From: an uncultured Clostridia bacterium
Lineage (GTDB): Bacteria; Bacillota; Clostridia; Christensenellales; Pumilibacteraceae
Length of the DNA: 64,000 bases
Direction of reading: 5' to 3'
Assembly (NCBI GenBank): GCA_944363615.1
Contig: CALVUQ010000006.1
Span: 1 to 64,000 of the forward strand
The position numbers and the translations under genes are program-made. The first letter of the stretch is position 1. Each line of letters begins with the position of its first letter. Below, piece after piece: positions 1 through 64,000 of this stretch. The notes beneath the pieces were generated by a model. It saw nothing but the letters and a program-made list of their open reading frames with translations, searched no databases and was not told the origin of the DNA.

Positions 1-491
1 TAGTCGATTTCCTCGTCGCGGGACTTGATGTCCCAGATACGCCACGGGGCGATAATCTTCATATCGGGAGCAAAAGCCTTGATAGCAAGCTCGAACCTCA
101 CCTGGTCGTTACCTTTTCCCGTGCAGCCGTGACAAATTGCGTCGGCACCCTCTTTAAGCGCGATTTCCGTAATATGTTTCGCGATAACGGGACGCGCAAA
201 CGACGTGCCCAAAAGATACTCTCCCTCGTATTTAGCGCCCGCTTTAAGCGTGGGAAAAACGTAATCGTTGATAAACTCGTCTTTTAAATCCAGGACGTAA
301 AGCTTGCTTGCGCCCGTCTTTTTAGCCTTTTCTTCCAGCCCGTCCAGCTCCGTCCCCTGTCCGACGTCGCCGCTTACCGCGATAATCTCGGGATTGTCGT
401 AATTTTCTTTAAGCCAAGGAATTATTATCGACGTATCCAGTCCGCCCGAATACGCAAGCACAATTTTTTTGATCTTTTTGTCGGTTTTCAT
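1..491 (-). CDS. argG: Argininosuccinate synthase, N-terminal part (cut by window edge)
   Basis: Catalyses ATP-dependent condensation of citrulline and aspartate in arginine biosynthesis (cytoplasm). Reading the minus strand from the ATG at 491 gives a protein beginning [20 protein letters not shown], which holds the N-type ATP pyrophosphatase P-loop SGGLDTS, followed by GDVGQG, by [12 protein letters not shown] and by [13 protein letters not shown], all hallmarks of this family. About 163 residues of an expected ~400 are present; the gene runs off the left edge. A GGAGGG Shine-Dalgarno lies just upstream of the ATG. It has its own promoter and an ArgR-like box upstream, so it is probably the first gene of its transcript; argH may follow outside the window. 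Confidence 0.96.
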
Positions 492-526
492 GTGACCCTC
501 CGATATATGTCTTTTACATGTTGTAA

Positions 527-555
527 ATTATACACCCTAACGCCTAAACAGTCAA
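527..555 (-). promoter_or_regulatory. Sigma-A promoter of argG
   Basis: On the minus strand TTGACT is followed after 17 bp by a perfect TATAAT (-35 at 550-555, -10 at 527-532). Transcription would start about 30 bp before the argG ATG, leaving no room for a leader attenuator. Confidence 0.8.
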
Positions 556-572
556 GCATTTTTAACTGTTTT

Positions 573-590
573 TATGTATAATTATTCATA
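573..590. promoter_or_regulatory. Putative ARG box (ArgR/AhrC operator)
   Basis: The 18-mer TATGTATAATTATTCATA matches the general ARG-box consensus WNTGAATWWWWATTCANW at 17 of 18 positions. It lies 17 bp upstream of the argG -35 element, the right gene for ArgR control. Only one clear box was seen although ArgR operators usually come in pairs. Confidence 0.55.
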
Positions 591-656
591 AAATTTTGAT
601 AATATTGTATAATTTGTCGTGTTTATGCAAATATATGCGTATAAAATATTTTTTAT

Positions 657-688
657 GCAAAAGCCCCCGGACAAACGGAGGCTTTTTT
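657..688 (-). terminator. Rho-independent terminator of the dehydratase-activase operon
   Basis: An 11-bp stem with one mismatch (AAAAGCCCCCG pairing with CGGAGGCTTTT, loop GACAAA) lies 20 bp beyond the stop of the minus-strand gene and ends in a U-run in that direction. The T-run on the other strand could make it bidirectional. Confidence 0.75.
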
Positions 689-708
689 GCGACGAATATA
701 TCTTAATA

Positions 709-1938
709 TCAGTTTTCGCGTATGTTTGCAATCATGAGTTTCAGGCGGTTTTCCTGGTTGACGTTGGTTGCGCTTGGATCGTAGTCTATTGCGACGATAT
801 TGGCGTCGGGATATTCTTCCTTTACTTTACGGCTCATCCCCTTTGCCACGATATGGTTGGGAAGGCATCCGAAAGGCTGAGTACATACGATGTTTTTGGT
901 TCCCGTTTTGGCAAGACAGCCCATTTCGGCTGTTATAAGCCAGCCCTCGCCCATTTTGACGCCCTGGTTTATAAGCTTGTCCGCCTCCTTTCTCAGCTGT
1001 TCGAAGTCGTCCATGGGATCGAAGCCGCCGTAAGCCACAACGGTTTTGTTAAGCTTTCTCGACAGCGACAGCAAAATTTTGTAAAGCAGCGAAGAAACGC
1101 GGGTAACCGTGTTTTTAAAGCCGTATATTCTGCCGTCGTTGATGTTGTTTACAGTACAGTAAAGCACGAAGTCCATAAGCCCGGGAACGACGGGCTCGCA
1201 CCCCTCGCGAATGAGAAATTCTTCAAGGTGATTGTTTGCAAGCGGCGAATATTTGACGTAAATTTCCCCTACAATGCCCACCCGCGGCTTTCTCTTATTG
1301 TCTCGCTTGATCGAAGAAAACGCGTCCAGTATCATTTTATAGTTCTTTTTGCGCTTGCCGAACCCGCCTTTTTTTAATTTTTCGGCAAGCTTAGCCTCAC
1401 ACTCGGCAAGAACTTTATCCGTTTCTCCCTTTGATTTTTCATAAGGCTTGCATTGGTTGTAAAGAAGCATCATGAGGTCGCCGTACAGAACCGCGTCAAG
1501 CAATTTGAAGAGAATGGGTAAAGTTATTTTGAATCCCGGACTTTTTTCAAGGCCGGAAAAATTGAGCGAAATTACGGGAATCTGCGGATATTCCGCCTCA
1601 AGAGCCTTGCGAAGCAAATGCAGATAATTGGAGGCACGGCACCCGCCGCCCGTTTGCGATATCATCAGAGCGGTTTTATCGGGGTCGTATTTGCCGCTTT
1701 TCAGCGCGTCGAGGAACTGACCTATAACCAACAGCGCGGGATAACAAGTGTCGTTATGCACGTTTTTAAGCCCCTCGTCCACGACTGCGCGCGCCGAGTT
1801 TTGCAAAAGCTCCATTTTATAACCGTATTTTTCAAACACCTTTATTATCAGTTTGAAATGAATGGGCAGCATGTCCGGCACCAGAATGGTGTGCGTTTTA
1901 CGCATGTCCGCGGTAAATTGTACGTGTTTCTTTTCCAT
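709..1938 (-). CDS. 2-hydroxyacyl-CoA dehydratase activase partner, DUF2229-type C-terminal part
   Basis: This 409-residue protein corresponds to the C-terminal portion of the ~1,400-residue fused acyl-CoA dehydratase activase proteins of Clostridia (BcrAD/BadFG plus DUF2229). It has a dehydratase-subunit-like fold signature with cysteines in NDTCYPALL, in GGGCRASNY and near the C-terminus in EMGCLAK and PFGCLPNH, which could bind an iron-sulfur cluster. Start: ATG with AAGGA overlapping the stop of the upstream gene, ten bases apart, so the two genes look translationally coupled rather than frameshifted. The substrate is unknown; members of this superfamily activate or perform radical dehydrations of 2-hydroxyacyl-CoA esters or benzoyl-CoA-type reductions. 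Confidence 0.8.
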   Translation of the reverse strand: MEKKHVQFTADMRKTHTILVPDMLPIHFKLIIKVFEKYGYKMELLQNSARAVVDEGLKNVHNDTCYPALLVIGQFLDALKSGKYDPDKTALMISQTGGGCRASNYLHLLRKALEAEYPQIPVISLNFSGLEKSPGFKITLPILFKLLDAVLYGDLMMLLYNQCKPYEKSKGETDKVLAECEAKLAEKLKKGGFGKRKKNYKMILDAFSSIKRDNKRKPRVGIVGEIYVKYSPLANNHLEEFLIREGCEPVVPGLMDFVLYCTVNNINDGRIYGFKNTVTRVSSLLYKILLSLSRKLNKTVVAYGGFDPMDDFEQLRKEADKLINQGVKMGEGWLITAEMGCLAKTGTKNIVCTQPFGCLPNHIVAKGMSRKVKEEYPDANIVAIDYDPSATNVNQENRLKLMIANIREN

Positions 1939-1948
1939 GAGTTTTTCC

Positions 1949-4867
1949 TTATTCTATTGCGGCGAGAAGCGACCTTAAGCGGATTTTGATCGCGCCCAGA
2001 TTGCTTATCTCGTCTATTTTCAGTTGAGTGTAAATTTTTCCGCGGGACTCCAGTATCGCGCGCACTTCATCGGTAGTAATGGCGTCGATGCCGCACCCGA
2101 AAGACACAAGCTGGACAAGGTTCATGTCCTTTTGTCCCGCGACGAACGCGGCGGCACGGTAAAGGCGCGAATGGTAAGTCCACTGATTAAGCACTCCCAA
2201 AGCGGGCGTGTCGGCAAAATCGCTTACCGCGTCTTCGGATACGGAAACCACGCCCAAAGAGGCAATCAGCTTCTGCACGCCGTGATTTATCTCGGGATCT
2301 ATGTGATAAGGCCTGCCCGCAAGCACCACTATGGGCAAGTTGCGCTCCCGTGCGAAAGATATCAGCTCCTGCCCTTTCTTTACCACGGCGGAATGGAATT
2401 CTTTAAGCGCGGCAAAGCCTTTTTCCACGGCTTTTTCCGCCTCGCGCGGCTTGATTTTATATTTCGCAAGACTTTTTACGATAGCCGAGGCAATGTTGTG
2501 CGGCCTGTTCATGTCTATGTACGGATAAACAAAATTGTCCTGATTAAGCTCCGCCGTGTTGGCGCGCAAAAGCTCCGGATAATAGGCGACAACGGGACAG
2601 TTGTAATGATTGTCGCTGTGATCTTCGTCGATATTGTAGCTTTCGCAAGGATAGAACACAAAATCCACGCCTTTGTCAAGCAGGTTAAGCACATGTCCGT
2701 GCACCAGTTTTGCGGGATAGCAAACGGTGTCTGAAGGAATGGTATGCTGGCCCGACAAGAACAGTTTGCGCGAGGATTCGTCGGATATTACCGTTTCGAA
2801 TCCAAGCGAATCGAAAACCGCGTTCCAGAAAGGAAGCTGCTCGTAAAAATTAAGGCACAACGGAAGTCCCACTTTTGCCTTTGGCGAAACAGCGGTGTTT
2901 TTTATCCCGTTTATCAACAGATTGTACTTATAGTCGTAAAGATTGGGCAGGATATCCGATTCCTTTTTCCCCAGTCCCTTTTCGCATCGGTTGCCGGAAA
3001 TAAGCTTGCGCCCGTCGGAAAACGTCAGTACGTTTAACGAGCAATGCGCCGTACAGCGATTGCAGTTTATATTTACGGATTTATAAGAAAAATTTTCAAG
3101 CTGTTCGGGAGTTATTATATCCGATTTTCCTTTGCTTTTCTTTTTCGCGTACAAAGCCGCGCCGTATGCGCCCATAAGGCCTGCAATTGCGGGGCGCACC
3201 ACCTCCATGTTGAGTTCCTTTTCAAAAGCGCGCAAAACCGCGTCATTGAGAAAAGTGCCGCCCTGAACCACTACGCGCTTACCAAGCTCCTCGGGACTTT
3301 TGGCGCGAATGACTTTGTAAATGGCGTTTTTCACTACCGACGAGGAAATTCCAGCGCTGATGTCGTCCACTCCCGCCCCGTCTTTCTGCGCTTGTTTGAC
3401 CGAACTGTTCATGAACACCGTGCAACGGGACCCCAGTTCCACGGGGTGAAGGGCGAACAATCCCAGCTTTGAAAATTCGGCAACGCCCATGCCGAGAGCG
3501 TTGGCAAACGTCTGGATAAAAGAGCCGCATCCCGAAGAACAGGCTTCGTTAAGCATGATATTGTCTATCGCCTTGTTCTTGATTTTGAAACACTTTATAT
3601 CCTGACCGCCGATGTCGATTATAAAGTCAACGTCGGGACAGAATTCAAGCGCGGCGGTAAAGTGAGCAACCGTTTCCACAATGCCGAAATCAAGTTTCAG
3701 CCCGGATTTAAGCAGCTCCTCCCCGTAGCCGGTAACAGCCGATGAAACTATTTTAATCCTGTCGCCCATCAGCTTATAGAGTTCTTTCAGCTTGTCCGAA
3801 ACCACGTCCAACGGACGCCCGACGTTCTGCGTATAATGGCTGTAAAGAATTTTTCCCTCGTCCGAGAGAAGTACCATTTTAGTCGTGGTTGAACCCGCGT
3901 CCACCCCGAGATACGCGTTGCCCGAATATGTAGCGATATCCTGTCTTTCCACATCAGCGCGCGAATGGCGTTTTATGAATTCGTCGTATTCTTCGCGAGA
4001 AGCAAACAAAGGCTGAGAAGAAAAAACGCTTTCGTTTGGTTTTGAATTGAAGATTTTGTCCAGAATGTCTTTCGGATCTTCCCAATACGCGTTTCTTGCC
4101 GCGTAAAGCGCCGCGCCGTACGCCATGAAACAGGGCGCAAGATCGGGAAAAACGGCGTTCTCCTCGCTTAATCCCAGCGTCTTGGTAAAAGCGTTCTGCA
4201 GTGCCTTGTAAAAATGCAGCGGTCCGCCCAGGAACAGGACTTTGCCTTTGATTTGTCTGCCTTGCGCAAGACCTGCGACCGTCTGGTCCACCACCGCCTG
4301 AAAAATACTTGCCGCGACGTCCTCAAGCGCGGCGCCCTGATTGAGCAGCGGCTGAATATCGCTTTTTGCGAAAACTCCGCAACGTGAGGCAATCGAATAA
4401 ATGTTTTTTGCCGCCAAAGCAAGCTCGTCCAGTTTATCGCCCGAAACTTTCAGAAGCGTAGCCATCTGGTCGATAAAAGCGCCCGTACCGCCCGCGCAGG
4501 ACCCGTTCATGCGCTGTTCGGTTCCGCCAGTCAGGAATAGAATTTTCGCGTCCTCGCCGCCCAGCTCCACCGCGCAATCGGCGTCCGGATACATTTTCTT
4601 TATTGCAAGCGACGCGGCGTAAACTTCCTGCACGAACTGGATCCCCGCGGCCGTGGATAACCCGAGCCCCGCCGATCCCGTCATGGCAATTTTAAACTTG
4701 CCAGTATAAAAGGAAAAGATATGTTTTAACTGCTCGCAAACCGTTTCCTTAACTTTGGAAAAATGCCTGTCGTAAACGGAATGGACTATTTCTCCCTGTT
4801 CGTCCAGCAGTATGCACTTTACGGTAGTGGAACCTACGTCCACGCCCACCGTGTATTTTTGTTCCAT
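1949..4867 (-). CDS. Acyl-CoA dehydratase activase with two ASKHA (BcrAD/BadFG) domains
   Basis: ATP-dependent activase of the HgdC/BadF type, duplicated. The first ASKHA domain starts with GVDVGSTTVK and has the ligand region NGSCAGGTGAF; the second starts with GVDAGSTTTK and has NEACSSGCGSF. In the family the conserved cysteine holds a bridging [4Fe-4S] cluster that donates an electron to a dehydratase on ATP hydrolysis. After residue ~590 comes a cysteine motif NCNRCTAHC and the beginning of the DUF2229 region, which continues in the next gene. An upstream in-frame ATG exists at 4894, but the ATG at 4867 has the better ribosome site (GAGGT, 8 bases) and matches the family start. Cytoplasmic and oxygen-sensitive by family knowledge. 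Confidence 0.88.
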   Translation of the reverse strand: MEQKYTVGVDVGSTTVKCILLDEQGEIVHSVYDRHFSKVKETVCEQLKHIFSFYTGKFKIAMTGSAGLGLSTAAGIQFVQEVYAASLAIKKMYPDADCAVELGGEDAKILFLTGGTEQRMNGSCAGGTGAFIDQMATLLKVSGDKLDELALAAKNIYSIASRCGVFAKSDIQPLLNQGAALEDVAASIFQAVVDQTVAGLAQGRQIKGKVLFLGGPLHFYKALQNAFTKTLGLSEENAVFPDLAPCFMAYGAALYAARNAYWEDPKDILDKIFNSKPNESVFSSQPLFASREEYDEFIKRHSRADVERQDIATYSGNAYLGVDAGSTTTKMVLLSDEGKILYSHYTQNVGRPLDVVSDKLKELYKLMGDRIKIVSSAVTGYGEELLKSGLKLDFGIVETVAHFTAALEFCPDVDFIIDIGGQDIKCFKIKNKAIDNIMLNEACSSGCGSFIQTFANALGMGVAEFSKLGLFALHPVELGSRCTVFMNSSVKQAQKDGAGVDDISAGISSSVVKNAIYKVIRAKSPEELGKRVVVQGGTFLNDAVLRAFEKELNMEVVRPAIAGLMGAYGAALYAKKKSKGKSDIITPEQLENFSYKSVNINCNRCTAHCSLNVLTFSDGRKLISGNRCEKGLGKKESDILPNLYDYKYNLLINGIKNTAVSPKAKVGLPLCLNFYEQLPFWNAVFDSLGFETVISDESSRKLFLSGQHTIPSDTVCYPAKLVHGHVLNLLDKGVDFVFYPCESYNIDEDHSDNHYNCPVVAYYPELLRANTAELNQDNFVYPYIDMNRPHNIASAIVKSLAKYKIKPREAEKAVEKGFAALKEFHSAVVKKGQELISFARERNLPIVVLAGRPYHIDPEINHGVQKLIASLGVVSVSEDAVSDFADTPALGVLNQWTYHSRLYRAAAFVAGQKDMNLVQLVSFGCGIDAITTDEVRAILESRGKIYTQLKIDEISNLGAIKIRLRSLLAAIE

Positions 4868-4950
4868 AGTAGCAACCTCGTTTTCAATGAACAATCAAAA
4901 AATAACAAGCACGGCCGCCTTAGCCGACGGCAATCTGATTTTACGGCAAT

Positions 4951-4979
4951 ATTATAGCATATACAAACCGAAATGAAAA
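4951..4979 (-). promoter_or_regulatory. Probable promoter of the activase operon
   Basis: Minus strand: TTTTCA, 17 bp, TATAAT. The -10 is perfect and the -35 matches four of six; the leader to the chosen ATG is about 77 bases. Confidence 0.55.
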
Positions 4980-5067
4980 CTGTTTTTTTCCTGCACAAAA
5001 GGGCAAAACAATCGGTTTTGCATAAAAAACGGTTATTTTTATAAAAAACAGTATGAATCTGCGCCGT

Positions 5068-6756
5068 TCAGTTCTTGTCTTTACCGCAGGGATATGCCGA
5101 TGCGGCAGGCAAAACGTCGCGGCTTACGATATCGTAAAATCTGTATCCGCCCGAAAAGTTGTAACAGTCAAAGCCATTCTGGGCCAGAATGCGGCACGCC
5201 AGATAGCTTCTTAATCCCGACTGACACATGACGTAAACGGGCTTGTTTTTATCGATTTCGTCCAGTCTTTCCCTTATTTCGTCAAGCGGAATATTGACAA
5301 AACCTTCCGCATGTCCGCGTGCATATTCGTAAGGAGTGCGCGCGTCTAATTTGAAAACGGTCGACGGCAAAGAAGCAACGTCTTCGTAATGGAACTGTTT
5401 CACTTTGCCCGTTAACACGTTTTCAATCATAAAGCCCGCGACGTTGACGGGATCTTTGGCGGACGAGTACGGCGGCGCGTAAGCAAGTTCAAGATCCTTA
5501 AGATCGACTGCGGAAAGGCCTGCGCGCATGGCGGTTGCAATGACGTCGATGCGCTTGTCTACGCCTTCGCTGCCGGCAATTTGCGCGCCGTAAATTTTAA
5601 GCGTGCTTTTGTCGAACAGGACCTTCATAGTCATGACTTTGCCGCCGGGATAATAACCGGCATGATTTAACGGCGACAATACGACTTTTTCATAGTCTTT
5701 CCCTGCGGCTTTAAGCTGAGCTTCGTTAGCGCCCACGGACGCAGCCGTAAGCGAAAAAACTTTTATTACGGAAGTCCCGAACGAGCCATCATACTCGCTG
5801 TTTCCGCCCGCGATATTATCCGCCGCTATTCTGCCCTGCTTGTTGGCGGGGCCCGCCAGTGAAATAAGCGCGCGCGTGCCTAAGGCAAGATTTTCAACTT
5901 CCACCGCATCGCCCACGGCATAAACGTCCGGCGCAGACGTCTCCATCTTCTTGTTTACGACGATGCTGCCTTTTATGCCCGTCTTTATGCCCGCTGCCGC
6001 GGCAAGTCCAGTATCGGGGGCAACTCCTGCGGCAAGCACCACCATATCGGTTTCGAACTTTCCGCCGTCCTGCGTTTCTATAAGCAATGCGTCGCCTTTT
6101 TCCGAAATCGAACTTACGGCGGTTTTAAGCATGATTTTTACGCCGCCGCGACGCATTTCGGCATGCAGCAAACTTGCCATGTCCCTGTCGAACGGGCCTA
6201 AAATATGGTCGGCAAATTCGACTACCGTAGTGTCGATATTAAGCCTTGAAAGGTTTTCGGCCGTCTCAAGCCCGATAAATCCGCCGCCGATAACCATTGC
6301 GCGCGCAGGTTTGTGTGCGTCCGCGAAAGCTTTTATTCTGACCGTATCCTCTACTGTGCGCAAAGTAAACACCCGCTTACAGTCCGCCCCCTCTATCCCC
6401 GGATTAACGGGACGCGCACCGGGCGACAGCAACAGTTTATCATAGCTTTCAGTAAAAGTTTTACCTGTATCGAGATTGCGTACATCCACCGTTTTTGCTG
6501 CGGTATCGATTTTAACCACCTCGTGGCGGACGCGCACGTCGATACGGTAACGGCTGAAAAAGCCTTCGGGCGATTGCAATGTAAGTTCATCAAAATCCCC
6601 GATGACGCCGCCTACGTAATAGGGCAATCCGCAGTTTGCGTATGAAACGTAACCGCTTTTTTCAAATATGATTATTTCCGCTTTTTCATCCAGTCTGCGT
6701 AAGCGCGCAGCCGCCGTTGCTCCGCCGGCAACACCGCCGACAATAATAACTTTCAT
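5068..6756 (-). CDS. CoA-disulfide reductase / NADH oxidase family flavoprotein with C-terminal rhodanese domain
   Basis: FAD-dependent disulfide oxidoreductase that by family knowledge reduces CoA-disulfide or CoA-persulfide with NAD(P)H; rhodanese-fused members act in persulfide handling. Seen: FAD fold VGGVAGGATAAARLRR at the N-terminus, single redox cysteine Cys42 in SYANCGLPYY, NAD(P)H fold GGGFIGLETAENL, second FAD motif DVYAVGDAVE, and a rhodanese domain from residue ~455 with its catalytic loop CQSGLRS. Length 562 residues is normal for CoADR-rhodanese fusions. A longer reading from 6864 is possible, but AAGGAG sits only before the ATG at 6756. It stands alone between two differently regulated units. 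Confidence 0.9.
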   Translation of the reverse strand: MKVIIVGGVAGGATAAARLRRLDEKAEIIIFEKSGYVSYANCGLPYYVGGVIGDFDELTLQSPEGFFSRYRIDVRVRHEVVKIDTAAKTVDVRNLDTGKTFTESYDKLLLSPGARPVNPGIEGADCKRVFTLRTVEDTVRIKAFADAHKPARAMVIGGGFIGLETAENLSRLNIDTTVVEFADHILGPFDRDMASLLHAEMRRGGVKIMLKTAVSSISEKGDALLIETQDGGKFETDMVVLAAGVAPDTGLAAAAGIKTGIKGSIVVNKKMETSAPDVYAVGDAVEVENLALGTRALISLAGPANKQGRIAADNIAGGNSEYDGSFGTSVIKVFSLTAASVGANEAQLKAAGKDYEKVVLSPLNHAGYYPGGKVMTMKVLFDKSTLKIYGAQIAGSEGVDKRIDVIATAMRAGLSAVDLKDLELAYAPPYSSAKDPVNVAGFMIENVLTGKVKQFHYEDVASLPSTVFKLDARTPYEYARGHAEGFVNIPLDEIRERLDEIDKNKPVYVMCQSGLRSYLACRILAQNGFDCYNFSGGYRFYDIVSRDVLPAASAYPCGKDKN

Positions 6757-6901
6757 AATATATTCTCCTTGAATGATTTTGAATTTGTCTTGTTTTTTCA
6801 AATGTTTTTTATCCGATGATTCAGCTTTCATCGCACTCATCAGCGGCCGCAAAACAAAAATCAAACAGTCTTTAATTTTCGCGAAAACCGCGTAAAAACA
6901 G

Positions 6902-7540
6902 TCAAACGTCCTCCGACAAATGAGTGCTTAAATTGCCAAGATGATGATCGTAGCCTTCGGTCAACAGCGTAAATTTACCGTCTTTGTACTCAAGTTCGGT
7001 AACCGAGGCGTTTGACACCCATGGTATCTCCCCCAGCTTTTTCAAAGGCATGCCTTTTGCCATGCACATTATCGCCCTTACGGGTGTGGCGTGCGTAAAC
7101 ACCAGTATATTTTCGCCCTCATGCTTTATTGCAAGTTCCTTAAGCTTTTCGGTTACCCTTTGGTAAAGCTCCGCCACGCTTTCACCGTTATCGGCGCGGG
7201 CGGAAGCGATGTCGTTGATCCACACGGAATAAGTTTCGGGATAAAGATTTATAAGGTCATGATAAGGCTTTCTTTCCCAATCTCCTCCGAAAATCTCGCG
7301 GAAAGCGGGCTCGGGTACGGCTTTAAGATTATGTATCTTCTCGCTGGGCGCGGCAGTCTGACGCGCGCGCATAAGGTCGCTTGTGTAAATTGCCGAAAAA
7401 TCGACGTCCTTAAGATATTTGGCGGTAAGCTCCGCCTGCTTCATTCCCAAAGGAGTCAAAGGAACGTCGGTGCTTCCCACAAAAGCGTCGATTTTATTCC
7501 CCTCGCTTTCGCCGTGACGTACAACGTATATATGTGTCAT
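6902..7540 (-). CDS. Histidine phosphatase family protein (phosphoglycerate mutase-like)
   Basis: A 212-residue branch-1 histidine phosphatase. Seen: the phosphohistidine motif VRHGESEGN close to the N-terminus, the second arginine region SDLMRARQTA, the acidic FREIFGGDWE and the later histidine motif VFTHATPVRAI. Such small proteins are broad phosphatases or cofactor-dependent mutases (GpmB/CobC/PhoE-like); the sequence alone does not name the substrate, and no cobalamin genes are near. ATG preceded by GGAGGAAAGAGAC. It has its own promoter. Confidence 0.88.
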   Translation of the reverse strand: MTHIYVVRHGESEGNKIDAFVGSTDVPLTPLGMKQAELTAKYLKDVDFSAIYTSDLMRARQTAAPSEKIHNLKAVPEPAFREIFGGDWERKPYHDLINLYPETYSVWINDIASARADNGESVAELYQRVTEKLKELAIKHEGENILVFTHATPVRAIMCMAKGMPLKKLGEIPWVSNASVTELEYKDGKFTLLTEGYDHHLGNLSTHLSEDV

Positions 7541-7559
7541 GTCTCTTTCCTCCGCAAAA

Positions 7560-7589
7560 ATTATAACATTTATACGCCGCTTCGGTCAA
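7560..7589 (-). promoter_or_regulatory. Promoter of the histidine phosphatase gene
   Basis: Minus strand TTGACC, 18 bp, perfect TATAAT, ending 20 bp from the start codon. Confidence 0.7.
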
Positions 7590-7632
7590 TACAACTAAAC
7601 GCAAAATTTAAGGCCAAATTTAAAAAAGCCTA

Positions 7633-7661
7633 TTGACATTCTGATATTTTTATAATATCAT
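7633..7661 (+). promoter_or_regulatory. Promoter of the LRR lipoprotein gene
   Basis: Perfect TTGACA, 17 bp, TATCAT, 44 bp upstream of an ATG preceded by AAGGAGG. Confidence 0.75.
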
Positions 7662-7705
7662 TATATTCAGAGTATGATTTTTAAATAAATATTTAAGGAG
7701 GATTT

Positions 7706-8605
7706 ATGAAGAAGTTTGTAGGATTATTGATTGTTTTCGTCCTGGCGATCGTCCCGCTTACCGTTTTTATGACGGGCTGCGGAGAAAACACTCCGGAAGA
7801 AAACCCAAATCTTTCTTTCTCGCTTAACGAGGAAGAAACAGGTTACACCGTCAGGGGCAAAAGCGCGGTGAAAATCACGGCAACCGAAATCGCCATCCCC
7901 GCCGAGTATGAAGGAAAACCGGTCATTGCGATCTCGTCCAAAGCTTTTAACGGATTTACCAAGCTGACCAAGATTACCATACCCGACAGCGTAAAGGAAA
8001 TTTTCAGCAGCGCTTTTGAAAATTGCAATGCTTTGCAAAGCATAACCATACCCGACAGCGTGACCTCTTTGGGGAAAAACGCCTTCAAAGGATGCAACGC
8101 GCTTACCTCCGCGGTAATAGGCTCCGGGCTGAAAAGCATAAGCGAAAACGCCTTTGAAAACTGCAAAGCGCTTACTTCCGTCACGTTTCCCGCAGAACTT
8201 GAAGATATCGGCAAAAACGCTTTTCTTTGCTGTTCCTCTTTAGAATCAGTCAAATTTCCCGAGGGATTACTGAGTATCGGCAGCTACGCTTTTTCGCAGT
8301 GCTATGCCCTTGAGGAAATAAAGCTTCCTGCCAGCATCACCACTATCGGGGATTTTGCGTTCGGGCAGAACAACGGAAACGAATACCCGGGGAGTCTTTT
8401 GAAAGCATATTTTTACGGTCCGCTTCCTAACGGCATAAACCAGTCCTTCGGTTATACATGGGATGATAATGAATTCAGAGTCTACGTCCCTGCCGAATAT
8501 TACGAAGATTATAAAAACGCGGATGCCTCCGATTGGCAAAGATGCGTCATTGCGTTTAACCTGCTGGAAACTTTTGACCCGGAGGAAAATCCTTACAACA
8601 GCTGA
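7706..8605 (+). CDS. BspA-type leucine-rich repeat surface lipoprotein
   Basis: A 299-residue secreted protein. Residues 1-25 form a lipoprotein signal peptide with a lipobox ending in MTGC (Cys26), so it should be lipidated and face outward. Residues ~55-240 hold about six LRR_5 repeats of ~23 residues with the pattern AF..C..L..I.IP..V..I, the BspA/TpLRR family found in adhesins of gut and oral anaerobes. Repeat units are close enough that some DNA stretches recur exactly (for example around 7976 and 8043). The function is unknown beyond likely binding to host or partner surfaces. It is one of few plus-strand genes and is monocistronic. Confidence 0.85.
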   Translation: MKKFVGLLIVFVLAIVPLTVFMTGCGENTPEENPNLSFSLNEEETGYTVRGKSAVKITATEIAIPAEYEGKPVIAISSKAFNGFTKLTKITIPDSVKEIFSSAFENCNALQSITIPDSVTSLGKNAFKGCNALTSAVIGSGLKSISENAFENCKALTSVTFPAELEDIGKNAFLCCSSLESVKFPEGLLSIGSYAFSQCYALEEIKLPASITTIGDFAFGQNNGNEYPGSLLKAYFYGPLPNGINQSFGYTWDDNEFRVYVPAEYYEDYKNADASDWQRCVIAFNLLETFDPEENPYNS

Positions 8606-8748
8606 TTTCTGCTTATAATTATTTGCCGCGGCATGAAATTTTAAAACTTCAAAGGAGCGCCTTTCGATTTGTAATCCAGCGGATTTTTGCAGTCAAATTT
8701 CAGCCGCACCATTTTAAGTTAAAATAAGCTTATCATAAAAGACCATAT

Positions 8749-8791
8749 CAAAAAAGGGTTTTCCCGAAAAGTTCGGAAAAGCCCTTTTTAT
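8749..8791. terminator. Bidirectional terminator between convergent genes
   Basis: Long stem AAAAAGGG...CCCTTTTT extended inward with one mismatch around loop AAAAGTT, with T-runs on both strands. It serves the minus-strand aminopeptidase directly and can also stop the plus-strand LRR gene. Confidence 0.8.
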
Positions 8792-8794
8792 TTG

Positions 8795-10198
8795 TTATTT
8801 GATAAACGCCGCAAAAGCCTTGTAGGTGGAATATACGTCGGCTTTTGAAACCAGCTCGTAAGGGGCGTGCATCGATATTACGGGGACGCCCAGGTCAACG
8901 GTGTCAATATTCAGTTTTGCAATGTATTTTGCAACTGTTCCGCCGCCGCCCATGTCTACTTTTCCAAGCTCTGAAGTCTGCCAGCAGATGTTGTTTTCCG
9001 CAAACAGCTTTCTGATTTCGCCCACAAATTCGGCCGAAGCGTCGTTGGAGCCGCCTTTACCGCCCGAACCCGTGAACTTACACATTGCCGTACCGCAGGA
9101 AATTATCGCGGAATTGCGTTTTTCGTAAACGGACGCAAAGTTGGGGTCGTAACAGGAAGTAACGTCCGACGACAGGCACTTTGACGCGGCGCGAACGGCT
9201 GCGGGATCAGCGTTGAACTGCGCGGCAATTGCATTTATTATATCCTCGAAAATGCTACACTGCATGCCGGTATTGCCTTCGCTGCCGATTTCTTCCTTAT
9301 CGACAAGAATCGCAAGCACGGTTCTGTCTTCCGTTTCGTCGTCGAGAAGCGCTGTAAGCGCAGGATATGCGCAAACCCTGTCGTCGTGTCCGTAAGCGCC
9401 GATAAGAGCCCTGTCAAAGCCCACGTCGCGCGCGGGAAAAGCGGGGACGGCGGCAAGTTCCGCACTTAAAAAGTCCTCTTCTTTCATGCCGTACTTATCG
9501 GAAAGTATTTTAAGCACGGTTAATTTTATCTTTTCTTTAACGTCCTCGTCGCAGTAAGGCAGTCCGCCCACAACGATATTCAGGTCCTCCCCGCCGATAG
9601 CCTTGTTCATGGGCTGGGTTACCTGCTCTCTGCCCAGATGCGGCAGAAGGTCGTTAATGTAGAAAACGGGCTCGTCGGGATTTTCGCCGATGCGCATTTC
9701 CACACGGCTGCCGTCTGAAAGCACGACCACGCCGTGAAGCGCAAGAGGAATCGTAGTCCACTGATATTTTTTTATGCCGCCGTAATAATGAGTCTTAAGA
9801 AGGCAAAAGCCGCTGTCCTCGTAAAGCGGATTCTGTTTAAGATCCAGACGCGGACTGTCGATATGAGCGGCAACGATGCGAATGCCGTCTTCAGTCAAAT
9901 CGTTTTTACCTATTTTGAAGAAAGCGACGCTTTTATCGCGGTTGTTGTAGTAACGTTTGTCGCCGATTTTCAGTTTGTCGCCCAGCTTATAGGGCTTATA
10001 TCCCTTTGCCTCAGCGGTTCTGACGGCATAAGCCACTGCTTCCCGCTCGGTTTTGGCTTCGTCCAAAAACTTTTTATATCCCTCGCTGTAATCGTACATT
10101 TCCTTGATTTCCTTCTCGGAAGAAATCTCGAAAAAATTCTTTTTCTTGTAGGACAGGCTTTCCATAAGCTGCTGACCTTTGCTCTTTTTTTCGTCCAT
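8795..10198 (-). CDS. M18 family zinc aminopeptidase
   Basis: Cytoplasmic metallo-aminopeptidase of the M18 (aminopeptidase I / ApeA) family, 467 residues, normal length. Seen: AAHIDSPRLDLK carrying the first metal histidine, THYYGGIKKYQWTT, the catalytic glutamate region DKEEIGSEG, the bridging aspartate region GAYGHDDRVCAYP and the C-terminal metal histidine ISMHAPYE. It removes N-terminal residues from peptides; large homo-oligomers are usual in the family. Start ATG with AAAGGAGAG. Transcribed alone from its own promoter. Confidence 0.92.
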   Translation of the reverse strand: MDEKKSKGQQLMESLSYKKKNFFEISSEKEIKEMYDYSEGYKKFLDEAKTEREAVAYAVRTAEAKGYKPYKLGDKLKIGDKRYYNNRDKSVAFFKIGKNDLTEDGIRIVAAHIDSPRLDLKQNPLYEDSGFCLLKTHYYGGIKKYQWTTIPLALHGVVVLSDGSRVEMRIGENPDEPVFYINDLLPHLGREQVTQPMNKAIGGEDLNIVVGGLPYCDEDVKEKIKLTVLKILSDKYGMKEEDFLSAELAAVPAFPARDVGFDRALIGAYGHDDRVCAYPALTALLDDETEDRTVLAILVDKEEIGSEGNTGMQCSIFEDIINAIAAQFNADPAAVRAASKCLSSDVTSCYDPNFASVYEKRNSAIISCGTAMCKFTGSGGKGGSNDASAEFVGEIRKLFAENNICWQTSELGKVDMGGGGTVAKYIAKLNIDTVDLGVPVISMHAPYELVSKADVYSTYKAFAAFIK

Positions 10199-10249
10199 TT
10201 TTCTCTCCTTTTACGGGGAAATCCCCGAAAAAAACTCTTTTCGGGAATA

Positions 10250-10278
10250 AGTATATTCTTTATTTAAAAATTAGTCAA
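10250..10278 (-). promoter_or_regulatory. Promoter of the M18 aminopeptidase gene
   Basis: Minus strand TTGACT, 17 bp, TATACT. The ~45-base leader contains a small perfect hairpin (CGGGGATTTCCCCG) just before the ribosome site. Confidence 0.75.
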
Positions 10279-10403
10279 GCGGAATAAACGCCGCTTATGC
10301 TTGAAAAAAATCCGAAAAGAGAAAAAACATGGTTTTTTACGCAAAAAACCGCTTAATGCGGCGTTAAAAAAAAATTTATACTTGTTTTTTTGAATTTTTA
10401 CGC

Positions 10404-10436
10404 AAAAAAATCCGACGACTTTGATGCCGTCGGATT
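10404..10436 (-). terminator. Terminator of the glycosyltransferase gene
   Basis: Perfect 9-bp stem AATCCGACG / CGTCGGATT followed, in minus direction, by a run of T. Confidence 0.8.
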
Positions 10437-10452
10437 GCATATCAATCGATTT

Positions 10453-11961
10453 TTAATCGTCATCGTCCAAAGCTGCGGCCGCTTCCGACTGCGCCTCGTA
10501 ATCAGGCGTAGTGTTTACGGGATAAGCGCTGAAAGGAAAAGCATCTTTATGGCTGCATAAGTCCGCTTCGGTTTCCTTTTTTACGATCTGTACGGCTTTT
10601 TCGCCGAAGGTAAACGATGGTTTATATATGGCAAATCTTTCCTTTGCGGGACTTTTACCCAGGATATAGTCGAACGAAACGCCCGTTTCGGATTCCAATT
10701 TTTCCACGAAACTTTTGTCGTAAAACTTGCTGCGGGATATGGACTTCCACTTTGCGCGGAAAATGAATCCTGCGGTTATGCCCAGCGCGTAAACTATCAT
10801 AAACAGCGGGAACGACAAAATCGCGGGCAATGTTTTTTTTAGAGGCGTACCGATTTTCTTTTTGTCCAGGAAAAACACTAAAAATGCCTGCGCAATGAAC
10901 GGAATAAGAAAGGCGCAAACAAGGATTATGACGAGATTGGTAATCTCCCAGACGAAACGCGCATGATCCAGCGGCTGCAGAAACTGTCCGAAAAGGATTA
11001 TGTAATATGCGGGAAACCAGATACAGCACAGCCCTGCAATGGGGATAAACAGAAGCGTGAGAAACATATCGAGAAAGGTATATTTAAGCGTCACGGGAAA
11101 TAATGCAAGGCACTTTAATCCGTGGGTAAAAAACAGCCTTAATAGTCCCCTGCCCATGCGCATGTTTCTTTTGAAAAGCTGTCCCACGGTTGCGGGCTGG
11201 TCTTCGTAAACCACGGCTTCGGACACGTAACAGGCTTTACGCTTTTTAAAAAGCTGGTTACACGTGAACTCGGCGTCCTCGCTGTACCCCATCGCCTTCC
11301 AGCCGCCATCCTCGCGGATAACCGACGCGGCGAACATCATGCCGCCGCCCACAAGCATTTCGCCTATTCTCAGCGCGGAACGGGCATGACAATTGAATCG
11401 GCAGTCGCGTATGTACCAAAGTCCCGAAACTCCCGCAACAACGTTTTGGGTAAGGTTGGAAGCGTGATTATATCCACGCGCAAGCGTAACTCCGGAATCG
11501 AAAGCGTCGTTCATTTTATCGATATAATCGGGAAGCGGGAAATTGTCCGCGTCGAAAAGTATTACTGCCTCGGTGTCGGGATAATCTTTCAGCACCGCGT
11601 CCAGCCCGAACTTAAGAGCATATGACTTACCCTGTTTTTTGGGGTCGCTTTCCTGCCTTTTGTAAACGATTGCCCCGGCTTTTTCGGCAATTAACGCCGT
11701 GTCGTCGGTGCAATTGTCGGCAATAACGAACACTTTATAAATGTTTTGCGGATATTTCTGAAGCAAAAGATTTCTTACCGTTGCGCCGATAACTTCGCCT
11801 TCGTTGTGCGCACATACCACAACGGCGAATTTATGTTTGACTTTTGCCTTACAGTATTTTTGGGGTTTAAGAAAAAACAGGAAAAGATAAATCACCTGAA
11901 AAGCAAACGCAACCGAAACTATGCCAATTACTACATTGTTAATCGTTTCAAGAACGGCCAT
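10453..11961 (-). CDS. Membrane-bound family 2 glycosyltransferase
   Basis: Processive-type GT2 inverting transferase, 502 residues. Order: an N-terminal membrane helix (residues ~8-31), the GT-A domain with nucleotide-binding AHNEGEV and the metal-binding DAD (residues 137-139) in LFDADNF, the ED of GYSEDAEF, and the RNMRMGRG segment that replaces the usual QxxRW acceptor motif; then three or four membrane helices (~285-400) and a cytoplasmic tail ending in acidic DDDD. Resembles cellulose/poly-GlcNAc-type synthases; the product is unknown. A weakly spaced GAGGT precedes the ATG. No partner genes for an exopolysaccharide operon are adjacent. Confidence 0.85.
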   Translation of the reverse strand: MAVLETINNVVIGIVSVAFAFQVIYLFLFFLKPQKYCKAKVKHKFAVVVCAHNEGEVIGATVRNLLLQKYPQNIYKVFVIADNCTDDTALIAEKAGAIVYKRQESDPKKQGKSYALKFGLDAVLKDYPDTEAVILFDADNFPLPDYIDKMNDAFDSGVTLARGYNHASNLTQNVVAGVSGLWYIRDCRFNCHARSALRIGEMLVGGGMMFAASVIREDGGWKAMGYSEDAEFTCNQLFKKRKACYVSEAVVYEDQPATVGQLFKRNMRMGRGLLRLFFTHGLKCLALFPVTLKYTFLDMFLTLLFIPIAGLCCIWFPAYYIILFGQFLQPLDHARFVWEITNLVIILVCAFLIPFIAQAFLVFFLDKKKIGTPLKKTLPAILSFPLFMIVYALGITAGFIFRAKWKSISRSKFYDKSFVEKLESETGVSFDYILGKSPAKERFAIYKPSFTFGEKAVQIVKKETEADLCSHKDAFPFSAYPVNTTPDYEAQSEAAAALDDDD

Positions 11962-12004
11962 TACGAAAAAAATACCTCGCGTTGAAAACGGTCATCACAT
12001 AACC

Positions 12005-12033
12005 AGTATAAAGCATCGGCAACAAAAAAGCAA
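12005..12033 (-). promoter_or_regulatory. Probable promoter of the glycosyltransferase gene
   Basis: Minus strand TTGCTT, 17 bp, TATACT, ~45 bp before the ATG. Confidence 0.6.
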
Positions 12034-12198
12034 CCGTAATCCACCCGAAATAAATGTAAATTACAGTATTAAAAAGAAAATCACGCCAAAAAAACCGTAA
12101 TTTTTTAAAAACGGCTTAACTGTTCCGTATTTTCGGCAAAATTTTACAAAATTTCCCGTTCCGCCGTCATATAAAATGACGAAGAGAAATAAATCCGT

Positions 12199-12243
12199 AA
12201 AAAAAGCCGCATACGGTCGTCCTTCCGTAGTGCGGCTTTTTTA
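12199..12243 (-). terminator. Terminator of the flavodoxin-alcohol dehydrogenase operon
   Basis: Strong stem AAAAAAGCCGCATACGG against CCGTAGTGCGGCTTTTTT (one-base bulge), loop TCGTCCTT, followed by T-run in minus direction. Confidence 0.85.
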
Positions 12244-12273
12244 AGACTTTTTTTCAGCAAAACGAATATTCCG

Positions 12274-13440
12274 TCACATGCTTTCCTTAAGAATCGTCAA
12301 AACGTCTTCTTTGCTTAGGACCTTATATCCGCCCGTGTTGATAAGCGTGCTGTTTACTATTCCGTCGAACATATCGGAAGTAACGCCCAAATCCGAAATC
12401 TTCATGACAAGCCCGAGGCTTACCATCCACTTTTCCATTTCGCGAAGTCCTTCTTCCGCGACCTCTTTATCGGTTTTATTCTTGGCGTCTACGCCCCATA
12501 CGTTTACGGCAAACCGCTTGAACCTTTCCAAACCGTAAGGCATTATCAGGCGGTAATAAGCAAGCGACACCGAGGAAAGCGTCATGCCGTGAGTGGCGTT
12601 TGTGTACGCGCCTATAGCCTGCCCTATCATATGCACTTCCCAATCGGTTTCCTTGCCCATGGCGACAAGAGTATTGAGCGCCCAGGTAGCCGTCCACATG
12701 ATATTGCTTCTTGCCTCGTAATCCTCAGGGTTCTTTACCGCCGTAAGCGAACTTTTGATCAGCGAGCGCATAAGCCCTTCCGAAATATAGTCGGACGTGT
12801 TGTCGTCGGTGCCCGAAAAGTACTGTTCGAGAATATGCGACATGATATCGAAAAAGCCCGCGACCATCTGATACTGCGGCACGGTGAAAGTAAATTCGGG
12901 GTTAAGCACGGAAAACTTAGGAAATACGTTGTCGCCGAAAACGTGTCCGATTTTCAGCTTTTGCGCGTAGTTGGTTATAACCGAGCCTCCGTTCATTTCG
13001 CTACCGGTGCCCACCATGGTCAGCACGCAGCCGACGGGTATGACTTCGTTGTCGACGTCCTCGAAACGTATAAAATATTTATCCCAAGGATCTTCCTTGC
13101 AATGAACAGACGCTGAAACCGCTTTTGCGTAATCGCACACCGAGCCGCCTCCTACGGCAAGGATGAGGTCCGCTTCGGCTTTTTTTGCGCGCTCTATCCC
13201 CTCGTAAAGTTTTTCAACGGTGGGATTGGGCATGACGCCTGCGTCCTCAAAAATCTCTTTGCCGTTCTTTTTCAATATTTCCACGACTTTATCGTAGATG
13301 CCGTTTTTCTTTACGGAACCGCCGCCGTAGACGAGAAGTACGTTTTTGCCGTATTTGGGAAGCTCTTTATCGAGTCCGGAAAGCGCGTCTTTACCGAAAT
13401 ACAGCCTTGTAGGGTTGCAGAAAGTGAAATTTCCCAACAT
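12274..13440 (-). CDS. Iron-containing alcohol dehydrogenase (butanol dehydrogenase type)
   Basis: Group III Fe-dependent alcohol dehydrogenase, 388 residues, closest in appearance to clostridial NAD(P)H-dependent butanol dehydrogenases/YqhD. Seen: N-terminal NPTRLYFGKD, nucleotide-binding YGGGSVKKNGIYDKV, the GGGSVCDYAKAV signature, and metal histidines in DIMSHILEQYF and NATHGMTLS. It interconverts aldehydes and alcohols in fermentation or detoxification. Start ATG with AAGGAGG at 13450. It lies 56 bp after the flavodoxin gene and probably shares its transcript, suggesting coupled redox use. Confidence 0.93.
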   Translation of the reverse strand: MLGNFTFCNPTRLYFGKDALSGLDKELPKYGKNVLLVYGGGSVKKNGIYDKVVEILKKNGKEIFEDAGVMPNPTVEKLYEGIERAKKAEADLILAVGGGSVCDYAKAVSASVHCKEDPWDKYFIRFEDVDNEVIPVGCVLTMVGTGSEMNGGSVITNYAQKLKIGHVFGDNVFPKFSVLNPEFTFTVPQYQMVAGFFDIMSHILEQYFSGTDDNTSDYISEGLMRSLIKSSLTAVKNPEDYEARSNIMWTATWALNTLVAMGKETDWEVHMIGQAIGAYTNATHGMTLSSVSLAYYRLIMPYGLERFKRFAVNVWGVDAKNKTDKEVAEEGLREMEKWMVSLGLVMKISDLGVTSDMFDGIVNSTLINTGGYKVLSKEDVLTILKESM

Positions 13441-13496
13441 ATTTATTTATCCTCCTTGATAATTTACTTTTTTTAATTATGGCAATTTTTATAGAA

Positions 13497-14036
13497 TTAA
13501 ACGTTTTTACCCGTTTCGTATGCTTCCGAAACTGCTTTCGTGGCGTTGATTTCACCCGCCTTTTCCACTCCCGTGCCGTAAACAACGCCCCCTAAGGAAA
13601 CCCCGTCAAAGCAGTCTGTCCAGCCCTTTACGGCAGTAATCGCGCCGTCCATCGCGCTTTTGTCGTCATCGGCGGAAGAAGCAAGCAGATAGACTTTTTT
13701 AAATCTGTTCTTACGCGCGTACAACGGATTAAGCCTGTCCAGAAAGGTTTTAAGCTGACCGCTTACGCTGTAATAATAAACGGGAGTCGCAAACACCAGG
13801 ACGTCCGAGTTTTGAACCTCATCATAAATCCCGTTCACAAAGTCGTCAAGCACGCACTTTTTTCCGTCGGCGCAATACATGCAACCTGTGCAGAACTTAA
13901 GCTCCTTTTCCCTGAGATCGATTTTTACAACTTCGTTACCCGCTTCCCGCGCGCCCTTTGCAAAAGCCTCAGCCAATATTTCCGAGTTGCCGTTTTTTCT
14001 TAACGTGGATGAAACTATGAAAACCTTTTTACCCAT
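13497..14036 (-). CDS. Flavodoxin-family NAD(P)H-dependent oxidoreductase
   Basis: Flavodoxin-fold FMN protein, 179 residues from the ATG at 14036. Seen: FMN phosphate loop SSTLRKNGNSEIL, a cysteine cluster CTGCMYCADGKKC followed by DD typical of iron-sulfur-flavoprotein-like members, and the second FMN loop ATPVYYYSVSGQLK. An in-frame extension to 14159 is possible but GGAGGG precedes only the chosen ATG. First gene of an operon with the alcohol dehydrogenase; may supply electrons to, or regenerate, a partner. A paralogue with the same architecture is encoded at 60448-61077. Confidence 0.85.
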   Translation of the reverse strand: MGKKVFIVSSTLRKNGNSEILAEAFAKGAREAGNEVVKIDLREKELKFCTGCMYCADGKKCVLDDFVNGIYDEVQNSDVLVFATPVYYYSVSGQLKTFLDRLNPLYARKNRFKKVYLLASSADDDKSAMDGAITAVKGWTDCFDGVSLGGVVYGTGVEKAGEINATKAVSEAYETGKNV

Positions 14037-14254
14037 TGTTTTAACACCCTCCGCTTGTTTATTTAAATTATTTCTCAATCGCGTATAAATAACGGTTATC
14101 AATATCCCCGAATTAAAGCCATTACGCTGCTTTGTAACCCGCTTTACACGCGCTTTCATAAAAATGCGCTTGAAAAATTGGCTTACGGCGCCTTGTAAAG
14201 CGCATAAACGAACCTTAAACGTTACCGCCGCAACAGCCTGTTTCCCTTGAATTT

Positions 14255-14283
14255 ATGATATATCGTAAAAGCGAATTTGTCAA
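14255..14283 (-). promoter_or_regulatory. Promoter of the flavodoxin-ADH operon
   Basis: Minus strand perfect TTGACA, 17 bp, TATCAT. It implies an unusually long untranslated leader before the ATG at 14036. Confidence 0.65.
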
Positions 14284-14449
14284 ACCGAGACGGCCTTTAA
14301 ATAGGTTTTTCACATAAATTTAATCAAAAGATAAAAACATGAAATTTTATGTTTTTCGCTGTCGTCGTTTTTAAGATTAACGGCGCGATTTACCTTAATC
14401 CTCTTTTCCATAACGCAACGGATTTATGGCGACTCGATATATCAAGACA

Positions 14450-14489
14450 AAAAACTAAAAAGCGGCATTACAGCAATTTGTGTTGCCGC
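14450..14489 (-). terminator. Terminator of the DUF3737 gene
   Basis: GCGGCA / TGCCGC stem with a 16-base loop, followed in minus direction by TTTTTAGTTTTTT. Confidence 0.7.
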
Positions 14490-14518
14490 ATTAAAGCAAC
14501 GATATCGTAAAAGCTTTC

Positions 14519-15370
14519 TTATTTTTTATTCCTTATTTCGATTTTCGCGCGGCAGGGGTATCTTGAATCCGCAGTATGTATCGTCTCCCCGATTTCGTCG
14601 GCGATTATCCGACCTTTACGGGGATTTTTGACGGAAACTATTCCGCCGTTTATAGACGCACGGACGTCGCTGTATTCAAATGCCAGATCGCAGTTTTCGG
14701 TGGTGCAGTCCACAAGCTTCAAATTTTTGCAGTAACAAAAAGGCTGAGTCCCTTTAATGTGGCAACGAATCAAAGTCAGCCCTTCTGAATACCAGCCCGA
14801 ATACTCGCCGTCCAGCACGCAATCTGTCACCGTAACGTTTTTTGCGTGCCAGAAAGCGTCCTTCGTATTTAAAACTGAGTTTTTTATTATTACGTTTTTC
14901 ACGTACTGAAAGGAATATTTTCCCGTAAAGTTCAGATTTTCCGCGGAAATGTAACGGCTTTCCAAAAAGGCGTATTCCGAATCCAGAACCGCGTCTTTCA
15001 ACGTCAATCCAGCGCTTTTCCAGCCGAATTCGGGAGAAACGACTTCGCAGTTTTCAATCGTCACGTTTTTACACTCTCTCACCGCCTTTATGCCGTTAAG
15101 TTTGCTGTCGCGGATTAAAACGTAGTTGTCGTACCAAAGTGCCGCGCGGCAATTTTGCGTCATTTCGGTTTTTCCCATTTTAAGACCGTCCGCATGCCAT
15201 AAAGGATATCTTAAATCGAAAAAGCAGTTTTTTACCTGTATTTTACGGCACTCTTTCAAAGCCGATTCTCCGTCCTCTTCCCCTTCGAAACGGCAGTTGT
15301 TTACAACGGTATCGTAAATACCGTACAAAGCGCGCTCCGAACCGTATCTTTTGTTTTCGATGATGTCCAT
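14519..15370 (-). CDS. DUF3737 family right-handed beta-helix protein
   Basis: A 283-residue cytoplasmic protein with no signal peptide, built of short repeating N-C-x-F/V strands (for example NNCRFEG, KNCFFD, ENCEVVSP, TDCVLDG) typical of a right-handed parallel beta-helix; this is the DUF3737 family, common in Firmicutes and without a proven function. I chose the ATG at 15370 because AAGGTG lies six bases before it; a GTG nine bases upstream (15379) would overlap that site. It is transcribed alone and nothing nearby suggests a role. Confidence 0.82.
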   Translation of the reverse strand: MDIIENKRYGSERALYGIYDTVVNNCRFEGEEDGESALKECRKIQVKNCFFDLRYPLWHADGLKMGKTEMTQNCRAALWYDNYVLIRDSKLNGIKAVRECKNVTIENCEVVSPEFGWKSAGLTLKDAVLDSEYAFLESRYISAENLNFTGKYSFQYVKNVIIKNSVLNTKDAFWHAKNVTVTDCVLDGEYSGWYSEGLTLIRCHIKGTQPFCYCKNLKLVDCTTENCDLAFEYSDVRASINGGIVSVKNPRKGRIIADEIGETIHTADSRYPCRAKIEIRNKK

Positions 15371-15477
15371 ATCCGTCACCTTAATTTGATTTTATTTTTT
15401 CTTCAGTATATTATAGTATTTTCGCAAACTATTGCTTAATTGATTTTTCCGCGTCAGGACGGTAAAATTTATCGGTT

Positions 15478-18051
15478 TTATTTCGATTTGCGGCGTTTTT
15501 TCCTTACGACCAATATCACGACGACAGCGACTGCTGCCACCCCGCCGACCGAAGCCAAAACGATTATTGCCGTTCTCATGCCGTTTCCGTCGGAATTGTC
15601 TTCCTGGCCGGACGGAGGAAGGGAATTGTTGCCGTCGGAATTCTGGTCCGAATCGTCCGTATTATCCTCGGGCATATCGGGATTCTCTTGCGGCGGTTGA
15701 GGCTTTTCGTCAGGCTCGTCAGGTGCGGGCTGAGCGGCGTCGTATTCCGCTTTGGTAAGCACGCTGTCCATGGAATCTTTACCCGCCGCAAAAGCGCTTT
15801 TGATTTCCTCTTCGTCGGATGCCGCTTCTATATCGGAAACGCTTGAAGAGAACAGTGAAGACAATTCCTCCCACTGAGGCAAGTAATAGTCCTCGCTGTC
15901 GAATTGAGAATGGTATTGAGTTAAAAGGCTTATCGCGTATCCTTTTGTTTTAGCAAAAGCCAGCGTTTCGTCCAGCGCGGCAAGAACGTCGCCCGAAATG
16001 AAAGTCTTTTGTTCGGCGCCAAGCAATTCGTAATCTTTTATAATAGCGTCGTAGTAAGACCAGTCCGCAGACCTTACTTCGTTCTTCGGGACAAAGCAAG
16101 CGTCTTCAGCACGTATAATCCAGTCGCCCGCGCTTAAAAACGCTTTAATCCGCATAAGAAAAGAGGCTATTTCAGTGCCGGCAAGCACCGCTACCTGTTC
16201 TTTGGAGGCGGCGTCGGTTAAAGAGGAATACGCCGCAAGATTGACTGAATCCGCATTTTCATTGGCAGCCGTCGCCACCGATAAAGTGTTCTTCCCTTCC
16301 CCTAACGGTACAGGCGGATTATATACATATTGCAACCCTGCCGAAAAACGGTTTTTCCAGCCGTCGGTTATTTCCTTCACCCTGTCGGTAAGCGTGGAAA
16401 TTTTTTTAAGGGCCAGGCGGCAAGCTTCGACTTCCGCACTCATAATCTGTTCGTTTTTGCCTGCGTCGCTCAGCTTTTTAAGGGACGCGCTGTATGAAGC
16501 AAACAGATTGTCCCAATCTTCGGCGACGTATTGCACGGAAGAATATTGTTCAAGTATGGTTTGTAATTCCGAAACGTAGGGTTTGGCAATTTCCTCGGCG
16601 GTAAGCTCCCAAACGGCGTATAATCTTACGGTTTCGCCTTGAGTGAAAGAAAGATTCATGACGGCTTGTCTGTCGGTGAAAGCGACTTCCCCTTCGGGGG
16701 TATAAGCCCAACCGATAAAGTCATACTTCGGCCGCGCAAACGCATTGGCGGGAAGCGGTGCGGATTGGCCGTATTTCAATGTGACGGATTGCATTTCGCC
16801 CGTTGTATCGGAGGCGTTGGAATCGAAATTCAGCGTATAAGTTATCGCCTCCCATTGCGCGTAAAGGGTCACTTTTTCGCCGTCGTACTTTTTCCCCGCA
16901 AGATTCAATACGCTTTCTCCCGCGGAATAAGTCGTACTGGGATTATAGGCGTCCGTCCCCCACCCGACGAATTCGTAACCTTTTTTAACGGGTGTTTCCG
17001 AAGGCAATGCCGTTTCTTCATCGTAATAGGTGACTACGGACGAAGGCAGTCCGCTTCCGCCGTTTCCCTCAAAGTTGATAGTATATTTGTTTGCCACTCT
17101 TTTGCCGTAAAGAGTTTGCCCCTCCGCCTGAACGTCTGAAATGACAGACTGAGTGTAAAGACTGTCCGAATACCACTCGGTCTTCTCGTAACCCTGAATG
17201 GGGTCCTGCTCGGCAAAATCGTCGTAATAGACGGTAAAACCGTCGATCGAGGGCAAAACGATTTCCCTTACGTCGTTGTTGCGTACCACAAACCCGCCGC
17301 CCTTAAGGTTAAGGTTTTTACTCATATCCAATCTGGTCAGTTTGTTGTGGTCAATGTGCAGAAGCTCAAGGTCGATAAGCATGGTAACGTCGATATCCGT
17401 AATCATGTTGTCGAAAATTTCGATAAACCTGAGTTTTGTATTTGTGCTTAAATCAAGGCCTGTAAGCACGTTGTGCCTGCTGTATAAAGTGGTTAATTCC
17501 GCAAGCCCCGTAAGGTCCAGTTCGGTAAGATAATTGAATTCGCAATACAACGTTTTGATTTTACTAAGTCCCGCCACTTTAAGCACGGTCAGGCGGTTAT
17601 AGGAACAGTTGACGTAACTGAGATTTACGTTGTGCGTAAGATCAAGCGTCGAAATTTCGTGATTGGGCACGATAAGATCGGTAAGGGCTGTAAAATAGCT
17701 TATTCCCTCAAGGCTTTTTATTCTTTGACCGTCGGCCGGCAAAACGTAAATCGTATCAATCCCGCCGATTTCCTCTTCGGTCAGCACGCCGTCGCTTCCC
17801 GCCCCGCCCAAATTCGCGGAATCAAGTATCCAATTCCTGAAAGTCGCGTCGGGAAAATTTTCTTCGTTTACGGCGACGTCGCCGCTTTCCGCTTGCGTAA
17901 CTTCCAGCGCATAAGCCTTATTTCTTAAAACATCATTGCCGAAATTGTCACCGCTTTGTGCGTGAACGGCAAAAAGACTCAGAACTGCAAATCCCGCGAT
18001 AAGCGCAATGACCGTAAATATCAATAATAAAAAATTACTTTTTGTTTTCAT
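15478..18051 (-). CDS. Surface protein with leucine-rich repeats, InlB B-repeats and C-terminal membrane anchor
   Basis: An 857-residue exported protein. Order: signal peptide (~1-31, ending near AVHAQSG), a short linker, internalin-type leucine-rich repeats (~85-300, units such as LTELDLTGLAELTTLY), two Listeria/Bacteroides InlB B-repeats (~322-410 and ~411-490, with the GY.F.GW and YAQWE motifs), a mostly helical region (~490-780), a Pro/Glu/Asp/Gln linker (~785-820) and a membrane helix followed by KKRRKSK. No LPXTG is present, so anchoring is by the helix. Likely an adhesin or binding protein; the ligand is unknown. Monocistronic. Confidence 0.85.
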   Translation of the reverse strand: MKTKSNFLLLIFTVIALIAGFAVLSLFAVHAQSGDNFGNDVLRNKAYALEVTQAESGDVAVNEENFPDATFRNWILDSANLGGAGSDGVLTEEEIGGIDTIYVLPADGQRIKSLEGISYFTALTDLIVPNHEISTLDLTHNVNLSYVNCSYNRLTVLKVAGLSKIKTLYCEFNYLTELDLTGLAELTTLYSRHNVLTGLDLSTNTKLRFIEIFDNMITDIDVTMLIDLELLHIDHNKLTRLDMSKNLNLKGGGFVVRNNDVREIVLPSIDGFTVYYDDFAEQDPIQGYEKTEWYSDSLYTQSVISDVQAEGQTLYGKRVANKYTINFEGNGGSGLPSSVVTYYDEETALPSETPVKKGYEFVGWGTDAYNPSTTYSAGESVLNLAGKKYDGEKVTLYAQWEAITYTLNFDSNASDTTGEMQSVTLKYGQSAPLPANAFARPKYDFIGWAYTPEGEVAFTDRQAVMNLSFTQGETVRLYAVWELTAEEIAKPYVSELQTILEQYSSVQYVAEDWDNLFASYSASLKKLSDAGKNEQIMSAEVEACRLALKKISTLTDRVKEITDGWKNRFSAGLQYVYNPPVPLGEGKNTLSVATAANENADSVNLAAYSSLTDAASKEQVAVLAGTEIASFLMRIKAFLSAGDWIIRAEDACFVPKNEVRSADWSYYDAIIKDYELLGAEQKTFISGDVLAALDETLAFAKTKGYAISLLTQYHSQFDSEDYYLPQWEELSSLFSSSVSDIEAASDEEEIKSAFAAGKDSMDSVLTKAEYDAAQPAPDEPDEKPQPPQENPDMPEDNTDDSDQNSDGNNSLPPSGQEDNSDGNGMRTAIIVLASVGGVAAVAVVVILVVRKKRRKSK

Positions 18052-18224
18052 AGTTTTATTTTGCTTCCTGAGCGCTAAAAGAATACAAGCTGACCAAATA
18101 AAACGGCATGAGTCGCTGCATATACTCCTGCTTATCCATTTTATAATATTTTCCGGCTTTTATCAAGCATATTTTCTAAAAGCGTACTCATGCTTTTTTA
18201 AGCCCAAAAAACCGTAAAACAGCA

Positions 18225-18259
18225 AAAAGACAACGACCATAAAACAGTCATTGTCTTTT
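18225..18259 (-). terminator. Terminator of the GH-A glycosidase gene
   Basis: AAAAGACAA / TTGTCTTTT stem continued inward with one mismatch, inside a weaker outer AAACCGT / ACGGTTT pairing; lies ~50 bp past the stop codon. Confidence 0.65.
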
Positions 18260-18307
18260 CAACTGACGGTTTAATATAACTTATACCGAATAATTACAAC
18301 GAATATA

Positions 18308-19432
18308 TTACGGCTTTTCGGGCTTGTAAATCGCGTCGCCGAACTTATTGATGCGTTTTATAAGCTCGATTTCCTTAGGATCATAGGGACGGTGACTTGC
18401 CCTGAAAAGGTCGTGCATCCACTTGGTCAGATCCCATTCGGGAGGAGCGGTTCCGTTTTCCACGCGCTGCCACATCGATTCCCAGGGCTCGAACGTCTGG
18501 CTTTTGCCGGCAACAAGCCCCCAGCAGTAGCAGTTTACCTTTTCCGCCATCATAAGCGGGTATTGATCGAAAATATTGTTGCGTTGTATTCTGTTAAGCC
18601 ATTCCGTGTTGAAAAGCGGTCGGTTGTAATCTCTTTTGAGAACTTTAATAAGCGCCGCCGATCCGGAAAATCCGCCGTAATCGTGGTAACTTATAACGTC
18701 GCTGAGATCAAGCGCCGCCTGCTGTATTTCATCGCAGCTTTTATCAAGCACCAATTTGCCTAGTTCAAAATCGATTTTGTAGTTCCATATCCCCGAGGTA
18801 AGCGGCTGATCGGGATTTTCCGCCCTTGCAGCATCAAACATTTCGCGCATGGCGTCAAGACTCATGGAGCCGCGGGATCCGTTGCCGGGTTCGTTAAAAA
18901 TATCAAGGACGACTACCCGCTCGTCACGGGCGTACCGCGAAACCGTTTCGCGCGTCATTGCGATAAGCTTTTTACGCTCCTGAGGCTCGTCCACGAACGG
19001 ATTATAGCCTGGCTCGCCGTAATTTTTGTGCGGCGTGTTCTTTACGCCGCCGTGATAACCTTCGTCAAGCGGCTGCGGACCGTAAACAACGGGCTTATAA
19101 AGCGCTTTAGGCGGAAAGCAGTCGTTGCCGAAAGTCAGCATGGTCTTTATGCCGTATTTATAGGCAAGCCCGATTATCCGATCCAGTCGCGACATATATC
19201 CGTCGTGCTGATCGCGCCATACCTCGTAAGACGTGGTAAGCCTCATGGAATTGAAGCCTATACCGGCGGCAAGCGAAAACTCCGCCTCCATAACGGGCAG
19301 ATGGTCTTCAAAACCGTACTCCTGGAAAATCTCCAGACTGTTGCGGCAATCGCGTGGTCGATAGTTCATCCCCCTCAGCCAGCCCTGTTTTTTACTCCAG
19401 TTTTCGGCCTTTTCCGCGCTCCACTTCTTCAT
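18308..19432 (-). CDS. Clan GH-A glycoside hydrolase (GH5-like), cytoplasmic
   Basis: A 374-residue TIM-barrel hydrolase without a signal peptide. Seen: the barrel start GWLRGMNYRPRDC, the acid/base glutamate Glu181 in DIFNEPGN and the nucleophile Glu277 in FNTEWLNR, the standard spacing of retaining clan GH-A enzymes; related proteins are annotated as 1,4-beta-xylanase or cellulase family. The lack of export means it should act on imported oligosaccharides. Start ATG with GGAGGGG. It is not linked to a transporter here, so its substrate cannot be inferred from neighbours. Confidence 0.82.
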   Translation of the reverse strand: MKKWSAEKAENWSKKQGWLRGMNYRPRDCRNSLEIFQEYGFEDHLPVMEAEFSLAAGIGFNSMRLTTSYEVWRDQHDGYMSRLDRIIGLAYKYGIKTMLTFGNDCFPPKALYKPVVYGPQPLDEGYHGGVKNTPHKNYGEPGYNPFVDEPQERKKLIAMTRETVSRYARDERVVVLDIFNEPGNGSRGSMSLDAMREMFDAARAENPDQPLTSGIWNYKIDFELGKLVLDKSCDEIQQAALDLSDVISYHDYGGFSGSAALIKVLKRDYNRPLFNTEWLNRIQRNNIFDQYPLMMAEKVNCYCWGLVAGKSQTFEPWESMWQRVENGTAPPEWDLTKWMHDLFRASHRPYDPKEIELIKRINKFGDAIYKPEKP

Positions 19433-19594
19433 AATGTTGTCCCCTCCAAAAAATATTTTTCGAATATTAAATTATGCGCGTAGTTTTTACGCTTATAAAT
19501 CAGACTGGAATTCTGCTTTATACAACTAAAAAAATTCTTTACGTTTGACTTTTTTGTAAAAAAATTATTCCTTCGATAACGCGGCGGCGCTCAA

Positions 19595-19628
19595 AAAACT
19601 TCGCCGGTTGCTGCCGTTAAGCGGCGAA
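19595..19628 (-). terminator. Terminator of the glycyl radical enzyme operon
   Basis: TTCGCCG / CGGCGAA stem (15-base loop) followed in minus direction by GTTTTTT, 27 bp past the activase stop. Confidence 0.75.
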
Positions 19629-19654
19629 AACCGAATTTAACGGCGATATAAGCT

Positions 19655-20434
19655 TTAACTTAACGAATCAAAAAAATTTATCGCTGCCTTTTTGGACTCA
19701 CCCATGTCGTGATATTTAAGATATTCTGTTTCGACGTGCTTGTCCGAAAGATAATCTTTGATTTTTTCCATCTCCTCGGCGTCGGAGTTGAATCCGTCGA
19801 TGACGGGCACGCGGACAATAACGCGCTTATCGGTTTTTAACAGTCTTTCAAAGTTTTCGAGTATCAAACCGTTGTCTTTACCCGTAAACTTTTTGTGAAG
19901 CGAAGGCGTAATGCATTTAATGTCGTAAAGGAAAATATCAGTAAACGGCAATACCTTTTCGAAACTTTCGTACGGGACGCATCCCGCCGTATCTATTGCG
20001 ACAGAAATATTTTCGCTTTTACAGATTTTTGACACGGCGGCAAGAAATTCGGGATAAAGCATACACTCGCCGCCGGAAAAAGTGACTCCGCCGCCGCAGT
20101 TGTCGTAAAAAATTTTATCTTTTTTTACTTCCCGCGCTATTTCTTCGGCGGTCATGCTTTTACCGTAAATTTTCCTTGCGTTGGTCTTGCACACTTCTAC
20201 GCAGGCGCCGCATAAAACGCACTTACCCGTTCCTTTTGCGCACACCTTGGAACAGGCGCCGCAATTAACGCACTTGTCCTTAAAAAACGCAAGCTGGGGT
20301 AACGGCGACTTTCCTTCGGGATTGTGGCACCATGGGCAATCAAGGTTACAGCCTTTGAAAAACACGGTGGTTCTTATACCGGGTCCGTCGACGACTGACC
20401 CCCTTACAATATTAAAAATCAAAGGAGTTTTCAT
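19655..20434 (-). CDS. Glycyl-radical enzyme activating protein (radical SAM)
   Basis: Radical-SAM activase that abstracts a hydrogen from the glycine of its partner enzyme. Seen: start MKTPLIFNIVRGSVVDGPG, the cluster motif CNLDCPWC (CX3CX2C), HNPEGKSP, two extra ferredoxin-like cysteine clusters (CVNCGACSKVC and CVLCGACVEVC) that mark the activases of non-PFL glycyl radical enzymes, and GGGVTFSGGECMLYP. 259 residues from the ATG at 20434, which fits the family; this ATG has no clear ribosome site and lies 32 bp after the preceding gene, so translation may depend on coupling. Third gene of the operon and the obvious partner of the 739-residue glycyl radical enzyme. Confidence 0.92.
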   Translation of the reverse strand: MKTPLIFNIVRGSVVDGPGIRTTVFFKGCNLDCPWCHNPEGKSPLPQLAFFKDKCVNCGACSKVCAKGTGKCVLCGACVEVCKTNARKIYGKSMTAEEIAREVKKDKIFYDNCGGGVTFSGGECMLYPEFLAAVSKICKSENISVAIDTAGCVPYESFEKVLPFTDIFLYDIKCITPSLHKKFTGKDNGLILENFERLLKTDKRVIVRVPVIDGFNSDAEEMEKIKDYLSDKHVETEYLKYHDMGESKKAAINFFDSLS

Positions 20435-20466
20435 AATTACGGTAAGCAAAAATTTAAACTGTATAT

Positions 20467-21399
20467 TTAAGCCTCGGTAAGAGTTTTCATTTCCTCGTCG
20501 GACAAAGCCATCTCGCACCCGCTGAGGCTTTCGACGAAATGCTTTACGCCGGAAGACGAGAAAAGCGGTATAACAGTGGGATAATCCTTCATGCGGTAAA
20601 GATTGGTAAGCCAGGCCACTACCAAAGCTACGGGTGAAACGCCCTTATCCTGCGCTGTTTTTATCAAAACCTCGTAACGTTTTCCCAATACGTAATCTTC
20701 GGGAAAACGCGCCTTATTCACATAACCTCCGCCCGCAAGACAAGAATATGCGACAAGGGGCAATTTGCGGTCGCAAAGAAAACGCAGTCTTTCGCGCGAA
20801 GTGAATTCGTTGAACTTATATTTCGGCGGGCATGCCGCGGAAGACCATAGATACGTATATCTTTGCTGCATAGCCTTGAAAGTGGCGTAACCGCGCTCTT
20901 TTGCAATACGGTTTGCGTCCATAAAACGCCAGACGTCGTAATTGCTTGCAGCGATCACGCGCACCTTGCCTTTTCTGACAAGCGAATCGAAAGCCCCCAT
21001 CGTTTCTTCAAGCGGCGTATAAGGGTCGTCTGTATGGGCGTAATACACGTCGACGTAATCTGTATTAAGCTTGCGCAGGCTTTCGTCTATCCAGTATTCG
21101 ATCTGTTCCTTTTTAAGCCCCTGCCCCTTTCCGTGGCGGTCGAATCCCACTTTTGTGGCAATGACCAGTTTGTCCCTGTTGCCGCGCAGTTTAAGCCATT
21201 TGCCCAAAGTCGTTTCGCTTTCGTCGCCCGTGCCCAGCCAGTGAGCGTAATTATTGGACGTATCGATAAAATTTCCGCCGTGGCCGACAAAAGCGTCAAG
21301 CACCTCAAACGAGTTTTTTTCGTCCGTGGAAGTGCCGAAATTCATGGCGCCCAGGCACACTGCGCTTACGGATAATCCGCCTAAATCTACCTTTTTCAA
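20467..21399 (-). CDS. Aldo/keto reductase
   Basis: NAD(P)H-dependent (alpha/beta)8 reductase, 310 residues. The catalytic tetrad is visible: Asp and Tyr in DTSNNYAHW, Lys in IATKVGF, His in YYAHTDDP; the C-terminal SSSGVKHFVESL contacts the cofactor phosphate. It starts with TTG, overlapping the TGA of the glycyl radical enzyme by four bases, with AGGA eight bases upstream. Lying between a glycyl radical enzyme and its activase, it probably reduces the aldehyde or ketone that the radical enzyme forms, or prepares its substrate. The actual carbonyl compound is unknown. Confidence 0.88.
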   Translation of the reverse strand: MKKVDLGGLSVSAVCLGAMNFGTSTDEKNSFEVLDAFVGHGGNFIDTSNNYAHWLGTGDESETTLGKWLKLRGNRDKLVIATKVGFDRHGKGQGLKKEQIEYWIDESLRKLNTDYVDVYYAHTDDPYTPLEETMGAFDSLVRKGKVRVIAASNYDVWRFMDANRIAKERGYATFKAMQQRYTYLWSSAACPPKYKFNEFTSRERLRFLCDRKLPLVAYSCLAGGGYVNKARFPEDYVLGKRYEVLIKTAQDKGVSPVALVVAWLTNLYRMKDYPTVIPLFSSSGVKHFVESLSGCEMALSDEEMKTLTEA

Positions 21400-23615
21400 T
21401 TTTTCATCCTCGCAATAACGTAATCTTGTACGGCTTTCGTCATGTCGACGAAGATACCGCTGTAACCGGTTACCCTTACCGTGAGATCACGGTGATTTTC
21501 GGGATGAATCTGCGCGTCCAAAAGCTCGCTGACGTCCTGACAGGTAACCTGAACGTGCAATCCGCCCTTATCGAAATAAGTCTTTAAAATGCTTTCGAAC
21601 AGTTTTTCGCCTTTCTCACCCCCGAACATTGAAGGCTGAACGTCCAGATTAAGCGAACCCGACGCAAATCCGCGGAAAGGCAGGTGCAAAAGCGCGTCAA
21701 GCATTCCCGTAAGTCCGCCCGTGCATGAGCCTAACTGCGGACGGGAATTAAGCGAGAAAGGCTGTCCCTTAAGCCTGCCGTCCACGCTTGCGCCGTAACG
21801 TTCGCCCATTTTAATGTTGTGAGTATCGCTTTGAAGCGACGGCATCAATATGATGCGGTATTTTTCGGCATAAGGCAAAGCTTCCTCTCTCAGCACTCTC
21901 AGATATTCGTTTGCAAGCCTTATCGCGTGATAATTGCTTAAGTCGCCGTCGCTGCCGAACTTTTCGACGTTTCGGCACATGGCAAGAACGTCGTCATACC
22001 CCTCGAAATTCGCATCTATGGCCTCAAGCAACTTTTCAACGCTTAATTTCCTGTTGCGGAAAACCAGATAATCCACCGCCGTAAAGCAGTCCGCAACGCT
22101 GGCAAGACACATAAACGACTGTATTTCGAAGTGATATTTTGCGGCGGACGCGTTGTTTGCCGTTGCCGTCAATATGGGCGGAACCCTGAAGCAATCGCCG
22201 AAAGTGAGAATGGCGGACGGATGACGGTTCCTGACGCTTAATTCAAGCTTTATTCTTTCGAGTTTTATTCTCAAAAAGTTTCTCAGCCGATTGAGAAATT
22301 CTGAATACAGTCCTTCGATATTGCAGTTGTCGCTTTCACGCGCCACCTTCTTAAGCGCTTCGGTAAAATCTTCCACCCAGCCGCCGGAAGAGTTGGTGCG
22401 CATATAATGCACTTTTAATTCTTCACGCTCTTTTTGCGTCATTTCGGGACAAAATTTATCGGAAAAAGGCGCTGAAAACATCCAGCATGAATCCTTTCCC
22501 AGCCCCGCCCAGTTGCAGCCGAAATGCTCGTAATTGCGGGCGTCGGCTTCGGGTACGCCTGCCGACGTAAACGCTGAAATTACGTCGTTGTCGTTATATA
22601 TCATCAAGGAAGAACTTTCCAGCGCTTTTTTGCAAATTACGGACCAAAGCTCGGGATAATCGTCTGCCATGCCCTCGTAATATCGCACGACGAACACGGG
22701 ATTTTTAAAGCGCGGCACAATGCTTTCCGCCATCAGCAATGTAAGGTCGTTGACAACGGGCTTGCCGAACTCGTCAGTGCCGGCAATCGCCAGATACTGG
22801 GGCGCGTCGAAGTTCAATATGCGCGAAAACCCTGTTGTAGTCGTGTCGTCGCCCAACTGATGCTCACCCCTTCCCATGATGAGGTTATGCTTACAATAGT
22901 AGTCCAGAATTATTGCTTTTGCTTCCTCGCGGTTAAGCTTACCGCTTTCAATGTCCTTTTTATACAGCGGATAAAGATAACGGTCCAGCCTTCCTACGCT
23001 GAGGGTGGGATTGTAGGTTATGTACGCGCAGTCTATAAACGCCACTATCCAGCAAAGCTGCACCGCCGCTTTGAAACTTTCGGGCGCGCCTTGGGTAAGC
23101 GAACGCAGCACTGCGGCGATTTCGCTTTTACCGCAACGCAGGGCATTGTCGGCATATCGATTTATAAAATTGATTACGGCGTCGTAAAACTTTATTGCGC
23201 CGCGCAAAAAAATCTTTTTATCCTCCTGAGTCTTCAGTTTCAGGCTGTCTTCCGCGCGCTTTTTAAGTCCCGTCAATCCCGAATTTATCAGGTCTTCCCA
23301 ATCCAGAGTGCAATGACCGGTATCGAAAACGCTTGTTTTGTAAACGTTGTTCTGGTCTTGTGTGAATTCGCGGAAGAATTTCTCCTCTTCCTCATTTAAC
23401 GTTTGATCGACGTATCTGCCTGCAATGACGTCGTTATCCGCGACAGGCACGTCCACCTGCGATAAAAAATCGTACATTATGTGGCCGAACCTTTCCGGCT
23501 GAGGCATGGATGCATACTTGTCTTTTAACGACGCGAAAATTTTTATGCGTTGAAAACTGGTGCTTTTTATCGGCTTATTTGTCAAAGCTTCAATAGCTTC
23601 GCTTACGTTGTCCAC
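21396..23615 (-). CDS. Glycyl radical enzyme of unknown substrate (PFL/dehydratase superfamily)
   Basis: A 739-residue glycyl radical enzyme. The C-terminal radical loop VRVTGYSGIF carries Gly717, and the thiyl-radical cysteine is Cys367 in NYEHFGCNWAG. In glycerol/propanediol dehydratases, choline TMA-lyase and related enzymes this motif is GCxE, the Glu being the general base; here the Glu position is Trp, and it is not the Cys-Cys pair of pyruvate formate-lyase. The reaction therefore cannot be assigned. Start GTG with AAGGAG ten bases away; no ATG fits better. First gene of an operon with an aldo/keto reductase and an activase; no microcompartment shell genes are present. Cytoplasmic, oxygen-sensitive. 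Confidence 0.9.
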   Translation of the reverse strand: MDNVSEAIEALTNKPIKSTSFQRIKIFASLKDKYASMPQPERFGHIMYDFLSQVDVPVADNDVIAGRYVDQTLNEEEEKFFREFTQDQNNVYKTSVFDTGHCTLDWEDLINSGLTGLKKRAEDSLKLKTQEDKKIFLRGAIKFYDAVINFINRYADNALRCGKSEIAAVLRSLTQGAPESFKAAVQLCWIVAFIDCAYITYNPTLSVGRLDRYLYPLYKKDIESGKLNREEAKAIILDYYCKHNLIMGRGEHQLGDDTTTTGFSRILNFDAPQYLAIAGTDEFGKPVVNDLTLLMAESIVPRFKNPVFVVRYYEGMADDYPELWSVICKKALESSSLMIYNDNDVISAFTSAGVPEADARNYEHFGCNWAGLGKDSCWMFSAPFSDKFCPEMTQKEREELKVHYMRTNSSGGWVEDFTEALKKVARESDNCNIEGLYSEFLNRLRNFLRIKLERIKLELSVRNRHPSAILTFGDCFRVPPILTATANNASAAKYHFEIQSFMCLASVADCFTAVDYLVFRNRKLSVEKLLEAIDANFEGYDDVLAMCRNVEKFGSDGDLSNYHAIRLANEYLRVLREEALPYAEKYRIILMPSLQSDTHNIKMGERYGASVDGRLKGQPFSLNSRPQLGSCTGGLTGMLDALLHLPFRGFASGSLNLDVQPSMFGGEKGEKLFESILKTYFDKGGLHVQVTCQDVSELLDAQIHPENHRDLTVRVTGYSGIFVDMTKAVQDYVIARMKN

Positions 23616-23792
23616 GTTATTTATACTCCTTTTTTAACCTGAGCGTCTTAACGGTAATCGTCTTTAATATGCACGACAAAGCAGTTGTCTTAAGAAGTAT
23701 TTATTTGATTTTTCCGTCCGGATAAGGTGATTTTTTATTAAGTCGAATCCTAAAATTAAGCTTTATGCAAACGGCTCTTTTCATCTTGAATA

Positions 23793-23821
23793 ATTATAGC
23801 ATCGCAAAACTGAAATTACAA
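23793..23821 (-). promoter_or_regulatory. Promoter of the glycyl radical enzyme operon
   Basis: Minus strand TTGTAA, 17 bp, perfect TATAAT. The -35 is embedded in a tandem 12-bp duplication. The leader to the GTG start is about 170 bases. Confidence 0.6.
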
Positions 23822-23833
23822 CTGAAATTACAA
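23808..23833. repeat. Tandem 12-bp repeat overlapping the -35 element
   Basis: The unit AACTGAAATTAC occurs twice in direct succession, so a second copy of the -35-like segment lies 12 bp upstream of the first. Possibly a regulator site or simple slippage duplication. Confidence 0.7.
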
Positions 23834-23887
23834 TAATATCGTAAAATTTTATATTTAATTTTAATAAGGGTTCATAGACAAAAAGTT

Positions 23888-24677
23888 TTATCCTAACGCG
23901 ACGTCAAGCACCATCATCAGCGCAAAACCTATCATGACGCTCCACGTCCCAAGATGCGGATTCGCCGCAAGGTGCGAACCAGGTATAAGATCCTCCGCCA
24001 CGACGAAAATCATGGCGCCCGCCGAAAACGCCAGCAACCACGGTTGAACGGATGTCAAAGCCGCGGCGGCGAAATAACCCGCAACAGCTGCAACGGGCTC
24101 TACCGCGCCGCTTGCCGTACCGAACAAAAACGCCTTGCCCCTGCTTCCCGTATCCGATTTAACAGGCAGCGAAACGGCCGCGCCTTCGGGAAAATTCTGT
24201 ATAGCCATACCGAAGGCAAGCACAAGCGCGGACACATACGCCGCATATTCGCCCGAAACCGCGGCGGCGCCGAACACCAAGCCTACGGACAGTCCTTCCG
24301 GGATGTTGTGAATAGTTACCGCCAAAAAACATTTTGGTGGATTTTTTCAAAGACGCGCGCGGTCCCTCTTCTTCACTGGTTGCGCTGTGAAAATGCGGGA
24401 CGACGCGGTCTATAAGGACCAGAAACAGACCACCCGCCAAAAAGCCTACAAGCGTGGGTACAAAGCTCCACTTACCCCAGTCCTCAGCGCCCTCCATTGA
24501 AGGAATGAGAAGTGACCAGACAGATGCCGCAATCATTATTCCCGACGCAAAGCCGAAAAATACGGTGTTTACTTTTTGGGGAATTTCACCCTTGAAGAAC
24601 CATACCATAGCGCTTCCCAGAGCCGTAGCCAGAAATATTACGGAAAAACCTATTGCCGTCATTAAGGATGTGTCCAC
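23888..24677 (-). pseudogene. ZIP family metal transporter, frameshifted
   Basis: Two overlapping frames encode one ZIP (ZupT/GufA-like) divalent metal importer. The N-terminal part (GTG at 24677 with GGGAGG) covers three membrane helices and the histidine-containing loop HFHSATSEEE up to KSTKMF; the C-terminal part continues with AVTIHNIPEGLSVG, IQNFPEGAAVSLP and four more helices, the HNxPEG/QNFPEG motifs being the metal path. The break is in a run of six A at 24324-24329 (T on the coding strand): removing one base restores a ~262-residue intact protein. Everything else is intact, so this is a recent mutation, a sequencing/assembly error, or a phase-variable site. Confidence 0.85.
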
Positions 24678-24764
24678 TTTTTCCTCCCGCCATAACCTTT
24701 AGTTCGATAAAAGCAAGCCTTTTTCAGTAATCTACGCAGCCTTTATCGCGCTTTATGGTTAAAG

Positions 24765-24794
24765 ATTATAACAGACGTATTTTTGAAAAATCAA
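24765..24794 (-). promoter_or_regulatory. Promoter of the ZIP transporter gene
   Basis: Minus strand TTGATT, 18 bp, perfect TATAAT. Confidence 0.6.
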
Positions 24795-24914
24795 GTTTAC
24801 TCCGATAACTTTTTATGCATACTTTTACTGCTTTTTTTCAAAACATTTCCGGGCTGTACCAAGGCGGTAAATTTTAAAAATCTTACAAAAAACGGAGGGC
24901 AAATCTTACCTTTA

Positions 24915-24955
24915 ATAAACAATAAATCCGCGCCTTAATCTTTACAAAGCGCGGA
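24915..24955 (-). terminator. Terminator of the DUF6512 gene
   Basis: TCCGCGC / GCGCGGA stem with 15-base loop, followed in minus direction by TTTATTGTTTATT. Confidence 0.65.
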
Positions 24956-24978
24956 CTGATTCTGTACGATAAATTGTT

Positions 24979-25512
24979 TTAACGGATAATTCCGTAAGCG
25001 CCCGAAACGGGATCTTTGAACAAAAAACATTGCGGCGGATAAAAAGTCAGCGTAAGGTACAACATCAGAAACACCGTTAGCCCCGCCGCCGACAGGACGT
25101 TCAGCGCCGTTTTAGGCGAAGCGTTAAGCACAAAATACGCAACAACGAATCCCGCAAGCACCGCCACGAAAAAAGTAAGTATATCTACGACAAGTATCGA
25201 TTTACCCGTTATCGCCGTATATGAGTAAAATATAGCCGGAATAAGCACAACAGCCATAAGCATGCATAAAAACGCGGCGGCAAGATAGTTGCTTGCGTCT
25301 TTCATGAAAAAGAACCCGACCGTAAAATACAAAAATACGGAAAAAAACACTAATTTAAGATGCTCCCATGTGCTTTCGTTGACAGGAAACAAAAGCGCCG
25401 CCCAGGAAGAGCTGCCCGCCCATTGATAAAAAAAATGCGAAAACGTGCCCACGACGCAAGTAAACAAAAACCCTGCAAGACAAAAAATAAAATACTCTTT
25501 CTGACATTCCAT
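24979..25512 (-). CDS. DUF6512 family integral membrane protein
   Basis: A 177-residue membrane protein with five predicted helices. The family signature is visible: an HFFYQW segment in the first helix followed by FPVNESTWEHLKL, then hydrophobic helices to residue ~160. Function unknown. The frame is open 44 codons further upstream, but those residues are basic and unlike the family; the ATG at 25512 gives the usual start just before the first helix. No good ribosome site was seen for any start, so the exact N-terminus is uncertain. Confidence 0.75.
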   Translation of the reverse strand: MECQKEYFIFCLAGFLFTCVVGTFSHFFYQWAGSSSWAALLFPVNESTWEHLKLVFFSVFLYFTVGFFFMKDASNYLAAAFLCMLMAVVLIPAIFYSYTAITGKSILVVDILTFFVAVLAGFVVAYFVLNASPKTALNVLSAAGLTVFLMLYLTLTFYPPQCFLFKDPVSGAYGIIR

Positions 25513-25831
25513 ATTATAATTTATATGACTTTTATCTGCGATATGAATCATAAATGTATCAAATTTTATCGCAAAACGTCCGTACGCGCCTTTAAACATT
25601 ATTTTAAATCGATTAAGCAAAATATTTAAAAATAATAAGCCCACTTGTACGCATGAAAATCTTTTGTAAGAAAATCAAAAGGTAAAGTTAAATCGAATAC
25701 GGAGTTCTGTTTTATTATGCAGTTACAATCGTTTTGCCATAGTTTTTTATCATATTATACCAATATATCTGTCCTGACCGGAAATTACTTGTTGCCGACG
25801 TAAAGATACGGTCTTACGCAAAAGCGTTTAT
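25513..25831. other. Intergenic region
   Basis: AT-rich. A perfect TATAAT preceded by TGG (an extended -10 type) reads leftward at 25754-25759 and could drive the DUF6512 gene with a long leader. No terminator for the dehydrogenase at the right was seen. Confidence 0.4.
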
Positions 25832-26902
25832 TCAGAATCTGACGGGCAACGGATTTTGAGCATGAAGAGTTTCTATCACGCTGATTATCTTTGCGGCTTT
25901 TTCAGCCGTAACGTACATTTCCCTGCCTTCGGTAATCGCATAAAAAAGGTCTTCGTAAAACAGACTTGTGCCTACGTCGAACGCGGTGCCGTCGTATTTT
26001 CCCTTCTCCTCGTGCACGACGAGTTTTTCACTGCAATACACGGGATTACCGTTCCCGTCTTCTAAAAATCTTTCCACTACGGGACGGACGGGATTTTCGC
26101 CTTCGGCGACGTACTTACACTCGTATTCCTGAGGAGTGCAACGGAAAGTTCCGCGCGTGCCCTGAACTTTCAACGTAAACCCTGGATAAGCGTCGGTATT
26201 GTTGATTTCCACGTCGACTACGGGTTTATGGGGCGCAACGATTATCGCCTTGCAATAGTCGTCCGCGTCGCCCGAAGAAAAAGGCGTGTGGTCAAGGCGG
26301 GAAAACGCTACACGCGCCTCCGAATCGAAGTCCAGTGCACCCAGCGCCATGCCGAACGGATGCGGACCGGTATTATAAGAATTTCCGCCCAGCTTTTTTT
26401 GCAAAGTCTGCCAGTCCCACCTGCGCGAAAGACCGTTGTAACGGATATCTATCTGAAGCGGTTTGCCCACCTTGTTTTCGTTAAGCACTTGCAAAAAATC
26501 GCGGTAAAAGGGCGCGTAAAACGTCTGCTGAAACACGGCAAGCAAAACGCCGCGCTCCTTTGCAAGACGGATAAGAGAATCACATTCAAATCGGGTACGC
26601 GCAAAAGGCTTTTCTACCAACACGTTAAAGCCGTGCTCCAAAAGCGTTTTCGTTACGGGAGCGTGAAGGTCGGAATAAGTACAGTTTACTGTTAGATCCG
26701 CCTTTTTAGTCAAAAGCTCCTTCACGTCGGACAGAATTTCCGCATCGGGATAAAGCTTTTCAGAAATTTCTCTTCGCCGCGCGTCCTCCTCCACGACGAA
26801 AGCCACGTCATAAAAAGCGTTATCGGCGGAAAGATAATACTTTCCGTGAATGTCTTTGCCGCTTCTTCCCTGCCCGACGATTGCCAATTTCAATTTTTTC
26901 AT
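25832..26902 (-). CDS. Gfo/Idh/MocA family oxidoreductase
   Basis: A 356-residue NAD(P)-dependent sugar-type dehydrogenase. Seen: Rossmann start LKLAIVGQGRSGKDIHG, the catalytic-lysine motif VEKPFART, and the C-terminal alpha/beta domain with KLGGNSYNTGPHPFG, which holds the expected substrate histidine. Enzymes of this family oxidise or reduce hydroxyls of sugars, inositols and glycosides. ATG with GGAGG. It is divergent from the AraC regulator with a 145-bp shared control region, so it is the likely regulated target. First of three members of this family in the region. Confidence 0.88.
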   Translation of the reverse strand: MKKLKLAIVGQGRSGKDIHGKYYLSADNAFYDVAFVVEEDARRREISEKLYPDAEILSDVKELLTKKADLTVNCTYSDLHAPVTKTLLEHGFNVLVEKPFARTRFECDSLIRLAKERGVLLAVFQQTFYAPFYRDFLQVLNENKVGKPLQIDIRYNGLSRRWDWQTLQKKLGGNSYNTGPHPFGMALGALDFDSEARVAFSRLDHTPFSSGDADDYCKAIIVAPHKPVVDVEINNTDAYPGFTLKVQGTRGTFRCTPQEYECKYVAEGENPVRPVVERFLEDGNGNPVYCSEKLVVHEEKGKYDGTAFDVGTSLFYEDLFYAITEGREMYVTAEKAAKIISVIETLHAQNPLPVRF

Positions 26903-26950
26903 GTTATTCCTCCGTATCGGAATTGATTTTAAGATATTTTTTTATATATA

Positions 26951-26973
26951 AATATTTAATAACCGAATATTTA
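26951..26973. promoter_or_regulatory. Direct repeat in the AraC divergent control region
   Basis: AATATTTA occurs at 26951 and 26966, 15 bp apart in the same orientation, about 24 bp upstream of the AraC promoter. AraC-family proteins bind direct repeats, so it is a candidate operator. Confidence 0.35.
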
Positions 26974-26996
26974 TTAACATTAGTGCTCTGCAACTC

Positions 26997-27026
26997 TTGA
27001 CACCTTAAATTAAGTACTGCTAAAAT
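26997..27026 (+). promoter_or_regulatory. Promoter of the AraC-family regulator
   Basis: Perfect TTGACA, 18 bp, TAAAAT, 21 bp before the ATG. Confidence 0.65.
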
Positions 27027-27047
27027 AAGACCGGTTGGGGGTTAAAT

Positions 27048-27857
27048 ATGGAAAACGAAATAAAGGACGAATTTTCACAGGAATTTCCCGAAGGCTTAAA
27101 ATACGACTATAAATATTACCGCTCTTCGTCGGTGTTTTTTCCTGCGCATTCGCATAACGCATACGAACTTATTTTCATAATCCGCGGCGACGCGTCGTAC
27201 GTCATTGAAGACAGAGAATACAAACTTAACAATTACGATCTTGTAATCACAAGTCCCCGAAAGCATCATTACATACGTCTGGATTCGCCTTGCGACTATG
27301 AGCGTTTCGACGTGCTGATAGCTCCCGCGCACCCGCTTGCGGATATATTGAAAGATTTACCCGATTCGTCCGAGGTAGTACATTGCTTAACAAATAAGGT
27401 AATTACGGAAAACTTCAACAAAATTAAATTGTATTACAGACAGTTTTCCGAAGAAATCTGTTATAAACTTATCACTTCGCTGCTGACCGAAATCCTTTAC
27501 AACGTATCCGCCAGCGAAAACGAACTTTTTGCTTCTTCTCAGATTGTTTCACCGCTGATCCGAAAAGCGCTTGCTTATATAAACGCGCATCTTTTTACGA
27601 TAAAAAACATATCGGAAATCTGCAACGAACTGTTTATAGCAAAAAACTATTTCTTCCGCCTTTTCAAAAGTACTTTGAAAGTATCTCCCAAAAAATACAT
27701 TCTCGACAAACGTCTTCTTTACGCGCAGGGGCTTTTGTCAAGCGGCGAAAAACCCACTGCGGTTTACCGTGAATGCGGTTTTTCAAATTATGTGTCCTTT
27801 TACAAAAGCTACGTTGCGCTTTTCGGACACTCGCCCTCCTCTGAAAATAAACGCTGA
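27048..27857 (+). CDS. AraC family transcriptional regulator
   Basis: A 269-residue regulator with an N-terminal cupin-like sensor domain (FFPAHSHNAYELIFIIRG, about residues 25-110, carrying the usual H-x-H/E ligand-pocket pattern) and a C-terminal double helix-turn-helix of the AraC/XylS type (residues ~168-265, with ISEICNELFIAKNYFFRLFK and VYRECGFSNYVSFYKSYVALFG). It likely senses a sugar and controls the divergent Gfo/Idh/MocA gene and perhaps the convergent nag operon, whose stop codon is only three bases from its own. ATG preceded by GGGGG. Confidence 0.92.
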   Translation: MENEIKDEFSQEFPEGLKYDYKYYRSSSVFFPAHSHNAYELIFIIRGDASYVIEDREYKLNNYDLVITSPRKHHYIRLDSPCDYERFDVLIAPAHPLADILKDLPDSSEVVHCLTNKVITENFNKIKLYYRQFSEEICYKLITSLLTEILYNVSASENELFASSQIVSPLIRKALAYINAHLFTIKNISEICNELFIAKNYFFRLFKSTLKVSPKKYILDKRLLYAQGLLSSGEKPTAVYRECGFSNYVSFYKSYVALFGHSPSSENKR

Positions 27858-27860
27858 AAT

Positions 27861-29012
27861 TTAAAAATTATGCCTTCTCCCGTCCGTAAACACCTCGCGG
27901 ACGGTTATTTTATCGTCGAAAACGACTATGTCCGCGTCGAATCCGCACCTTATAACTCCCTTTTTAACGTTAAGTATACGGGCAGGAACTTCGGTCAGCA
28001 TTTTCACCGCGCCTACAACCGACTCCGAACATTTGCTTACAAGGGTACGCACGAGAATTTCGGCTGTCGCAACGCTGCCCGCAAAAGCCGAACGGTCCTT
28101 TAACTTACAGACGCCGTCTTCCACAATAAAGGGCGTACCGCTCATGACGCCTTCCTTTATGTCGGTACCGGCTATGGCAAGGCTGTCGGTGACAAGCGCT
28201 ACCCTGTCCCTGCCTTTCACTTTCAGTATCATTTTTATAAGCTCGGGCGGAAGATGAACGCCGTCGGCAATGATTTCCACGCTGAGTTCGTCGCGCAAAA
28301 ACGCCGTTTCGATAACTCCCGGGCGACGGTATCCGTGTACGCGCGTAACGGTAGACGTACACGAATAAAGATGAGTGACAAGGCTGCAACCGTTTTTTAC
28401 GGCGATAACCGCATCCTCGTAAGTTGCGTCCGTATGTCCCATAGACGCTATTATGCCGTGCTCCGAAACGTATTTGCAGAAAGCGCCGCCTTTATCGCAT
28501 TCCGGAGCGTAAGTCCACCTGGCGATCGCTTTGGGAAAATCGGATATAAGCGAAGCATATTGACGTTTATCGGGTTTAATTATGAAATCGGGACACTGAG
28601 CGCCGCATTGCGCGGAAGATAAATACGGACCTTCGAGATGCGCGCCGGCAATAATTTTCGGCAACTTTTTACTTTTCATGGCTGCGTCTATATTTTCCAC
28701 GGCGGAACGCATGGCTGAAAACGGACCGGCCGAAACGGTGGGAAGTATAGTAGTCGTTCCGTGTCGCAGATGGAAAAGGCAGCCCTTTACGACCTCCTCT
28801 TCACTGCTGAAGGTAAAGGCGTAACCGCCCCCGCCGTGCGTATGAAGGTCGATAAACCCGGGAGAAACGTATAATCCCGTAAAGTCGTACTCCTCGTCGC
28901 ACTTTGCCCCTTCCTTTCGGGTTATATCGGCAATTTTACCTTTGTCAAGGTATAAAAATCCGTCCGTTAAACCTTTTTCGGTTATTATTCTGTCGCTTTT
29001 TATTTTAATCAT
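27861..29012 (-). CDS. nagA: N-acetylglucosamine-6-phosphate deacetylase
   Basis: Metal-dependent amidohydrolase, 383 residues, converting GlcNAc-6-P to GlcN-6-P and acetate. Seen: metal motif HTHGGGGYAF, the substrate motif GAHLEGPYLS, metal histidines in SMGHTDATYEDA and VTHLYSCTS, the substrate-recognition loop ADGVHLPPELI and the catalytic aspartate in LVTDSLAIAG. The usual HLYNAM is HLYSCT here. Start ATG lies six bases after the nagB stop without a strong ribosome site, indicating coupling. Last gene of the four-gene operon, and the clearest indication that the locus handles N-acetylated amino sugars. Confidence 0.93.
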   Translation of the reverse strand: MIKIKSDRIITEKGLTDGFLYLDKGKIADITRKEGAKCDEEYDFTGLYVSPGFIDLHTHGGGGYAFTFSSEEEVVKGCLFHLRHGTTTILPTVSAGPFSAMRSAVENIDAAMKSKKLPKIIAGAHLEGPYLSSAQCGAQCPDFIIKPDKRQYASLISDFPKAIARWTYAPECDKGGAFCKYVSEHGIIASMGHTDATYEDAVIAVKNGCSLVTHLYSCTSTVTRVHGYRRPGVIETAFLRDELSVEIIADGVHLPPELIKMILKVKGRDRVALVTDSLAIAGTDIKEGVMSGTPFIVEDGVCKLKDRSAFAGSVATAEILVRTLVSKCSESVVGAVKMLTEVPARILNVKKGVIRCGFDADIVVFDDKITVREVFTDGRRHNF

Positions 29013-29018
29013 AGTAGA

Positions 29019-29783
29019 TTAAAGAAGCGAAGAGCTGTCGCCGTCGAGATAAAGCACCGCATGGTCGGCAAGGCGCAGCACGCTGGCAGGACAACCTGTG
29101 CCGATTTTACCCTTAAGGCATTCCTTTACCGCTTTGGCCTTTGTTTTTGCGGGTACTACGCAAAACAACCACGGCGCGGAAACAAGCGTAGGAACAGTAA
29201 GCGTTATCGCGTACTTTGGCACGTCTTCAAGCCTTAGAAAACAACCGTCGTGCACCTGCTGGTTTCGGCATACTTCATCCAGCTTTACGACTTTGACGCC
29301 GCGCTTATCGGCAAAGTCCGCAACGGGCGGATCGTTAAAAGCAATATGACCGTTTTCGCCTATTCCCATTACTACGATATCGGGCGGATTGTTTTTCAGA
29401 AGATTTTCGTATCGCTCCGCTTCCTTTTCGGGATCAACGGCCGCGCAATCGATATAATTAACCGACTTAAAATTTACCTTACCGAAAATGTGTGCTTTCA
29501 AAAAATTTCCGAACCCTTGAGGAGCGCTTTCGCTAAGCCCGATATACTCGTCCATATGGAAGCCGTTTATGCGGTTCCATTCGATTTCGCCGTCATCAGC
29601 CAAAGCATCAAGCACCTCGTTCTGCGACGGAGCAGCGGCGAAAATCATGTTTATTTCGTCCTTTTTCTTCAGAAGTTCCGCGATTTTTTCCTTGATTTCC
29701 TTTGCGGCGGTCTGTCCCATAAGCGTACGGTTCGGAAAAATTTTTACGCTTAGTTTGTCAACGGTCATCTGTTTGATATTCAT
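29019..29783 (-). CDS. nagB: Glucosamine-6-phosphate deaminase
   Basis: Aldose-ketose isomerase/deaminase, 254 residues, turning GlcN-6-P into fructose-6-P and ammonia. Seen: phosphate loop FAAAPSQNEVLDAL, the catalytic aspartate motif GFHMDEYIGL, GIGENGHIAFNDPP with the catalytic histidine, and VPTLVSAPWLFCVV. ATG overlaps the stop of the upstream isomerase gene (ATGA), so translation is coupled. Together with nagA it delivers amino sugars to glycolysis. Confidence 0.93.
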   Translation of the reverse strand: MNIKQMTVDKLSVKIFPNRTLMGQTAAKEIKEKIAELLKKKDEINMIFAAAPSQNEVLDALADDGEIEWNRINGFHMDEYIGLSESAPQGFGNFLKAHIFGKVNFKSVNYIDCAAVDPEKEAERYENLLKNNPPDIVVMGIGENGHIAFNDPPVADFADKRGVKVVKLDEVCRNQQVHDGCFLRLEDVPKYAITLTVPTLVSAPWLFCVVPAKTKAKAVKECLKGKIGTGCPASVLRLADHAVLYLDGDSSSLL

Positions 29784-30607
29784 AACAATTCGCTTAAACG
29801 GTTTACTGCGTCCGTAAAAGCTTCCTCCTTGTTCTTATATTTATAAGGATTGTCAAAGCTTTTGCCCACAAGCGCGTTAAAACCCGAAAACGTCTGCAAA
29901 TGCGGCTCAAGCGTAATAAAGACATTATTTTCTTTGCGGTTTCTGTAGTCGTGAAGAATTTCTTTTATCTTCGCCTCACCTTTCCCGGGCGGCACGACGG
30001 CGCCCGTCTTAAGCGCGTCTTTAACGTGAAAATAATCTATTCTGTCGCGTAACAGCAAGTATGCGTCCCATGCGTCGTATCCGTCCAGCACAAAGTTACC
30101 CATATCGAAAACGCAACCTATTTTGCCACCGAAAAACCTGAGAATGTCAAGACAGTTTTCGGGACTTTCGCCGTAAATGTTTGCTTCGTTTTCGTGGCAG
30201 GGCAATATGCCGTATTTTTCACCTAAGGCAGCTACGGGTTCAAGCGCGGCGAACGTTTTGTCGCGACGACGGCTTTTATCTGTATCGTGCGAATAAAAGC
30301 TGAATATCCTTACATATTTTGCGCCTAATATCGTTGCCGCGGAAAAAACCCTTTCCTCAAGAATCGGATCGGCTTGCTCCGGCAAAGTTTTCCCTATGGG
30401 CGAACCGACGGAAGATACTTTAAGACCGTAAGAGTCAAGCATTTTACGCACCTTTACAGCGTCGGATTCGGTGAAAAGCGAAACGTTTTTTCCGTCGGCG
30501 TGGCGGATTTCCATGTAGCGTATCCCGAATTTTTTAAGAGCCTGACACTGTTTTTCCAACCCGTCGGCATATTCGTCTGAAAACGCAGACAAAATCAATT
30601 CCGCCAT
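29780..30607 (-). CDS. Sugar phosphate isomerase/epimerase family TIM-barrel protein
   Basis: A 275-residue AP-endonuclease-2-like TIM barrel. Seen: LSAFSDEYADG at the start, metal-ligand regions PCHENEANIYGE, CVFDMGNFVLDG, YFHVKDAL and the C-terminal ITLEPHLQ. The family includes sugar epimerases, inosose dehydratases and the lyase subunits acting on 3-keto-glycosides. ATG preceded by GGGGAGG; the gene overlaps the stop of the preceding dehydrogenase (TAATG) and the start of nagB. Its tight linkage with a Gfo/Idh/MocA dehydrogenase suggests it acts on the oxidised sugar. Confidence 0.85.
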   Translation of the reverse strand: MAELILSAFSDEYADGLEKQCQALKKFGIRYMEIRHADGKNVSLFTESDAVKVRKMLDSYGLKVSSVGSPIGKTLPEQADPILEERVFSAATILGAKYVRIFSFYSHDTDKSRRRDKTFAALEPVAALGEKYGILPCHENEANIYGESPENCLDILRFFGGKIGCVFDMGNFVLDGYDAWDAYLLLRDRIDYFHVKDALKTGAVVPPGKGEAKIKEILHDYRNRKENNVFITLEPHLQTFSGFNALVGKSFDNPYKYKNKEEAFTDAVNRLSELL

Positions 30608-31485
30608 TAAATAACAACCTCCCCGACAGATTCCTCTTTACCGCTTATCATGGCGCGGTTCAATGCGTTCATTACGAACACTGGCGCGGCAAGCTCCTTA
30701 AAGTCGTATTTTTGTTCTTCCCCGCACAACATATTATAAAACTCGTCGAATTCTTTCATAAAACAGGGATTAACACCGTCCACCGTAAACGCGCCGCCCT
30801 TATCTGCCTTTTCGGAGCATAACAGCGCGTAATAGTTGTCGTACCGCTCGTCAGCGTACAGTCCCGAAACTGCAAAGTCTTTATAAACGAAAAGCGCGCT
30901 TAACGACTCGGCAAGCCGAACCAAGGAAACTTTTTCGGGATATCGTCCGAATATTTCCCCTACCGTATCCACAAGGTGCTGTGCGTAAAAAAAGAAACCG
31001 CCGTGAGGACTGTTCAAACTTATCGGACAACGCACGAAGCCGCCTAAAGTCCTGCCGTTGCTTCCCTCTATTCTTGTTTTACGAAGCGATTGCACCGTGG
31101 CGTCAAATTTTAACGAAGACCCCCCGCACACCTTTGCCCCTGCGCTTTTGGCGCTGCGCAAAAAGGCGACGGTGTCCTCTTCGGAAACGGTAAAAGGTTT
31201 ATCCATGAACACAGATATACCTTTTCTCAAATACGGCTCGGCAAACAAGCGATGATATTTCCCGTGCCTGGCGGTGACAATAACGCCTTCCGCTTCACCG
31301 ACTCCGTCGTCGAAATTTTTCATAGCCTTTACGCCGTATCTTGCGACCAATTTATCCATTGCCGCGGCATCGTAACTGAACACGCCCGTTACGTCCACGT
31401 CCGAATACTTTTTATTGCTTGAGATAAACCTTAAAAACATATCGGCATGTGAATTTTCACACCCCAGTATAACCACTTTTTTCAT
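30607..31485 (-). CDS. Gfo/Idh/MocA family oxidoreductase (short form)
   Basis: A 292-residue NAD(P)-dependent dehydrogenase. Seen: KKVVILGCENSHADMFLRF instead of the strict GxGxxG, then FMDKPFTVSE with the catalytic lysine, and a shortened C-terminal domain with FVRCPISLNSPHGGFFFYAQHLVD containing the substrate-site histidines. First gene of the dehydrogenase-isomerase-nagB-nagA operon; ATG with GAGGGGAG. The substrate is unknown; the operon suggests an amino-sugar or its glycoside. Confidence 0.82.
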   Translation of the reverse strand: MKKVVILGCENSHADMFLRFISSNKKYSDVDVTGVFSYDAAAMDKLVARYGVKAMKNFDDGVGEAEGVIVTARHGKYHRLFAEPYLRKGISVFMDKPFTVSEEDTVAFLRSAKSAGAKVCGGSSLKFDATVQSLRKTRIEGSNGRTLGGFVRCPISLNSPHGGFFFYAQHLVDTVGEIFGRYPEKVSLVRLAESLSALFVYKDFAVSGLYADERYDNYYALLCSEKADKGGAFTVDGVNPCFMKEFDEFYNMLCGEEQKYDFKELAAPVFVMNALNRAMISGKEESVGEVVI

Positions 31486-31586
31486 TGTTTCTCCCCTCTT
31501 CTTAACGCGAGTTTATCGCTTAAAATAAATTTGCGTTACGGATTTTTTGTTGCAAAATTGTTTTATAAAAAATAATTATATGATTT

Positions 31587-31615
31587 ATTATATAATGCAT
31601 TTCAGTAAAAGTAAA
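31587..31615 (-). promoter_or_regulatory. Probable promoter of the dehydrogenase-isomerase-nagB-nagA operon
   Basis: Minus strand TTTACT, 17 bp, perfect TATAAT. Confidence 0.55.
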
Positions 31616-31852
31616 TAGCAATAACTAACCTGAATATTAATAAAAATAACTTATTACTTTTACTTGTCGCCATGCATAATCATAAAGAAAGTGAAAATTA
31701 CTGCCGTGGCAAAACAGCGTTCCAACGATTTTTATTTTAAGAAAGCAGAGAGTTTATTCCGTAAAAAATTTAATCTTCACGCAGAAATAAAACATAAAAA
31801 ACGGAAAAACAACCGAATTATTTTACCGAATCTACGGCATTTTATAATAGAA

Positions 31853-31880
31853 AAAAGACACCCTGAACAAGGTGCCTTTT
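31853..31880 (-). terminator. Terminator of the large glycan operon
   Basis: AAAAGACACC / GGTGCCTTTT stem (one mismatch, 8-base loop) 10 bp past the last gene, followed by T-run in minus direction. Confidence 0.75.
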
Positions 31881-31890
31881 AAATCAAAAA

Positions 31891-32964
31891 TCAAAGTTTT
31901 ACGGGTTTTCCTTCGTAAATACTGCGATATGCCGCATCGATTATCGCTATTGTATTGCGGTGCCGCTCAAGCGTTATCGTAGGAGGCGCTCCGTTACGGA
32001 CGGCGTCCGCAAAATCGTCTATACTGCCGCCGTAACCGTATCTGTGCCCGCAACCGAAAGAAGTATAATTATGATTAGGCAGCCCCGTATGGTTAATCCA
32101 GTTTCCGTAAGAATCGCCTATTATGTAACCGTCGGAACCGAAAACCGAAAGATTTACCTCCACCCGTTTGGGATACTGCTCCCACCCGTCGGCAATTATT
32201 TTCGCGGGATTTTCCGTCCTTGAATAAGAAGGATCAAGCGAAAAAGTAATGCCCTTTTTAGTGATTCCGGTAACAAATGCGAAATCCTCGACCTCGGAAT
32301 TACGTATATTCGGGGCGGTTTCGGCGTAAACTTCGACCACCTCGTCGTCAAGCAACCAGCGCAGCATATCGAAAATATGCGGATGATCGGTAAGACAGCC
32401 GCCGCGGCATATTTTGCTTCCGGGTTTTATGGGAACGCGTTTACCGTAACTTTCCTCCGGCAGTCCGTGCCAGGGAAGCCACCACATGGGATTGTGAGAA
32501 GTGTTTGTAGCGATGAAAGACGTGACTTTACCTACTTTACCGCCTTCAATCAGCTCCTTTACTCTGTAAGGCGTAGCGTGATAGTGCATTTCAAGTTCCA
32601 CGCATACGATGCTTTTGCTCTTTTTCTTAAGCGACAGAATTTCATCGTATTCGTTTAAGTCCAGCGTAGGAATCTTCATGGAAAGAATATGTATATTTCT
32701 TTCAAAACAAAGCTTGAATTGCTTTAAATGATACCAGTTGGCGCTTGCCATAATAACCGCTTCGATTTCGGGATGAGCGTCAAGCATTTTCTCATCGTCG
32801 TCGTATTGATCAACGCCTTCCAGTTTTTCTATGAAAATCCTGTCGTGATAGCCCGGCGCGACGGATATGGCGCGAAGGTCGAACCGCGGGTCGTTCTTTA
32901 TTCCGTAATAGCCCCTGGCGTGTCCGTGATTACAGGACATGATTGCGACTTTAATCGGCTCCAT
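31891..32964 (-). CDS. Gfo/Idh/MocA family oxidoreductase with altered EKP motif
   Basis: A 357-residue dehydrogenase-like protein. It opens with VAIMSCNHGHARGYYG where others have GxGxxG, and the EKP motif is MKIPTL, keeping only the lysine and proline. The C-terminal domain has WWLPWHG and a histidine-rich GCLTDHPHIFDMLRWL segment typical of the substrate site. The ATG at 32964, three bases after the preceding stop and with GGGGAGG upstream, is preferred to an ATG ten codons earlier. Last gene of the large glycan operon. Could be a true oxidoreductase or a member using a tightly bound cofactor. Confidence 0.82.
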   Translation of the reverse strand: MEPIKVAIMSCNHGHARGYYGIKNDPRFDLRAISVAPGYHDRIFIEKLEGVDQYDDDEKMLDAHPEIEAVIMASANWYHLKQFKLCFERNIHILSMKIPTLDLNEYDEILSLKKKSKSIVCVELEMHYHATPYRVKELIEGGKVGKVTSFIATNTSHNPMWWLPWHGLPEESYGKRVPIKPGSKICRGGCLTDHPHIFDMLRWLLDDEVVEVYAETAPNIRNSEVEDFAFVTGITKKGITFSLDPSYSRTENPAKIIADGWEQYPKRVEVNLSVFGSDGYIIGDSYGNWINHTGLPNHNYTSFGCGHRYGYGGSIDDFADAVRNGAPPTITLERHRNTIAIIDAAYRSIYEGKPVKL

Positions 32965-32966
32965 AG

Positions 32967-33671
32967 TTAAAAATCCTCCCCTTTTACCACACATTTGCCG
33001 ACGTTTTTTAATGCGACGTCTACAACCCTGTCCAGTCTTTCCGCCGTAGCCGAATCCTTTAAGGCATCGCCATGTGTGATCACTGCATAAATTGCCACTG
33101 CTTCGTCCGCGTCGGAGGGAGCAAGCCCGTAAAGCGCATAATTGCTGTCCGTAAAATACTCGTAGCCGCTTGCAGTGTATACGTTCAGCGCCTGTTGCGG
33201 AATAACCGTATCGACAGAACGGTTTGATATCATCCCTTGAGTGTTGAAAAACTCGTGTTTGAACAAATTGTCGCCGAAGCCAGCAGCGTGCAGACTTACG
33301 CTTAATGCGGCGTCGTTTTCAAACTTTGCCGTTACGTTTGCCGAATTTCCCGATCTGAACACCGTTACTTTATTAACTTCGCTGCAGAAACAGTTTTCGG
33401 CGATAAGAAGCTCACGGAACAGTAACGCGTCCAATGCAGCGTTATCCACCGAATAACCCGTCATGGCGCAAGGCCGGCCCAGAATTTCACGCTTTAAGGT
33501 AAGCCCGAGAATTTTAGGATGCTCCAGAAAGGAAAACAAAGGCGCGCTTTTCCCGTTCCACTTTATAATCTTATATCTTTTTCCCTGCAGTATTTCGTAA
33601 TCGGGCAGAACTTGTTTTCTCAAAGCGAAAAGCTTTTTTACGCCCTCTTCAACCGTATATACTTTTTCCAT
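32967..33671 (-). CDS. Unknown protein resembling a stand-alone Gfo/Idh/MocA C-terminal domain
   Basis: A 234-residue cytoplasmic protein I do not recognise by name. Residues ~105-150 (ANVTAKFENDAALSVSL and HEFFNTQGMISN) look like the open-faced sheet of the Gfo/Idh/MocA C-terminal domain, where F.ng....l and ..GtkG.i are usual; no Rossmann nucleotide fold precedes it. Start ATG shares a base with the preceding stop (TAATG) and has GAAGGAG. It is encoded directly before a complete Gfo/Idh/MocA gene, so it may form a heteromer with that enzyme. This is inference from pattern only. Confidence 0.55.
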   Translation of the reverse strand: MEKVYTVEEGVKKLFALRKQVLPDYEILQGKRYKIIKWNGKSAPLFSFLEHPKILGLTLKREILGRPCAMTGYSVDNAALDALLFRELLIAENCFCSEVNKVTVFRSGNSANVTAKFENDAALSVSLHAAGFGDNLFKHEFFNTQGMISNRSVDTVIPQQALNVYTASGYEYFTDSNYALYGLAPSDADEAVAIYAVITHGDALKDSATAERLDRVVDVALKNVGKCVVKGEDF

Positions 33672-35593
33672 TAAAGATCTCCTTCGTCCCCGAATTGCAA
33701 GCTGAAAATATCACACACGGAATAAAAGCTGTCAAAAGTATTGAACCAGACCCTGATATCTTTTTTCCGTCCCGTTTCCCTTATTACCTTAACCTCTTCA
33801 TATAGCTCCTGCCTGTCGAATAAATAATGATGAAAAGCAAGTTTACAATAACGATAAAACAAACTTTCCACATCAAGACGCGTTTTATATTTTTCATATT
33901 CGTCTTGGGCGGATTCTTCCAGCGGCAAAAGCGCAGCATATCCTTTAGCGAATATTTTTTCGGTTTCTTTCACGAACTCTACGGGGAAGTATTTCTTCTT
34001 TTTGCCCACGGCGAAATGAGAGTGCGCTTTATACCCGAATTCAACGTTTGCCCACTTATAGTGAGCGGTAAGAAATGCTATATACTCCCTGATTGCGTCG
34101 CCCGCTTTTCCGTAATAAACGTCAATGAATTTGTCGGCAAGCTTAAAATATTCCTGGTCCGCGTCCCATAGCATGCGCGACCTTACCCAGTTATCCATTG
34201 TTATGAAAGGTGTCCCGCCGCTGGTCCTGCATCCCTGATGGAAAACGTCGGTGACTCCCATGTCGCGGTATATCCTTATGTTGTCCTGTGCGGACATCCA
34301 TTGCGGGAACGGCGCGTTTATCGAAGCAAAATCCACGCGATAATCCCATACCGCAAAGTTTTTGGCTACTGTTTTCCAACCGTTTATGGCGTTATACGAA
34401 TTAGGATTTTCCTTTTCGTCAAGCAACGAAAACATATAGTAATCGCCTATGGGTGCGTACCTTATGACTATGTTGTCCCTTGCAACCACCGACGGGTCGA
34501 CGGGCGTCCAGACGGGTTTACCGTTTTCGTCCGTGCTTTTCACCGTAGGCGGATCCACTATGGACATGTATGCAAACGTCGTAAGATATATTTCCCTCTC
34601 GGGACAGTTCTGAAGCCGCCACTTCTCCACCTCATCCGCAACCGCGTTTGCAAACCTCAGGGCTACGCCCGAACGGCCGTATTTTTTAACGTCCGCGGTG
34701 CATTGATCGCAACTGCAGAAAACCGAGTTGTCGCTCATGCCCAGCTGGAAAAACGATTTGTCCGTTTCCACGGCGATATAGTTGTTTATGAGATTGTAGA
34801 CGAACGTCCAGAACATTCCGTGCGGAGCCGAAGCGCTGTTATAACCCGCTTCGCTCCAGTCGCCTTTTTCGTATTCGTCCTTAGAGTACAGCGCTTTTGT
34901 ATAGCATATCTGAGGATTGGTAGCCCCGCTGCCGCCTTCGCCGCCGACGTACCAATCGGGATGAGAAGCGCGGTAAACGTCGTAAGGAATTATCTGAAGC
35001 GCCAGAGACTGGTCGTGAAGCGACGCCCACCAAGACCCCTCTCCGTACTTTTTGTCGCCGTTTCTTACCGCAGACCCCGACAAATAAAGCTTGATGTGGT
35101 TTTCAGGGTTTTGCAACGTATCAAAGTTGAACACGTCGCGGTTTTTAAAGTCGGGAAAATCTGTTACGTCCAGACTTCTTTTTACGAGTTTATCGCAGTA
35201 CTCCTCTTCGTCGGGTGCGTAATACATATATCCGAGGTTAAGCTCTAGATATCTTTGAACTGCGTAAATCAAACCCGTTTCTCCCGAGGAAACTATAAAT
35301 ACGTCGTCGCCGTCGCTTTTTATCCTGAACCCGTGGCGTGTGACCTCCTTACGAGTAACGGCAATCCCTTTTTCTCTGCTTAAAAAGTTATCCCCGAGAG
35401 AAATAACGGGACCGTATTTTTTTGTTACCACAGGCATAACCGCGCCTGTTGCCTTTTCAGTTATCCGAGAAAGCTCCTGCGCGGCATACAATACCGATGG
35501 AACAGCGTTTTCCGAAATCAATATCGAATAATCGGTTTTACCTTTTTCGGCGATGGCGCCGTCCGATTTTCCCAACAAAAATTTTCTTTGCAT
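33671..35593 (-). CDS. DUF4838 domain protein, cytoplasmic paralogue (glycosidase-like)
   Basis: A 640-residue protein with two parts: residues ~20-150 resemble the alpha/beta GH67N/GH20b-type N-terminal domain that precedes many hexosaminidase-like barrels, and ~150-600 is the DUF4838 TIM-barrel-like domain with GMSDNSVFCSCDQC, a candidate active-site and metal/cysteine segment. There is no signal peptide, unlike its paralogue, so it should act inside the cell. Residues 187-382 are almost identical to the neighbour while the rest is about half identical. Start ATG with AGGAGG. By family a putative carbohydrate-active enzyme; the activity is not established. Confidence 0.78.
   Translation of the reverse strand: MQRKFLLGKSDGAIAEKGKTDYSILISENAVPSVLYAAQELSRITEKATGAVMPVVTKKYGPVISLGDNFLSREKGIAVTRKEVTRHGFRIKSDGDDVFIVSSGETGLIYAVQRYLELNLGYMYYAPDEEEYCDKLVKRSLDVTDFPDFKNRDVFNFDTLQNPENHIKLYLSGSAVRNGDKKYGEGSWWASLHDQSLALQIIPYDVYRASHPDWYVGGEGGSGATNPQICYTKALYSKDEYEKGDWSEAGYNSASAPHGMFWTFVYNLINNYIAVETDKSFFQLGMSDNSVFCSCDQCTADVKKYGRSGVALRFANAVADEVEKWRLQNCPEREIYLTTFAYMSIVDPPTVKSTDENGKPVWTPVDPSVVARDNIVIRYAPIGDYYMFSLLDEKENPNSYNAINGWKTVAKNFAVWDYRVDFASINAPFPQWMSAQDNIRIYRDMGVTDVFHQGCRTSGGTPFITMDNWVRSRMLWDADQEYFKLADKFIDVYYGKAGDAIREYIAFLTAHYKWANVEFGYKAHSHFAVGKKKKYFPVEFVKETEKIFAKGYAALLPLEESAQDEYEKYKTRLDVESLFYRYCKLAFHHYLFDRQELYEEVKVIRETGRKKDIRVWFNTFDSFYSVCDIFSLQFGDEGDL
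34448..35034. repeat. Near-identical tract, copy 1 (gene conversion)
   Basis: 587 bp inside the cytoplasmic DUF4838 gene that match 36382-36968 with only four mismatches (at 34937, 34938, 34940 and 35006); the first 489 bp are identical without interruption. Flanking sequence drops abruptly to ordinary paralogue divergence. Confidence 0.95.
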
Positions 35594-35625
35594 AATCTAC
35601 CTCCTGTTAATTAAATAGCTTAAAT

Positions 35626-37677
35626 TTAAAGCGCCGATCTGAACCCTTCGATAATTTCTTCCATTCCGCCGAAAGTATCCATTCCGAGAATTCCCGCTTT
35701 TTCCACTATGCCTGCAAATTCGTCGACAAAAACTCTCAACTCGTCTTTGGTATAAAAAGACTGATACAATGCAAGCTGAAGATATCTGTAAGGTACGGAC
35801 TCTACGTCCACACGGAATTTAAGAAGCTCATACCTTTCGGGGTCGGAATCCTTTTTTTGCTCGATCGCCGCATACGCACGGCTGAATATTTCATCTACGT
35901 TAAGCATGTATCCGCGCGGGAAATTCTTGGTATTTATGTATGCTTCGTGAGAGTGCGCCTTCCATCCGAATTCCTTGTTGAGATAATTCATGTAGTGTAA
36001 TGTGGTATATTCAAGATATTCTTCCATCATTGGCGCGGCTTCGTCATAATAAACGCTTATCGCTTCATGCATAAGGCTGCGATAATCCTCGTTGACGTTC
36101 CACAAAAGTCTTGAACGCACATAATTGTCTATCGTAACAAACGAAGTGTTGCCGAAAGTGCGGCAGCCTTGATGAAAAACGTCTATATAGCCGTAATCGT
36201 AATATGCTTTAATATTGTCGTAAGCGGACATCCACTGCGGGAAAGGCGCAAGCATCTCAACGAAATTTATGCGATAATCCCATACCGCAAAGTTTGTTGC
36301 AACCGCTTTCCAGCCGTTCATGGCGTTATACGAAGCAATGTTGTTTTTCTCGTCAAGAAGCGGATAAAGGTAATAATCGCTTATGGGTGCGTACCTTATG
36401 ACTATGTTGTCCCTTGCAACCACCGACGGGTCGACGGGCGTCCAGACGGGTTTACCGTTTTCGTCCGTGCTTTTCACCGTAGGCGGATCCACTATGGACA
36501 TGTATGCAAACGTCGTAAGATATATTTCCCTCTCGGGACAGTTCTGAAGCCGCCACTTCTCCACCTCATCCGCAACCGCGTTTGCAAACCTCAGGGCTAC
36601 GCCCGAACGGCCGTATTTTTTAACGTCCGCGGTGCATTGATCGCAACTGCAGAAAACCGAGTTGTCGCTCATGCCCAGCTGGAAAAACGATTTGTCCGTT
36701 TCCACGGCGATATAGTTGTTTATGAGATTGTAGACGAACGTCCAGAACATTCCGTGCGGAGCCGAAGCGCTGTTATAACCCGCTTCGCTCCAGTCGCCTT
36801 TTTCGTATTCGTCCTTAGAGTACAGCGCTTTTGTATAGCATATCTGAGGATTGGTAGCCCCGCTGCCGCCCACACCGCCGACGTACCAATCGGGATGAGA
36901 AGCGCGGTAAACGTCGTAAGGAATTATCTGAAGCGCCAGCGACTGGTCGTGAAGCGACGCCCACCAAGTACCCTCGCCGTATTTTCCGCCGCCGGCGGTC
37001 GCGTCGTAACCGTTATTGTAAAGTCTTGCGGCGTTTTGCGGATCCTGCAAAGTATCGTAATTGTAAACGTATCTGTTCAGAAAATCCGGCCAATCTTCGT
37101 ATTTAAAGTTTTTCAGTTTAATACCTGTGGTTTTGTAATCGCCCGTCCTTATCTCGGTAGGAGCGTAATACATATAATCGATCTGCTCTTCCAAAAATCT
37201 GTAGGAGCCGTATAAAATTCCCGAAGTATTGGGCGCGACGATAAGTACGGCGTCCTTATAAGATTCGATACGGAAACCGTTTCTTGTAAGATCGCCTCTT
37301 GTATAAGTAATCCCCGAAGCGTCTGCAATCGAAGTAGCGCCGAGCGAAATAAATTTAGTATTATCGCCTATATCCGTTTCGCTTTCATAAACGACGGGCA
37401 GCATTACGTTTGATGCGTCATAAACGCGTTGCTGGATTTCGCTTGCGGCATATGAATGGGTAGGAGTAAATTCGGCCGGTAAAAGGATGGCATAATCTGT
37501 AGTGCCGTCGGGTTCGGTCAAAAACACGTCGGTGTCCGTAATCGTCTGATTTCTGCCGTTTGCTTTATCGGGAACGTAAGGCGTCTGCTCTTTATTACCG
37601 TTTCCGCAAGAAAACACCGAAACCGACAATATTACCGCAAGAAGCGTGCAGACAATTTTTTTGATTGCATTTTTCAT
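35626..37677 (-). CDS. DUF4838 domain lipoprotein, secreted paralogue (glycosidase-like)
   Basis: A 683-residue homologue of the next gene with a lipoprotein signal peptide (lipobox SVFSC, Cys24), so it is anchored outside the membrane. After a short linker come the GH67N/GH20b-like domain (residues ~60-205) and the DUF4838 barrel (~205-660), again with the SDN...CSCDQC segment. Residues 237-432 are nearly identical to the cytoplasmic copy. Likely a carbohydrate-active enzyme working on a surface-bound or polymer substrate while the paralogue finishes the imported product. Start ATG with AGAGGTG. Confidence 0.82.
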   Translation of the reverse strand: MKNAIKKIVCTLLAVILSVSVFSCGNGNKEQTPYVPDKANGRNQTITDTDVFLTEPDGTTDYAILLPAEFTPTHSYAASEIQQRVYDASNVMLPVVYESETDIGDNTKFISLGATSIADASGITYTRGDLTRNGFRIESYKDAVLIVAPNTSGILYGSYRFLEEQIDYMYYAPTEIRTGDYKTTGIKLKNFKYEDWPDFLNRYVYNYDTLQDPQNAARLYNNGYDATAGGGKYGEGTWWASLHDQSLALQIIPYDVYRASHPDWYVGGVGGSGATNPQICYTKALYSKDEYEKGDWSEAGYNSASAPHGMFWTFVYNLINNYIAVETDKSFFQLGMSDNSVFCSCDQCTADVKKYGRSGVALRFANAVADEVEKWRLQNCPEREIYLTTFAYMSIVDPPTVKSTDENGKPVWTPVDPSVVARDNIVIRYAPISDYYLYPLLDEKNNIASYNAMNGWKAVATNFAVWDYRINFVEMLAPFPQWMSAYDNIKAYYDYGYIDVFHQGCRTFGNTSFVTIDNYVRSRLLWNVNEDYRSLMHEAISVYYDEAAPMMEEYLEYTTLHYMNYLNKEFGWKAHSHEAYINTKNFPRGYMLNVDEIFSRAYAAIEQKKDSDPERYELLKFRVDVESVPYRYLQLALYQSFYTKDELRVFVDEFAGIVEKAGILGMDTFGGMEEIIEGFRSAL
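36382..36968. repeat. Near-identical tract, copy 2 (gene conversion)
   Basis: Partner of 34448-35034, in direct orientation 1,934 bp away, inside the lipoprotein DUF4838 gene. Confidence 0.95.
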
Positions 37678-37691
37678 ATTGTCACCTCTGC

Positions 37692-40544
37692 TTATTTTTC
37701 CGTCACTTCAATAGCAAACTTAAGCCACTGGGCGTTAAAATCGCTATCGTAAGCATGATAATACACAACGTATTTACCGGGTCTGTCGGGAGTGAAAGTC
37801 ACGCCCGAGTTGTCTGCGTTGTCGGTAGTATTTACTGCGCTTCCGCCGGGATTAGTCACAAGGACGTGTACTTCTATGGCTTCTCCCGCGCTGTTGAGCG
37901 CCGTTGCGCCGGGAAGAATAATTTCTTCGCCGACTTTACCCCACTCCTGCACCGAACCCGACATTGAAATCGTGGGCTTGGTGAGATTGTTGCAATAGAT
38001 ATTTACGGGATAGGCGATACTGTTTCCCGACGCGTCCTGGCCGAATGCCTGCAAAACGTATACGCCGTGATTGGTAGCCGTAAACTGAATCGGTCCGTTG
38101 TGAGAAACTATCACTTCATCATTGTATTTGACCGTGATTGTCGCTTCGCACTTACCGCTGAAAACGTCGAAAAGACGGAATTCGGGCACGTTTACGACAT
38201 CGCCTATATTCACGGAAGTAACAAGTTCGCCCATTATTTTGACTACGGGACGGCTGTTATCTGTCGCAGCGTAGTTGAAGTTAGAGTGCTGACAAAGTGA
38301 GCGAATCTGAATGACCGCATCATTACGCGTAGTTTTAACAATGAGTTTTGCAAATACGTAACCCTCGGTAAAACCGTCGAAAGGTTCGCCGTTGTCGTAT
38401 TCGGTGACCTGAGCTAATTTTTCGCCCAAGTTATACAAAGAACCGTTATTAAACGAAAGCGAAAAAGGCTTTGACACGTCAAATGAACTTTTCACTTCGT
38501 AACTTTTCCCTTCAAAAATGATTTTGCCGGTATAACGCGTACTTCCTTCCATTCTTACGGTTATGCTTTGCGTAATATCGTCTTTATCGGTAAGCACAAG
38601 TTCGGCATATTCCACAGCCTGATATGCGTCACCCGCGTTTTCAACGGTGTCGGGAGAGTTGTTGGTAAACCTTATTTCAAAGTTATCCGCCATCAAAGGA
38701 TTTATAAAGCTTATCGAACCTGCCTTGGAAGTACTGTCGGAACGGAACCTTATTACGTTATCCTGATTGATAACAGTCATATTGTCCGTAACGAAATAAT
38801 CTCTTACATATCTGGCGTCAATGACGTTTATGGAAAATTCTTTGCTTATTACACCCGTACCTTTATGCGCGCGGACTTCCAGCTTAAGTATATTTTCGCC
38901 TGCCGTATCGGAGGAAAAAGACATACTTTCAAGCGCCGTGAATTCCGATTCACCGGGCTTTTTAAGGTATGCGGTAACTATTGCGTCCACGGGTGAAATA
39001 TAAGAATACCAGTCTTCCGCTTTAAACGAAGGTATATCGAAGACATAATTCCTGGCTAATATTTCGGGTATGTACGGCCACTCTACAATAGGCGTGTTAT
39101 TTACGTTTGCCACGCTGTAAAAATCATAGTAAACATAATTTTCAAGATAATCGTAAACAACGTATCTTATACGGTACACGCCTTGTTTGTCTGCAAGAAA
39201 TTTTCCGTTTAAGTCCAAAGTAATTTGTTTTCCGTCCGGGTCCGTAATTTCGACGCGATAACCCTTGCCTACAGTGCCGCCGCTGATTTCCGCGTTAGGG
39301 CAATAAACGTATTCGCCCATGCTGATATTGACGGGCAATTCTCCGTCGAATACCGCCGACAAAGGAACAAGTTTATCCGCTACCGTAATATCAATCAGTT
39401 TTTCGCCTGAATTTCCCGACTTGTCGAAAGCCCGTGCGACTATTGTATAAACTCCGGCCTTATCGGGAATAAAGCTGCCGCCCTCCAAAGCGTATTCCTT
39501 TTCCAAAGCCGTACCGTAATCGTAATAAACTTTTATATCGATTTGTTCCACCACTCCGTCGCAATCGTCGTATGCAAAAATTTCGGGCACGGGGAAAGGC
39601 GTTAATTTTTCACCCTGTACGTTTTCGTCAAAACCTGCATAAGGCTCTATTTGCGGTCCCTCGGTATCGGAAAAATCTTCGCCTAAAAACGCCCCGTTAA
39701 AGGAAAGTATTGCGATTTTTGCTTCTTTCGCCAATAAATCCATGAATCTTAAGGAAACTTTTACTTCGTTTGAAGAAAAGCCGCTCCAAGGTTCGTTGCC
39801 GTTAAGGTCGTCTTTATAGTCAAGGTCGCGTATGACGTGGTGGTCCAGATTACGGCTGGGATAAGCATAAGCTGCGTTCTCGTCAGGATCAAAACTATAT
39901 CCGCCGGCATATTTTGCGCCGTTGAAAATACCGTTAAACGGCTGACGAACCTGTAGTCCGAAGCCTTTCTGAAATGTCCCGTTTAAAAACTTTCCCTGCA
40001 CCGTTTGTCCGTTGCCGCCCGCAAGCGCGCTTGTTTCATAATTGTTGTCCGTCCTGATTATAGTCTGATAAGTAAGGGTTTTTGTGGGATCTGAAACGTC
40101 GGTCAGGACAACTTCTATCCCCGAAAAATCGGTAATCGGAGCCGTGTTTATCGAATTAGGCTTGACGCTTGGATCATAAGAACCGGGTATAACCAGAAAT
40201 TCTATGAAATTAAAGTCTATATCCATCTTATCAAGCCGCAAAATGGGTTGAAACTCAAACGTGGTATCCGATTCGGTTGCGGTAAGCACAAGCGGCTTAG
40301 AGTTTTCAACGGCATATACTTCGCCGTTTCTCGAATACAACAGTGAGTGAAAATCCGAGTTGATTTCCTCATAAGCAACCGTACCGTTTTCCGAAGTCAC
40401 GTAATTTTCAATTGAGAGTGCCGCATTAAGTTTATCCTTAGAAGTATTACCAGGACTTTTTGTACCGACTTTTGCGCATGCAACAAACAGGCAAGAAAAA
40501 ACAAGCAATAAAAGCGCTGAAAACACAAAAATTTTCTTTTTCAT
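37692..40544 (-). CDS. Multidomain lipoprotein with two jelly-roll-like modules and Ig-like repeats
   Basis: A 950-residue lipoprotein (signal peptide, lipobox LFVAC, Cys23). Residues ~60-285 and ~590-755 look like copies of a module also present in the two large surface proteins of this operon, each closing with a W/F-x-GF-x-x-x-x-V strand and a run ending I.I.S.NG or I.I.SL. Between and after are Ig-like/DUF5011-type domains (~293-390, ~395-480, ~765-945) with the recurrent D..G.Y.I...A.D..GN motif. No catalytic motif was found. Its place just after the ABC permeases suggests substrate capture or presentation at the membrane. Confidence 0.8.
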   Translation of the reverse strand: MKKKIFVFSALLLLVFSCLFVACAKVGTKSPGNTSKDKLNAALSIENYVTSENGTVAYEEINSDFHSLLYSRNGEVYAVENSKPLVLTATESDTTFEFQPILRLDKMDIDFNFIEFLVIPGSYDPSVKPNSINTAPITDFSGIEVVLTDVSDPTKTLTYQTIIRTDNNYETSALAGGNGQTVQGKFLNGTFQKGFGLQVRQPFNGIFNGAKYAGGYSFDPDENAAYAYPSRNLDHHVIRDLDYKDDLNGNEPWSGFSSNEVKVSLRFMDLLAKEAKIAILSFNGAFLGEDFSDTEGPQIEPYAGFDENVQGEKLTPFPVPEIFAYDDCDGVVEQIDIKVYYDYGTALEKEYALEGGSFIPDKAGVYTIVARAFDKSGNSGEKLIDITVADKLVPLSAVFDGELPVNISMGEYVYCPNAEISGGTVGKGYRVEITDPDGKQITLDLNGKFLADKQGVYRIRYVVYDYLENYVYYDFYSVANVNNTPIVEWPYIPEILARNYVFDIPSFKAEDWYSYISPVDAIVTAYLKKPGESEFTALESMSFSSDTAGENILKLEVRAHKGTGVISKEFSINVIDARYVRDYFVTDNMTVINQDNVIRFRSDSTSKAGSISFINPLMADNFEIRFTNNSPDTVENAGDAYQAVEYAELVLTDKDDITQSITVRMEGSTRYTGKIIFEGKSYEVKSSFDVSKPFSLSFNNGSLYNLGEKLAQVTEYDNGEPFDGFTEGYVFAKLIVKTTRNDAVIQIRSLCQHSNFNYAATDNSRPVVKIMGELVTSVNIGDVVNVPEFRLFDVFSGKCEATITVKYNDEVIVSHNGPIQFTATNHGVYVLQAFGQDASGNSIAYPVNIYCNNLTKPTISMSGSVQEWGKVGEEIILPGATALNSAGEAIEVHVLVTNPGGSAVNTTDNADNSGVTFTPDRPGKYVVYYHAYDSDFNAQWLKFAIEVTEK

Positions 40545-40560
40545 AATATCTCCCTCATTT

Positions 40561-41457
40561 TTAACCTTTTAATCCGCCTACGGCAACGGCGCCCATAAGT
40601 TTGTTTCTGAAAGCTATGAACAAAAGCAGAATGGGCAAAACCACCAATGCGCACGCAGCCATAAGATAATTGGTGCCGCTTACCGCATTGACATTGCTGA
40701 ACTGGAAAGCATAAAGTCCGTAAGCCGCCATCGGGAACGAAGGCAGATATATCATGGAAGTCTGCCAGTCATTCCAGATTCCTATAAAAGTCATCAGCGA
40801 CAGCGCCAGAATCGTAACTTTGGCAAGCGGAAGCATTATCGTAAACATAACTCTTGCATGGCTTGCCCCGTCTATAAACGCCGCTTCTGCATATTCCCAT
40901 GAAATGCCTTTGAAAGTCGCGTAAAAAATCAGAAAATTGGTGCCCGTAAACGAAGCTTTCATTATAATAAGTCCTAAAACGTTATCGTAAAAACCGATAT
41001 TGTTCATGAGATTTATCATAGAAGGAAGGTTGCCTACGATGGGAATAATCATGGTGACGATAACCGTACTGTAAAGCACTTTCCCGAAGAAAAACTTATA
41101 TTTTGCAACCACATAAGCCGTCACGCAATGCGACAAAGTAGTAACGAAAGTACAGGCAATCGAATAAACGAACGAATTGAGGAACATTTCCGGAAGATAT
41201 ACGTTGCGCGGGGCTCTTCCGTCTGAATAGCTTACTTTTATGAACATCTTTTCAAAAACGTCTATGTAGTTTCTGAATTCCCAGCCGCCGTGATACTTAC
41301 CCGGAAGTCCGAAAGGATTCAGAATAAAATCGACGCGGGTTTTAAGCGAGGATATGAGAACCCATATAAACGGAACGATAAGCGACAGACAATAAAGGAT
41401 AAGCAACACCAAGAAAAGTACGGCAAAAGGCTGACGCGAAATTTTTTCTTTTACCAT
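40561..41457 (-). CDS. Carbohydrate ABC transporter permease (MalG type)
   Basis: A 298-residue inner permease of the CUT1 sugar importer class: six membrane helices, cytoplasmic N-terminus and the EAA loop EYAEAAFIDGASHARVMFTIMLPLAK, here with residues placed as in MalG (EAA...G.......I..P). C-terminal GGLKG is typical. ATG with GAGGAGG. Works with the MalF-type permease and the binding protein encoded just upstream; an ATPase must come from elsewhere. Confidence 0.93.
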   Translation of the reverse strand: MVKEKISRQPFAVLFLVLLILYCLSLIVPFIWVLISSLKTRVDFILNPFGLPGKYHGGWEFRNYIDVFEKMFIKVSYSDGRAPRNVYLPEMFLNSFVYSIACTFVTTLSHCVTAYVVAKYKFFFGKVLYSTVIVTMIIPIVGNLPSMINLMNNIGFYDNVLGLIIMKASFTGTNFLIFYATFKGISWEYAEAAFIDGASHARVMFTIMLPLAKVTILALSLMTFIGIWNDWQTSMIYLPSFPMAAYGLYAFQFSNVNAVSGTNYLMAACALVVLPILLLFIAFRNKLMGAVAVGGLKG

Positions 41458-41472
41458 GTTTTACCCTCCTCT

Positions 41473-42546
41473 TCAGAATTCCGCATTCGTTCCGAATTTT
41501 TCCAGCAGATATTTCGCAAGCAAAGTTATCGGAGCGACAAACAAAGTAAACAGTAATCCCGCGGCGGACGCAAACGGATAATCCGCAAGCTGAGCAGTAT
41601 CGCCCACAACCTTTACGAACAAATAATATCCGTAAGTATACAAATACTGAGGAGCGTTACCGCCGTAAAAAGTATACAAACCCGCCTGATTGGTGAAAAT
41701 TCCGGCAATACCCGTCACAAGGAAGACCGTAATCGTCGGGAAAATCAACGGAACGGTTATCTTCCAGAATTCCTTCCACATTCCCAACCCCTCGAGTTTT
41801 CCGTATTCGATAAGCGAGTCCGGTATACGGCTCATGGCACCGGTATACAGGATTATTCCGCTGCCCAGTCCGAACCAGATATTGTAAAATATTATTACCG
41901 ACCATGCCGTCTGCTGCGATTTAAACAAATCGGGAACGTTTTGCACACCGAACAAATTAAGCAAAGAAGGCACTGCGCGGTCCACGAAATATTTATACAT
42001 TATCGTCATTACTACACTGGACACAATACTGGGTACGTAAAGAAAGATCTTAAACATACCCGAAAGCGGTATCTTTTTGTACACGAAAAAGGAACTCATT
42101 ATATGCAGCGGCATACAGATAAACAAGCCTATGGCATACAGAATAAAAGAGTTCTTTGTCGCAAACTGCAAAGTAAAATCCGTACCTATCTGTCTGATAA
42201 ACTCTTTAAAATGCCCGAATCCTATAAAATGATATTCGCCTGTGGCAATGTCGTACTGTTTGAACGCAAGCAATATGGAGTTTATGTTGACGCCGATATA
42301 GAAAACGCAGAACTGTATTACGGGAATTATAAGCACGCAGAACAAAAACAGATTCTTTGCAAAATTTTTACTTTTAGCCGATCTTATTTTTTTCTTCCTG
42401 TTCTTTTTAAGATTGTACAGCCTTACGGATAAATTGTAAAAGAATAATTTAATCGCTCTGCCGACTTTCCCCATTCGTTCGGAAATTTTTTCCTTTACGG
42501 TCGCTTTTTTCTCTAAATCCGGATTCAAATTTTTTGATTTTCTCAT
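41473..42546 (-). CDS. Sugar ABC transporter permease (MalF type) with basic N-terminal extension
   Basis: A 357-residue CUT1 permease. Residues 1-65 are an unusual lysine/arginine-rich cytoplasmic extension; then six helices, with the EAA-like loop LIEYGKLEGLGMWKEFWKI and VPLIFPT. It forms the heterodimeric channel with the MalG-type permease. ATG preceded by GAGGGATAAATA; genes are 15-24 bp apart in this block, indicating one transcript. Confidence 0.92.
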   Translation of the reverse strand: MRKSKNLNPDLEKKATVKEKISERMGKVGRAIKLFFYNLSVRLYNLKKNRKKKIRSAKSKNFAKNLFLFCVLIIPVIQFCVFYIGVNINSILLAFKQYDIATGEYHFIGFGHFKEFIRQIGTDFTLQFATKNSFILYAIGLFICMPLHIMSSFFVYKKIPLSGMFKIFLYVPSIVSSVVMTIMYKYFVDRAVPSLLNLFGVQNVPDLFKSQQTAWSVIIFYNIWFGLGSGIILYTGAMSRIPDSLIEYGKLEGLGMWKEFWKITVPLIFPTITVFLVTGIAGIFTNQAGLYTFYGGNAPQYLYTYGYYLFVKVVGDTAQLADYPFASAAGLLFTLFVAPITLLAKYLLEKFGTNAEF

Positions 42547-42570
42547 TATTTATCCCTCGGGACCTGTTCT

Positions 42571-44190
42571 TCAGTTGCCAACCGCTATTTTACTCAGCCA
42601 CACTTCTTCGCTCATGGTTTCCCTTAACGCGGTCATGTATTCGTCAACGGTAAGTGTCGGATAAGTTCTGAAATTTCCTATAGGATCGGACAGAGTTTTA
42701 CCGTCCCTTGTGTTGGCCTTCCATTTCCAGTCGCTCTCAAAAAACTGCTCGTTTTTATAAATATAGGGATTGGCGCAGGTATGATAAACTATATCGCTGT
42801 TACCGCCGAACGCACCCCAAAGCGACTGATAATAATCGGGCATTGCGGCAAGCTGCTCGTCTTTCATTTCGTAATCGAGCGCTCTGGGCATACCGGAATA
42901 CTGAGTGCACATCTGAAGCGCTTCGTCAGACTGAAGATATGCAAAGAATTTTTTTGCACCTTCGGCTTCTTTTGCGTTCTTTTTCACGAAAACCGAAGTA
43001 TAGAACGAAGAAGCAAAATATGTAGCTTTAGTCGCCGGAGAGCCTTCATACTTCGGGAAAGGCATAATGCCGAACCTTCTGTTGGCATATTCGTCCGACA
43101 TCGCCGCCATATCGTTGAACGTGTCTTTTGCTTCGTTGTACCAATGCGCGCCGTCGATGATAAACGCAACGCGCTTACCAAGTCCCAGACTTTCGTTGAC
43201 TACTGAAAGGAGGTATTCGGATTGCGTCGTCATAAACGACATGGAAGCGGTGCCCGATTGCGAATGATAATAATCGGGATTGTTTGCAAGCGTGTAGGCA
43301 AATTCCAGTGCTTTTTTCCTACCCGTCATATTCATAAGCAGATATGCCTTTTGCGGAGTAATCTTGGTGGGTTCGCTGTCGCCTTCAAACGTGTATTCGC
43401 CTGACATCGTTTTAACGAGGTCGAAATTAGCCTTGCCTTCGTAAGCGGCGTACATAGAATAAATCAGATTACTTGTATAGGACGTCTGGTCGGACCAGAT
43501 GAAAGGCGTTACTCCTTCATTGACCATATAATTGCACAGATTCCAGAACTCGTCAATCGTAACGGGCAAACCGTCATCGTAAGTGCCGGCGATTCCGTCC
43601 TGTCCCACGCTTTTGGGCTGAGTCCCTTCTATTCCCTTGGTCCAGTTGCCCGAAGCGTCATAATAGAAGCCCTTTTTCTCAAAAAGGTCTATATCGTAGG
43701 AAATGCCGTAAATTCCGCCCCCGAAAGGCGCCGCAAAGTATTTGCCGAGGTTGTTGTATCCCTTATAGAATTCGTCGAGATCTTCCCACATCTTATCGGC
43801 GATACTCTCCTCGTCGGAAACGCCTATTCCGAGGTCCTTTAACGGGGTAGTCATTTCGGTCGTGACGTCCATCAGAAGGTCCTGAGAAAGGTAATCGTAT
43901 AGATATACCGGCGCGACGAAAACGTCCTGAGGCAACACGTCTATCGTCCCAAGAAGAGTGGACATGTAATATTTTTTGTCGCCGTCCACCAAGACCTTGT
44001 ATTGAGGATTTTTCTTTTCGAATTCAGCCGCAGCCTTATCCAGCCATTCCTGTCCCCAACCGCCGTTGTAAATACCGACCTGTATAACAATTTTGTCGCC
44101 GTATTGATTGGGTCCTTTCGGTCCGCAACCGACAAACGACCACAGCGCAAGCATTGCCACGATAAAAACAGCCATGAATTTTTTAAGCAT
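42571..44190 (-). CDS. Extracellular sugar-binding lipoprotein of ABC transporter
   Basis: A 539-residue solute-binding protein (CUT1, cluster B). Lipobox SFVGC gives Cys22 as the lipidated residue. Seen: IQVGIYNGGWGQEWLDKAAAEFEKKNP at the start of the mature lobe (only partly quoted motifs: EWLDKAAAEFEK), a central hinge region with ISYDIDLF, and aromatic residues common in sugar sites. Longer than maltose-binding protein, as often seen for oligosaccharide binders. ATG with AAGGAGA. First gene of the transporter block; preceded by a 77-bp gap holding a hairpin. Confidence 0.9.
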   Translation of the reverse strand: MLKKFMAVFIVAMLALWSFVGCGPKGPNQYGDKIVIQVGIYNGGWGQEWLDKAAAEFEKKNPQYKVLVDGDKKYYMSTLLGTIDVLPQDVFVAPVYLYDYLSQDLLMDVTTEMTTPLKDLGIGVSDEESIADKMWEDLDEFYKGYNNLGKYFAAPFGGGIYGISYDIDLFEKKGFYYDASGNWTKGIEGTQPKSVGQDGIAGTYDDGLPVTIDEFWNLCNYMVNEGVTPFIWSDQTSYTSNLIYSMYAAYEGKANFDLVKTMSGEYTFEGDSEPTKITPQKAYLLMNMTGRKKALEFAYTLANNPDYYHSQSGTASMSFMTTQSEYLLSVVNESLGLGKRVAFIIDGAHWYNEAKDTFNDMAAMSDEYANRRFGIMPFPKYEGSPATKATYFASSFYTSVFVKKNAKEAEGAKKFFAYLQSDEALQMCTQYSGMPRALDYEMKDEQLAAMPDYYQSLWGAFGGNSDIVYHTCANPYIYKNEQFFESDWKWKANTRDGKTLSDPIGNFRTYPTLTVDEYMTALRETMSEEVWLSKIAVGN

Positions 44191-44247
44191 TTTCTTTCTC
44201 CTTGCAATTATTTATTTGTTTTTTATATAAACCCTCATTAGCGACGT

Positions 44248-44274
44248 CGAATGAAAAAATCGTTTTATCATTCG
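44248..44274 (-). other. Intercistronic hairpin before the binding-protein gene
   Basis: CGAATGA / TCATTCG perfect 7-bp stem whose one arm includes the stop codon of the surface-protein gene. Could act as an mRNA stabiliser or partial terminator between surface and transporter genes. Confidence 0.4.
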
Positions 44275-47012
44275 TTTTCCGGCTTATTGCCGGCACGCCC
44301 TATAACGCCTTTTTTTCTTAATACAATCAGCGTGACAAGCGCCGCAATAAGCAATACAAGCACTCCTCCGCCCACGCTTAAGCCGATAACCAAACCTTTA
44401 CTTACAGCGCTGACTTCTATGTTGTAAGATATAATTTGCTGATTTCCGGCTATATCCGTTGCGGAATATATAATTTCGTATGTACCTTTTTCTTCCGCGT
44501 CAAATCCGCCGTTATAAACATCCACTTCCTGCCCGTCTTTCATCACTTTAACGACTGAATTTATGTTAAGTCCCGATTTATCGGTGACAACAGCTTCGGC
44601 CAATTTGACGAAATCACCCACTCGCGCGGTCTCTGTCTTACCGTTAAGAGTTATTTCCGGCTTTTCGGTGTCGTTTACGGTAATGTAATACGAGCCGCTG
44701 ATACTTTCTCCCAAAGTCAGGTCGACAAACGAATATCTTATTTCATAAAGCCCGATAGAATCGGTAGTCATTCCTTCTTCACCGGCTTTCTGATAATTGA
44801 AATAAACTTTCGCGCTGATTTGAGAACTGTCGACTTTGTTTCCGTAAAAATCAACGATTTCGGGTTTAAGGTTATTTAATACCGATCCGACGGTAACTTC
44901 ACGTTCGGGGACGTTTACAACCTCGTACCAGGCGGGTTTAACTTCGATTTCAATGGAGCGCATCGTTTTATAATAGCCGTTATCGACTGAAGCGGAGATT
45001 ACATAAACCCCTTTTTCCTCGGGAGTAAACACATATTCCCCGCGTTTAAACGCTTCGGTAATATCCGTAACTGTGCCGTCGCCTGATTTTATAAGTTCCA
45101 CCACCATATCTTCTTCGGACGAGAAAAAGCCGTAACGGAAAATTATTTCTTTACCGACCAAAGCCTTAACCTTTACTATATCGTCGGTTATTTGAGCACC
45201 TTGTTTTAGTCTGACGTTTAACGGAAGGGCGTTCATTTCAAGTTCCGGAAATTGTTGCGAAAATACATAAATACGTCTTTCCGCCGCTGCCGTGTACGTA
45301 ACTAAGGGATTTTCAACAGACGCGTATTTAGCCGAGTAATGGATTTCATACACGCCTTCCCGGTCAAATTTTACCGAACTTAAGTCTTCCGCCGTACTTC
45401 CGTCCGGACATGATATTTTTATACTTCCGTCCGAAGCCGAAATTTCGCTTTTCTCAAAAATATCGTAAATTATCAAATCTTGCAGTGTCGGTACGGGAAC
45501 AGCCTCGCCGAGTGCATAAAACATGCTTTTTTCTATTCCGTCATTAAAATACACATAACTTCTTGAAACGGTAACCTCAATCTTACTTTCTACCTCTCTT
45601 AAAAGCAAATCTTTTGTGGAATAGGTCAATGTGTACTTTCCTTCCGAACCGGGTTTAAAAATCAAATCTTTACCTATGTTAAGATAATCTTGTCCCCCGT
45701 CGGGCAAACCGGGGCCGGATACGTTGACATTAAGATTCTGCTTGGGCTTCTGCGCGTCGTTTTCGACATAACCGCCAAGTTGGATATCCTCTCCTACGTA
45801 AACGGTTTTTTTGCCCAATTCATCATCGGCCAACACTATTTGCGCGTCGGGTAAATCGGCAAAAACTTCAACCGTCACTACATTTCCGGTAAGTTCGTCT
45901 TTCCCGTCTTCGGGATTGAAATCCGCTTCATACAAAAGACTGTAAACGCCTTCTTCGTCGGGAGTGAAAGACGCATCCGAAGAATAGCGGGTTGCGTCGA
46001 CATACGGAGCCGAAGTTAAATCTTCGCCCTTATAAATGCTGTAAAAACAGTCCTCGGGCGTAATTCCGTGATTAGCGGCGGACAAAACATAAGGCCTTGG
46101 AATGTTGTATTCATAACCGACTAAACCGCTGTAAAGCACTTCGGCGTTAATGACGTCGGAATAAAAACCTGTAAAAAGCATTTTTGTTTCTGCAGTGACG
46201 CCGTTTAACGAAAACGATACATTTACGTTTTTCATCTCCTCCGCCGTCCAAGGTGTCCACGCGACGTCCGTTGCCCCGTCGGTTACGTTGCGAAGAAGAT
46301 AACGGTAGGCGTCGATATCCTCGGTTTCGGGGTTATTGTCGATGTCAACAAAATCAAATCCGATCTTTCCGTTATTGACGTTATCCACCATTTTGTCGAG
46401 ATAAAACGTAAAGTTACCGTCATCCGTCCCAAGATATACGTTAACGGGTTCCATGGGTAAAGCGCTGCTGTTTTTTACGGTGCCGTCGGAAAGAGCGTAA
46501 TTTCGATTCACGGTTTCGCCGTTACGCTTAAAAGGAATGGCTCCTACGGCGGCGTCCGTTCCGTTTTCAACGGGTGTAACCTTTCCGTCATACCAATTGT
46601 GCGCGGCAAAAACCTGTCCGTCGGCTGCAACGCTTAAGCCGTATTCGCCGTTATAATTGCTTTCCTCCGTACCTCTTGACCAGCTTTTTATTCTTACCGT
46701 TTTTCCGCCGGATTCAAGCGTAACAGTAAAGTCAAGATAGGTATAGGCGCCGTTTCTGCCCACCCACGGCAGCAACGAAAACAAGGGCTTTTCGGGCGTG
46801 ATTCCCGTAAGGTCGATTGTCCCTATGTCCCAGTTTGCGTCCTCGTCGGCGGTAAGCAGCAATCCACTGTACTCAGACTCTTCGGGTATCGCTATATTGC
46901 CGTTCTGAACGGAAGAAAGCGCATATGCCTTGCCGTTTGCCTCAGGCGCCGATAAAACGACGCCGAAGACAAACGCGAAAATTATAAGAAAAACCAAGTA
47001 TTTTTTCTTCAT
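44268..47012 (-). CDS. Membrane-anchored surface protein with jelly-roll-like module and Ig-like repeats
   Basis: A 914-residue exported protein: signal peptide (~1-29), one N-terminal module (~45-290) clearly homologous to the first module of the 1586-residue neighbour (shared SGLLLT, DLTGITPEKP, LPW, NVYL, YRYLLRN, WTPWTAEE segments), then about six Ig-like/cadherin-type domains (~300-865) with the recurring G.Y.I.Y...D motif, a membrane helix (~873-895) and a basic tail. No enzyme motif and no LPXTG. Likely a glycan-binding cell-surface component. ATG with AGAGGTT, two bases after the previous stop. Confidence 0.82.
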   Translation of the reverse strand: MKKKYLVFLIIFAFVFGVVLSAPEANGKAYALSSVQNGNIAIPEESEYSGLLLTADEDANWDIGTIDLTGITPEKPLFSLLPWVGRNGAYTYLDFTVTLESGGKTVRIKSWSRGTEESNYNGEYGLSVAADGQVFAAHNWYDGKVTPVENGTDAAVGAIPFKRNGETVNRNYALSDGTVKNSSALPMEPVNVYLGTDDGNFTFYLDKMVDNVNNGKIGFDFVDIDNNPETEDIDAYRYLLRNVTDGATDVAWTPWTAEEMKNVNVSFSLNGVTAETKMLFTGFYSDVINAEVLYSGLVGYEYNIPRPYVLSAANHGITPEDCFYSIYKGEDLTSAPYVDATRYSSDASFTPDEEGVYSLLYEADFNPEDGKDELTGNVVTVEVFADLPDAQIVLADDELGKKTVYVGEDIQLGGYVENDAQKPKQNLNVNVSGPGLPDGGQDYLNIGKDLIFKPGSEGKYTLTYSTKDLLLREVESKIEVTVSRSYVYFNDGIEKSMFYALGEAVPVPTLQDLIIYDIFEKSEISASDGSIKISCPDGSTAEDLSSVKFDREGVYEIHYSAKYASVENPLVTYTAAAERRIYVFSQQFPELEMNALPLNVRLKQGAQITDDIVKVKALVGKEIIFRYGFFSSEEDMVVELIKSGDGTVTDITEAFKRGEYVFTPEEKGVYVISASVDNGYYKTMRSIEIEVKPAWYEVVNVPEREVTVGSVLNNLKPEIVDFYGNKVDSSQISAKVYFNYQKAGEEGMTTDSIGLYEIRYSFVDLTLGESISGSYYITVNDTEKPEITLNGKTETARVGDFVKLAEAVVTDKSGLNINSVVKVMKDGQEVDVYNGGFDAEEKGTYEIIYSATDIAGNQQIISYNIEVSAVSKGLVIGLSVGGGVLVLLIAALVTLIVLRKKGVIGRAGNKPENE

Positions 47013-47013
47013 T

Positions 47014-50000
47014 TTAACCTCTTCTCTTTATGACAAACACTGCGCACAACATTGCAAATACCGAAGCCAGGGCAGACGCAGCTTTTCCGCAGCCGCTCTT
47101 TTTATCGCCGTCATCGGGATTTTCCGTAGTATCTGGCGCAGGAGTTGCCTCTGTTTTTTCCTGCCACTTTGCCGTAAGCGTCAAATCATTTTCCGCCGCG
47201 CCGCCGAAAACGTATTTCTCGTCCCCGATGTACCAGCCGACAAAATCATAACCTTCCCTGACGGGATCGGCGGGAGCGATAACGGATTCCCCTATGACGA
47301 AGGTCTTGTCGTCCACCGCACTGCCTCCGTTACTGTCGAAAACTACGGTTATAGAATTCCTTGTATAAATTGCTATAATCGTCATGTCATCGGTGACAAG
47401 GGTATCGCCCGAAACGTTCCACCCAGCCGAATAGTTAGCCTTTGGGGGAATGGCGGGTAATCCGATATCGGAAACCGCGGTACCGTAATCGACATTTTCG
47501 ATTACCGTTTCTGTATTGTCTATAATTACGGTAACGTCATATTTGTTTATATCCCATTTTGCAAAAATAACAGTATCTTCGTTAATGGGCTGCTTAAAAT
47601 CGAATTCACTCGTAAAGCTTGCGTCGGCATACCATCCCGTAAAAGTATAACCGGTTTTTACGGGAGATGCGGGTTCGTCGCAAATTTCTCCCGGGACAAT
47701 TATTTGTACGGGAATGTCGCAGTTTTCAAAAGTTACTTTCTTGCCGTCGTCCCATTTGGCGTACAAGGTAGAATTTTCGAAACGGATGAAATCCTCTACG
47801 GTAACTTTACTGCTCTCCGTATAATCCGAATCGGTGTACCATCCCGAAATATACTTGTTTTCAGGCGAATTTTCGGGAGTTTTATTGTCGAATATGCTGT
47901 TCAGTTTTGTCGTCAGCGCAGCTGTCTGCGAATAGGTATAATCAAACGTTTCGTTCTGAACGCCGTCTACAACAAAATCGAAAGTAACGGTGTAAGTTTT
48001 TTCCTTAAAGCGTGCAACCAAAGTAATGTCTTGCGCGGGATAAACAAACGGACCGGAAACCACTTTTTCGCTTCCGCTGTACCAGCCGTCGAATTCGAAA
48101 TACGCATATTCCTCGTTTACGGACAAATCCAAAGTCGCGTCAGGCAGCGTCAGAACGTCGTCTTCCACAGTGAACGAAGTAGTGTATTCTCCCGAAAGAT
48201 CGGCATTCTCGACCTGATAGTTAATCGTATAACTTATGGGACTTACAACAATTTCCAAAGCTATCAAATCGCCTTCGGCTGTGCCGTTTACGTAAGAATA
48301 ATTTACAGTTCCGCCGTTTACCGCGTCGATTTGGTCAAGAACGGATACGCCGCCCACCTTAAGCGTTTTTATTTCGTAACCCTTTTTGGGAACAACCGAG
48401 ATACTGTGATTGCCGTCAAAGGCTGATTTTTCGGGAAGCTTGGTTATATCAATGCCGTCCACGGTGACTACGGCGTTTTCAACAGTCGATTGAGGCTTTA
48501 CGAATGCAGGTTTAACCGTAAGCGGAATTTCGTAAGAGCCGAGGCTGTTTTCGTAAGCAATCTTATAGGTGCCCGCCTTTATTTTTTCGGCGGGAATTAC
48601 AAGCCCTTCAACGTAATCGGTTTTTGCGACAATTTCCGTTCCGTCGGAATAACTTACAGAAATTTTTTCATTTTCGGGATTTATTTCACCCGAAAAAACG
48701 GTGGAAACTTTAATTCCGTCCAAAGAAACCTCGTCGCCCGCAAGAGGTTTTTGCGAATAACTTATTATGACGTTGTCGGGAATGACGTCGCCCTGAGCGG
48801 TAAAGTCCGCACCTCTTATTCCCATAATACAGAACCTTGTGTACAAAGCGCTTTTGCCGTCTGCTTTATTCCTGTAATTGGGCATATCCACACCTGCGGA
48901 AATCCTAACTTTGCCGCTTTCAAAGCCGTCGAAAGTATTTGTGCCGTTTGCTGAATCGGAAGCAAAATCACGCACGAAGTAAACGTCGGGTCCGTATGCC
49001 ACATAAAGTCTTTGCGTGAAATTGTCGAAAATGACTTCAATGGGATATGCGTCCGCGCCGCTGATTTTAGAGCCCGGTATCTCAAGACCCGTATTCCAAT
49101 CGGGCACGTCTATTCCTTCGTTAACTGAAAGTTTGACCATATTGCCGTCGGCATCGTTCCATGTCGCATAGCGTACCGCTTCATACGAAGAATTGTTTTC
49201 CCATGTGCCGACAGCCTTTACCCTTACGCTGCTGCCCGCTCCGCTTGTGACCATAAACAAAGATATGTAAGTATCTTCGTCTTCGGCATCGTAAATATTT
49301 ACTCTGAAAGTAATGGCCGCATTGCCGTTTTTGTATTCAGCGCCGGTTGCAGGGAAACCTATTTTAATAAGAGAATCGTAATCGCTTGAAGATCTGTAAG
49401 AAGCAGAAGTGATGTCCACGTCAAACGCTGTTTTTACTCCCAGTCCGGTTTTACCGCGCCCTTCCCACGCGTAAAGGTGTCCCGTGGCGTCTACCGAATC
49501 GGCGTTAGCGGTTTCGACCATAATTCCGCCGCCCTTATAGGAAACGTAATACGGAATAGGCTCGTAATACAAATCCTTCACTTCGCCTTCATTGACGAAA
49601 AGCTTGTCGAATTTTTGCACCAAAGCTTCTTTATCGCTGCCCAAAGCTGTCTTAACCGTATAGGACGCAATAACTTTGTCGCCATTCATAAACTTCACTG
49701 CATATTCGTCCAGTTTGTCTGCGGTAAAACTGTTGCCGACAATCTCGACCGGAGTTCCGTTTGAATCGGTAACCGACACCGTAAAATCGGTATAAGTCTT
49801 CCATCCCTCAAATAAGTCATAAACCTGAAGCGTATCGGGGATGTCAACCGATACCGACAAAGTCTGCGGATCGAGTATTTCGACGGTATCGCTTAAAGCC
49901 TTTATTTTATTGCTTGCAGTGCCGGCTGTACTCATGTTGCCTGATTCGTCGGTTTTAACTTTGTAGCCGTCTACCTGTTTTATCATTACCGACGCGCTTT

Positions 50001-51774
50001 CGTCGCTTAAATCTCCGTCGTCGTCGCTGTCGTGAAAGTCAACGGTCACCGACATGGTAACAGGAGTTTCGCCGAATCCCATAAAGGCAGGTAATATACC
50101 GCCGTAAGTGTCGTCAAGGTCAAGAATTTTCCATCTGTACAATGGCTTTTCCGCCGTACCGAAATTTATCTGCGTATTATGCTTGATTCTGCCGCTGTCG
50201 GTATAAAGCGCATTTTCTTCCGCCGAATAATAAATCCTGTAAACAGGGTCAAGATACTGATTGCCGTTTATCGCGTTTCCGTTTTCGTCAACATGATCGT
50301 ACGCCTGCACGAATCCGTCAAATCTTATGGGCGAAGAACCTGCGGACTGTGCCGAAGTCAGACTGTTGTCGGTCAAATACTGAGTGTAATATTGGCCGTC
50401 GGTATAAAGACTTGTTTTGACGCGGAACATTACTTCGCCGGCTGAGTCGTTAACGGGTCTGTATCCGAGTTTTACGCTTAAGACGTTTTCTCCGTCAGTA
50501 AAATCGATATAAACCGCATCTACATCGCGGGTAAATTTTGCGTCGGCAGCCGCACAAGCAGCATTAAAAGCCTCTTCGTCCAGCACGCCGTCCACCGTAT
50601 AATCGTTTTTGAAAACCAAATTATATTTTTCGCCGTACTGCTTGGGGAAAAGCGCCACTTCGGCAAGCGGCGTGAATACGTCGTTGTCGGCAAGATATAC
50701 CTGCTTTCCCACGGTAAGCGTTTTGTCGTCCGAAGTAAGCGTTTTGGTAATTCCGTCATAAGGTGACGTTTTTATTCCTTTAATAACGCGCATTGAGGAA
50801 ACATCGGTTACAGGCTCGCCGTTGACGGACGTTATAAGTAATTTACTTTCACTCTTGACGCCGCTCAACGCAACTGTTATTTTGACATTCTTTTCTTCTT
50901 CCTCGGTAAAAGGCGTCCAGATCGAAGTATCAATAGAAGAACCTGCAGATTCCGTAAGATTGCGCATTTTATATCGATATGTGGTTTCTCCGTTATATGT
51001 AAACGCCTGTTGTCCTGTTTTAGATAATCCCCATGCCGCCGCAATCATATCGGTATAAACGGTGTAATCGGAGTTGCTTTTGTCAAGATAAATATTGATG
51101 GGCATGGGCATCATCGTACTGTTGTAAGTCGAAGGAGTTTCCTCCACGGTATCCGAAAACGCAAATCTGCGGTTTACATACGACCCGTCAAGTCTGAAAG
51201 GCATAGTACTGCAAATTGTCGGCCCGGTGGCGCACACATACGCACCGTCGTAAGAGCTCCACCCAACAGCCCTCTGATTTTCGCCGTAAGCGCCAAGCCC
51301 CATTTCGAAATTATCGGGTCTGGAAAAACTGGTAACGCTGAAACTTTTGTCTCCTGAAGAAAAAGTAACGATAAAGTTGTTATAAGAAGAACCCGCTTGC
51401 TGGTCCCCTAACCGTTTCATCCAAGGCATAATTCCTATAATCGGTTTTTCGGCAGTAGCGCCGCTTAAATCGTATACGCCCAAATCAAAACGCGCAAAAG
51501 AATCGGTAGTAGTCAAAAGTGCGCCGCTGTAAGTAACGGGCTCCAACGAACTGCCGCTTTCATCCGTCACGGTAACATCTTCCCGGCTTATGCTTCCGTT
51601 AATTTCGCCGGCGGTATATTCCTGACCCCCCTGAATAAACTCAGAAGCGGGCACCACCGTTTCCGCTGCCGCGGTTCGGGGAAAAGGTATTGCCGACAAT
51701 GCCAACACCAAAGGCATAAGCAATGAAATCATAATGCAAAAGATATACCTTTTACCTTTACTTGTCTTGCTCAT
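47014..51774 (-). CDS. Giant surface protein: three jelly-roll-like modules, InlB B-repeats, C-terminal anchor
   Basis: A 1586-residue exported protein and the first gene of the operon. Order: signal peptide (~1-37), modules at ~80-320, ~390-603 and ~740-995, a small beta domain (~1000-1090, bacterial Ig/group-3 like), a linker, five InlB B-type repeats (~1180-1537, with GY.F.GWY and LYAKW motifs), and a C-terminal hydrophobic helix with KRRG. The modules alternate strands and end in a conserved W/F..F....V strand; they resemble concanavalin-type lectin folds, but the assignment is inference. ATG with AAAGGAGGG. Probably the primary substrate-binding surface protein. Confidence 0.83.
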   Translation of the reverse strand: MSKTSKGKRYIFCIMISLLMPLVLALSAIPFPRTAAAETVVPASEFIQGGQEYTAGEINGSISREDVTVTDESGSSLEPVTYSGALLTTTDSFARFDLGVYDLSGATAEKPIIGIMPWMKRLGDQQAGSSYNNFIVTFSSGDKSFSVTSFSRPDNFEMGLGAYGENQRAVGWSSYDGAYVCATGPTICSTMPFRLDGSYVNRRFAFSDTVEETPSTYNSTMMPMPINIYLDKSNSDYTVYTDMIAAAWGLSKTGQQAFTYNGETTYRYKMRNLTESAGSSIDTSIWTPFTEEEEKNVKITVALSGVKSESKLLITSVNGEPVTDVSSMRVIKGIKTSPYDGITKTLTSDDKTLTVGKQVYLADNDVFTPLAEVALFPKQYGEKYNLVFKNDYTVDGVLDEEAFNAACAAADAKFTRDVDAVYIDFTDGENVLSVKLGYRPVNDSAGEVMFRVKTSLYTDGQYYTQYLTDNSLTSAQSAGSSPIRFDGFVQAYDHVDENGNAINGNQYLDPVYRIYYSAEENALYTDSGRIKHNTQINFGTAEKPLYRWKILDLDDTYGGILPAFMGFGETPVTMSVTVDFHDSDDDGDLSDESASVMIKQVDGYKVKTDESGNMSTAGTASNKIKALSDTVEILDPQTLSVSVDIPDTLQVYDLFEGWKTYTDFTVSVTDSNGTPVEIVGNSFTADKLDEYAVKFMNGDKVIASYTVKTALGSDKEALVQKFDKLFVNEGEVKDLYYEPIPYYVSYKGGGIMVETANADSVDATGHLYAWEGRGKTGLGVKTAFDVDITSASYRSSSDYDSLIKIGFPATGAEYKNGNAAITFRVNIYDAEDEDTYISLFMVTSGAGSSVRVKAVGTWENNSSYEAVRYATWNDADGNMVKLSVNEGIDVPDWNTGLEIPGSKISGADAYPIEVIFDNFTQRLYVAYGPDVYFVRDFASDSANGTNTFDGFESGKVRISAGVDMPNYRNKADGKSALYTRFCIMGIRGADFTAQGDVIPDNVIISYSQKPLAGDEVSLDGIKVSTVFSGEINPENEKISVSYSDGTEIVAKTDYVEGLVIPAEKIKAGTYKIAYENSLGSYEIPLTVKPAFVKPQSTVENAVVTVDGIDITKLPEKSAFDGNHSISVVPKKGYEIKTLKVGGVSVLDQIDAVNGGTVNYSYVNGTAEGDLIALEIVVSPISYTINYQVENADLSGEYTTSFTVEDDVLTLPDATLDLSVNEEYAYFEFDGWYSGSEKVVSGPFVYPAQDITLVARFKEKTYTVTFDFVVDGVQNETFDYTYSQTAALTTKLNSIFDNKTPENSPENKYISGWYTDSDYTESSKVTVEDFIRFENSTLYAKWDDGKKVTFENCDIPVQIIVPGEICDEPASPVKTGYTFTGWYADASFTSEFDFKQPINEDTVIFAKWDINKYDVTVIIDNTETVIENVDYGTAVSDIGLPAIPPKANYSAGWNVSGDTLVTDDMTIIAIYTRNSITVVFDSNGGSAVDDKTFVIGESVIAPADPVREGYDFVGWYIGDEKYVFGGAAENDLTLTAKWQEKTEATPAPDTTENPDDGDKKSGCGKAASALASVFAMLCAVFVIKRRG

Positions 51775-51921
51775 AATTCCCTCCTTTCAATTTTAAATTT
51801 AAAAAACCATCAACTTAAAACGTAAATTATAATGCTGCAAACAACGCATCAAACAGCTGTAGTCCCGTTCCGAAAACCAAATCAAGTCTTGTGTTAAGCT
51901 CTTACTTATCGATTCCAGAAT

Positions 51922-51944
51922 AAGTATAAACTATTTATAAACTT
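51922..51944. promoter_or_regulatory. Imperfect palindrome over the glycan-operon -10
   Basis: AAGTATAAACTATTTATAAACTT is an imperfect dyad covering the -10 element and spacer of the leftward promoter, where a repressor would block transcription. Confidence 0.4.
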
Positions 51945-51952
51945 ACAATCAA
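51923..51952 (-). promoter_or_regulatory. Promoter of the large glycan operon
   Basis: Minus strand TTGATT, 18 bp, TATACT, about 150 bp from the first ATG. Confidence 0.6.
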
Positions 51953-51991
51953 TCCATTTTTTAAAAAACTTTTATATATTTTTTAAAATTA

Positions 51992-52057
51992 TATACTTTT
52001 TTAAGGTTTTTTATTGACAAAATATATCATTTTATATATAATTATAAAAAAAGTATA
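51992..52057. promoter_or_regulatory. Inverted repeat flanking the regulator promoter
   Basis: TATACTTTTTT (51992-52002) and AAAAAAGTATA (52047-52057) are perfect inverted copies on both sides of the rightward promoter; candidate autoregulatory operators. Confidence 0.4.
52014..52042 (+). promoter_or_regulatory. Consensus promoter of the GntR/LacI-type regulator
   Basis: TTGACA, 17 bp, TATAAT: a perfect sigma-A promoter. Confidence 0.85.
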
Positions 52058-52153
52058 AAGCCGATTTTATTTTCCGAAATTAACGTCAACGATCTTAACG
52101 CTTAAAAATCGATAATAGGAATTTAATAAACAAATTTTATATTAAGGTTTAAT

Positions 52154-53242
52154 ATGAAACTTAATTATCTTTTCGAACAAGTGAAAAAAGACATTGCTAC
52201 GGGTGTTTTCGGAAAAAGCGGATCGCGCTTTTCGGACGTAAAATCTCTTGCCGAACAATACGACATTTCTTACGTTACGGCAATAAAGCTTATTGCGGAG
52301 TTGAAAAACTCCAGAGTTCTGCTGCCCATAGGGAATAAAAATTTTGTAATTAACGGCCCCTACGGCACAAATTCCGAACTTTATAAAATAATAAATAAAA
52401 CCCACGAAAAAAAATTGGGCATACTTGTCCCCTCTTTTACCAATCCTTTCATCGCCGAAATGACGGAAGAGCTTAACGACACTATTTTACGCTGCGGATT
52501 TTTGCCCGAAATTGCACTTGCGCACGACGAAGACGAAATCGCGATTCTGGAGCATTTTGCCAAGTCCGGTTGCGCAGGCGTTTTCAGTTTTCTTAAAAAT
52601 CAGACCCCGGGCGTTTTAGATTATTACTCGCGTTTCCCTCTTCCTATAGTAATTGTAGGAAAAAATCCCGTTGACATAAATGTTTCTTCGGTGACGGCGG
52701 ACAATTATACTGCCGGCATGGTTGCAGCCAAACATTTTTTGGAATACGGATTCAAAAATTTCGCTTACGCAACGACATACAACAATATTTCGGTTAACGA
52801 CGACAGGCTTAACGGCTTCAGAGACGGATTGAAAAAAGCAGGCATTACTCTCCCTAACGAGAATATTTTCGCATTAGATCAAAACACCTCCAAAAATAAA
52901 AATATGATTGTTTCCTTTTTGTCAAAAAGAAAACAACGCACCGGTTTTTTCTGTTATCACGACATTGTGGCGGCTCAACTTATAATTATTGTTCAGAACG
53001 CAGGATACAGTATTCCCGGCCATGTGGGCATAATAGGTTACGACAATCTTTCCATTGTAACAGGCGAAACAAAGCTGACTACGTTTGCATATTCTTTTAA
53101 TAAAATCGCCGAAAACGCAGTTTCTCTCATGAAGGAGAAATTGCTTAAGCCCAACTCGCCCAAAAACACAATCAATATTCAGACGGTGCTTATAGTAAGA
53201 AATTCCACCAACCGGGACCTTAACAAAAACTACCAATTATAG
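52154..53242 (+). CDS. GntR/LacI hybrid transcriptional regulator (AraR-like)
   Basis: A 362-residue regulator: an N-terminal GntR winged helix (residues ~3-68, with FSDVKSLAEQYDISYVTAIKLI) joined to a LacI/periplasmic-binding-type effector domain (~85-350; KLGILVPSFTNPF, GVFSFL, VTADNYTAGMVAAKHF, GIIGYDN). This architecture is that of AraR-like sugar repressors. Divergent from the large glycan operon with a shared control region, so it most likely represses that operon until its sugar is bound. ATG with AAGG six bases upstream. Confidence 0.9.
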   Translation: MKLNYLFEQVKKDIATGVFGKSGSRFSDVKSLAEQYDISYVTAIKLIAELKNSRVLLPIGNKNFVINGPYGTNSELYKIINKTHEKKLGILVPSFTNPFIAEMTEELNDTILRCGFLPEIALAHDEDEIAILEHFAKSGCAGVFSFLKNQTPGVLDYYSRFPLPIVIVGKNPVDINVSSVTADNYTAGMVAAKHFLEYGFKNFAYATTYNNISVNDDRLNGFRDGLKKAGITLPNENIFALDQNTSKNKNMIVSFLSKRKQRTGFFCYHDIVAAQLIIIVQNAGYSIPGHVGIIGYDNLSIVTGETKLTTFAYSFNKIAENAVSLMKEKLLKPNSPKNTINIQTVLIVRNSTNRDLNKNYQL

Positions 53243-53749
53243 AACAAACCCAAATTGTAACGATTTTTTCATATATTTTTAATTTATCGCAAAGCTTCAT
53301 TTCTTGAGTTTTTTCAAAAGCATATCTGCCCTGTATCTCCCCCCCTATTTTTAAATTTACCTATAATCAACAGAAGTTTCAAATCTTTACTTAAAAACTC
53401 CTGCATGAAAAAAGTATCGATAATTTTAAATGAAAAAACAATTTTCTTTTCGGTTATTTCAAGGCGGCAGTTACGCTAAACAACGGAAAGCAGCCGTCAA
53501 AATACAGAAAACAAAACAACGCTGCTGATTAGGTGCGCGTTGTTTTGTTTTCTGCAAAAGTTTTTAACTATTCGATTGTTTTAATAAATATCCGACAACT
53601 AAAAAAACTGTTTTGCTGAAATAAAAATTATAAAAAACTGTGACAGCCGATTTTTCATAAATCTTAAAAACCTTTTAAGCTTTAAAAATACTTTATAATA
53701 CTACTTGACCGAAGGACTTGCTGCTTTCATCAAATTTATAAATAAAGCG
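53243..53749. other. Intergenic region
   Basis: AT-rich gap between convergent genes. Apart from the long hairpin at 53505-53554 nothing recognisable is seen; no open frame has a ribosome site. Confidence 0.5.
53505..53554. terminator. 18-bp perfect hairpin, probable terminator
   Basis: CAGAAAACAAAACAACGC pairs perfectly with GCGTTGTTTTGTTTTCTG around a 14-base loop. The U-rich 3' arm resembles a terminator for the plus-strand regulator, though a clean trailing U-run is missing and it lies 260 bp from the stop. Confidence 0.5.
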
Positions 53750-53998
53750 TTAGTTTTCTTTGCTTTCCCTGGCTGCGGCGATACGCTCTTCGGCTGCGGC
53801 AATGCGTTTGTTTGCCTCCTCAAGCTGAATGTCGCGCTCCCTCTGCATTTTCTCCCGACGAGCCTTAGGCGAAAGTTTTGCCTCTTCCCACACTGCTTTG
53901 GACTCGGCCTTTGCCGCCGCAAAATTCGCTTTGTCCACCTGATGCTGCGCTTTTGCGTTTTCCAGCATATCCTTAAAAGGGTGAAATTTTTCAGACAT
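53750..53998 (-). CDS. Small coiled-coil protein, unknown
   Basis: An 82-residue, highly charged, all-helical protein (Ala/Glu/Lys/Arg rich from residue 15 to the end, with heptad-like IAAAEERIAAARE), no signal peptide, no known motif. GGAGGATTAAAAC precedes the ATG, and the gene begins three bases after the stop of the membrane-protein gene upstream, so it is real and cotranscribed with it. It may be a cytoplasmic partner of that membrane protein. Confidence 0.7.
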   Translation of the reverse strand: MSEKFHPFKDMLENAKAQHQVDKANFAAAKAESKAVWEEAKLSPKARREKMQRERDIQLEEANKRIAAAEERIAAARESKEN

Positions 53999-54001
53999 GT
54001 T

Positions 54002-54367
54002 TTAATCCTCCGTATTTTTATTCAGCAGTTCGTCGCTGAGTTTCAGAATCTGATCGGAATATTTGTTTTTGCGGTGTTTTATAATTGCTTTATAAATAAA
54101 GTAATTAACGCAAACCGCTACAATCCCGACCGCGCCGACGGCTATCCCGGCCGCCACCATATTGCCTATTACTTTCATTGCAAGGCACATTCCCGTACCC
54201 AGAATCAATGTGCCGACGCAGCCGAATACGTATGCGAATACTATAGCAGGACGGCGAACTTTCGCGTCAAGGCTTTTAAGCCGGTTCAACTTTCCCTGTT
54301 GTTCGCTTTGGGGCGCGTACTGTCTGCGAATGTTTTCCGCGTACTTCTTTTCGTTGATTGTTTCCAT
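54002..54367 (-). CDS. Small two-helix membrane protein, paralogue of the 54672 gene product
   Basis: A 121-residue protein: charged N-terminal region with an LNRLKSLDAKVRRPA segment, two membrane helices (~40-62 and ~68-92), and a C-terminal tail ending in LKLSDELLNKN. The same plan and motifs occur in the gene at 54672-55073. Homologues are sometimes labelled dihydropteridine reductase, for which no motif is visible here. Of three in-frame ATGs I chose the third (54367), which has AAGGAG upstream; the first lacks a site. Confidence 0.75.
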   Translation of the reverse strand: METINEKKYAENIRRQYAPQSEQQGKLNRLKSLDAKVRRPAIVFAYVFGCVGTLILGTGMCLAMKVIGNMVAAGIAVGAVGIVAVCVNYFIYKAIIKHRKNKYSDQILKLSDELLNKNTED

Positions 54368-54671
54368 AATTTCCATCTCCTTCATTGATTTTGTACTTGT
54401 ATTATAACTGCTGTTTTTTTCTGAATTTTTGCTTATTTGTAAATGTTTTGTAAAACAAAAAAACGGCGCAAACGCGCCGACGACAAAATTTTAGCCATAT
54501 ACAATTGATAAACAACCTTGCCTTAAAGGATTGCATGAGTCCCGAAACCATTTTAACCGATGTAACTTACAGGTCTACAATACACTTGTATTTTCCGTAG
54601 TTTTCTCTATTAGACAAACGGCGACAAAAAAGCCTGAAGCATCTAAAGAGAAATACATTCAATGCGGATTA
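54368..54671. other. Intergenic region between the paralogous membrane-protein genes
   Basis: Holds the terminator of the two-component operon and, reading leftward, a perfect TATAAT at 54401-54406 without a good -35. The right 190 bp shows nothing recognisable. Confidence 0.45.
54457..54479 (-). terminator. Terminator of the two-component operon
   Basis: CGGCGC / GCGCCG perfect stem, four-base loop, followed in minus direction by seven T. Confidence 0.85.
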
Positions 54672-55073
54672 TTAACGATCTTGCCGATTTTCGTTAAGAA
54701 GTTCCTCCGTGAGGCTGAGAATTTCTTTACCGTACTTTTCCTTGCCTTTTTTCAAAGCAAAACTATGCACGGGCTGAGCAACAGCCATGACGGCAATTCC
54801 GATAACGGCAATCGCTATTCCCGCGACATAATTACCGTAAGCAAGAGTAAGGCTCATCCCTGCGCCGAATAAAAGCAGTCCCGTAATTCCCAGAAAAAGC
54901 GCCGGGCACATCGCGGTCTTTTTTACTTTTGAATTCAGTTTTTTCAGTCTTTTCAGTTTATTTTCGTTTAACCCTTCAGGCAGATAAGCGTTTCGGATTT
55001 CCTCTATTGCCCTTCGTTCGTCCGAAGTGGGCGCGGAATAGGTAAAACTGAATTTTTCGTTTTTATCGGACAT
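54672..55073 (-). CDS. Small two-helix membrane protein of the two-component operon
   Basis: A 133-residue protein: N-terminal FSFTYSAPTSDERRAIEEIR segment (typical of a Clostridia family often mislabelled dihydropteridine reductase), LKRLKKLNSKVKKTA, two membrane helices (~53-75, ~80-102) and a tail ending ILSLTEELLNEN. Start at ATG 55073 with GAAGG; it overlaps the previous gene by eleven bases. Last gene of the response-regulator/kinase operon, so it is probably regulated by or interacts with that system. Homologous to the product of 54002-54367. Confidence 0.78.
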   Translation of the reverse strand: MSDKNEKFSFTYSAPTSDERRAIEEIRNAYLPEGLNENKLKRLKKLNSKVKKTAMCPALFLGITGLLLFGAGMSLTLAYGNYVAGIAIAVIGIAVMAVAQPVHSFALKKGKEKYGKEILSLTEELLNENRQDR

Positions 55074-55995
55074 TGTTTTTCCCTTCTTTGATTTTTTTAA
55101 GTCCTTTACAGCCGCCGGCAATCATAACTCCACCGATAAACGCGGAAAGCGCGCATACTGCAAATCCCGTTATTGCGTTAAGAATGTTAATTTCCGCCGA
55201 AGTCTGTGCCGAGCCGTTTGAAAAAACCGCGACAAGCGTAACCTGAAGCGACAGCAAAGATACCGCCGCGTCCGTGAGATTTATGTTGCGAAAGCATTGA
55301 AGCATCGGATCATGATAAGACCTGACCTTGAACACGTTGACGATCGCGAAGATCACTTTGTAAAAAGTATAGGCCGCAGCCGCTATTGCCATGACCTGAG
55401 AAAATTGTACGGGTTTCCGATAAAGCACCATAAGCGTAACTGCCGCGGCAAGGGCAAGCTCCAGTACAAACAACAAAACTCCGCACAGCATGTAAATTTT
55501 CAGTTTGTATTCCTGCAAAACGTCGGAGTTGTCACCCGCGCGTTTCTTCGCTTTGTAGCTGAGAAGAAGAACGATTCCGCGCAAAGCGCTTAAGAAAAGG
55601 TAATAACAGGCGATGACTCCGTAAAAGACGGAAGCGGTCATGATGCCCAGCACCGCGTTGAAAATCACGAAAGCCAAATTAACCGCAAACGAAGCCGCAA
55701 AGATTACGACGGTGCGGAAACCGTAGCTTGCCGCCATATTGCCGATAAAGCGATTACGACTAAGATTATCGACGATTTTTCTCTTAAGTTCCGGGGCTAA
55801 AACGACAATCAAGTAAACGCTGTATGCAAGAAACGACGCCGAAAAGCAGTAAACGACGTAAGCGGGCCATGCGGAATAATCCTTTACGACGAAGAATATT
55901 GCCGCGCTTACCGCCGCAATTGTCAAGACCCATACAAAAACGACAAAAAGAGCGGGCGGTTTTTTTAAGAACGCAAAAAGACCTTTCAGCTTCAT
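55063..55995 (-). CDS. Polytopic membrane protein of the two-component operon, unknown
   Basis: A 310-residue protein with about eight hydrophobic helices and short loops (for example AALFVVFVWVL-like first helix near residue 15 and a final helix near 280), no recognised transporter or enzyme motif. ATG overlaps the TGA of the kinase gene (ACATGA). Because the kinase has almost no external sensor domain, this membrane protein may supply or modulate its signal. This is inference from arrangement. Confidence 0.7.
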   Translation of the reverse strand: MKLKGLFAFLKKPPALFVVFVWVLTIAAVSAAIFFVVKDYSAWPAYVVYCFSASFLAYSVYLIVVLAPELKRKIVDNLSRNRFIGNMAASYGFRTVVIFAASFAVNLAFVIFNAVLGIMTASVFYGVIACYYLFLSALRGIVLLLSYKAKKRAGDNSDVLQEYKLKIYMLCGVLLFVLELALAAAVTLMVLYRKPVQFSQVMAIAAAAYTFYKVIFAIVNVFKVRSYHDPMLQCFRNINLTDAAVSLLSLQVTLVAVFSNGSAQTSAEINILNAITGFAVCALSAFIGGVMIAGGCKGLKKIKEGKNNVR

Positions 55996-57044
55996 GTCGA
56001 CGCCCCTCTCAGCTTCACGATGAAAGTGCTTCCCTTACCTACTTCGCTTTCGACGGAAATTTCTCCGCCCAGTATATCGATTACTTTTTTTACCAGCGCC
56101 AGCCCCAGCCCGTTGCCCTCCTGCGCGTGAGACGTGTCACCCTGATAGAACTTATCGAAGATATGAAGACCCGTTTCCTTTGAAATACCGCAGCCCGTAT
56201 CGGAAATTTTAACGACGGCGTTTCCGTCCTCTTCTTTAAGAGTTATGTTTATTTTCCCCTGCGGACCGGTAAATTTTATCGCGTTGGAAATAAGATTGTT
56301 CCAGACAATTTCAAGGTAACTCGCGTCGGATTTTACCGTAACGTCGTCAAGGTCGCAGTCGATTTCAAGTTGTTTTGCCTCTATTTTGTCTTCAAACTGC
56401 AAAACGGACTGTGCAATCGCCTCGTTTAATCGGATTGAAGTCGTTTCCGTCTTTATTTCCTGATTCTCAAGTCGGTTAAGCTGAAGAATGTTTGTAATCA
56501 GATTTGTCAGCCTTTTTGACGTTGCAGCCAGTGTAGCGGCGTACCTGGTGCGCGTTTCATTGTCTAAGGCTTCGTCCTTTATTGCCATGGAGTAATTCTG
56601 AATTATGGCAAGCGGCGTTTTAAGCTCGTGCGAGACGTTGGATACGAAATCCGTACGCAAAACTTCGGTTTTGGAAAGCTCCGCCGTCATTTTATTGAGA
56701 TCGCATATTATGCAATCGAATTCATCGTAACGTCCGTAAGGATGAAAAGTTTTTATACGTACGGTAAAGTCGCCCGAGGTTATGCGCTGCGTGGCATTAA
56801 AAATTTCACCGACGGGACGGTCCACCATTATTTTCCTGCGAATTCCGTCTATCAAAGTGCATACCAGCGCAAAAAACAATACCGTAACCGTCATGACGGC
56901 AAATATCGGTAAGGCGTTATCGCCGAAACGGTTTTTAGCGGCGCCGTAAACAAGCACCGAAATGCCCGTTATTGCGGCTACCGTTACCAAAAACACCAAA
57001 AATCCCGACAATGCGACAAGAAATTTAGACTTGCGATTTTTCAT
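55992..57044 (-). CDS. Sensor histidine kinase, intramembrane-sensing type
   Basis: A 350-residue kinase. Two membrane helices (~9-35 and ~44-68) are separated by only about nine residues, so it has no extracellular sensor domain; a HAMP linker follows (~75-125), then HisKA with the phosphorylated His139 in FVSNVSHELKTPL, and HATPase with NNLISNAIKF, DTGCGI and GNGLGLALV. It phosphorylates the response regulator encoded just upstream, with which it overlaps by four bases (ATGA). Likely senses membrane or cell-envelope state, or a partner membrane protein. Confidence 0.93.
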   Translation of the reverse strand: MKNRKSKFLVALSGFLVFLVTVAAITGISVLVYGAAKNRFGDNALPIFAVMTVTVLFFALVCTLIDGIRRKIMVDRPVGEIFNATQRITSGDFTVRIKTFHPYGRYDEFDCIICDLNKMTAELSKTEVLRTDFVSNVSHELKTPLAIIQNYSMAIKDEALDNETRTRYAATLAATSKRLTNLITNILQLNRLENQEIKTETTSIRLNEAIAQSVLQFEDKIEAKQLEIDCDLDDVTVKSDASYLEIVWNNLISNAIKFTGPQGKINITLKEEDGNAVVKISDTGCGISKETGLHIFDKFYQGDTSHAQEGNGLGLALVKKVIDILGGEISVESEVGKGSTFIVKLRGAST

Positions 57045-57712
57045 TTAAGCACCGCCTTGTACCCCAAACCGTGAACCGTAACTATCTCAAACCCGCTGCA
57101 ATCCGCTGTCTTTTCGCGCAATTTGGACATGTATACGTCCACCGTGCGCGAAGTGGCTGACGAATCGTACCCCCAGAATTCATCCATAAGCTGAGTACGC
57201 GTGAACGTGCGCTTGGGAAAAGACAGAAGTTTGAACAATAAATCGAATTCCCGCACTGTTAAAGGCAATTCTTCGCCGTCAAGGTATGCGGTGTGTTCGT
57301 CCTTATCCATGCAAAGATTGCCTGCAACAAGTTTTCGGCTTTGCTCTATATTTGCCCGTCTTAAAAGGGCGCGTACCCTTAAAAGCAGGATGTCGGCGTC
57401 AAACGGCTTCACTACGTAATCGTCTATACCTGCGTTGAAGCCGCGTTGCTTTGAAGGCTTGTCGTCAAGGGCGGTCATGAACAGTATGGGAATATGCTTG
57501 TCGGTTTTGCGCACATTCTCCGCTAAAGCGAATCCGTCCATTCCCGGCATCATGACGTCGCTTATTATCATATCGAAAGACTGTTCTTCGGTCGCCCTAA
57601 GCGCTTCGGCGCCGTCAAAACACGGTACGGCCATAAATCCGTCGCCGACAAGCAAAGAACATACAAGCCCGTTAAGCGCTTTATCGTCCTCCGCCACCAA
57701 TATTTTTACCAT
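57041..57712 (-). CDS. OmpR/PhoB family response regulator
   Basis: A 223-residue regulator: receiver domain with AEDD acid pocket, phosphoacceptor Asp52 in IISDVMMPGMDG, Thr and Lys switch residues in FMTALDD and DYVVKPFD; C-terminal winged helix (~125-223) with LTVREFDLLFKLL and the RTVDVYMSKLREK recognition region. First gene of the operon with the kinase and two membrane proteins. ATG with GGAGGATGTT. Confidence 0.95.
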   Translation of the reverse strand: MVKILVAEDDKALNGLVCSLLVGDGFMAVPCFDGAEALRATEEQSFDMIISDVMMPGMDGFALAENVRKTDKHIPILFMTALDDKPSKQRGFNAGIDDYVVKPFDADILLLRVRALLRRANIEQSRKLVAGNLCMDKDEHTAYLDGEELPLTVREFDLLFKLLSFPKRTFTRTQLMDEFWGYDSSATSRTVDVYMSKLREKTADCSGFEIVTVHGLGYKAVLK

Positions 57713-57741
57713 AACATCCTCCGCAACACCGTTTTGACTAT

Positions 57742-57770
57742 ATTATAAAGTATTTATTTTTAAGAAACAA
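57742..57770 (-). promoter_or_regulatory. Promoter of the two-component operon
   Basis: Minus strand TTGTTT, 17 bp, perfect TATAAT, 29 bp before the ATG. Confidence 0.6.
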
Positions 57771-57933
57771 TAAAAAAACGTTAAAAAATTGTAAACGCCT
57801 GCAGATTTTACCACCTCATTTTTCTTATAATAGAAACCCGTCTTTTAGAGTTAAACATATTTTCCGCATTCCGTTCAGCCGTACGCATCAGATTTAATTG
57901 AAAAGGGTAAGATTTAACCCGATTGACAAAAAC

Positions 57934-57978
57934 AAAAAACCCGTCGGCTGCGCTTTATTTTAAACGTTTGCCGACAGG
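57934..57978 (-). terminator. Terminator of the cyclophilin-like lipoprotein gene
   Basis: CCTGTCGGC / GCCGACGGG stem (one mismatch), followed in minus direction by TTTTTTGTTTTT; 210 bp past the stop. Confidence 0.65.
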
Positions 57979-58187
57979 TATTTTTTCAATAGGCGAAAGT
58001 CCGCATATATTCTGCCGTTTTTTTATTATCCTAAAATCAGTACAATCGAATTGCGTTTCACTGCGCCGCGGTCTCAGCCCGAAACCGATCGACAAAAACA
58101 GAACGATTATGTTAGGTGTAACAAGTATGAATTGCTTATGCGGAAGTCCTTAAGAATCAGCTGCGCTTTCATGCAAAACACTGATAT

Positions 58188-59180
58188 TTAAGCAAGACTT
58201 AGCCTTAACTGCATATCGCCCTTGCCCCCGCCAAGCAGTTCGTAAAGTTCAGAAGCCGTATAGCCTTCAATTTTTCCAAGTTTTGTATAGGACCAGGAAT
58301 TGCTGCCGTAAAACAGCACTATCTGATTCCCCTGATAAAGAATCACGTCTCCGGGCTCGGTTGTAATCTGTTCGTTACTTGTCGGAAGAGTATGGCCCAG
58401 ACTTCCCACCTTTTCAAAACCGCCGTAATCGCGCACCGTACAGATAATATCCTCTTTTTTCAGTATGTCCGTAAGCGCCGTTACTGCGGAATTTTCAGCC
58501 GGATTTACCATAAGACGATTGCCGTTTATGTAAATATACATGACCGTTACCTCCGAAACGTCCCCCGTGTTTCCGGGCTCATCCGCGCCGCTCTGATCTT
58601 CGGAATTATCCGGGACGCCCTGACCGACAGTTTCGTCTTTGTTTCCTTCATCGGGATTCTTATCTTCATCTGTCTGCGAAGAGTGGGAATCTCCGCCGCT
58701 TTCCGCATCGGAAACACGCGTAAAAGATACTGTTACGCCGCCTTCACCCAGCGCCTTTTCAAGGCCCGCGGCATCGTCGATTTTTCCTATCGCGGTGTAA
58801 GAATAGGAGGAAGAAAATGTCTCATAGAAAAGTACTACACATGATGTTCCGTACAACATAAGATCCCCTGCTTCTATAGTTTCGGGCTGATATGGTTGCG
58901 AAGGCAGAGCTTCGTCAAGATAAAAATATTTTTCGTTGCCGTTAAGTTCGCTCATATCCAGCGTAAGCGGAAGCATTTCATAAAACCTGTCTGCCGTTTC
59001 GTTATCTGCAAGCGTAGCCGTAAATGTACTGTTGCCTGCCTTTATCAGGATTTTTTCGCCCGTAAGTGTTTCATCAGTATCTGACGACGAAGGCGTGCAC
59101 GCGACGAAAGCCGACAATACCGATAAGCACGCCAAAAGGCTTAACAACTTTTTAATTGCGGTTTTATAACGGTACGCCAT
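58188..59180 (-). CDS. Lipoprotein with two cyclophilin-like fold domains
   Basis: A 330-residue lipoprotein (lipobox SAFVAC, Cys28). Two copies of the TM1367-type cyclophilin-like fold: residues ~42-155 (with AGDLMLYGTSCVVLFYET and IGKIDDAAGLEKAL) and ~213-325 (MYIYINGNRLMV, PGDVILYQGNQIVLFYG, LGKIEGY). They are joined by a ~50-residue Asp/Glu/Gly/Ser linker. Single-domain relatives are often found near flavodoxins; no peptidyl-prolyl isomerase activity is implied. ATG with AAAGGAGG. Monocistronic; function unknown. Confidence 0.78.
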   Translation of the reverse strand: MAYRYKTAIKKLLSLLACLSVLSAFVACTPSSSDTDETLTGEKILIKAGNSTFTATLADNETADRFYEMLPLTLDMSELNGNEKYFYLDEALPSQPYQPETIEAGDLMLYGTSCVVLFYETFSSSYSYTAIGKIDDAAGLEKALGEGGVTVSFTRVSDAESGGDSHSSQTDEDKNPDEGNKDETVGQGVPDNSEDQSGADEPGNTGDVSEVTVMYIYINGNRLMVNPAENSAVTALTDILKKEDIICTVRDYGGFEKVGSLGHTLPTSNEQITTEPGDVILYQGNQIVLFYGSNSWSYTKLGKIEGYTASELYELLGGGKGDMQLRLSLA

Positions 59181-59383
59181 TGCGTTTGCCTCCTTTTGAT
59201 TTCAGAAGTATTTTGAAGCGTTTTGTTTTAATTGGCCTTAAGCCTTACGGCACCTATTGTTTTACCGATTACCGGTATAGATTCTTTCGAAAAAGCATTT
59301 GAAGATAACGGCGTTTTTCGCTTACATTCGGTTAAAAACGCTTAAACTGCCGACATAAAACTTTTATAAAGCGGCTGCATGAA

Positions 59384-60358
59384 TTATCTGACGTTGTCTT
59401 TTATAAACTGCACTATTTTATCGAAAGGAATGACGTTAAGGTTATCGTATAGATCCGTGTGCACCGCGTCGGGTATAATAAGAAGTTGTTTGTTGTCGCC
59501 TTTAAGTTTAGCGAAAGCATCGCGGCTGAAATAACACGAATGTGCTTTTTCGCCGTGTATTACCAATACTGCGCTTCTTATTTCTCCCGAGTAGGACAAA
59601 ATGGGCATATTGATAAAGGACAGCGCCGAAGTAACGTTCCAGCCGCCGTTTGAATTAAGCGAACGTGGATGATAACCGCGCGGCGTTTTGTAATATGCGT
59701 AGTAATCTTTTACGAAAAACGGCGCGTCGTCGGGAATGACGTCCGCCACCCCGCCTGCAAGCGCATAAGTACCGCTTTTGTAATCGGCGGTGCGCTGAGA
59801 ATTCAGTTTTTCTTTCAGCTTGTAGCGCGCTTCTTCGTCCATGGAGTCAAAATATCCGTTAGCCGAAACCCTGCTCATGTCGTACATTGTGGAGGTGACC
59901 GTAGCTTTTATGCGCGTATCTATCGCGGCGGCATTCAGAGCCATTCCGCCCCAGCCGCATATACCCACTATGGCGATTCTGTCGGGATCGGCTTTTTCGC
60001 AAACGGATAAGAAATCCACCGCCGCACAAAAATCCTCCGTATTTATATCGGGCGACGCAACAAAACGCGGTTCTCCTCCGCTTTCCCCGGTATAGGACGG
60101 ATCAAAAGCTATTGTCAGAAACCCTCTTTCCGCCAACGTCTGAGCGTAAAGTCCCGAAGCCTGCTCCTTGACCGCGCCGAAAGGACCCGCAACCGCCACC
60201 GCGGGTAACCGCCCCTTCGCGTCCGACGGAATATACATATCCGCAGCAAGCGTTATGCCGTAACGGTTGTGAAAAGTTACCTTTGAATGATCTACTTTAT
60301 CGCTTTTCGCAAATGTTTTGTCCCATTCTTCAGCCAGATTCAATTCTGCGTCTTTCAT
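59384..60358 (-). CDS. Alpha/beta hydrolase with cysteine nucleophile (dienelactone hydrolase-like)
   Basis: A 324-residue alpha/beta hydrolase without signal peptide. The nucleophile elbow is VGICGWGG, with Cys134 instead of Ser, as in dienelactone hydrolases and the YcjY-like group; the histidine is probably that of DAVHTDLYD near the C-terminus and an acid lies before IRSAVLVIHGEKAHS. N-terminal VTFHNRYGITLAADMYIP is typical of this group. Third gene of the LysR-controlled operon after the acetyltransferase and the flavodoxin; such sets are common in Clostridia but the natural substrate is unknown. ATG with AAAAGGAG. Confidence 0.83.
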   Translation of the reverse strand: MKDAELNLAEEWDKTFAKSDKVDHSKVTFHNRYGITLAADMYIPSDAKGRLPAVAVAGPFGAVKEQASGLYAQTLAERGFLTIAFDPSYTGESGGEPRFVASPDINTEDFCAAVDFLSVCEKADPDRIAIVGICGWGGMALNAAAIDTRIKATVTSTMYDMSRVSANGYFDSMDEEARYKLKEKLNSQRTADYKSGTYALAGGVADVIPDDAPFFVKDYYAYYKTPRGYHPRSLNSNGGWNVTSALSFINMPILSYSGEIRSAVLVIHGEKAHSCYFSRDAFAKLKGDNKQLLIIPDAVHTDLYDNLNVIPFDKIVQFIKDNVR

Positions 60359-60447
60359 ATAGATGCACTCCTTTTATTCGGATAAAACTTCAAAAACGTC
60401 AAAACAAATGTTTTTTTATTGCGTTAATTTTTTTAAGTTATTTAATT

Positions 60448-61077
60448 TCAACGTATAAAATTGGTTTTTATACCGATTTCGGGTTCAGGAAGCGCAATGC
60501 CCGCCTTCTTTCCCGCTTCTATGCATTTTAAAAGCCAGGCCATGTTGCGTCCGATATTGCGCATTGTTTGCATACCTTCGGCGTCTTCAGAAGTGTCTTC
60601 GGGGTTTCTGCCGTGAACCATGTTCCAATAAGTGGAAGAAACTACTGGCATGCAAGCGTCCGTGAAGTATTTGTTAAGTACGTCTATCGAAGCAACCGTT
60701 CCCGCACGCCTTGCCGTAACTATTGCCGCGCCGGGTTTATACATGAACTTATCGCTTGCGGCATAAAACATTCTGTCCAGCAGCGATAAAAATTGTCCCG
60801 AAGGATGAGAATAATATACGGGCGAGCCGAAAACAAATCCGTCGGCCTGTTCTGCTTTTTTAATCCAGTCGTTTACTTCGTCGTCATCGTGTATGCAACG
60901 GCCTTTGCCCGAATTGTGGCAATAATTGCAACCGTTGCAATCGTAAACGCGACTTAACCCCATCTGTAAGATTTCGGTTTCCACCCCTTCCTCGTTAAGC
61001 ACACGCGCTATTTCCGAAAGAGCGTTGTAAACGCACCCGTTTTCCCTTGTACTGCCGTTTATCAAAAGTACCTTCAT
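60448..61077 (-). CDS. Flavodoxin-family NAD(P)H-dependent oxidoreductase
   Basis: A 209-residue flavodoxin-fold FMN protein: FMN loop NGSTRENGCVYNAL, the cysteine cluster CNGCNYCHNSGKGRC followed by DDD, and FGSPVYYSHPSGQFLSLLDR as second FMN loop. Same architecture as the 13497-14036 gene product. Likely reduces small electrophiles or quinones. ATG with AGGAGGG; second gene of the LysR-linked operon. Confidence 0.87.
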   Translation of the reverse strand: MKVLLINGSTRENGCVYNALSEIARVLNEEGVETEILQMGLSRVYDCNGCNYCHNSGKGRCIHDDDEVNDWIKKAEQADGFVFGSPVYYSHPSGQFLSLLDRMFYAASDKFMYKPGAAIVTARRAGTVASIDVLNKYFTDACMPVVSSTYWNMVHGRNPEDTSEDAEGMQTMRNIGRNMAWLLKCIEAGKKAGIALPEPEIGIKTNFIR

Positions 61078-61168
61078 GTCATACCCTCCTGTTAAATTGA
61101 ATTTTTAATATGGTTTTTACCGTTGCAAACTGAACAACCAAGCGGACTGTTACGGTCAGATTCCAAGC

Positions 61169-61732
61169 TTATAACGACCTGATAGTCTTTGCCGGTACGC
61201 CGCCGACTACGGTGTTTGCGGGCACGTCTTTCGTAACTACGGCACCCGCCGCCACAATCGAATTGTCCCCCACGGTGACCCCCGCAAGTATGGTCGCATG
61301 TGCGCCTATCCATACGCGGTTGCCTATTTTTATGGGAGCAACCTTCATATTGCCGCGTTTTTCGGGATTGAGATCGTGGTTAATCGTTGCAAACACCACC
61401 TGATGCCCGATAAGGCAATCGTCGCCGATTTCAATACCTCCCTGATCCTGAAAACAGCATCCTTCGTTGATGAACACTCTTTTACCCACTTTAATGTTTT
61501 TACCGAAGTCGGTGTATATAGGCGGAAACAATCCGAAATTTTCGTCCACCTCTTTCCCGATAAGCTCGGAAAACAGCGTGCGGAGCTCTTTTGCCGTATG
61601 AAAAGCATTGTTTATTTCACAAGTTATGCGTCTTGCTTCCGTCGCCTCACGGTGCATACAGACATGAGCGTCCGACCCTGCGATTAAATAGGGATTTTTT
61701 TTGACGTGTTCTATATATTCTTTTGCCGTCAT
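61169..61732 (-). CDS. Sugar O-acetyltransferase (maltose/galactoside acetyltransferase type)
   Basis: A 187-residue left-handed beta-helix (hexapeptide) acetyltransferase. Seen: N-terminal Mac domain (residues ~5-60), hexapeptide turns such as [13 protein letters not shown] and [16 protein letters not shown], and the catalytic histidine in ATINHDLNP. It transfers acetyl from acetyl-CoA to sugars, often as detoxification. First gene of the operon divergent from the LysR gene; the ATG is preceded by GAGGAAAAGG. Confidence 0.92.
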
Positions 61733-61980
61733 GATATGCCTTTTCCTCTTCTCCGCGTTAAATTTGAAGTCTTAGATGTAACCGTCAGTCGCGTTACGTT
61801 ATAAGGTTTATTCCGAAATGTCAGAACGCCTTTTAATTAAAAACGACGTCTTACTCCTGCGCCCGATTGTCGTTTCTCCCGCGACTATTCAAGCGAACTG
61901 ATACCCAGATAACAAAACGCGTTTTTGTTCTAAAAAGCTGCATTTACTTTAAGCCGAACTTCAACCTTTCTTACAATGAG

Positions 61981-62009
61981 ATTTTATTATAAATGCTTTA
62001 ATATGTCAA
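61981..62009 (-). promoter_or_regulatory. Promoter of the acetyltransferase operon
   Basis: Minus strand perfect TTGACA, 17 bp, TAAAAT. Confidence 0.7.
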
Positions 62010-62018
62010 ATATATATA

Positions 62019-62030
62019 TTGCATACGCAA
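62019..62030. promoter_or_regulatory. Candidate LysR operator dyad
   Basis: TTGCATACGCAA is a perfect TTGC-N4-GCAA dyad placed exactly between the two -35 elements, where LysR-type proteins bind to repress themselves and activate the divergent operon. Confidence 0.55.
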
Positions 62031-62036
62031 CCATAG

Positions 62037-62065
62037 TTGACGGCTATTGAAATATTTGTTATAAT
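62037..62065 (+). promoter_or_regulatory. Promoter of the LysR gene
   Basis: TTGACG, 17 bp, perfect TATAAT, 50 bp before the ATG. Confidence 0.75.
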
Positions 62066-62114
62066 AAGTTACCGTATAACTTTTGTAATCAACAGTAAAT
62101 AAAGGGGTATTTTT

Positions 62115-63002
62115 ATGGAATTAAGAGAGCTTCGATATTTTCTTGCCGTAGCGCAGGAACAGAACATTACAAAGGCCGCCGAATACCTTTACATAGCGCA
62201 ACCGAGTCTTTCGAAGCAGATGCAAAACCTTGAAAAGGAAATAGGCCGTCCCTTGTTTATAAGAGGAAGTCGTAAAATCACCTTGACCGAAACGGGAATG
62301 CTGCTGAAAAAAAGAGCCGAAGAAATGATCGCTTTATATGAAAAGACTCAGGCCGAAATAGCCTCTCCGCCCGATGAAGTCGTCGGAGAAATTATAATCG
62401 GCGGAGGCGAAAGTTATTCGGTGATCACTGTCGCAGAAGCTGCGTGCGAGGTACAAAAACTTTATCCTTCCGTCAGATTCAGATTTTTCAGCGGGGATTC
62501 GGGCGATATACTTGAAAAACTGGAAAAAGGCCTGATCGACTTCGGTATAGTTGTTGATTTCTCCGATCTTGAGAAATACAATTCCTTAAGGTTACCCCTG
62601 GTAGACGAATGGGGCGTGCTTATGCGCAAGGACAGCCCGCTTGCGCATAAAAGCGTCATTACGAAAGAAGATCTTTATGATAAGCCGCTTATATGCTCCA
62701 TCCAATCCATGAAAAAAGGCAGTCGCCTTAATTCCTGGTTAGGAGAAAACAACGTCGATTTTAACGTTAACGTCAAATATAACCTTATTTATAACGCTTC
62801 TCTTGCCGTCAAGGCTGGAATGGGTTACGCCTTAGGACTTAATAACATTATCAACACGACGGGCGAAAGCGAACTTTGCTTCAGACCCCTTTACCCCGCT
62901 CTTCATACTCACCTTGACATAATCTGGAAAAAATATTCCGTTTTTTCAAGGCCTGCGCAAATTTTCCTTGACCGTCTTAAGAAAGTTATTTCGGGCAATT
63001 GA
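62115..63002 (+). CDS. LysR family transcriptional regulator
   Basis: A 295-residue regulator: N-terminal winged helix-turn-helix (MELRELRYFLAVAQEQNITKA... then YIAQPSLSKQMQNLEKEIG, residues 1-60), a linker helix, and a periplasmic-binding-like effector domain (~88-293). Divergent from the acetyltransferase-flavodoxin-hydrolase operon, which it very probably activates in response to a small molecule. ATG with AAAGGGG. Confidence 0.93.
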   Translation: MELRELRYFLAVAQEQNITKAAEYLYIAQPSLSKQMQNLEKEIGRPLFIRGSRKITLTETGMLLKKRAEEMIALYEKTQAEIASPPDEVVGEIIIGGGESYSVITVAEAACEVQKLYPSVRFRFFSGDSGDILEKLEKGLIDFGIVVDFSDLEKYNSLRLPLVDEWGVLMRKDSPLAHKSVITKEDLYDKPLICSIQSMKKGSRLNSWLGENNVDFNVNVKYNLIYNASLAVKAGMGYALGLNNIINTTGESELCFRPLYPALHTHLDIIWKKYSVFSRPAQIFLDRLKKVISGN

Positions 63003-63027
63003 AATTTTTCGGCTTTAAATTATAAAA

Positions 63028-63048
63028 CCGATAATAATCGGCTTATTT
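63028..63048 (+). terminator. Weak terminator of the LysR gene
   Basis: CCGAT / ATCGG stem with a four-base loop followed by CTTATTTTTT, 25 bp past the stop. Confidence 0.5.
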
Positions 63049-63152
63049 TTTGCCATAGCTTTTAATTCAAAACCGTATTAAAAAACAGGTCCGCACCGGA
63101 TTCAGCGCTTTTAACTTTATAAAGCACAGATCATGGATTATTTCCGAATCGG

Positions 63153-64000
63153 TCAATAATTGTATTTTTTGCGTTTTGCTATAAGAAATACCGCTGTTAC
63201 GATATCGGACATTACTTCCGCAATCACGACGGAAAACCATATTCCGTCCAGGTCGAAAAGCAACGGCAGACACAATACCGCGATTACCTGAAACACAAGC
63301 GTTCTCAGAAAGGCAATCAATGCGGAAACCAATCCGTCGTTCAGCGCCGTAAAGAACGAAGAACCGAAAACGGAAAAGCCCGAAAAAAGAAAGCAGAACG
63401 AATAAATGAAAAATGCGCGCGTCGTCATGTCCGTAAGTTCTTTATCGTAACCGACAAACACTATTGAAAGCGGCTTTGAAAGTCCCTCCGCCAGCAAAAA
63501 CATCGCTACCGAAACAACGGCGATTACGGTCAGACATTTTTTCCTGAGGCTTTTCAGCTCGTCGCTGTTTTCCGCGCCCATATTGTAACTTATGACGGGC
63601 GCCGTTCCTACCGAAAACCCGAGAAAAATTGCCTGGAAAACAAGATTGACGTACATCAGAACGCCGTATGCGGCAACTCCGTTTTCTCCCGCATATTTAA
63701 GCAGCTGAAAATTATAAAGCATACTGACGACCGACATCGAAATATTGGACATCAGTTCCGATGAGCCGTTTGTCATTGTTTTGCATAATGCTTTGCCGTT
63801 AAACCTGAATTTGGTAAAACGCAACAGGCTGTCGTTTTTGCGTGAAAAGTAAATCAGGGGAATAACGCCGCCCACAAACTGGCTTAACGCGGTTGCAACG
63901 GCGGCGCCTACAAGCCCCATACCGAAAACCGCGACAAACAAAGCGTCAAGCACAATGTTGGTACAACCTGCCGCCACCGTAACGAAAAGCCCGAGTTTAG
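63153..64000 (-). CDS. MATE family multidrug efflux transporter, C-terminal part (cut by window edge)
   Basis: The last ~282 residues of a MATE (NorM/DinF-like) cation-antiporting exporter. Seen: KLGLFVTVAAGCTNIVLDALFV at the truncated N-side (in frame to the window end), GLVGAAVATALSQFVGG, the mid-protein loop and the GFSVGTAPVISYNMGA motif typical of the second MATE half, then helices to a basic C-terminus (KRKKYNY). The start lies beyond position 64000. The gene is convergent with the LysR gene; no link to its operon is evident. Confidence 0.92.
   Translation of the reverse strand, partial: KLGLFVTVAAGCTNIVLDALFVAVFGMGLVGAAVATALSQFVGGVIPLIYFSRKNDSLLRFTKFRFNGKALCKTMTNGSSELMSNISMSVVSMLYNFQLLKYAGENGVAAYGVLMYVNLVFQAIFLGFSVGTAPVISYNMGAENSDELKSLRKKCLTVIAVVSVAMFLLAEGLSKPLSIVFVGYDKELTDMTTRAFFIYSFCFLFSGFSVFGSSFFTALNDGLVSALIAFLRTLVFQVIAVLCLPLLFDLDGIWFSVVIAEVMSDIVTAVFLIAKRKKYNY

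Follow-up and report, generated by a model that had tools for sequence, protein, structure and literature searches.

A conserved dehydrogenase, TIM-barrel and NagB/NagA-like gene cassette suggests an undescribed breakdown route for amino-sugar compounds

Why do sugar dehydrogenases of the Gfo/Idh/MocA family lie beside a metal-dependent TIM barrel and relatives of NagA and NagB in an uncultured Clostridia bacterium? The question is raised by a stretch of 64,000 nucleotides (contig CALVUQ010000006.1 of assembly GCA_944363615.1), referred to here as the window. The original prediction had read three such dehydrogenases, a TIM barrel, a small partner-like protein, DUF4838 proteins, an importer and nagB-nagA as one cluster, in which GlcNAc-containing substrates would be degraded through 3-keto intermediates. 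All the open reading frames involved are present where it had placed them. The genes do not form one cluster, however, but two units, split by a hairpin and by the existence of a separate module on another contig. One of the units is a conserved cassette that suggests an undescribed breakdown route for amino-sugar compounds.

Composition and inheritance of the cassette

The cassette comprises six genes. GfoA (25832..26902, reverse strand) is a Gfo/Idh/MocA dehydrogenase of 356 residues matching PF01408, PF02894 and PF22725, and an AraC-type regulator with HTH_18 and AraC_binding domains (27048..27857, forward strand) is transcribed divergently from it. The other four, all on the reverse strand, encode an amidohydrolase of the Amidohydro_1 family, NagA-star (27861..29012); a NagB-like isomerase/deaminase of family PF01182 (Glucosamine_iso) with a replaced phosphate loop, NagB-star (29019..29783); an AP_endonuc_2 (xylose-isomerase-like) metal-dependent barrel of 275 residues, TIM (29780..30607; PF01261); and a short Gfo/Idh/MocA dehydrogenase of 292 residues, GfoB (30607..31485; PF01408). 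A promoter-like site ahead of GfoB (TTTACT-17-TATAAT, 10/12; 31587..31615, reverse strand) is not significant, since 2 such sites were found where 2.3 were expected.

The TIM protein was used as the sole query to collect 61 loci from GTDB genomes. NagB was encoded near TIM in 48/61 of them, NagA in 46/61, GfoA in 44/61, GfoB in 43/61 and the AraC regulator in 37/61. The order AraC-GfoA-GfoB-TIM-NagB-NagA was found at 17 of the 61 loci and the window's own order at 3 further ones, the median intergenic gaps within the cassette being 11, 5.5, -1 and 5 bases. Pairwise distances of the five cassette proteins correlate with one another (Spearman 0.62-0.82). The clustering is far beyond chance and the order is conserved across these TIM-retrieved loci; the six genes, ordered, tightly spaced and co-inherited, are one conserved cassette, common to many herbivore-gut Clostridia. 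The grouping of dehydrogenase, TIM barrel and NagB/NagA, as first proposed, is thus a real conserved unit. In one genome (L060), TIM and NagB-star are fused in a single frame of 543 codons, which together with the tight co-inheritance argues for one shared pathway. A diverged Gfo-Gfo-TIM-NagB-star-NagA set was recovered from another family (L131 and L133); in L131 the five proteins score 60, 78, 112, 358 and 133 bits against the profiles. Of 398 phylum genomes, 8 encode GfoB-like proteins scoring at least 60 bits, a line set after the scores were seen; NagB-star is present in 7 of these 8 against 33/398 overall (Fisher p about 1e-7, from genome counts read by hand).

The two halves of the cassette are nevertheless separable, as judged from six loci that retain GfoA and/or GfoB without NagB or NagA (L038, L044, L070, L072, L074 and L076, three of them with 10-kb flanks); a nearby NagB is absent at 13 of the 61 loci. 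No kinase, transporter or PTS gene was conserved beside the cassette at the 61 loci. Outside the six genes, the largest cluster of neighbours spans 9 loci, 4 of which are a cassette-free outgroup. Among the 148 of 175 flanking proteins scanned, each family beyond the top 25 matches at most 2 members and only extra Gfo proteins stand out (11/148), so that reading a substrate from the flanking genes was rejected. Glycyl radical enzymes adjoin the cassette in L080 and L088, and the window encodes one too; they were discarded as a shared part, the window's enzyme being 27-30% alike to those two in the C-terminal part only. None of the papers listed by the literature searches describes the cassette in its title or abstract.

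The neighbouring DUF4838 unit

The third dehydrogenase, GfoC (31891..32994, reverse strand), matches the Pfam GFO_IDH_MocA families poorly in its N-terminal half and clearly in its C-terminal domains. A terminator-like hairpin with a 12-pair stem and a T-rich tail (31853..31880, reverse strand) lies just after it, between GfoC and the cassette; 4 terminator-like sites were found in the region against 0.6 expected. Contig C15 of the same genome carries a sister DUF4838/P234/GfoC module, without TIM, NagB or NagA, whose GfoC is 48% identical to that of the window. The hairpin and this second copy indicate two units, not one. GfoC, the orphan protein P234 (32967..33671), DUF4838 protein b (33671..35593; PF16126), DUF4838 protein a with a lipoprotein-like N-terminus (35626..37677; PF16126) and an importer of two ABC permeases and a solute-binding protein (40561..44190; PF00528 twice, PF01547 weakly), all on the reverse strand, are one operon separate from the cassette, and their original assignment to the pathway is not supported.

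P234 is the small protein that had been seen as partner-like. It belongs to this other operon, has no Pfam or NCBIfam family, and is present as two copies in 1 of 201 genomes and absent from the other 200. It was rejected as a DgpB-like or Gfo-like partner on these grounds and on a single PDB match at E 0.14; an AF2 prediction from the two sequences reached a pLDDT of 34.

Active sites of the cassette enzymes

In GfoB, Lys96 and His170 are invariant in 44 rows. The GfoA profile matches 35 PDB sequences at 1e-10 or better, YvaA/YhhX-type oxidoreductases first, and its matches include a glucuronide 3-dehydrogenase, DgpA (7.2e-16), inositol and sugar dehydrogenases and many others, too mixed a set to single out C3 oxidation of a glycoside. 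Assignment of GfoA and GfoB to GH109, the Gfo-type glycosidases, was dismissed, no GH109 model being among their Pfam/NCBIfam matches; the part of PMC11992087 available to us describes a GH109 enzyme and mentions neither Gfo, NagA nor NagB.

The AF2 model of TIM has a pLDDT of 94. Glu139, Asp168, His194 and Glu234 are invariant in 59 rows, and the beta-5 motif is C-H-E-N-E in 59/59. Two residues past the beta-5 metal ligand, where the eliminases have their catalytic His (AtOGE His134, PuCGE His143; PMC10628242, in the part consulted), TIM has the invariant Glu141 (59/59), and the eliminase Glu/His-x-His pattern is absent from the 59 rows. With this substitution and no small partner conserved in the cassette, the DgpA/DgpC parallel drawn at the outset is not supported, and the DgpC analogy for TIM is weak. 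DgpC/CGE chains are not among the 50 TIM fold matches listed, which is evidence neither way.

The fold search related the TIM model to the keto-glucal hydratase AtHYD, YcjR and AsbF, with epimerases and isomerases placed no lower than lyases and hydratases; of the 1000 chains compared, 962 reached Z 8 or more, and a call between lyase and epimerase from the fold was therefore rejected. The nearest TIM paralogue in this genome lies in a TIM-TIM-Gfo-GH43 set, like the LgdB1/LgdB2 arrangement. A simple-epimerase site, named in the original prediction as speaking against its own reading, was not found. The E-P-L-N-R motif, a mark of epimerases, is known from YcjR and D-tagatose 3-epimerase, and all 59 TIM rows lack it. 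This counts against a route in which GfoA would oxidise an N-acetylhexosamine (of galacto or another configuration, for example), TIM would epimerise it at a position adjoining the ketone and GfoB would reduce it, a GlcNAc-type sugar then passing to NagA-star and NagB-star with the glycosidic bond uncut. Such a route has a small though appreciable chance of being the right one: in E. coli the annotation of YcjR is 3-dehydro-guloside 4-epimerase and that of YcjS glucoside 3-dehydrogenase, the TIM model gives Z 23-25 with YcjR, UlaE and other epimerases, and Art22, the closest solved relative of TIM by sequence, is called an isomerase.

NagA-star and NagB-star are, judging from their residues, distinct subfamilies with remodelled 6-phosphate sites. 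NagA-star barely passes the TIGR00221 equivalog cut-off of NCBIfam (227.4 vs 225.65 bits). THLYSCTST replaces its THL[FY]NAM motif, the phosphate-binding Asn (MSNagA Asn212 and AMDHD2 Asn235 in the accessible parts of PMC6016474 and PMC8970586) being Ser in 41/41 cassette copies, and four residues are inserted before the conserved Arg. NagB-star fails the TIGR00502 equivalog cut-off (121.9 vs 236.9 bits). The 6-phosphate site of NagB consists of the TGxTP loop, the lid Arg172 and Lys208, corresponding to SmuNagB Ser37/Thr38, Arg159 and Lys194 (PMC8369159, as far as available). In the NagB-star subfamily T41 is changed to A in 76/81 rows, G42 to A in 77/81 and R172 to G in 80/81, whereas canonical rows keep TG (22/22), Arg172 (21/22) and Lys208 (22/22), these 22 being E. 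coli NagB, one sequence from L125 and 20 taken from the upper end of the lower-scoring group, not the whole of it. NagB-star keeps Lys208 in 80/81 rows and has Ser at position 44 in 81/81, two residues that might yet bind a phosphate. The catalytic residues of NagB, Asp72 and His143 in E. coli numbering, are kept in 81/81.

That the route ends in GlcNAc-6-phosphate is put in doubt by the remodelled 6-phosphate sites of the two Nag-type enzymes. An ordinary GlcNAc-6-phosphate catabolism would have NagA-star and NagB-star perform their standard steps with another grip on the phosphate, while the Gfo and TIM proteins, controlled by the same regulator, would act on some unrelated or secondary substrate. 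Such a role is possible, as this genome has no NagA or NagB besides the cassette copies, yet encodes elsewhere a PTS permease as well as three ROK proteins above cut-off; the equivalog hit of NagA-star and the retained Lys208 and Ser44 point the same way. It is nonetheless improbable, since the phosphate sites are altered in nearly every member of both subfamilies, several genomes with two matches (e.g. G007, G022 and G066) hold NagB-star beside a canonical NagB, and the fusion and co-inheritance tie NagB-star to TIM.

The changed pockets favour a sugar without a 6-phosphate, or one differently substituted. A phosphorylation-free route is conceivable but doubtful. In it, no hydrolase would be needed to open N-acetylhexosaminides in the cell, oxidation, elimination and reduction taking its place, and NagA-star and NagB-star would directly deacetylate and deaminate the released N-acetylhexosamine, no 6-phosphate being formed at any stage. 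Of the 151 neighbours of NagB-star at other sites, the 94 scanned include SIS_2 (7), Gfo (5), ROK (4), URO-D (4), AP_endonuc_2 (4) and TRAP DctM (3), and no PTS family is among the 25 families listed. SIS proteins commonly bind phosphosugars (PMC12680351, in the portion available), and the SIS_2 neighbours count against the phosphate-free reading.

Proposed route and comparison with known systems

The reading that we prefer, tentatively and at a little short of probable, is that the cassette encodes a self-contained cytosolic catabolic set for C3-type oxidation, a TIM step, reduction, deacetylation and deamination of an N-acetylated amino sugar. The ring carbon that GfoA would oxidise is most likely C3, and its substrate would be an N-acetylated amino sugar present as a glycoside or another derivative; we infer both position and substrate from family resemblance only. 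The ketone would make the neighbouring position acidic, and TIM would exploit this for elimination and/or rehydration, or to reset the configuration at a stereocentre. GfoB would return the keto-sugar to a reduced form, NagA-star would take off the acetyl group, and NagB-star would isomerise and deaminate the amino sugar to a ketose, the AraC protein presumably turning the set on in the presence of its substrate. An IolG/IolE-like action of the Gfo and TIM proteins on an N-acetylated amino-cyclitol, its product being deacetylated and deaminated by NagA-star and NagB-star, is very unlikely: inositol dehydrogenases are among the GfoA matches and IolE fits the TIM structure well (Z 24.6), but the cassette has no further iol-type gene as a conserved neighbour and NagB-type enzymes require an aldose/ketose-type substrate.

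The 3-keto routes in the cited literature, as far as the sources were available, concern glucose-type sugars (PMC7676230, PMC10066097, PMC10628242). If the preferred route is right, the oxidative breakdown of sugars in herbivore-gut Clostridia would take in amino sugars as well, among them fragments of chitin, mucin or peptidoglycan. The NagB-like subfamily, which is widespread (33/398 phylum genomes), may be misnamed as GlcN-6-phosphate deaminase, an error that would distort metabolic models.

Compared with known NagA/NagB catabolism, the cassette has the same folds, metal, catalytic residues and gene adjacency, but the 6-phosphate residues are changed in both enzymes and NagB-star scores below the equivalog cut-off. 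YcjQ-YcjR-YcjS of E. coli also pair Gfo proteins with an AP_endonuc_2 barrel on 3-keto sugars, with a fold match at Z 23.0, but differ in the beta-5 motif and have no amino-sugar genes in their cluster. The C-/O-glycoside eliminases (DgpA with DgpB/DgpC; PuCGE, AtOGE) likewise combine a Gfo or other C3 oxidase with a metal-dependent TIM barrel (PMC10628242, same part); they have the catalytic His at metal ligand +2 instead of Glu141, and a DgpB partner where the cassette has no partner gene. The first steps of the cassette (GfoA, TIM, GfoB) appear to resemble LgdA-LgdB1-LgdC. In the available parts of PMC7676230 and PMC10066097, the levoglucosan pathway LgdA-LgdB1-(LgdB2)-LgdC proceeds by C3 oxidation, elimination, hydration and reduction, and one degrader is reported with lgdA-lgdB1-lgdC only. 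The Lgd substrate is an anhydroglucose, and the Lgd enzymes as described there include no NagA or NagB. Two Gfo/Idh/MocA dehydrogenases and a PF01261 barrel of about 275 residues nevertheless make up one gene set in both systems (PMC10066097), a likeness of gene composition.

Two units within the gene series

The window belongs to a draft genome of 1.8 Mb (95% complete). Every gene listed in the original prediction was found at its coordinates, and the clustering it had described was confirmed. On the minus strand, the order 5' to 3' is surface proteins, a solute-binding protein, two permeases, a 950-aa lipoprotein-like protein, DUF4838 a (35626-37677), DUF4838 b (33671-35593), P234 (32967-33671), the dehydrogenase GfoC (31891-32994), a 400-base gap, GfoB (30607-31485), the TIM barrel (29780-30607), NagB (29019-29783) and NagA (27861-29012). 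AraC (27048-27857) is on the plus strand, and GfoA (25832-26902, minus strand) lies past it, beyond the NagA end of the series. Immediately 3' of GfoC (31880-31853) lies a terminator-like hairpin whose stem has 12 pairs, and four terminator-like sites were found in the surrounding stretch versus 0.6 expected. The upstream module is duplicated on another contig, C15, where the surface proteins, the solute-binding protein, the permeases, the lipoprotein and the two DUF4838 genes recur together with P234 (30-31% identity to that of the window) and GfoC (48%); this copy additionally carries a LacI regulator, a SIS protein and a GDSL esterase, and contains no TIM, NagB or NagA. Given the hairpin and the C15 copy, the genes form two units, not one. 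The original prediction had delimited the gene set wrongly: the unit is a six-gene cassette (AraC, GfoA, GfoB, TIM, NagB and NagA), and GfoC, P234, the DUF4838 proteins and the importer (40561-44190) lie outside. Since the C15 module lacks TIM, NagB and NagA, importer and DUF4838 proteins are not assignable to the nagBA route, which they may nonetheless feed from their separate unit.

In the C15 sister locus, conservation of the importer and DUF4838 genes extends to three large surface-type proteins (950, 914 and 1586 aa; 37692-40544 and 44268-51774), at 26-31% identity; Flg_new repeats occur in the largest of the three. P234 is an orphan with two copies in this genome (the second at L176:1501-2208), each next to a DUF4838 module and to GfoC; no copy was found in 200 other related genomes searched. 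Between the two DUF4838 genes, which lie in tandem, a stretch of 793 bases (34270-35060 and 36202-36994, minus strand) is 92.9% identical and contains 489 identical bases, while its flanks are only ~40-60% alike. Either recent gene conversion or an artefact of short-read assembly would account for it; the C15 pair has no comparable high-identity tract.

Conservation of the cassette

With the TIM protein as query, 61 loci were recovered from 84,980 GTDB species genomes; many lie in MAGs whose record titles point to the guts of sheep, goat, deer, cattle, yak and buffalo. Within 6 kb of TIM, NagB was present at 48 loci, NagA at 46, GfoA at 44, GfoB at 43 and AraC at 37. A divergent AraC followed by GfoA-GfoB-TIM-NagB-NagA was the most frequent order (17/61); that of the window was found at three other loci. 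Five loci (L082-L086), where TIM (38-40% identity) stands without other cassette genes, look like an outgroup, and several more are interrupted by contig ends. Intergenic gaps within the cassette are of a few bases, pairwise distances of the five cassette proteins correlate (0.62-0.82), and in one draft genome, a lone case (L060), TIM and NagB occupy a single 543-codon frame. No transporter or kinase recurred next to the cassette in the 148 of 175 neighbours scanned, the only recurrent extra neighbour being an additional Gfo protein (11/148).

A genome of the same family (G407) has the order AraC-GfoA-TIM-Gfo-NagB-GfoB (L225:7563-8620), its NagB seemingly split across two frames in the draft sequence. 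At L080:9454-12521 and L088:2507-5440, a glycyl radical enzyme (80% identity between the two) and its activase lie just 3' of NagA, directly in L088 and with an extra Gfo gene in between in L080. It differs from that of the window, where a 739-aa glycyl radical enzyme, an aldo/keto reductase and a radical-SAM activase are consecutive (19655-23615); this enzyme scores far under NCBIfam cut-offs (best 225.9 vs 678.2 bits, subfamily model).

The altered NagA/NagB pair

The surprising feature of the cassette is its NagA/NagB pair. By sequence, the cassette NagB is a member of a distinct subfamily, here named NagB-star: fuller matches fall into two groups, NagB-star at 149 bits or more and canonical NagB at 109 or less, one partial NagB-star match (104.5 bits) lying outside this split. 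Aligned with 22 canonical rows, the 81 NagB-star rows show replacement of the TGxTP phosphate loop (T41 by Ala in 76/81, G42 by Ala in 77/81, P45 by Gln in 79/81), with Ser at position 44 in all 81; lid Arg172 is Gly and Glu148 is Asp (80/81 each), and position 140 is Glu (81/81). Asp72 and His143 are retained in 81/81 and Lys208 in 80/81. A simulation study of SmuNagB describes Lys194, Thr38, Ser37 and Arg127 as holding the 6-phosphate, with Arg159 in the lid (PMC8369159); their mapping onto E. coli positions is our own. The cassette NagA has Ser in 41/41 copies where a phosphate-binding Asn is described (MSNagA Asn212, AMDHD2 Asn235; PMC6016474, PMC8970586), and a 4-residue insert ahead of a conserved Arg. 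This site matters, since two NagA enzymes are reported to be inactive on GlcNAc lacking the phosphate (PMC6016474). The changes remodel the 6-phosphate site, short of proving lost phosphate binding. NagA proteins adjoining NagB-star elsewhere have a THLYSGM-type or a THLGNGAH-type motif in place of THLFNAM; an Asn is kept in the THLGNGAH type.

Two genomes of one family, among 398 of the phylum, contain a Gfo-Gfo-TIM-NagB-NagA set (L131, L133) whose Gfo and TIM are distant from the cassette profiles (60-112 bits) and whose NagB is close (358-363 bits). NagB-star occurs in 33/398 genomes and GfoB-like proteins (at least 60 bits) in 8, seven of which also carry NagB-star; because the two genes are non-adjacent in most genomes having both, this is co-occurrence, not linkage. 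Elsewhere in the phylum (L123-L154), genes next to NagB-star often encode sugar-isomerase proteins of the SIS_2 family, ROK, URO-D and TRAP transporters; a PRK02947-type SIS_2 protein is also present in the C15 module.

A candidate route and its relatives

GfoA keeps the N-terminal glycine motif, Lys98 and His181 (45/45 rows), with Asn177 at a position where Asp is usual for the family, and its profile matches a wide range of sugar and inositol dehydrogenases. In the short GfoB, Lys96 and His170 are retained and Phe occupies the corresponding position (44/44 rows). The AF2 model of TIM is confident (pLDDT 94), and its structural matches include Art22 (Z 27.2), UlaE (25.2), an IolE (24.6), the keto-glucal hydratase AtHYD (24.5), AsbF (23.1) and YcjR (23.0), a span such that fold alone does not choose the chemistry. 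Its putative metal ligands, assigned from the family pattern, are Glu139, Asp168, His194 and Glu234 (invariant, 59/59 rows); a C-H-E-N-E block surrounds Glu139, and the YcjR motif E-P-L-N-R was not found in TIM.

In the simplest reading, which we favour only tentatively, GfoA would oxidise the substrate, TIM would carry out a metal-dependent step and GfoB would reduce, before deacetylation by NagA and then deamination by NagB. The gene set suggests this oxidise/process/reduce logic, and NagA with NagB point to an N-acetylated amino sugar as product. An epimerisation version of the route is rather unlikely, an ordinary GlcNAc-6-phosphate role is less probable still, and an amino-cyclitol role is the most doubtful.

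The functional hint of the original prediction was partly right, but its DgpA/DgpC parallel was not supported: TIM has Glu141 at the position of the eliminase His (AtOGE His134, PuCGE His143; PMC10628242), and a DgpB-like partner gene is not conserved with the cassette. With these two class features absent the cassette is, as tested, not a member of the DgpA/DgpC class. By composition, the cassette would work like a levoglucosan-type oxidation/reduction set. The levoglucosan pathway, as described, includes an LgdB1-LgdB2-Gfo part (PMC7676230), the same composition as the TIM-TIM-Gfo set, adjoining a GH43 protein, that holds the nearest TIM paralogue in this genome; lgdA-lgdB1-lgdC is reported as its single-TIM version (PMC10066097).

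Follow-up and report, generated by a model that had tools for sequence, protein, structure and literature searches.

Modules with a predicted concanavalin-A-like fold in three exported proteins of a sugar-transport operon from an uncultured Clostridia bacterium

Three exported proteins encoded in one operon of an uncultured Clostridia bacterium carry a segment that an earlier note, made by eye, took to be a repeated module in about six copies. The locus raises the question of whether these copies are one family, what fold they adopt and what such modules might do beside a sugar transporter. The window, by which we mean the whole 64,000-nucleotide stretch of DNA analysed, represents contig C6 of a 1.82 Mb MAG that is 95% complete.

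The operon and its six module copies

The segment 37692–51774 is transcribed from the minus strand in the order C, B, solute-binding (SBP) lipoprotein, two ABC permeases and A. Conceptual translation of C (47014..51774; 1586 aa) gives a signal peptide, three modules (C1-C2-C3) and four Listeria-Bacteroides repeats (Pfam Flg_new, 2.5e-31), and that of B (44268..47012; 914 aa) a signal peptide, the module B1, Ig-like domains with a weak Pfam match to Bact_surface_Ig-like, and a C-terminal transmembrane anchor. Protein A (37692..40544) is a 950-aa lipoprotein with the layout M1, Ig-like, M2, Ig-like, where M1 and M2 denote the two module types. The SBP (42571..44190) matches SBP_bac_1, NgcE (1.7e-5) and, below cut-off, TIGR03850 (9.8e-15); sugar ABC permeases 1 (41473..42546) and 2 (40561..41457) both match BPD_transp_1 (1.8e-10 and 8.2e-13 respectively). 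The scanned genes of the cluster include no evident ATPase for the transporter.

Downstream of A lie a secreted DUF4838 protein (35626..37677, minus strand; PF16126, 1.5e-41), a second DUF4838 protein with no evident signal peptide (33671..35593, minus strand; PF16126, 4.1e-46), Gfo/Idh/MocA and xylose-isomerase-like proteins, a NagB-like protein and NagA. The secreted DUF4838 protein is a putative glycosidase with a GH67-like N-terminal domain (Glyco_hydro_67N, 1.7e-4, just under cut-off). The two adjoining DUF4838 genes share a 793 bp patch at 93% DNA identity (36202–36994 versus 34270–35060) and are otherwise distantly alike, which points to recent gene conversion between paralogues of which one is secreted and the other seemingly not. 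The C-terminus of C (encoded at 47014–47110) consists of KKSGCG, a hydrophobic tail and RR, and the same tail is found in its paralogue C' (contig C15, near 16163). Both tails resemble MYXO-CTERM-like sorting tails, with a weak match to NCBIfam MXAN_6652 (E 0.03), and among the genes of this genome C and C' alone carry the codon pattern in a tail of this kind. A further protein with leucine-rich and Listeria-Bacteroides repeats is encoded at 15478–18051.

All six of the module copies proposed earlier were found, close to the residues first given for them and all on the minus strand. Within C, C1 spans residues 81–327 (50794..51534; genome profile search with a profile that includes C1), C2 residues 376–611 (49942..50649) and C3 residues 776–996 (48787..49449), the latter two by paralogue-profile match, hhalign and genome profile search. 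B1, a homologue of C1, covers residues 44–292 of B (46137..46883; genome profile search). In the lipoprotein A, A1 (type M1) occupies residues 79–291 (39672..40310; hhalign and an AlphaFold2 model) and the shorter A2 (type M2) residues 591–754 (38283..38774; M1/M2 profile match).

A paralogous operon on contig C15 of the same genome has the same order, C'-B'-SBP-P1-P2-A'-DUF4838. Identities between the two operons are 49–54% for the permeases, 37% for the SBP, 33% for DUF4838 and 26% for A, while the C15 modules in C' and A' are more alike (Ap0 and Cp1 are 41% identical).

Relationship between the copies

The first copies of C and B had been described as clearly homologous and the others as more weakly alike, and this holds: BLASTP joins C1 and B1 (E about 2e-30 to 5e-30; 34–35% identity), no other pair among the six segments was recovered by pairwise BLAST or phmmer, and the remaining copies need profiles. 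Identity between copies is mostly 15–25%. With a single pair joined by pairwise BLAST, and with all of the regions beta-rich and similar in composition, the likeness seen by eye could be convergent, between beta-sandwich or Ig-like repeats of unrelated origin.

A profile made from six modules of the C15 operon, with no window sequence in it (the paralogue profile), finds five of the six copies, B1 being the one missed. Domain E-values are 4e-11 for A1, 2e-8 for C3 and 1e-5 for C2, with weak values for C1 (0.012) and A2 (0.04). Searched against all neighbouring ORFs, this profile matched, beyond these copies, only A-, B- and C-type proteins down to an E-value of about 0.3, and it also matches the first and second modules of A-like proteins in other genomes. 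Iteration raised A1, A2, C1, C2 and C3, and did not raise B1.

Two further profiles drew on 25 homologues of A encoded in other genomes, M1 being built from their first modules and M2 from their second. Profile–profile comparison, the check that had been proposed for these segments, joined M1 to M2 in hhalign at 97.5% (E 5e-12). With the M1 profile hhalign gave 98.7% for A1, 92% for C3, 88% for C2 and 96% for a module of B', the C15 counterpart of B, and the M2 profile gave 99% for A2; taken over the profiles lacking window sequence, C2 scored 88–95% and C3 92–93%. Ig-like regions of the same proteins, used as controls, reached 6% or less in hhalign, and stayed under 2% in the comparison with M1. 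Reversed and shuffled controls reached at best 1.6 bits with the M1 profile (versus 65 for A1, 27 for C3 and 11 for C2) and 9 bits with the paralogue profile (versus 35 for A1, 28 for C2, 19 for C3 and 14 for C1). A2 rests on the M2 profile, at 76 bits against 2.3 for the best control.

Since profiles free of window sequence find the segments and the Ig-like, reversed and shuffled controls score far lower, convergence is refuted for A1, A2, C2 and C3. A whole-genome profile search gave 13 copies, six in the window and seven on C15, with none elsewhere; the profile included rows from both operons, so that the informative part is the absence of copies elsewhere. This restriction to two paralogous operons also argues against convergence, which we regard as highly improbable. 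The sequence comparisons give good support to the view that the six segments are one divergent family.

C1 and B1 have the lowest profile scores. C1 is the weakest of the five copies found by the paralogue profile; against the M1 profile the two give 0.5–36% in hhalign; and against the paralogue profile their best value is 71%, for C1 over 52 columns, with B1 at 36% or less. They also lack the LTDxxD and DLD motifs of A-type modules, with LTD..D replaced by SSGD/ESGG and DLD by NLT/NVT. C1 and B1 might on these grounds be a separate ConA-like family, leaving A1, A2, C2 and C3 alone as the module family, but we consider this unlikely. B and B' are homologous, and the module that scores 96% with M1 is a family-typical one at the N-terminus of B', in the same place as B1; aligned to the other copies, C1 retains the closing pattern W..F......V.....LLITSVNGEPV; and the predicted fold of C1 is the same as that of the family. 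The paralogue-profile value for C1, the position shared by B1 and the B' module, the mutual homology of C1 and B1 and the predicted fold together indicate that both probably belong to the family.

Predicted fold and sequence signature

The AlphaFold2 model of A1, for which the input comprised 22 homologues, all from loci recovered with DUF4838 as bait, is all beta with a pLDDT of 80.6 and a pTM of 0.84. Foldseek against the PDB placed seed lectins first (E 5.6e-4), with low TM-scores (0.3–0.4). The top VIA-align match was a legume-lectin-like domain (Z 10.5, rmsd 3.5, 166/238 residues), followed at Z 9–10 by the Emp46p CRD, the GH16 enzyme VvEG16, PL7 lyases, SraP, YwfG and GH43 C-terminal domains; all structures matched to A1 by VIA-align are ConA-like.

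The C1 model (pLDDT 71.8, pTM 0.80) shares several of its top VIA-align chains with A1, at Z 8.2 over 150 residues with an rmsd of 3.5, a Z near 8 being at the edge of the tool's informative range. It is only partly independent of the A1 model because A-type modules are present in the C1 alignment. The Foldseek list for C1 is not significant by itself; coronavirus spike N-terminal domains topped it with low probability and were taken as fold-level noise, and a search of a viral structure library gave no significant match. The jelly roll suspected in the earlier note is thus supported by both models, which fall among concanavalin-A-like lectins and glucanases; the two modules modelled (A1 and C1) did not give unrelated folds. 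We predict with fair confidence that the module is a concanavalin-A-like two-sheet jelly roll.

The module had not been recognised as a named family, and none was found here: neither the copies nor their homologues matched any Pfam or NCBIfam family at cut-off or any PDB sequence. Pfam models for LamG, CBM, GH16 and PL7 gave no match at gathering score for the module regions of A, B and C or their homologues. Lectin models of Pfam gave a single match among 28 modules (Lectin_leg-like, E 0.07) and none among 23 A-type homologues. Neither the module nor the SBP-permease-permease-A-DUF4838 cassette is described in the literature searched.

A-type modules carry the signature LTDxxDxxN (in a strand hairpin), A-x-x-x-GQ, GLE, HxNxxYG, YD, DLD and WxGFxxGEVxLS, in which D89 and D180 never vary and D182 hardly does. 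At the sequence level D-x-[YFW]-x-N, the Ca2+ motif of L-type lectins, is not conserved: 3 of 23 sequences have it, and their sites do not correspond; in YwfG a Ca2+ site of the type D-x-Y-x-N...D is made by Asp152, Tyr154, Asn156 and Asp166 (PMC9815576). With this motif unconserved and no Pfam lectin match at cut-off, the module, although lectin-like in predicted fold, is by the sequence tests made no L-type lectin.

SraP of Staphylococcus aureus (PMC4047093) and YwfG of Lactococcus lactis (PMC9815576), at Z 9.2–9.5 to the A1 model, are likewise long surface proteins with a ConA-like jelly roll close to the N-terminus, ahead of a beta stalk of several domains. The modules differ from them in sequence (6–9% identity), in lacking the Ca2+ motif, in occurring as several copies per protein, and in belonging to an ABC glycan-uptake operon rather than to a lone adhesin.

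Given that GH16 and PL7 enzymes and GH43 accessory domains, which share the predicted fold (Z 9–10), are among the best structural matches, and that acidic residues are so strongly conserved in A-type modules, some modules could themselves be glycan-cleaving enzymes of the GH16 or PL7 jelly-roll type. This seems improbable to us: the modules have no match to any GH or PL family by sequence and no recognised catalytic signature, the conserved acidic residues are lost in C1 and B1, their presence two or three times in one chain, on Ig-like stalks, suggests binding modules, and the cassette already has a putative glycosidase in DUF4838.

Possible role and distribution

A ConA-like fold alone shows no function, as it includes enzymes and protein-binding domains. 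Taken with the gene context, the predicted fold suggests that the module serves to catch sugar chains on the cell surface. We lean towards the reading that the family, mounted on stalks, binds glycan there non-catalytically and serves a locus for the uptake of an amino-sugar glycan. Modules on the Ig-like stalks of the exported proteins (with Listeria-Bacteroides repeats as well in C) would keep glycan close both to the secreted, glycosidase-like DUF4838 protein and to the transporter formed by the SBP and permeases; DUF4838 would trim the held glycan, the SBP and permeases would import the trimmed product, and NagA and NagB would process it as an N-acetylated amino sugar. An amino-sugar substrate is pointed to by the far end of the cluster (27861–29783), where NagA, N-acetylglucosamine-6-phosphate deacetylase (27861..29012, minus strand), reaches the equivalog cut-off of TIGR00221 (2.6e-67; 227.4 bits versus 225.65) and the adjacent NagB-like protein of the glucosamine-6-phosphate deaminase family (29019..29783, minus strand) matches PF01182 (2.2e-18) and, below equivalog cut-off, TIGR00502 (2.7e-35). 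We infer both that the glycan is of amino-sugar type and that the modules cooperate with DUF4838. As the module surfaces differ much, the copies need not share a ligand.

The modules alternate with Ig-like domains, lack the lectin Ca2+ motif and drift fast in sequence, and the C1 model has the SasG A-domain among its structural matches, all of which would suit ConA-fold spacers or protein–protein (adhesion, assembly) domains in long stalks with no sugar role. We find this doubtful, as A-type first modules retain a polar set (LTDxxDxxN, GQ, GxE, H, DLD and WxGF) and protein A, unlike a generic stalk, has stayed with a single transport cassette in many genomes. The evidence for this conservation comes from searches of GTDB genomes with DUF4838 proteins as bait, which gave 31 loci. 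Most lie in MAGs of Clostridia recovered from the gut material of ruminants, horses and other sources, and some in MAGs to which the depositors gave the label Bacilli or Erysipelotrichaceae. Upstream DNA is sufficient at 28 loci, and at 25 of these DUF4838 is directly preceded by an A homologue of two-module layout, which is no unbiased rate since the bait favours relatives of known cassettes; 18 of those 25 have the full order SBP-P1-P2-A-DUF4838.

With the A1 profile, matches were found in 12 of 297 genomes of an order sample, in 2 of 391 of a class sample besides the source genome (both marginal, E 3e-4 and 7e-4) and in none of 398 of a phylum sample besides the source genome. They fall mostly in one order, although the cassettes in MAGs labelled Bacilli or Erysipelotrichaceae indicate that the family is wider than these samples suggest. 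B1, searched against 121 genomes, matched only the source genome and none of 120 relatives, so that the B and C proteins look lineage-specific. From these comparisons protein A looks like the conserved core, and the extra surface proteins B and C look like local elaboration.

Locally the gene content resembles the Gram-positive polysaccharide utilization loci (gpPULs; PMC5320581), which bring together an ABC transporter, a putative degrading enzyme and a transcriptional regulator; the published minimum calls for an enzyme that degrades polysaccharide, together with a transporter and a regulator. The window has the carbohydrate transport system (SBP and two permeases) and a divergent regulator with a LacI-type sugar-binding domain (52154..53242, plus strand; Peripla_BP_3, 2.8e-22; RbsR/PurR-like models), and for the degrading enzyme relies on the putative glycosidase DUF4838 with its sub-threshold GH67-like N-terminus. 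Unlike gpPULs, it has dedicated multi-module surface proteins, A, B and C, that are seemingly non-catalytic; polysaccharide binding in the gpPUL group was proposed to occur via CBMs on GH enzymes (PMC5320581).

If the modules do bind glycan, this would explain how these bacteria hold polymeric glycans ahead of ABC uptake. In Bacteroidota, non-catalytic capture beside the transporter is carried out by surface glycan-binding proteins of the SusD/SusE/SusF type. The proposed role is shared with these, whereas the proteins are unrelated as far as family scans show, the host is Gram-positive and transport is by an ABC system rather than via TonB. We put forward tentatively that A may be a dedicated non-catalytic capture protein with two lectin modules, a standing part of a conserved SBP-permease-permease-A-DUF4838 uptake system in gut Clostridia and Bacilli and a Gram-positive, functional counterpart of the Bacteroidota surface glycan-binding lipoproteins, its modules representing a new ConA-like family without the Ca2+ motif that was also copied onto B and C. 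A is a testable partner for DUF4838, a putative glycosidase family on which the literature searched says next to nothing. With sequences numbering in the dozens, a signature of its own and a fold predicted for it, the module is ready for description as a new domain family, which would help to annotate many 'hypothetical' surface proteins of uncultured bacteria from herbivore and other guts.

Two further arrangements were observed among the relatives of these proteins. A' (1342 aa; L036:12842-16867) has a third, N-terminal module that shares 41% identity with the first one in C', which suggests module shuffling within one operon. In a same-genus genome, an open frame of more than 4000 aa, open at the sequence end (L038:1776-14000), adjoins A-like genes.
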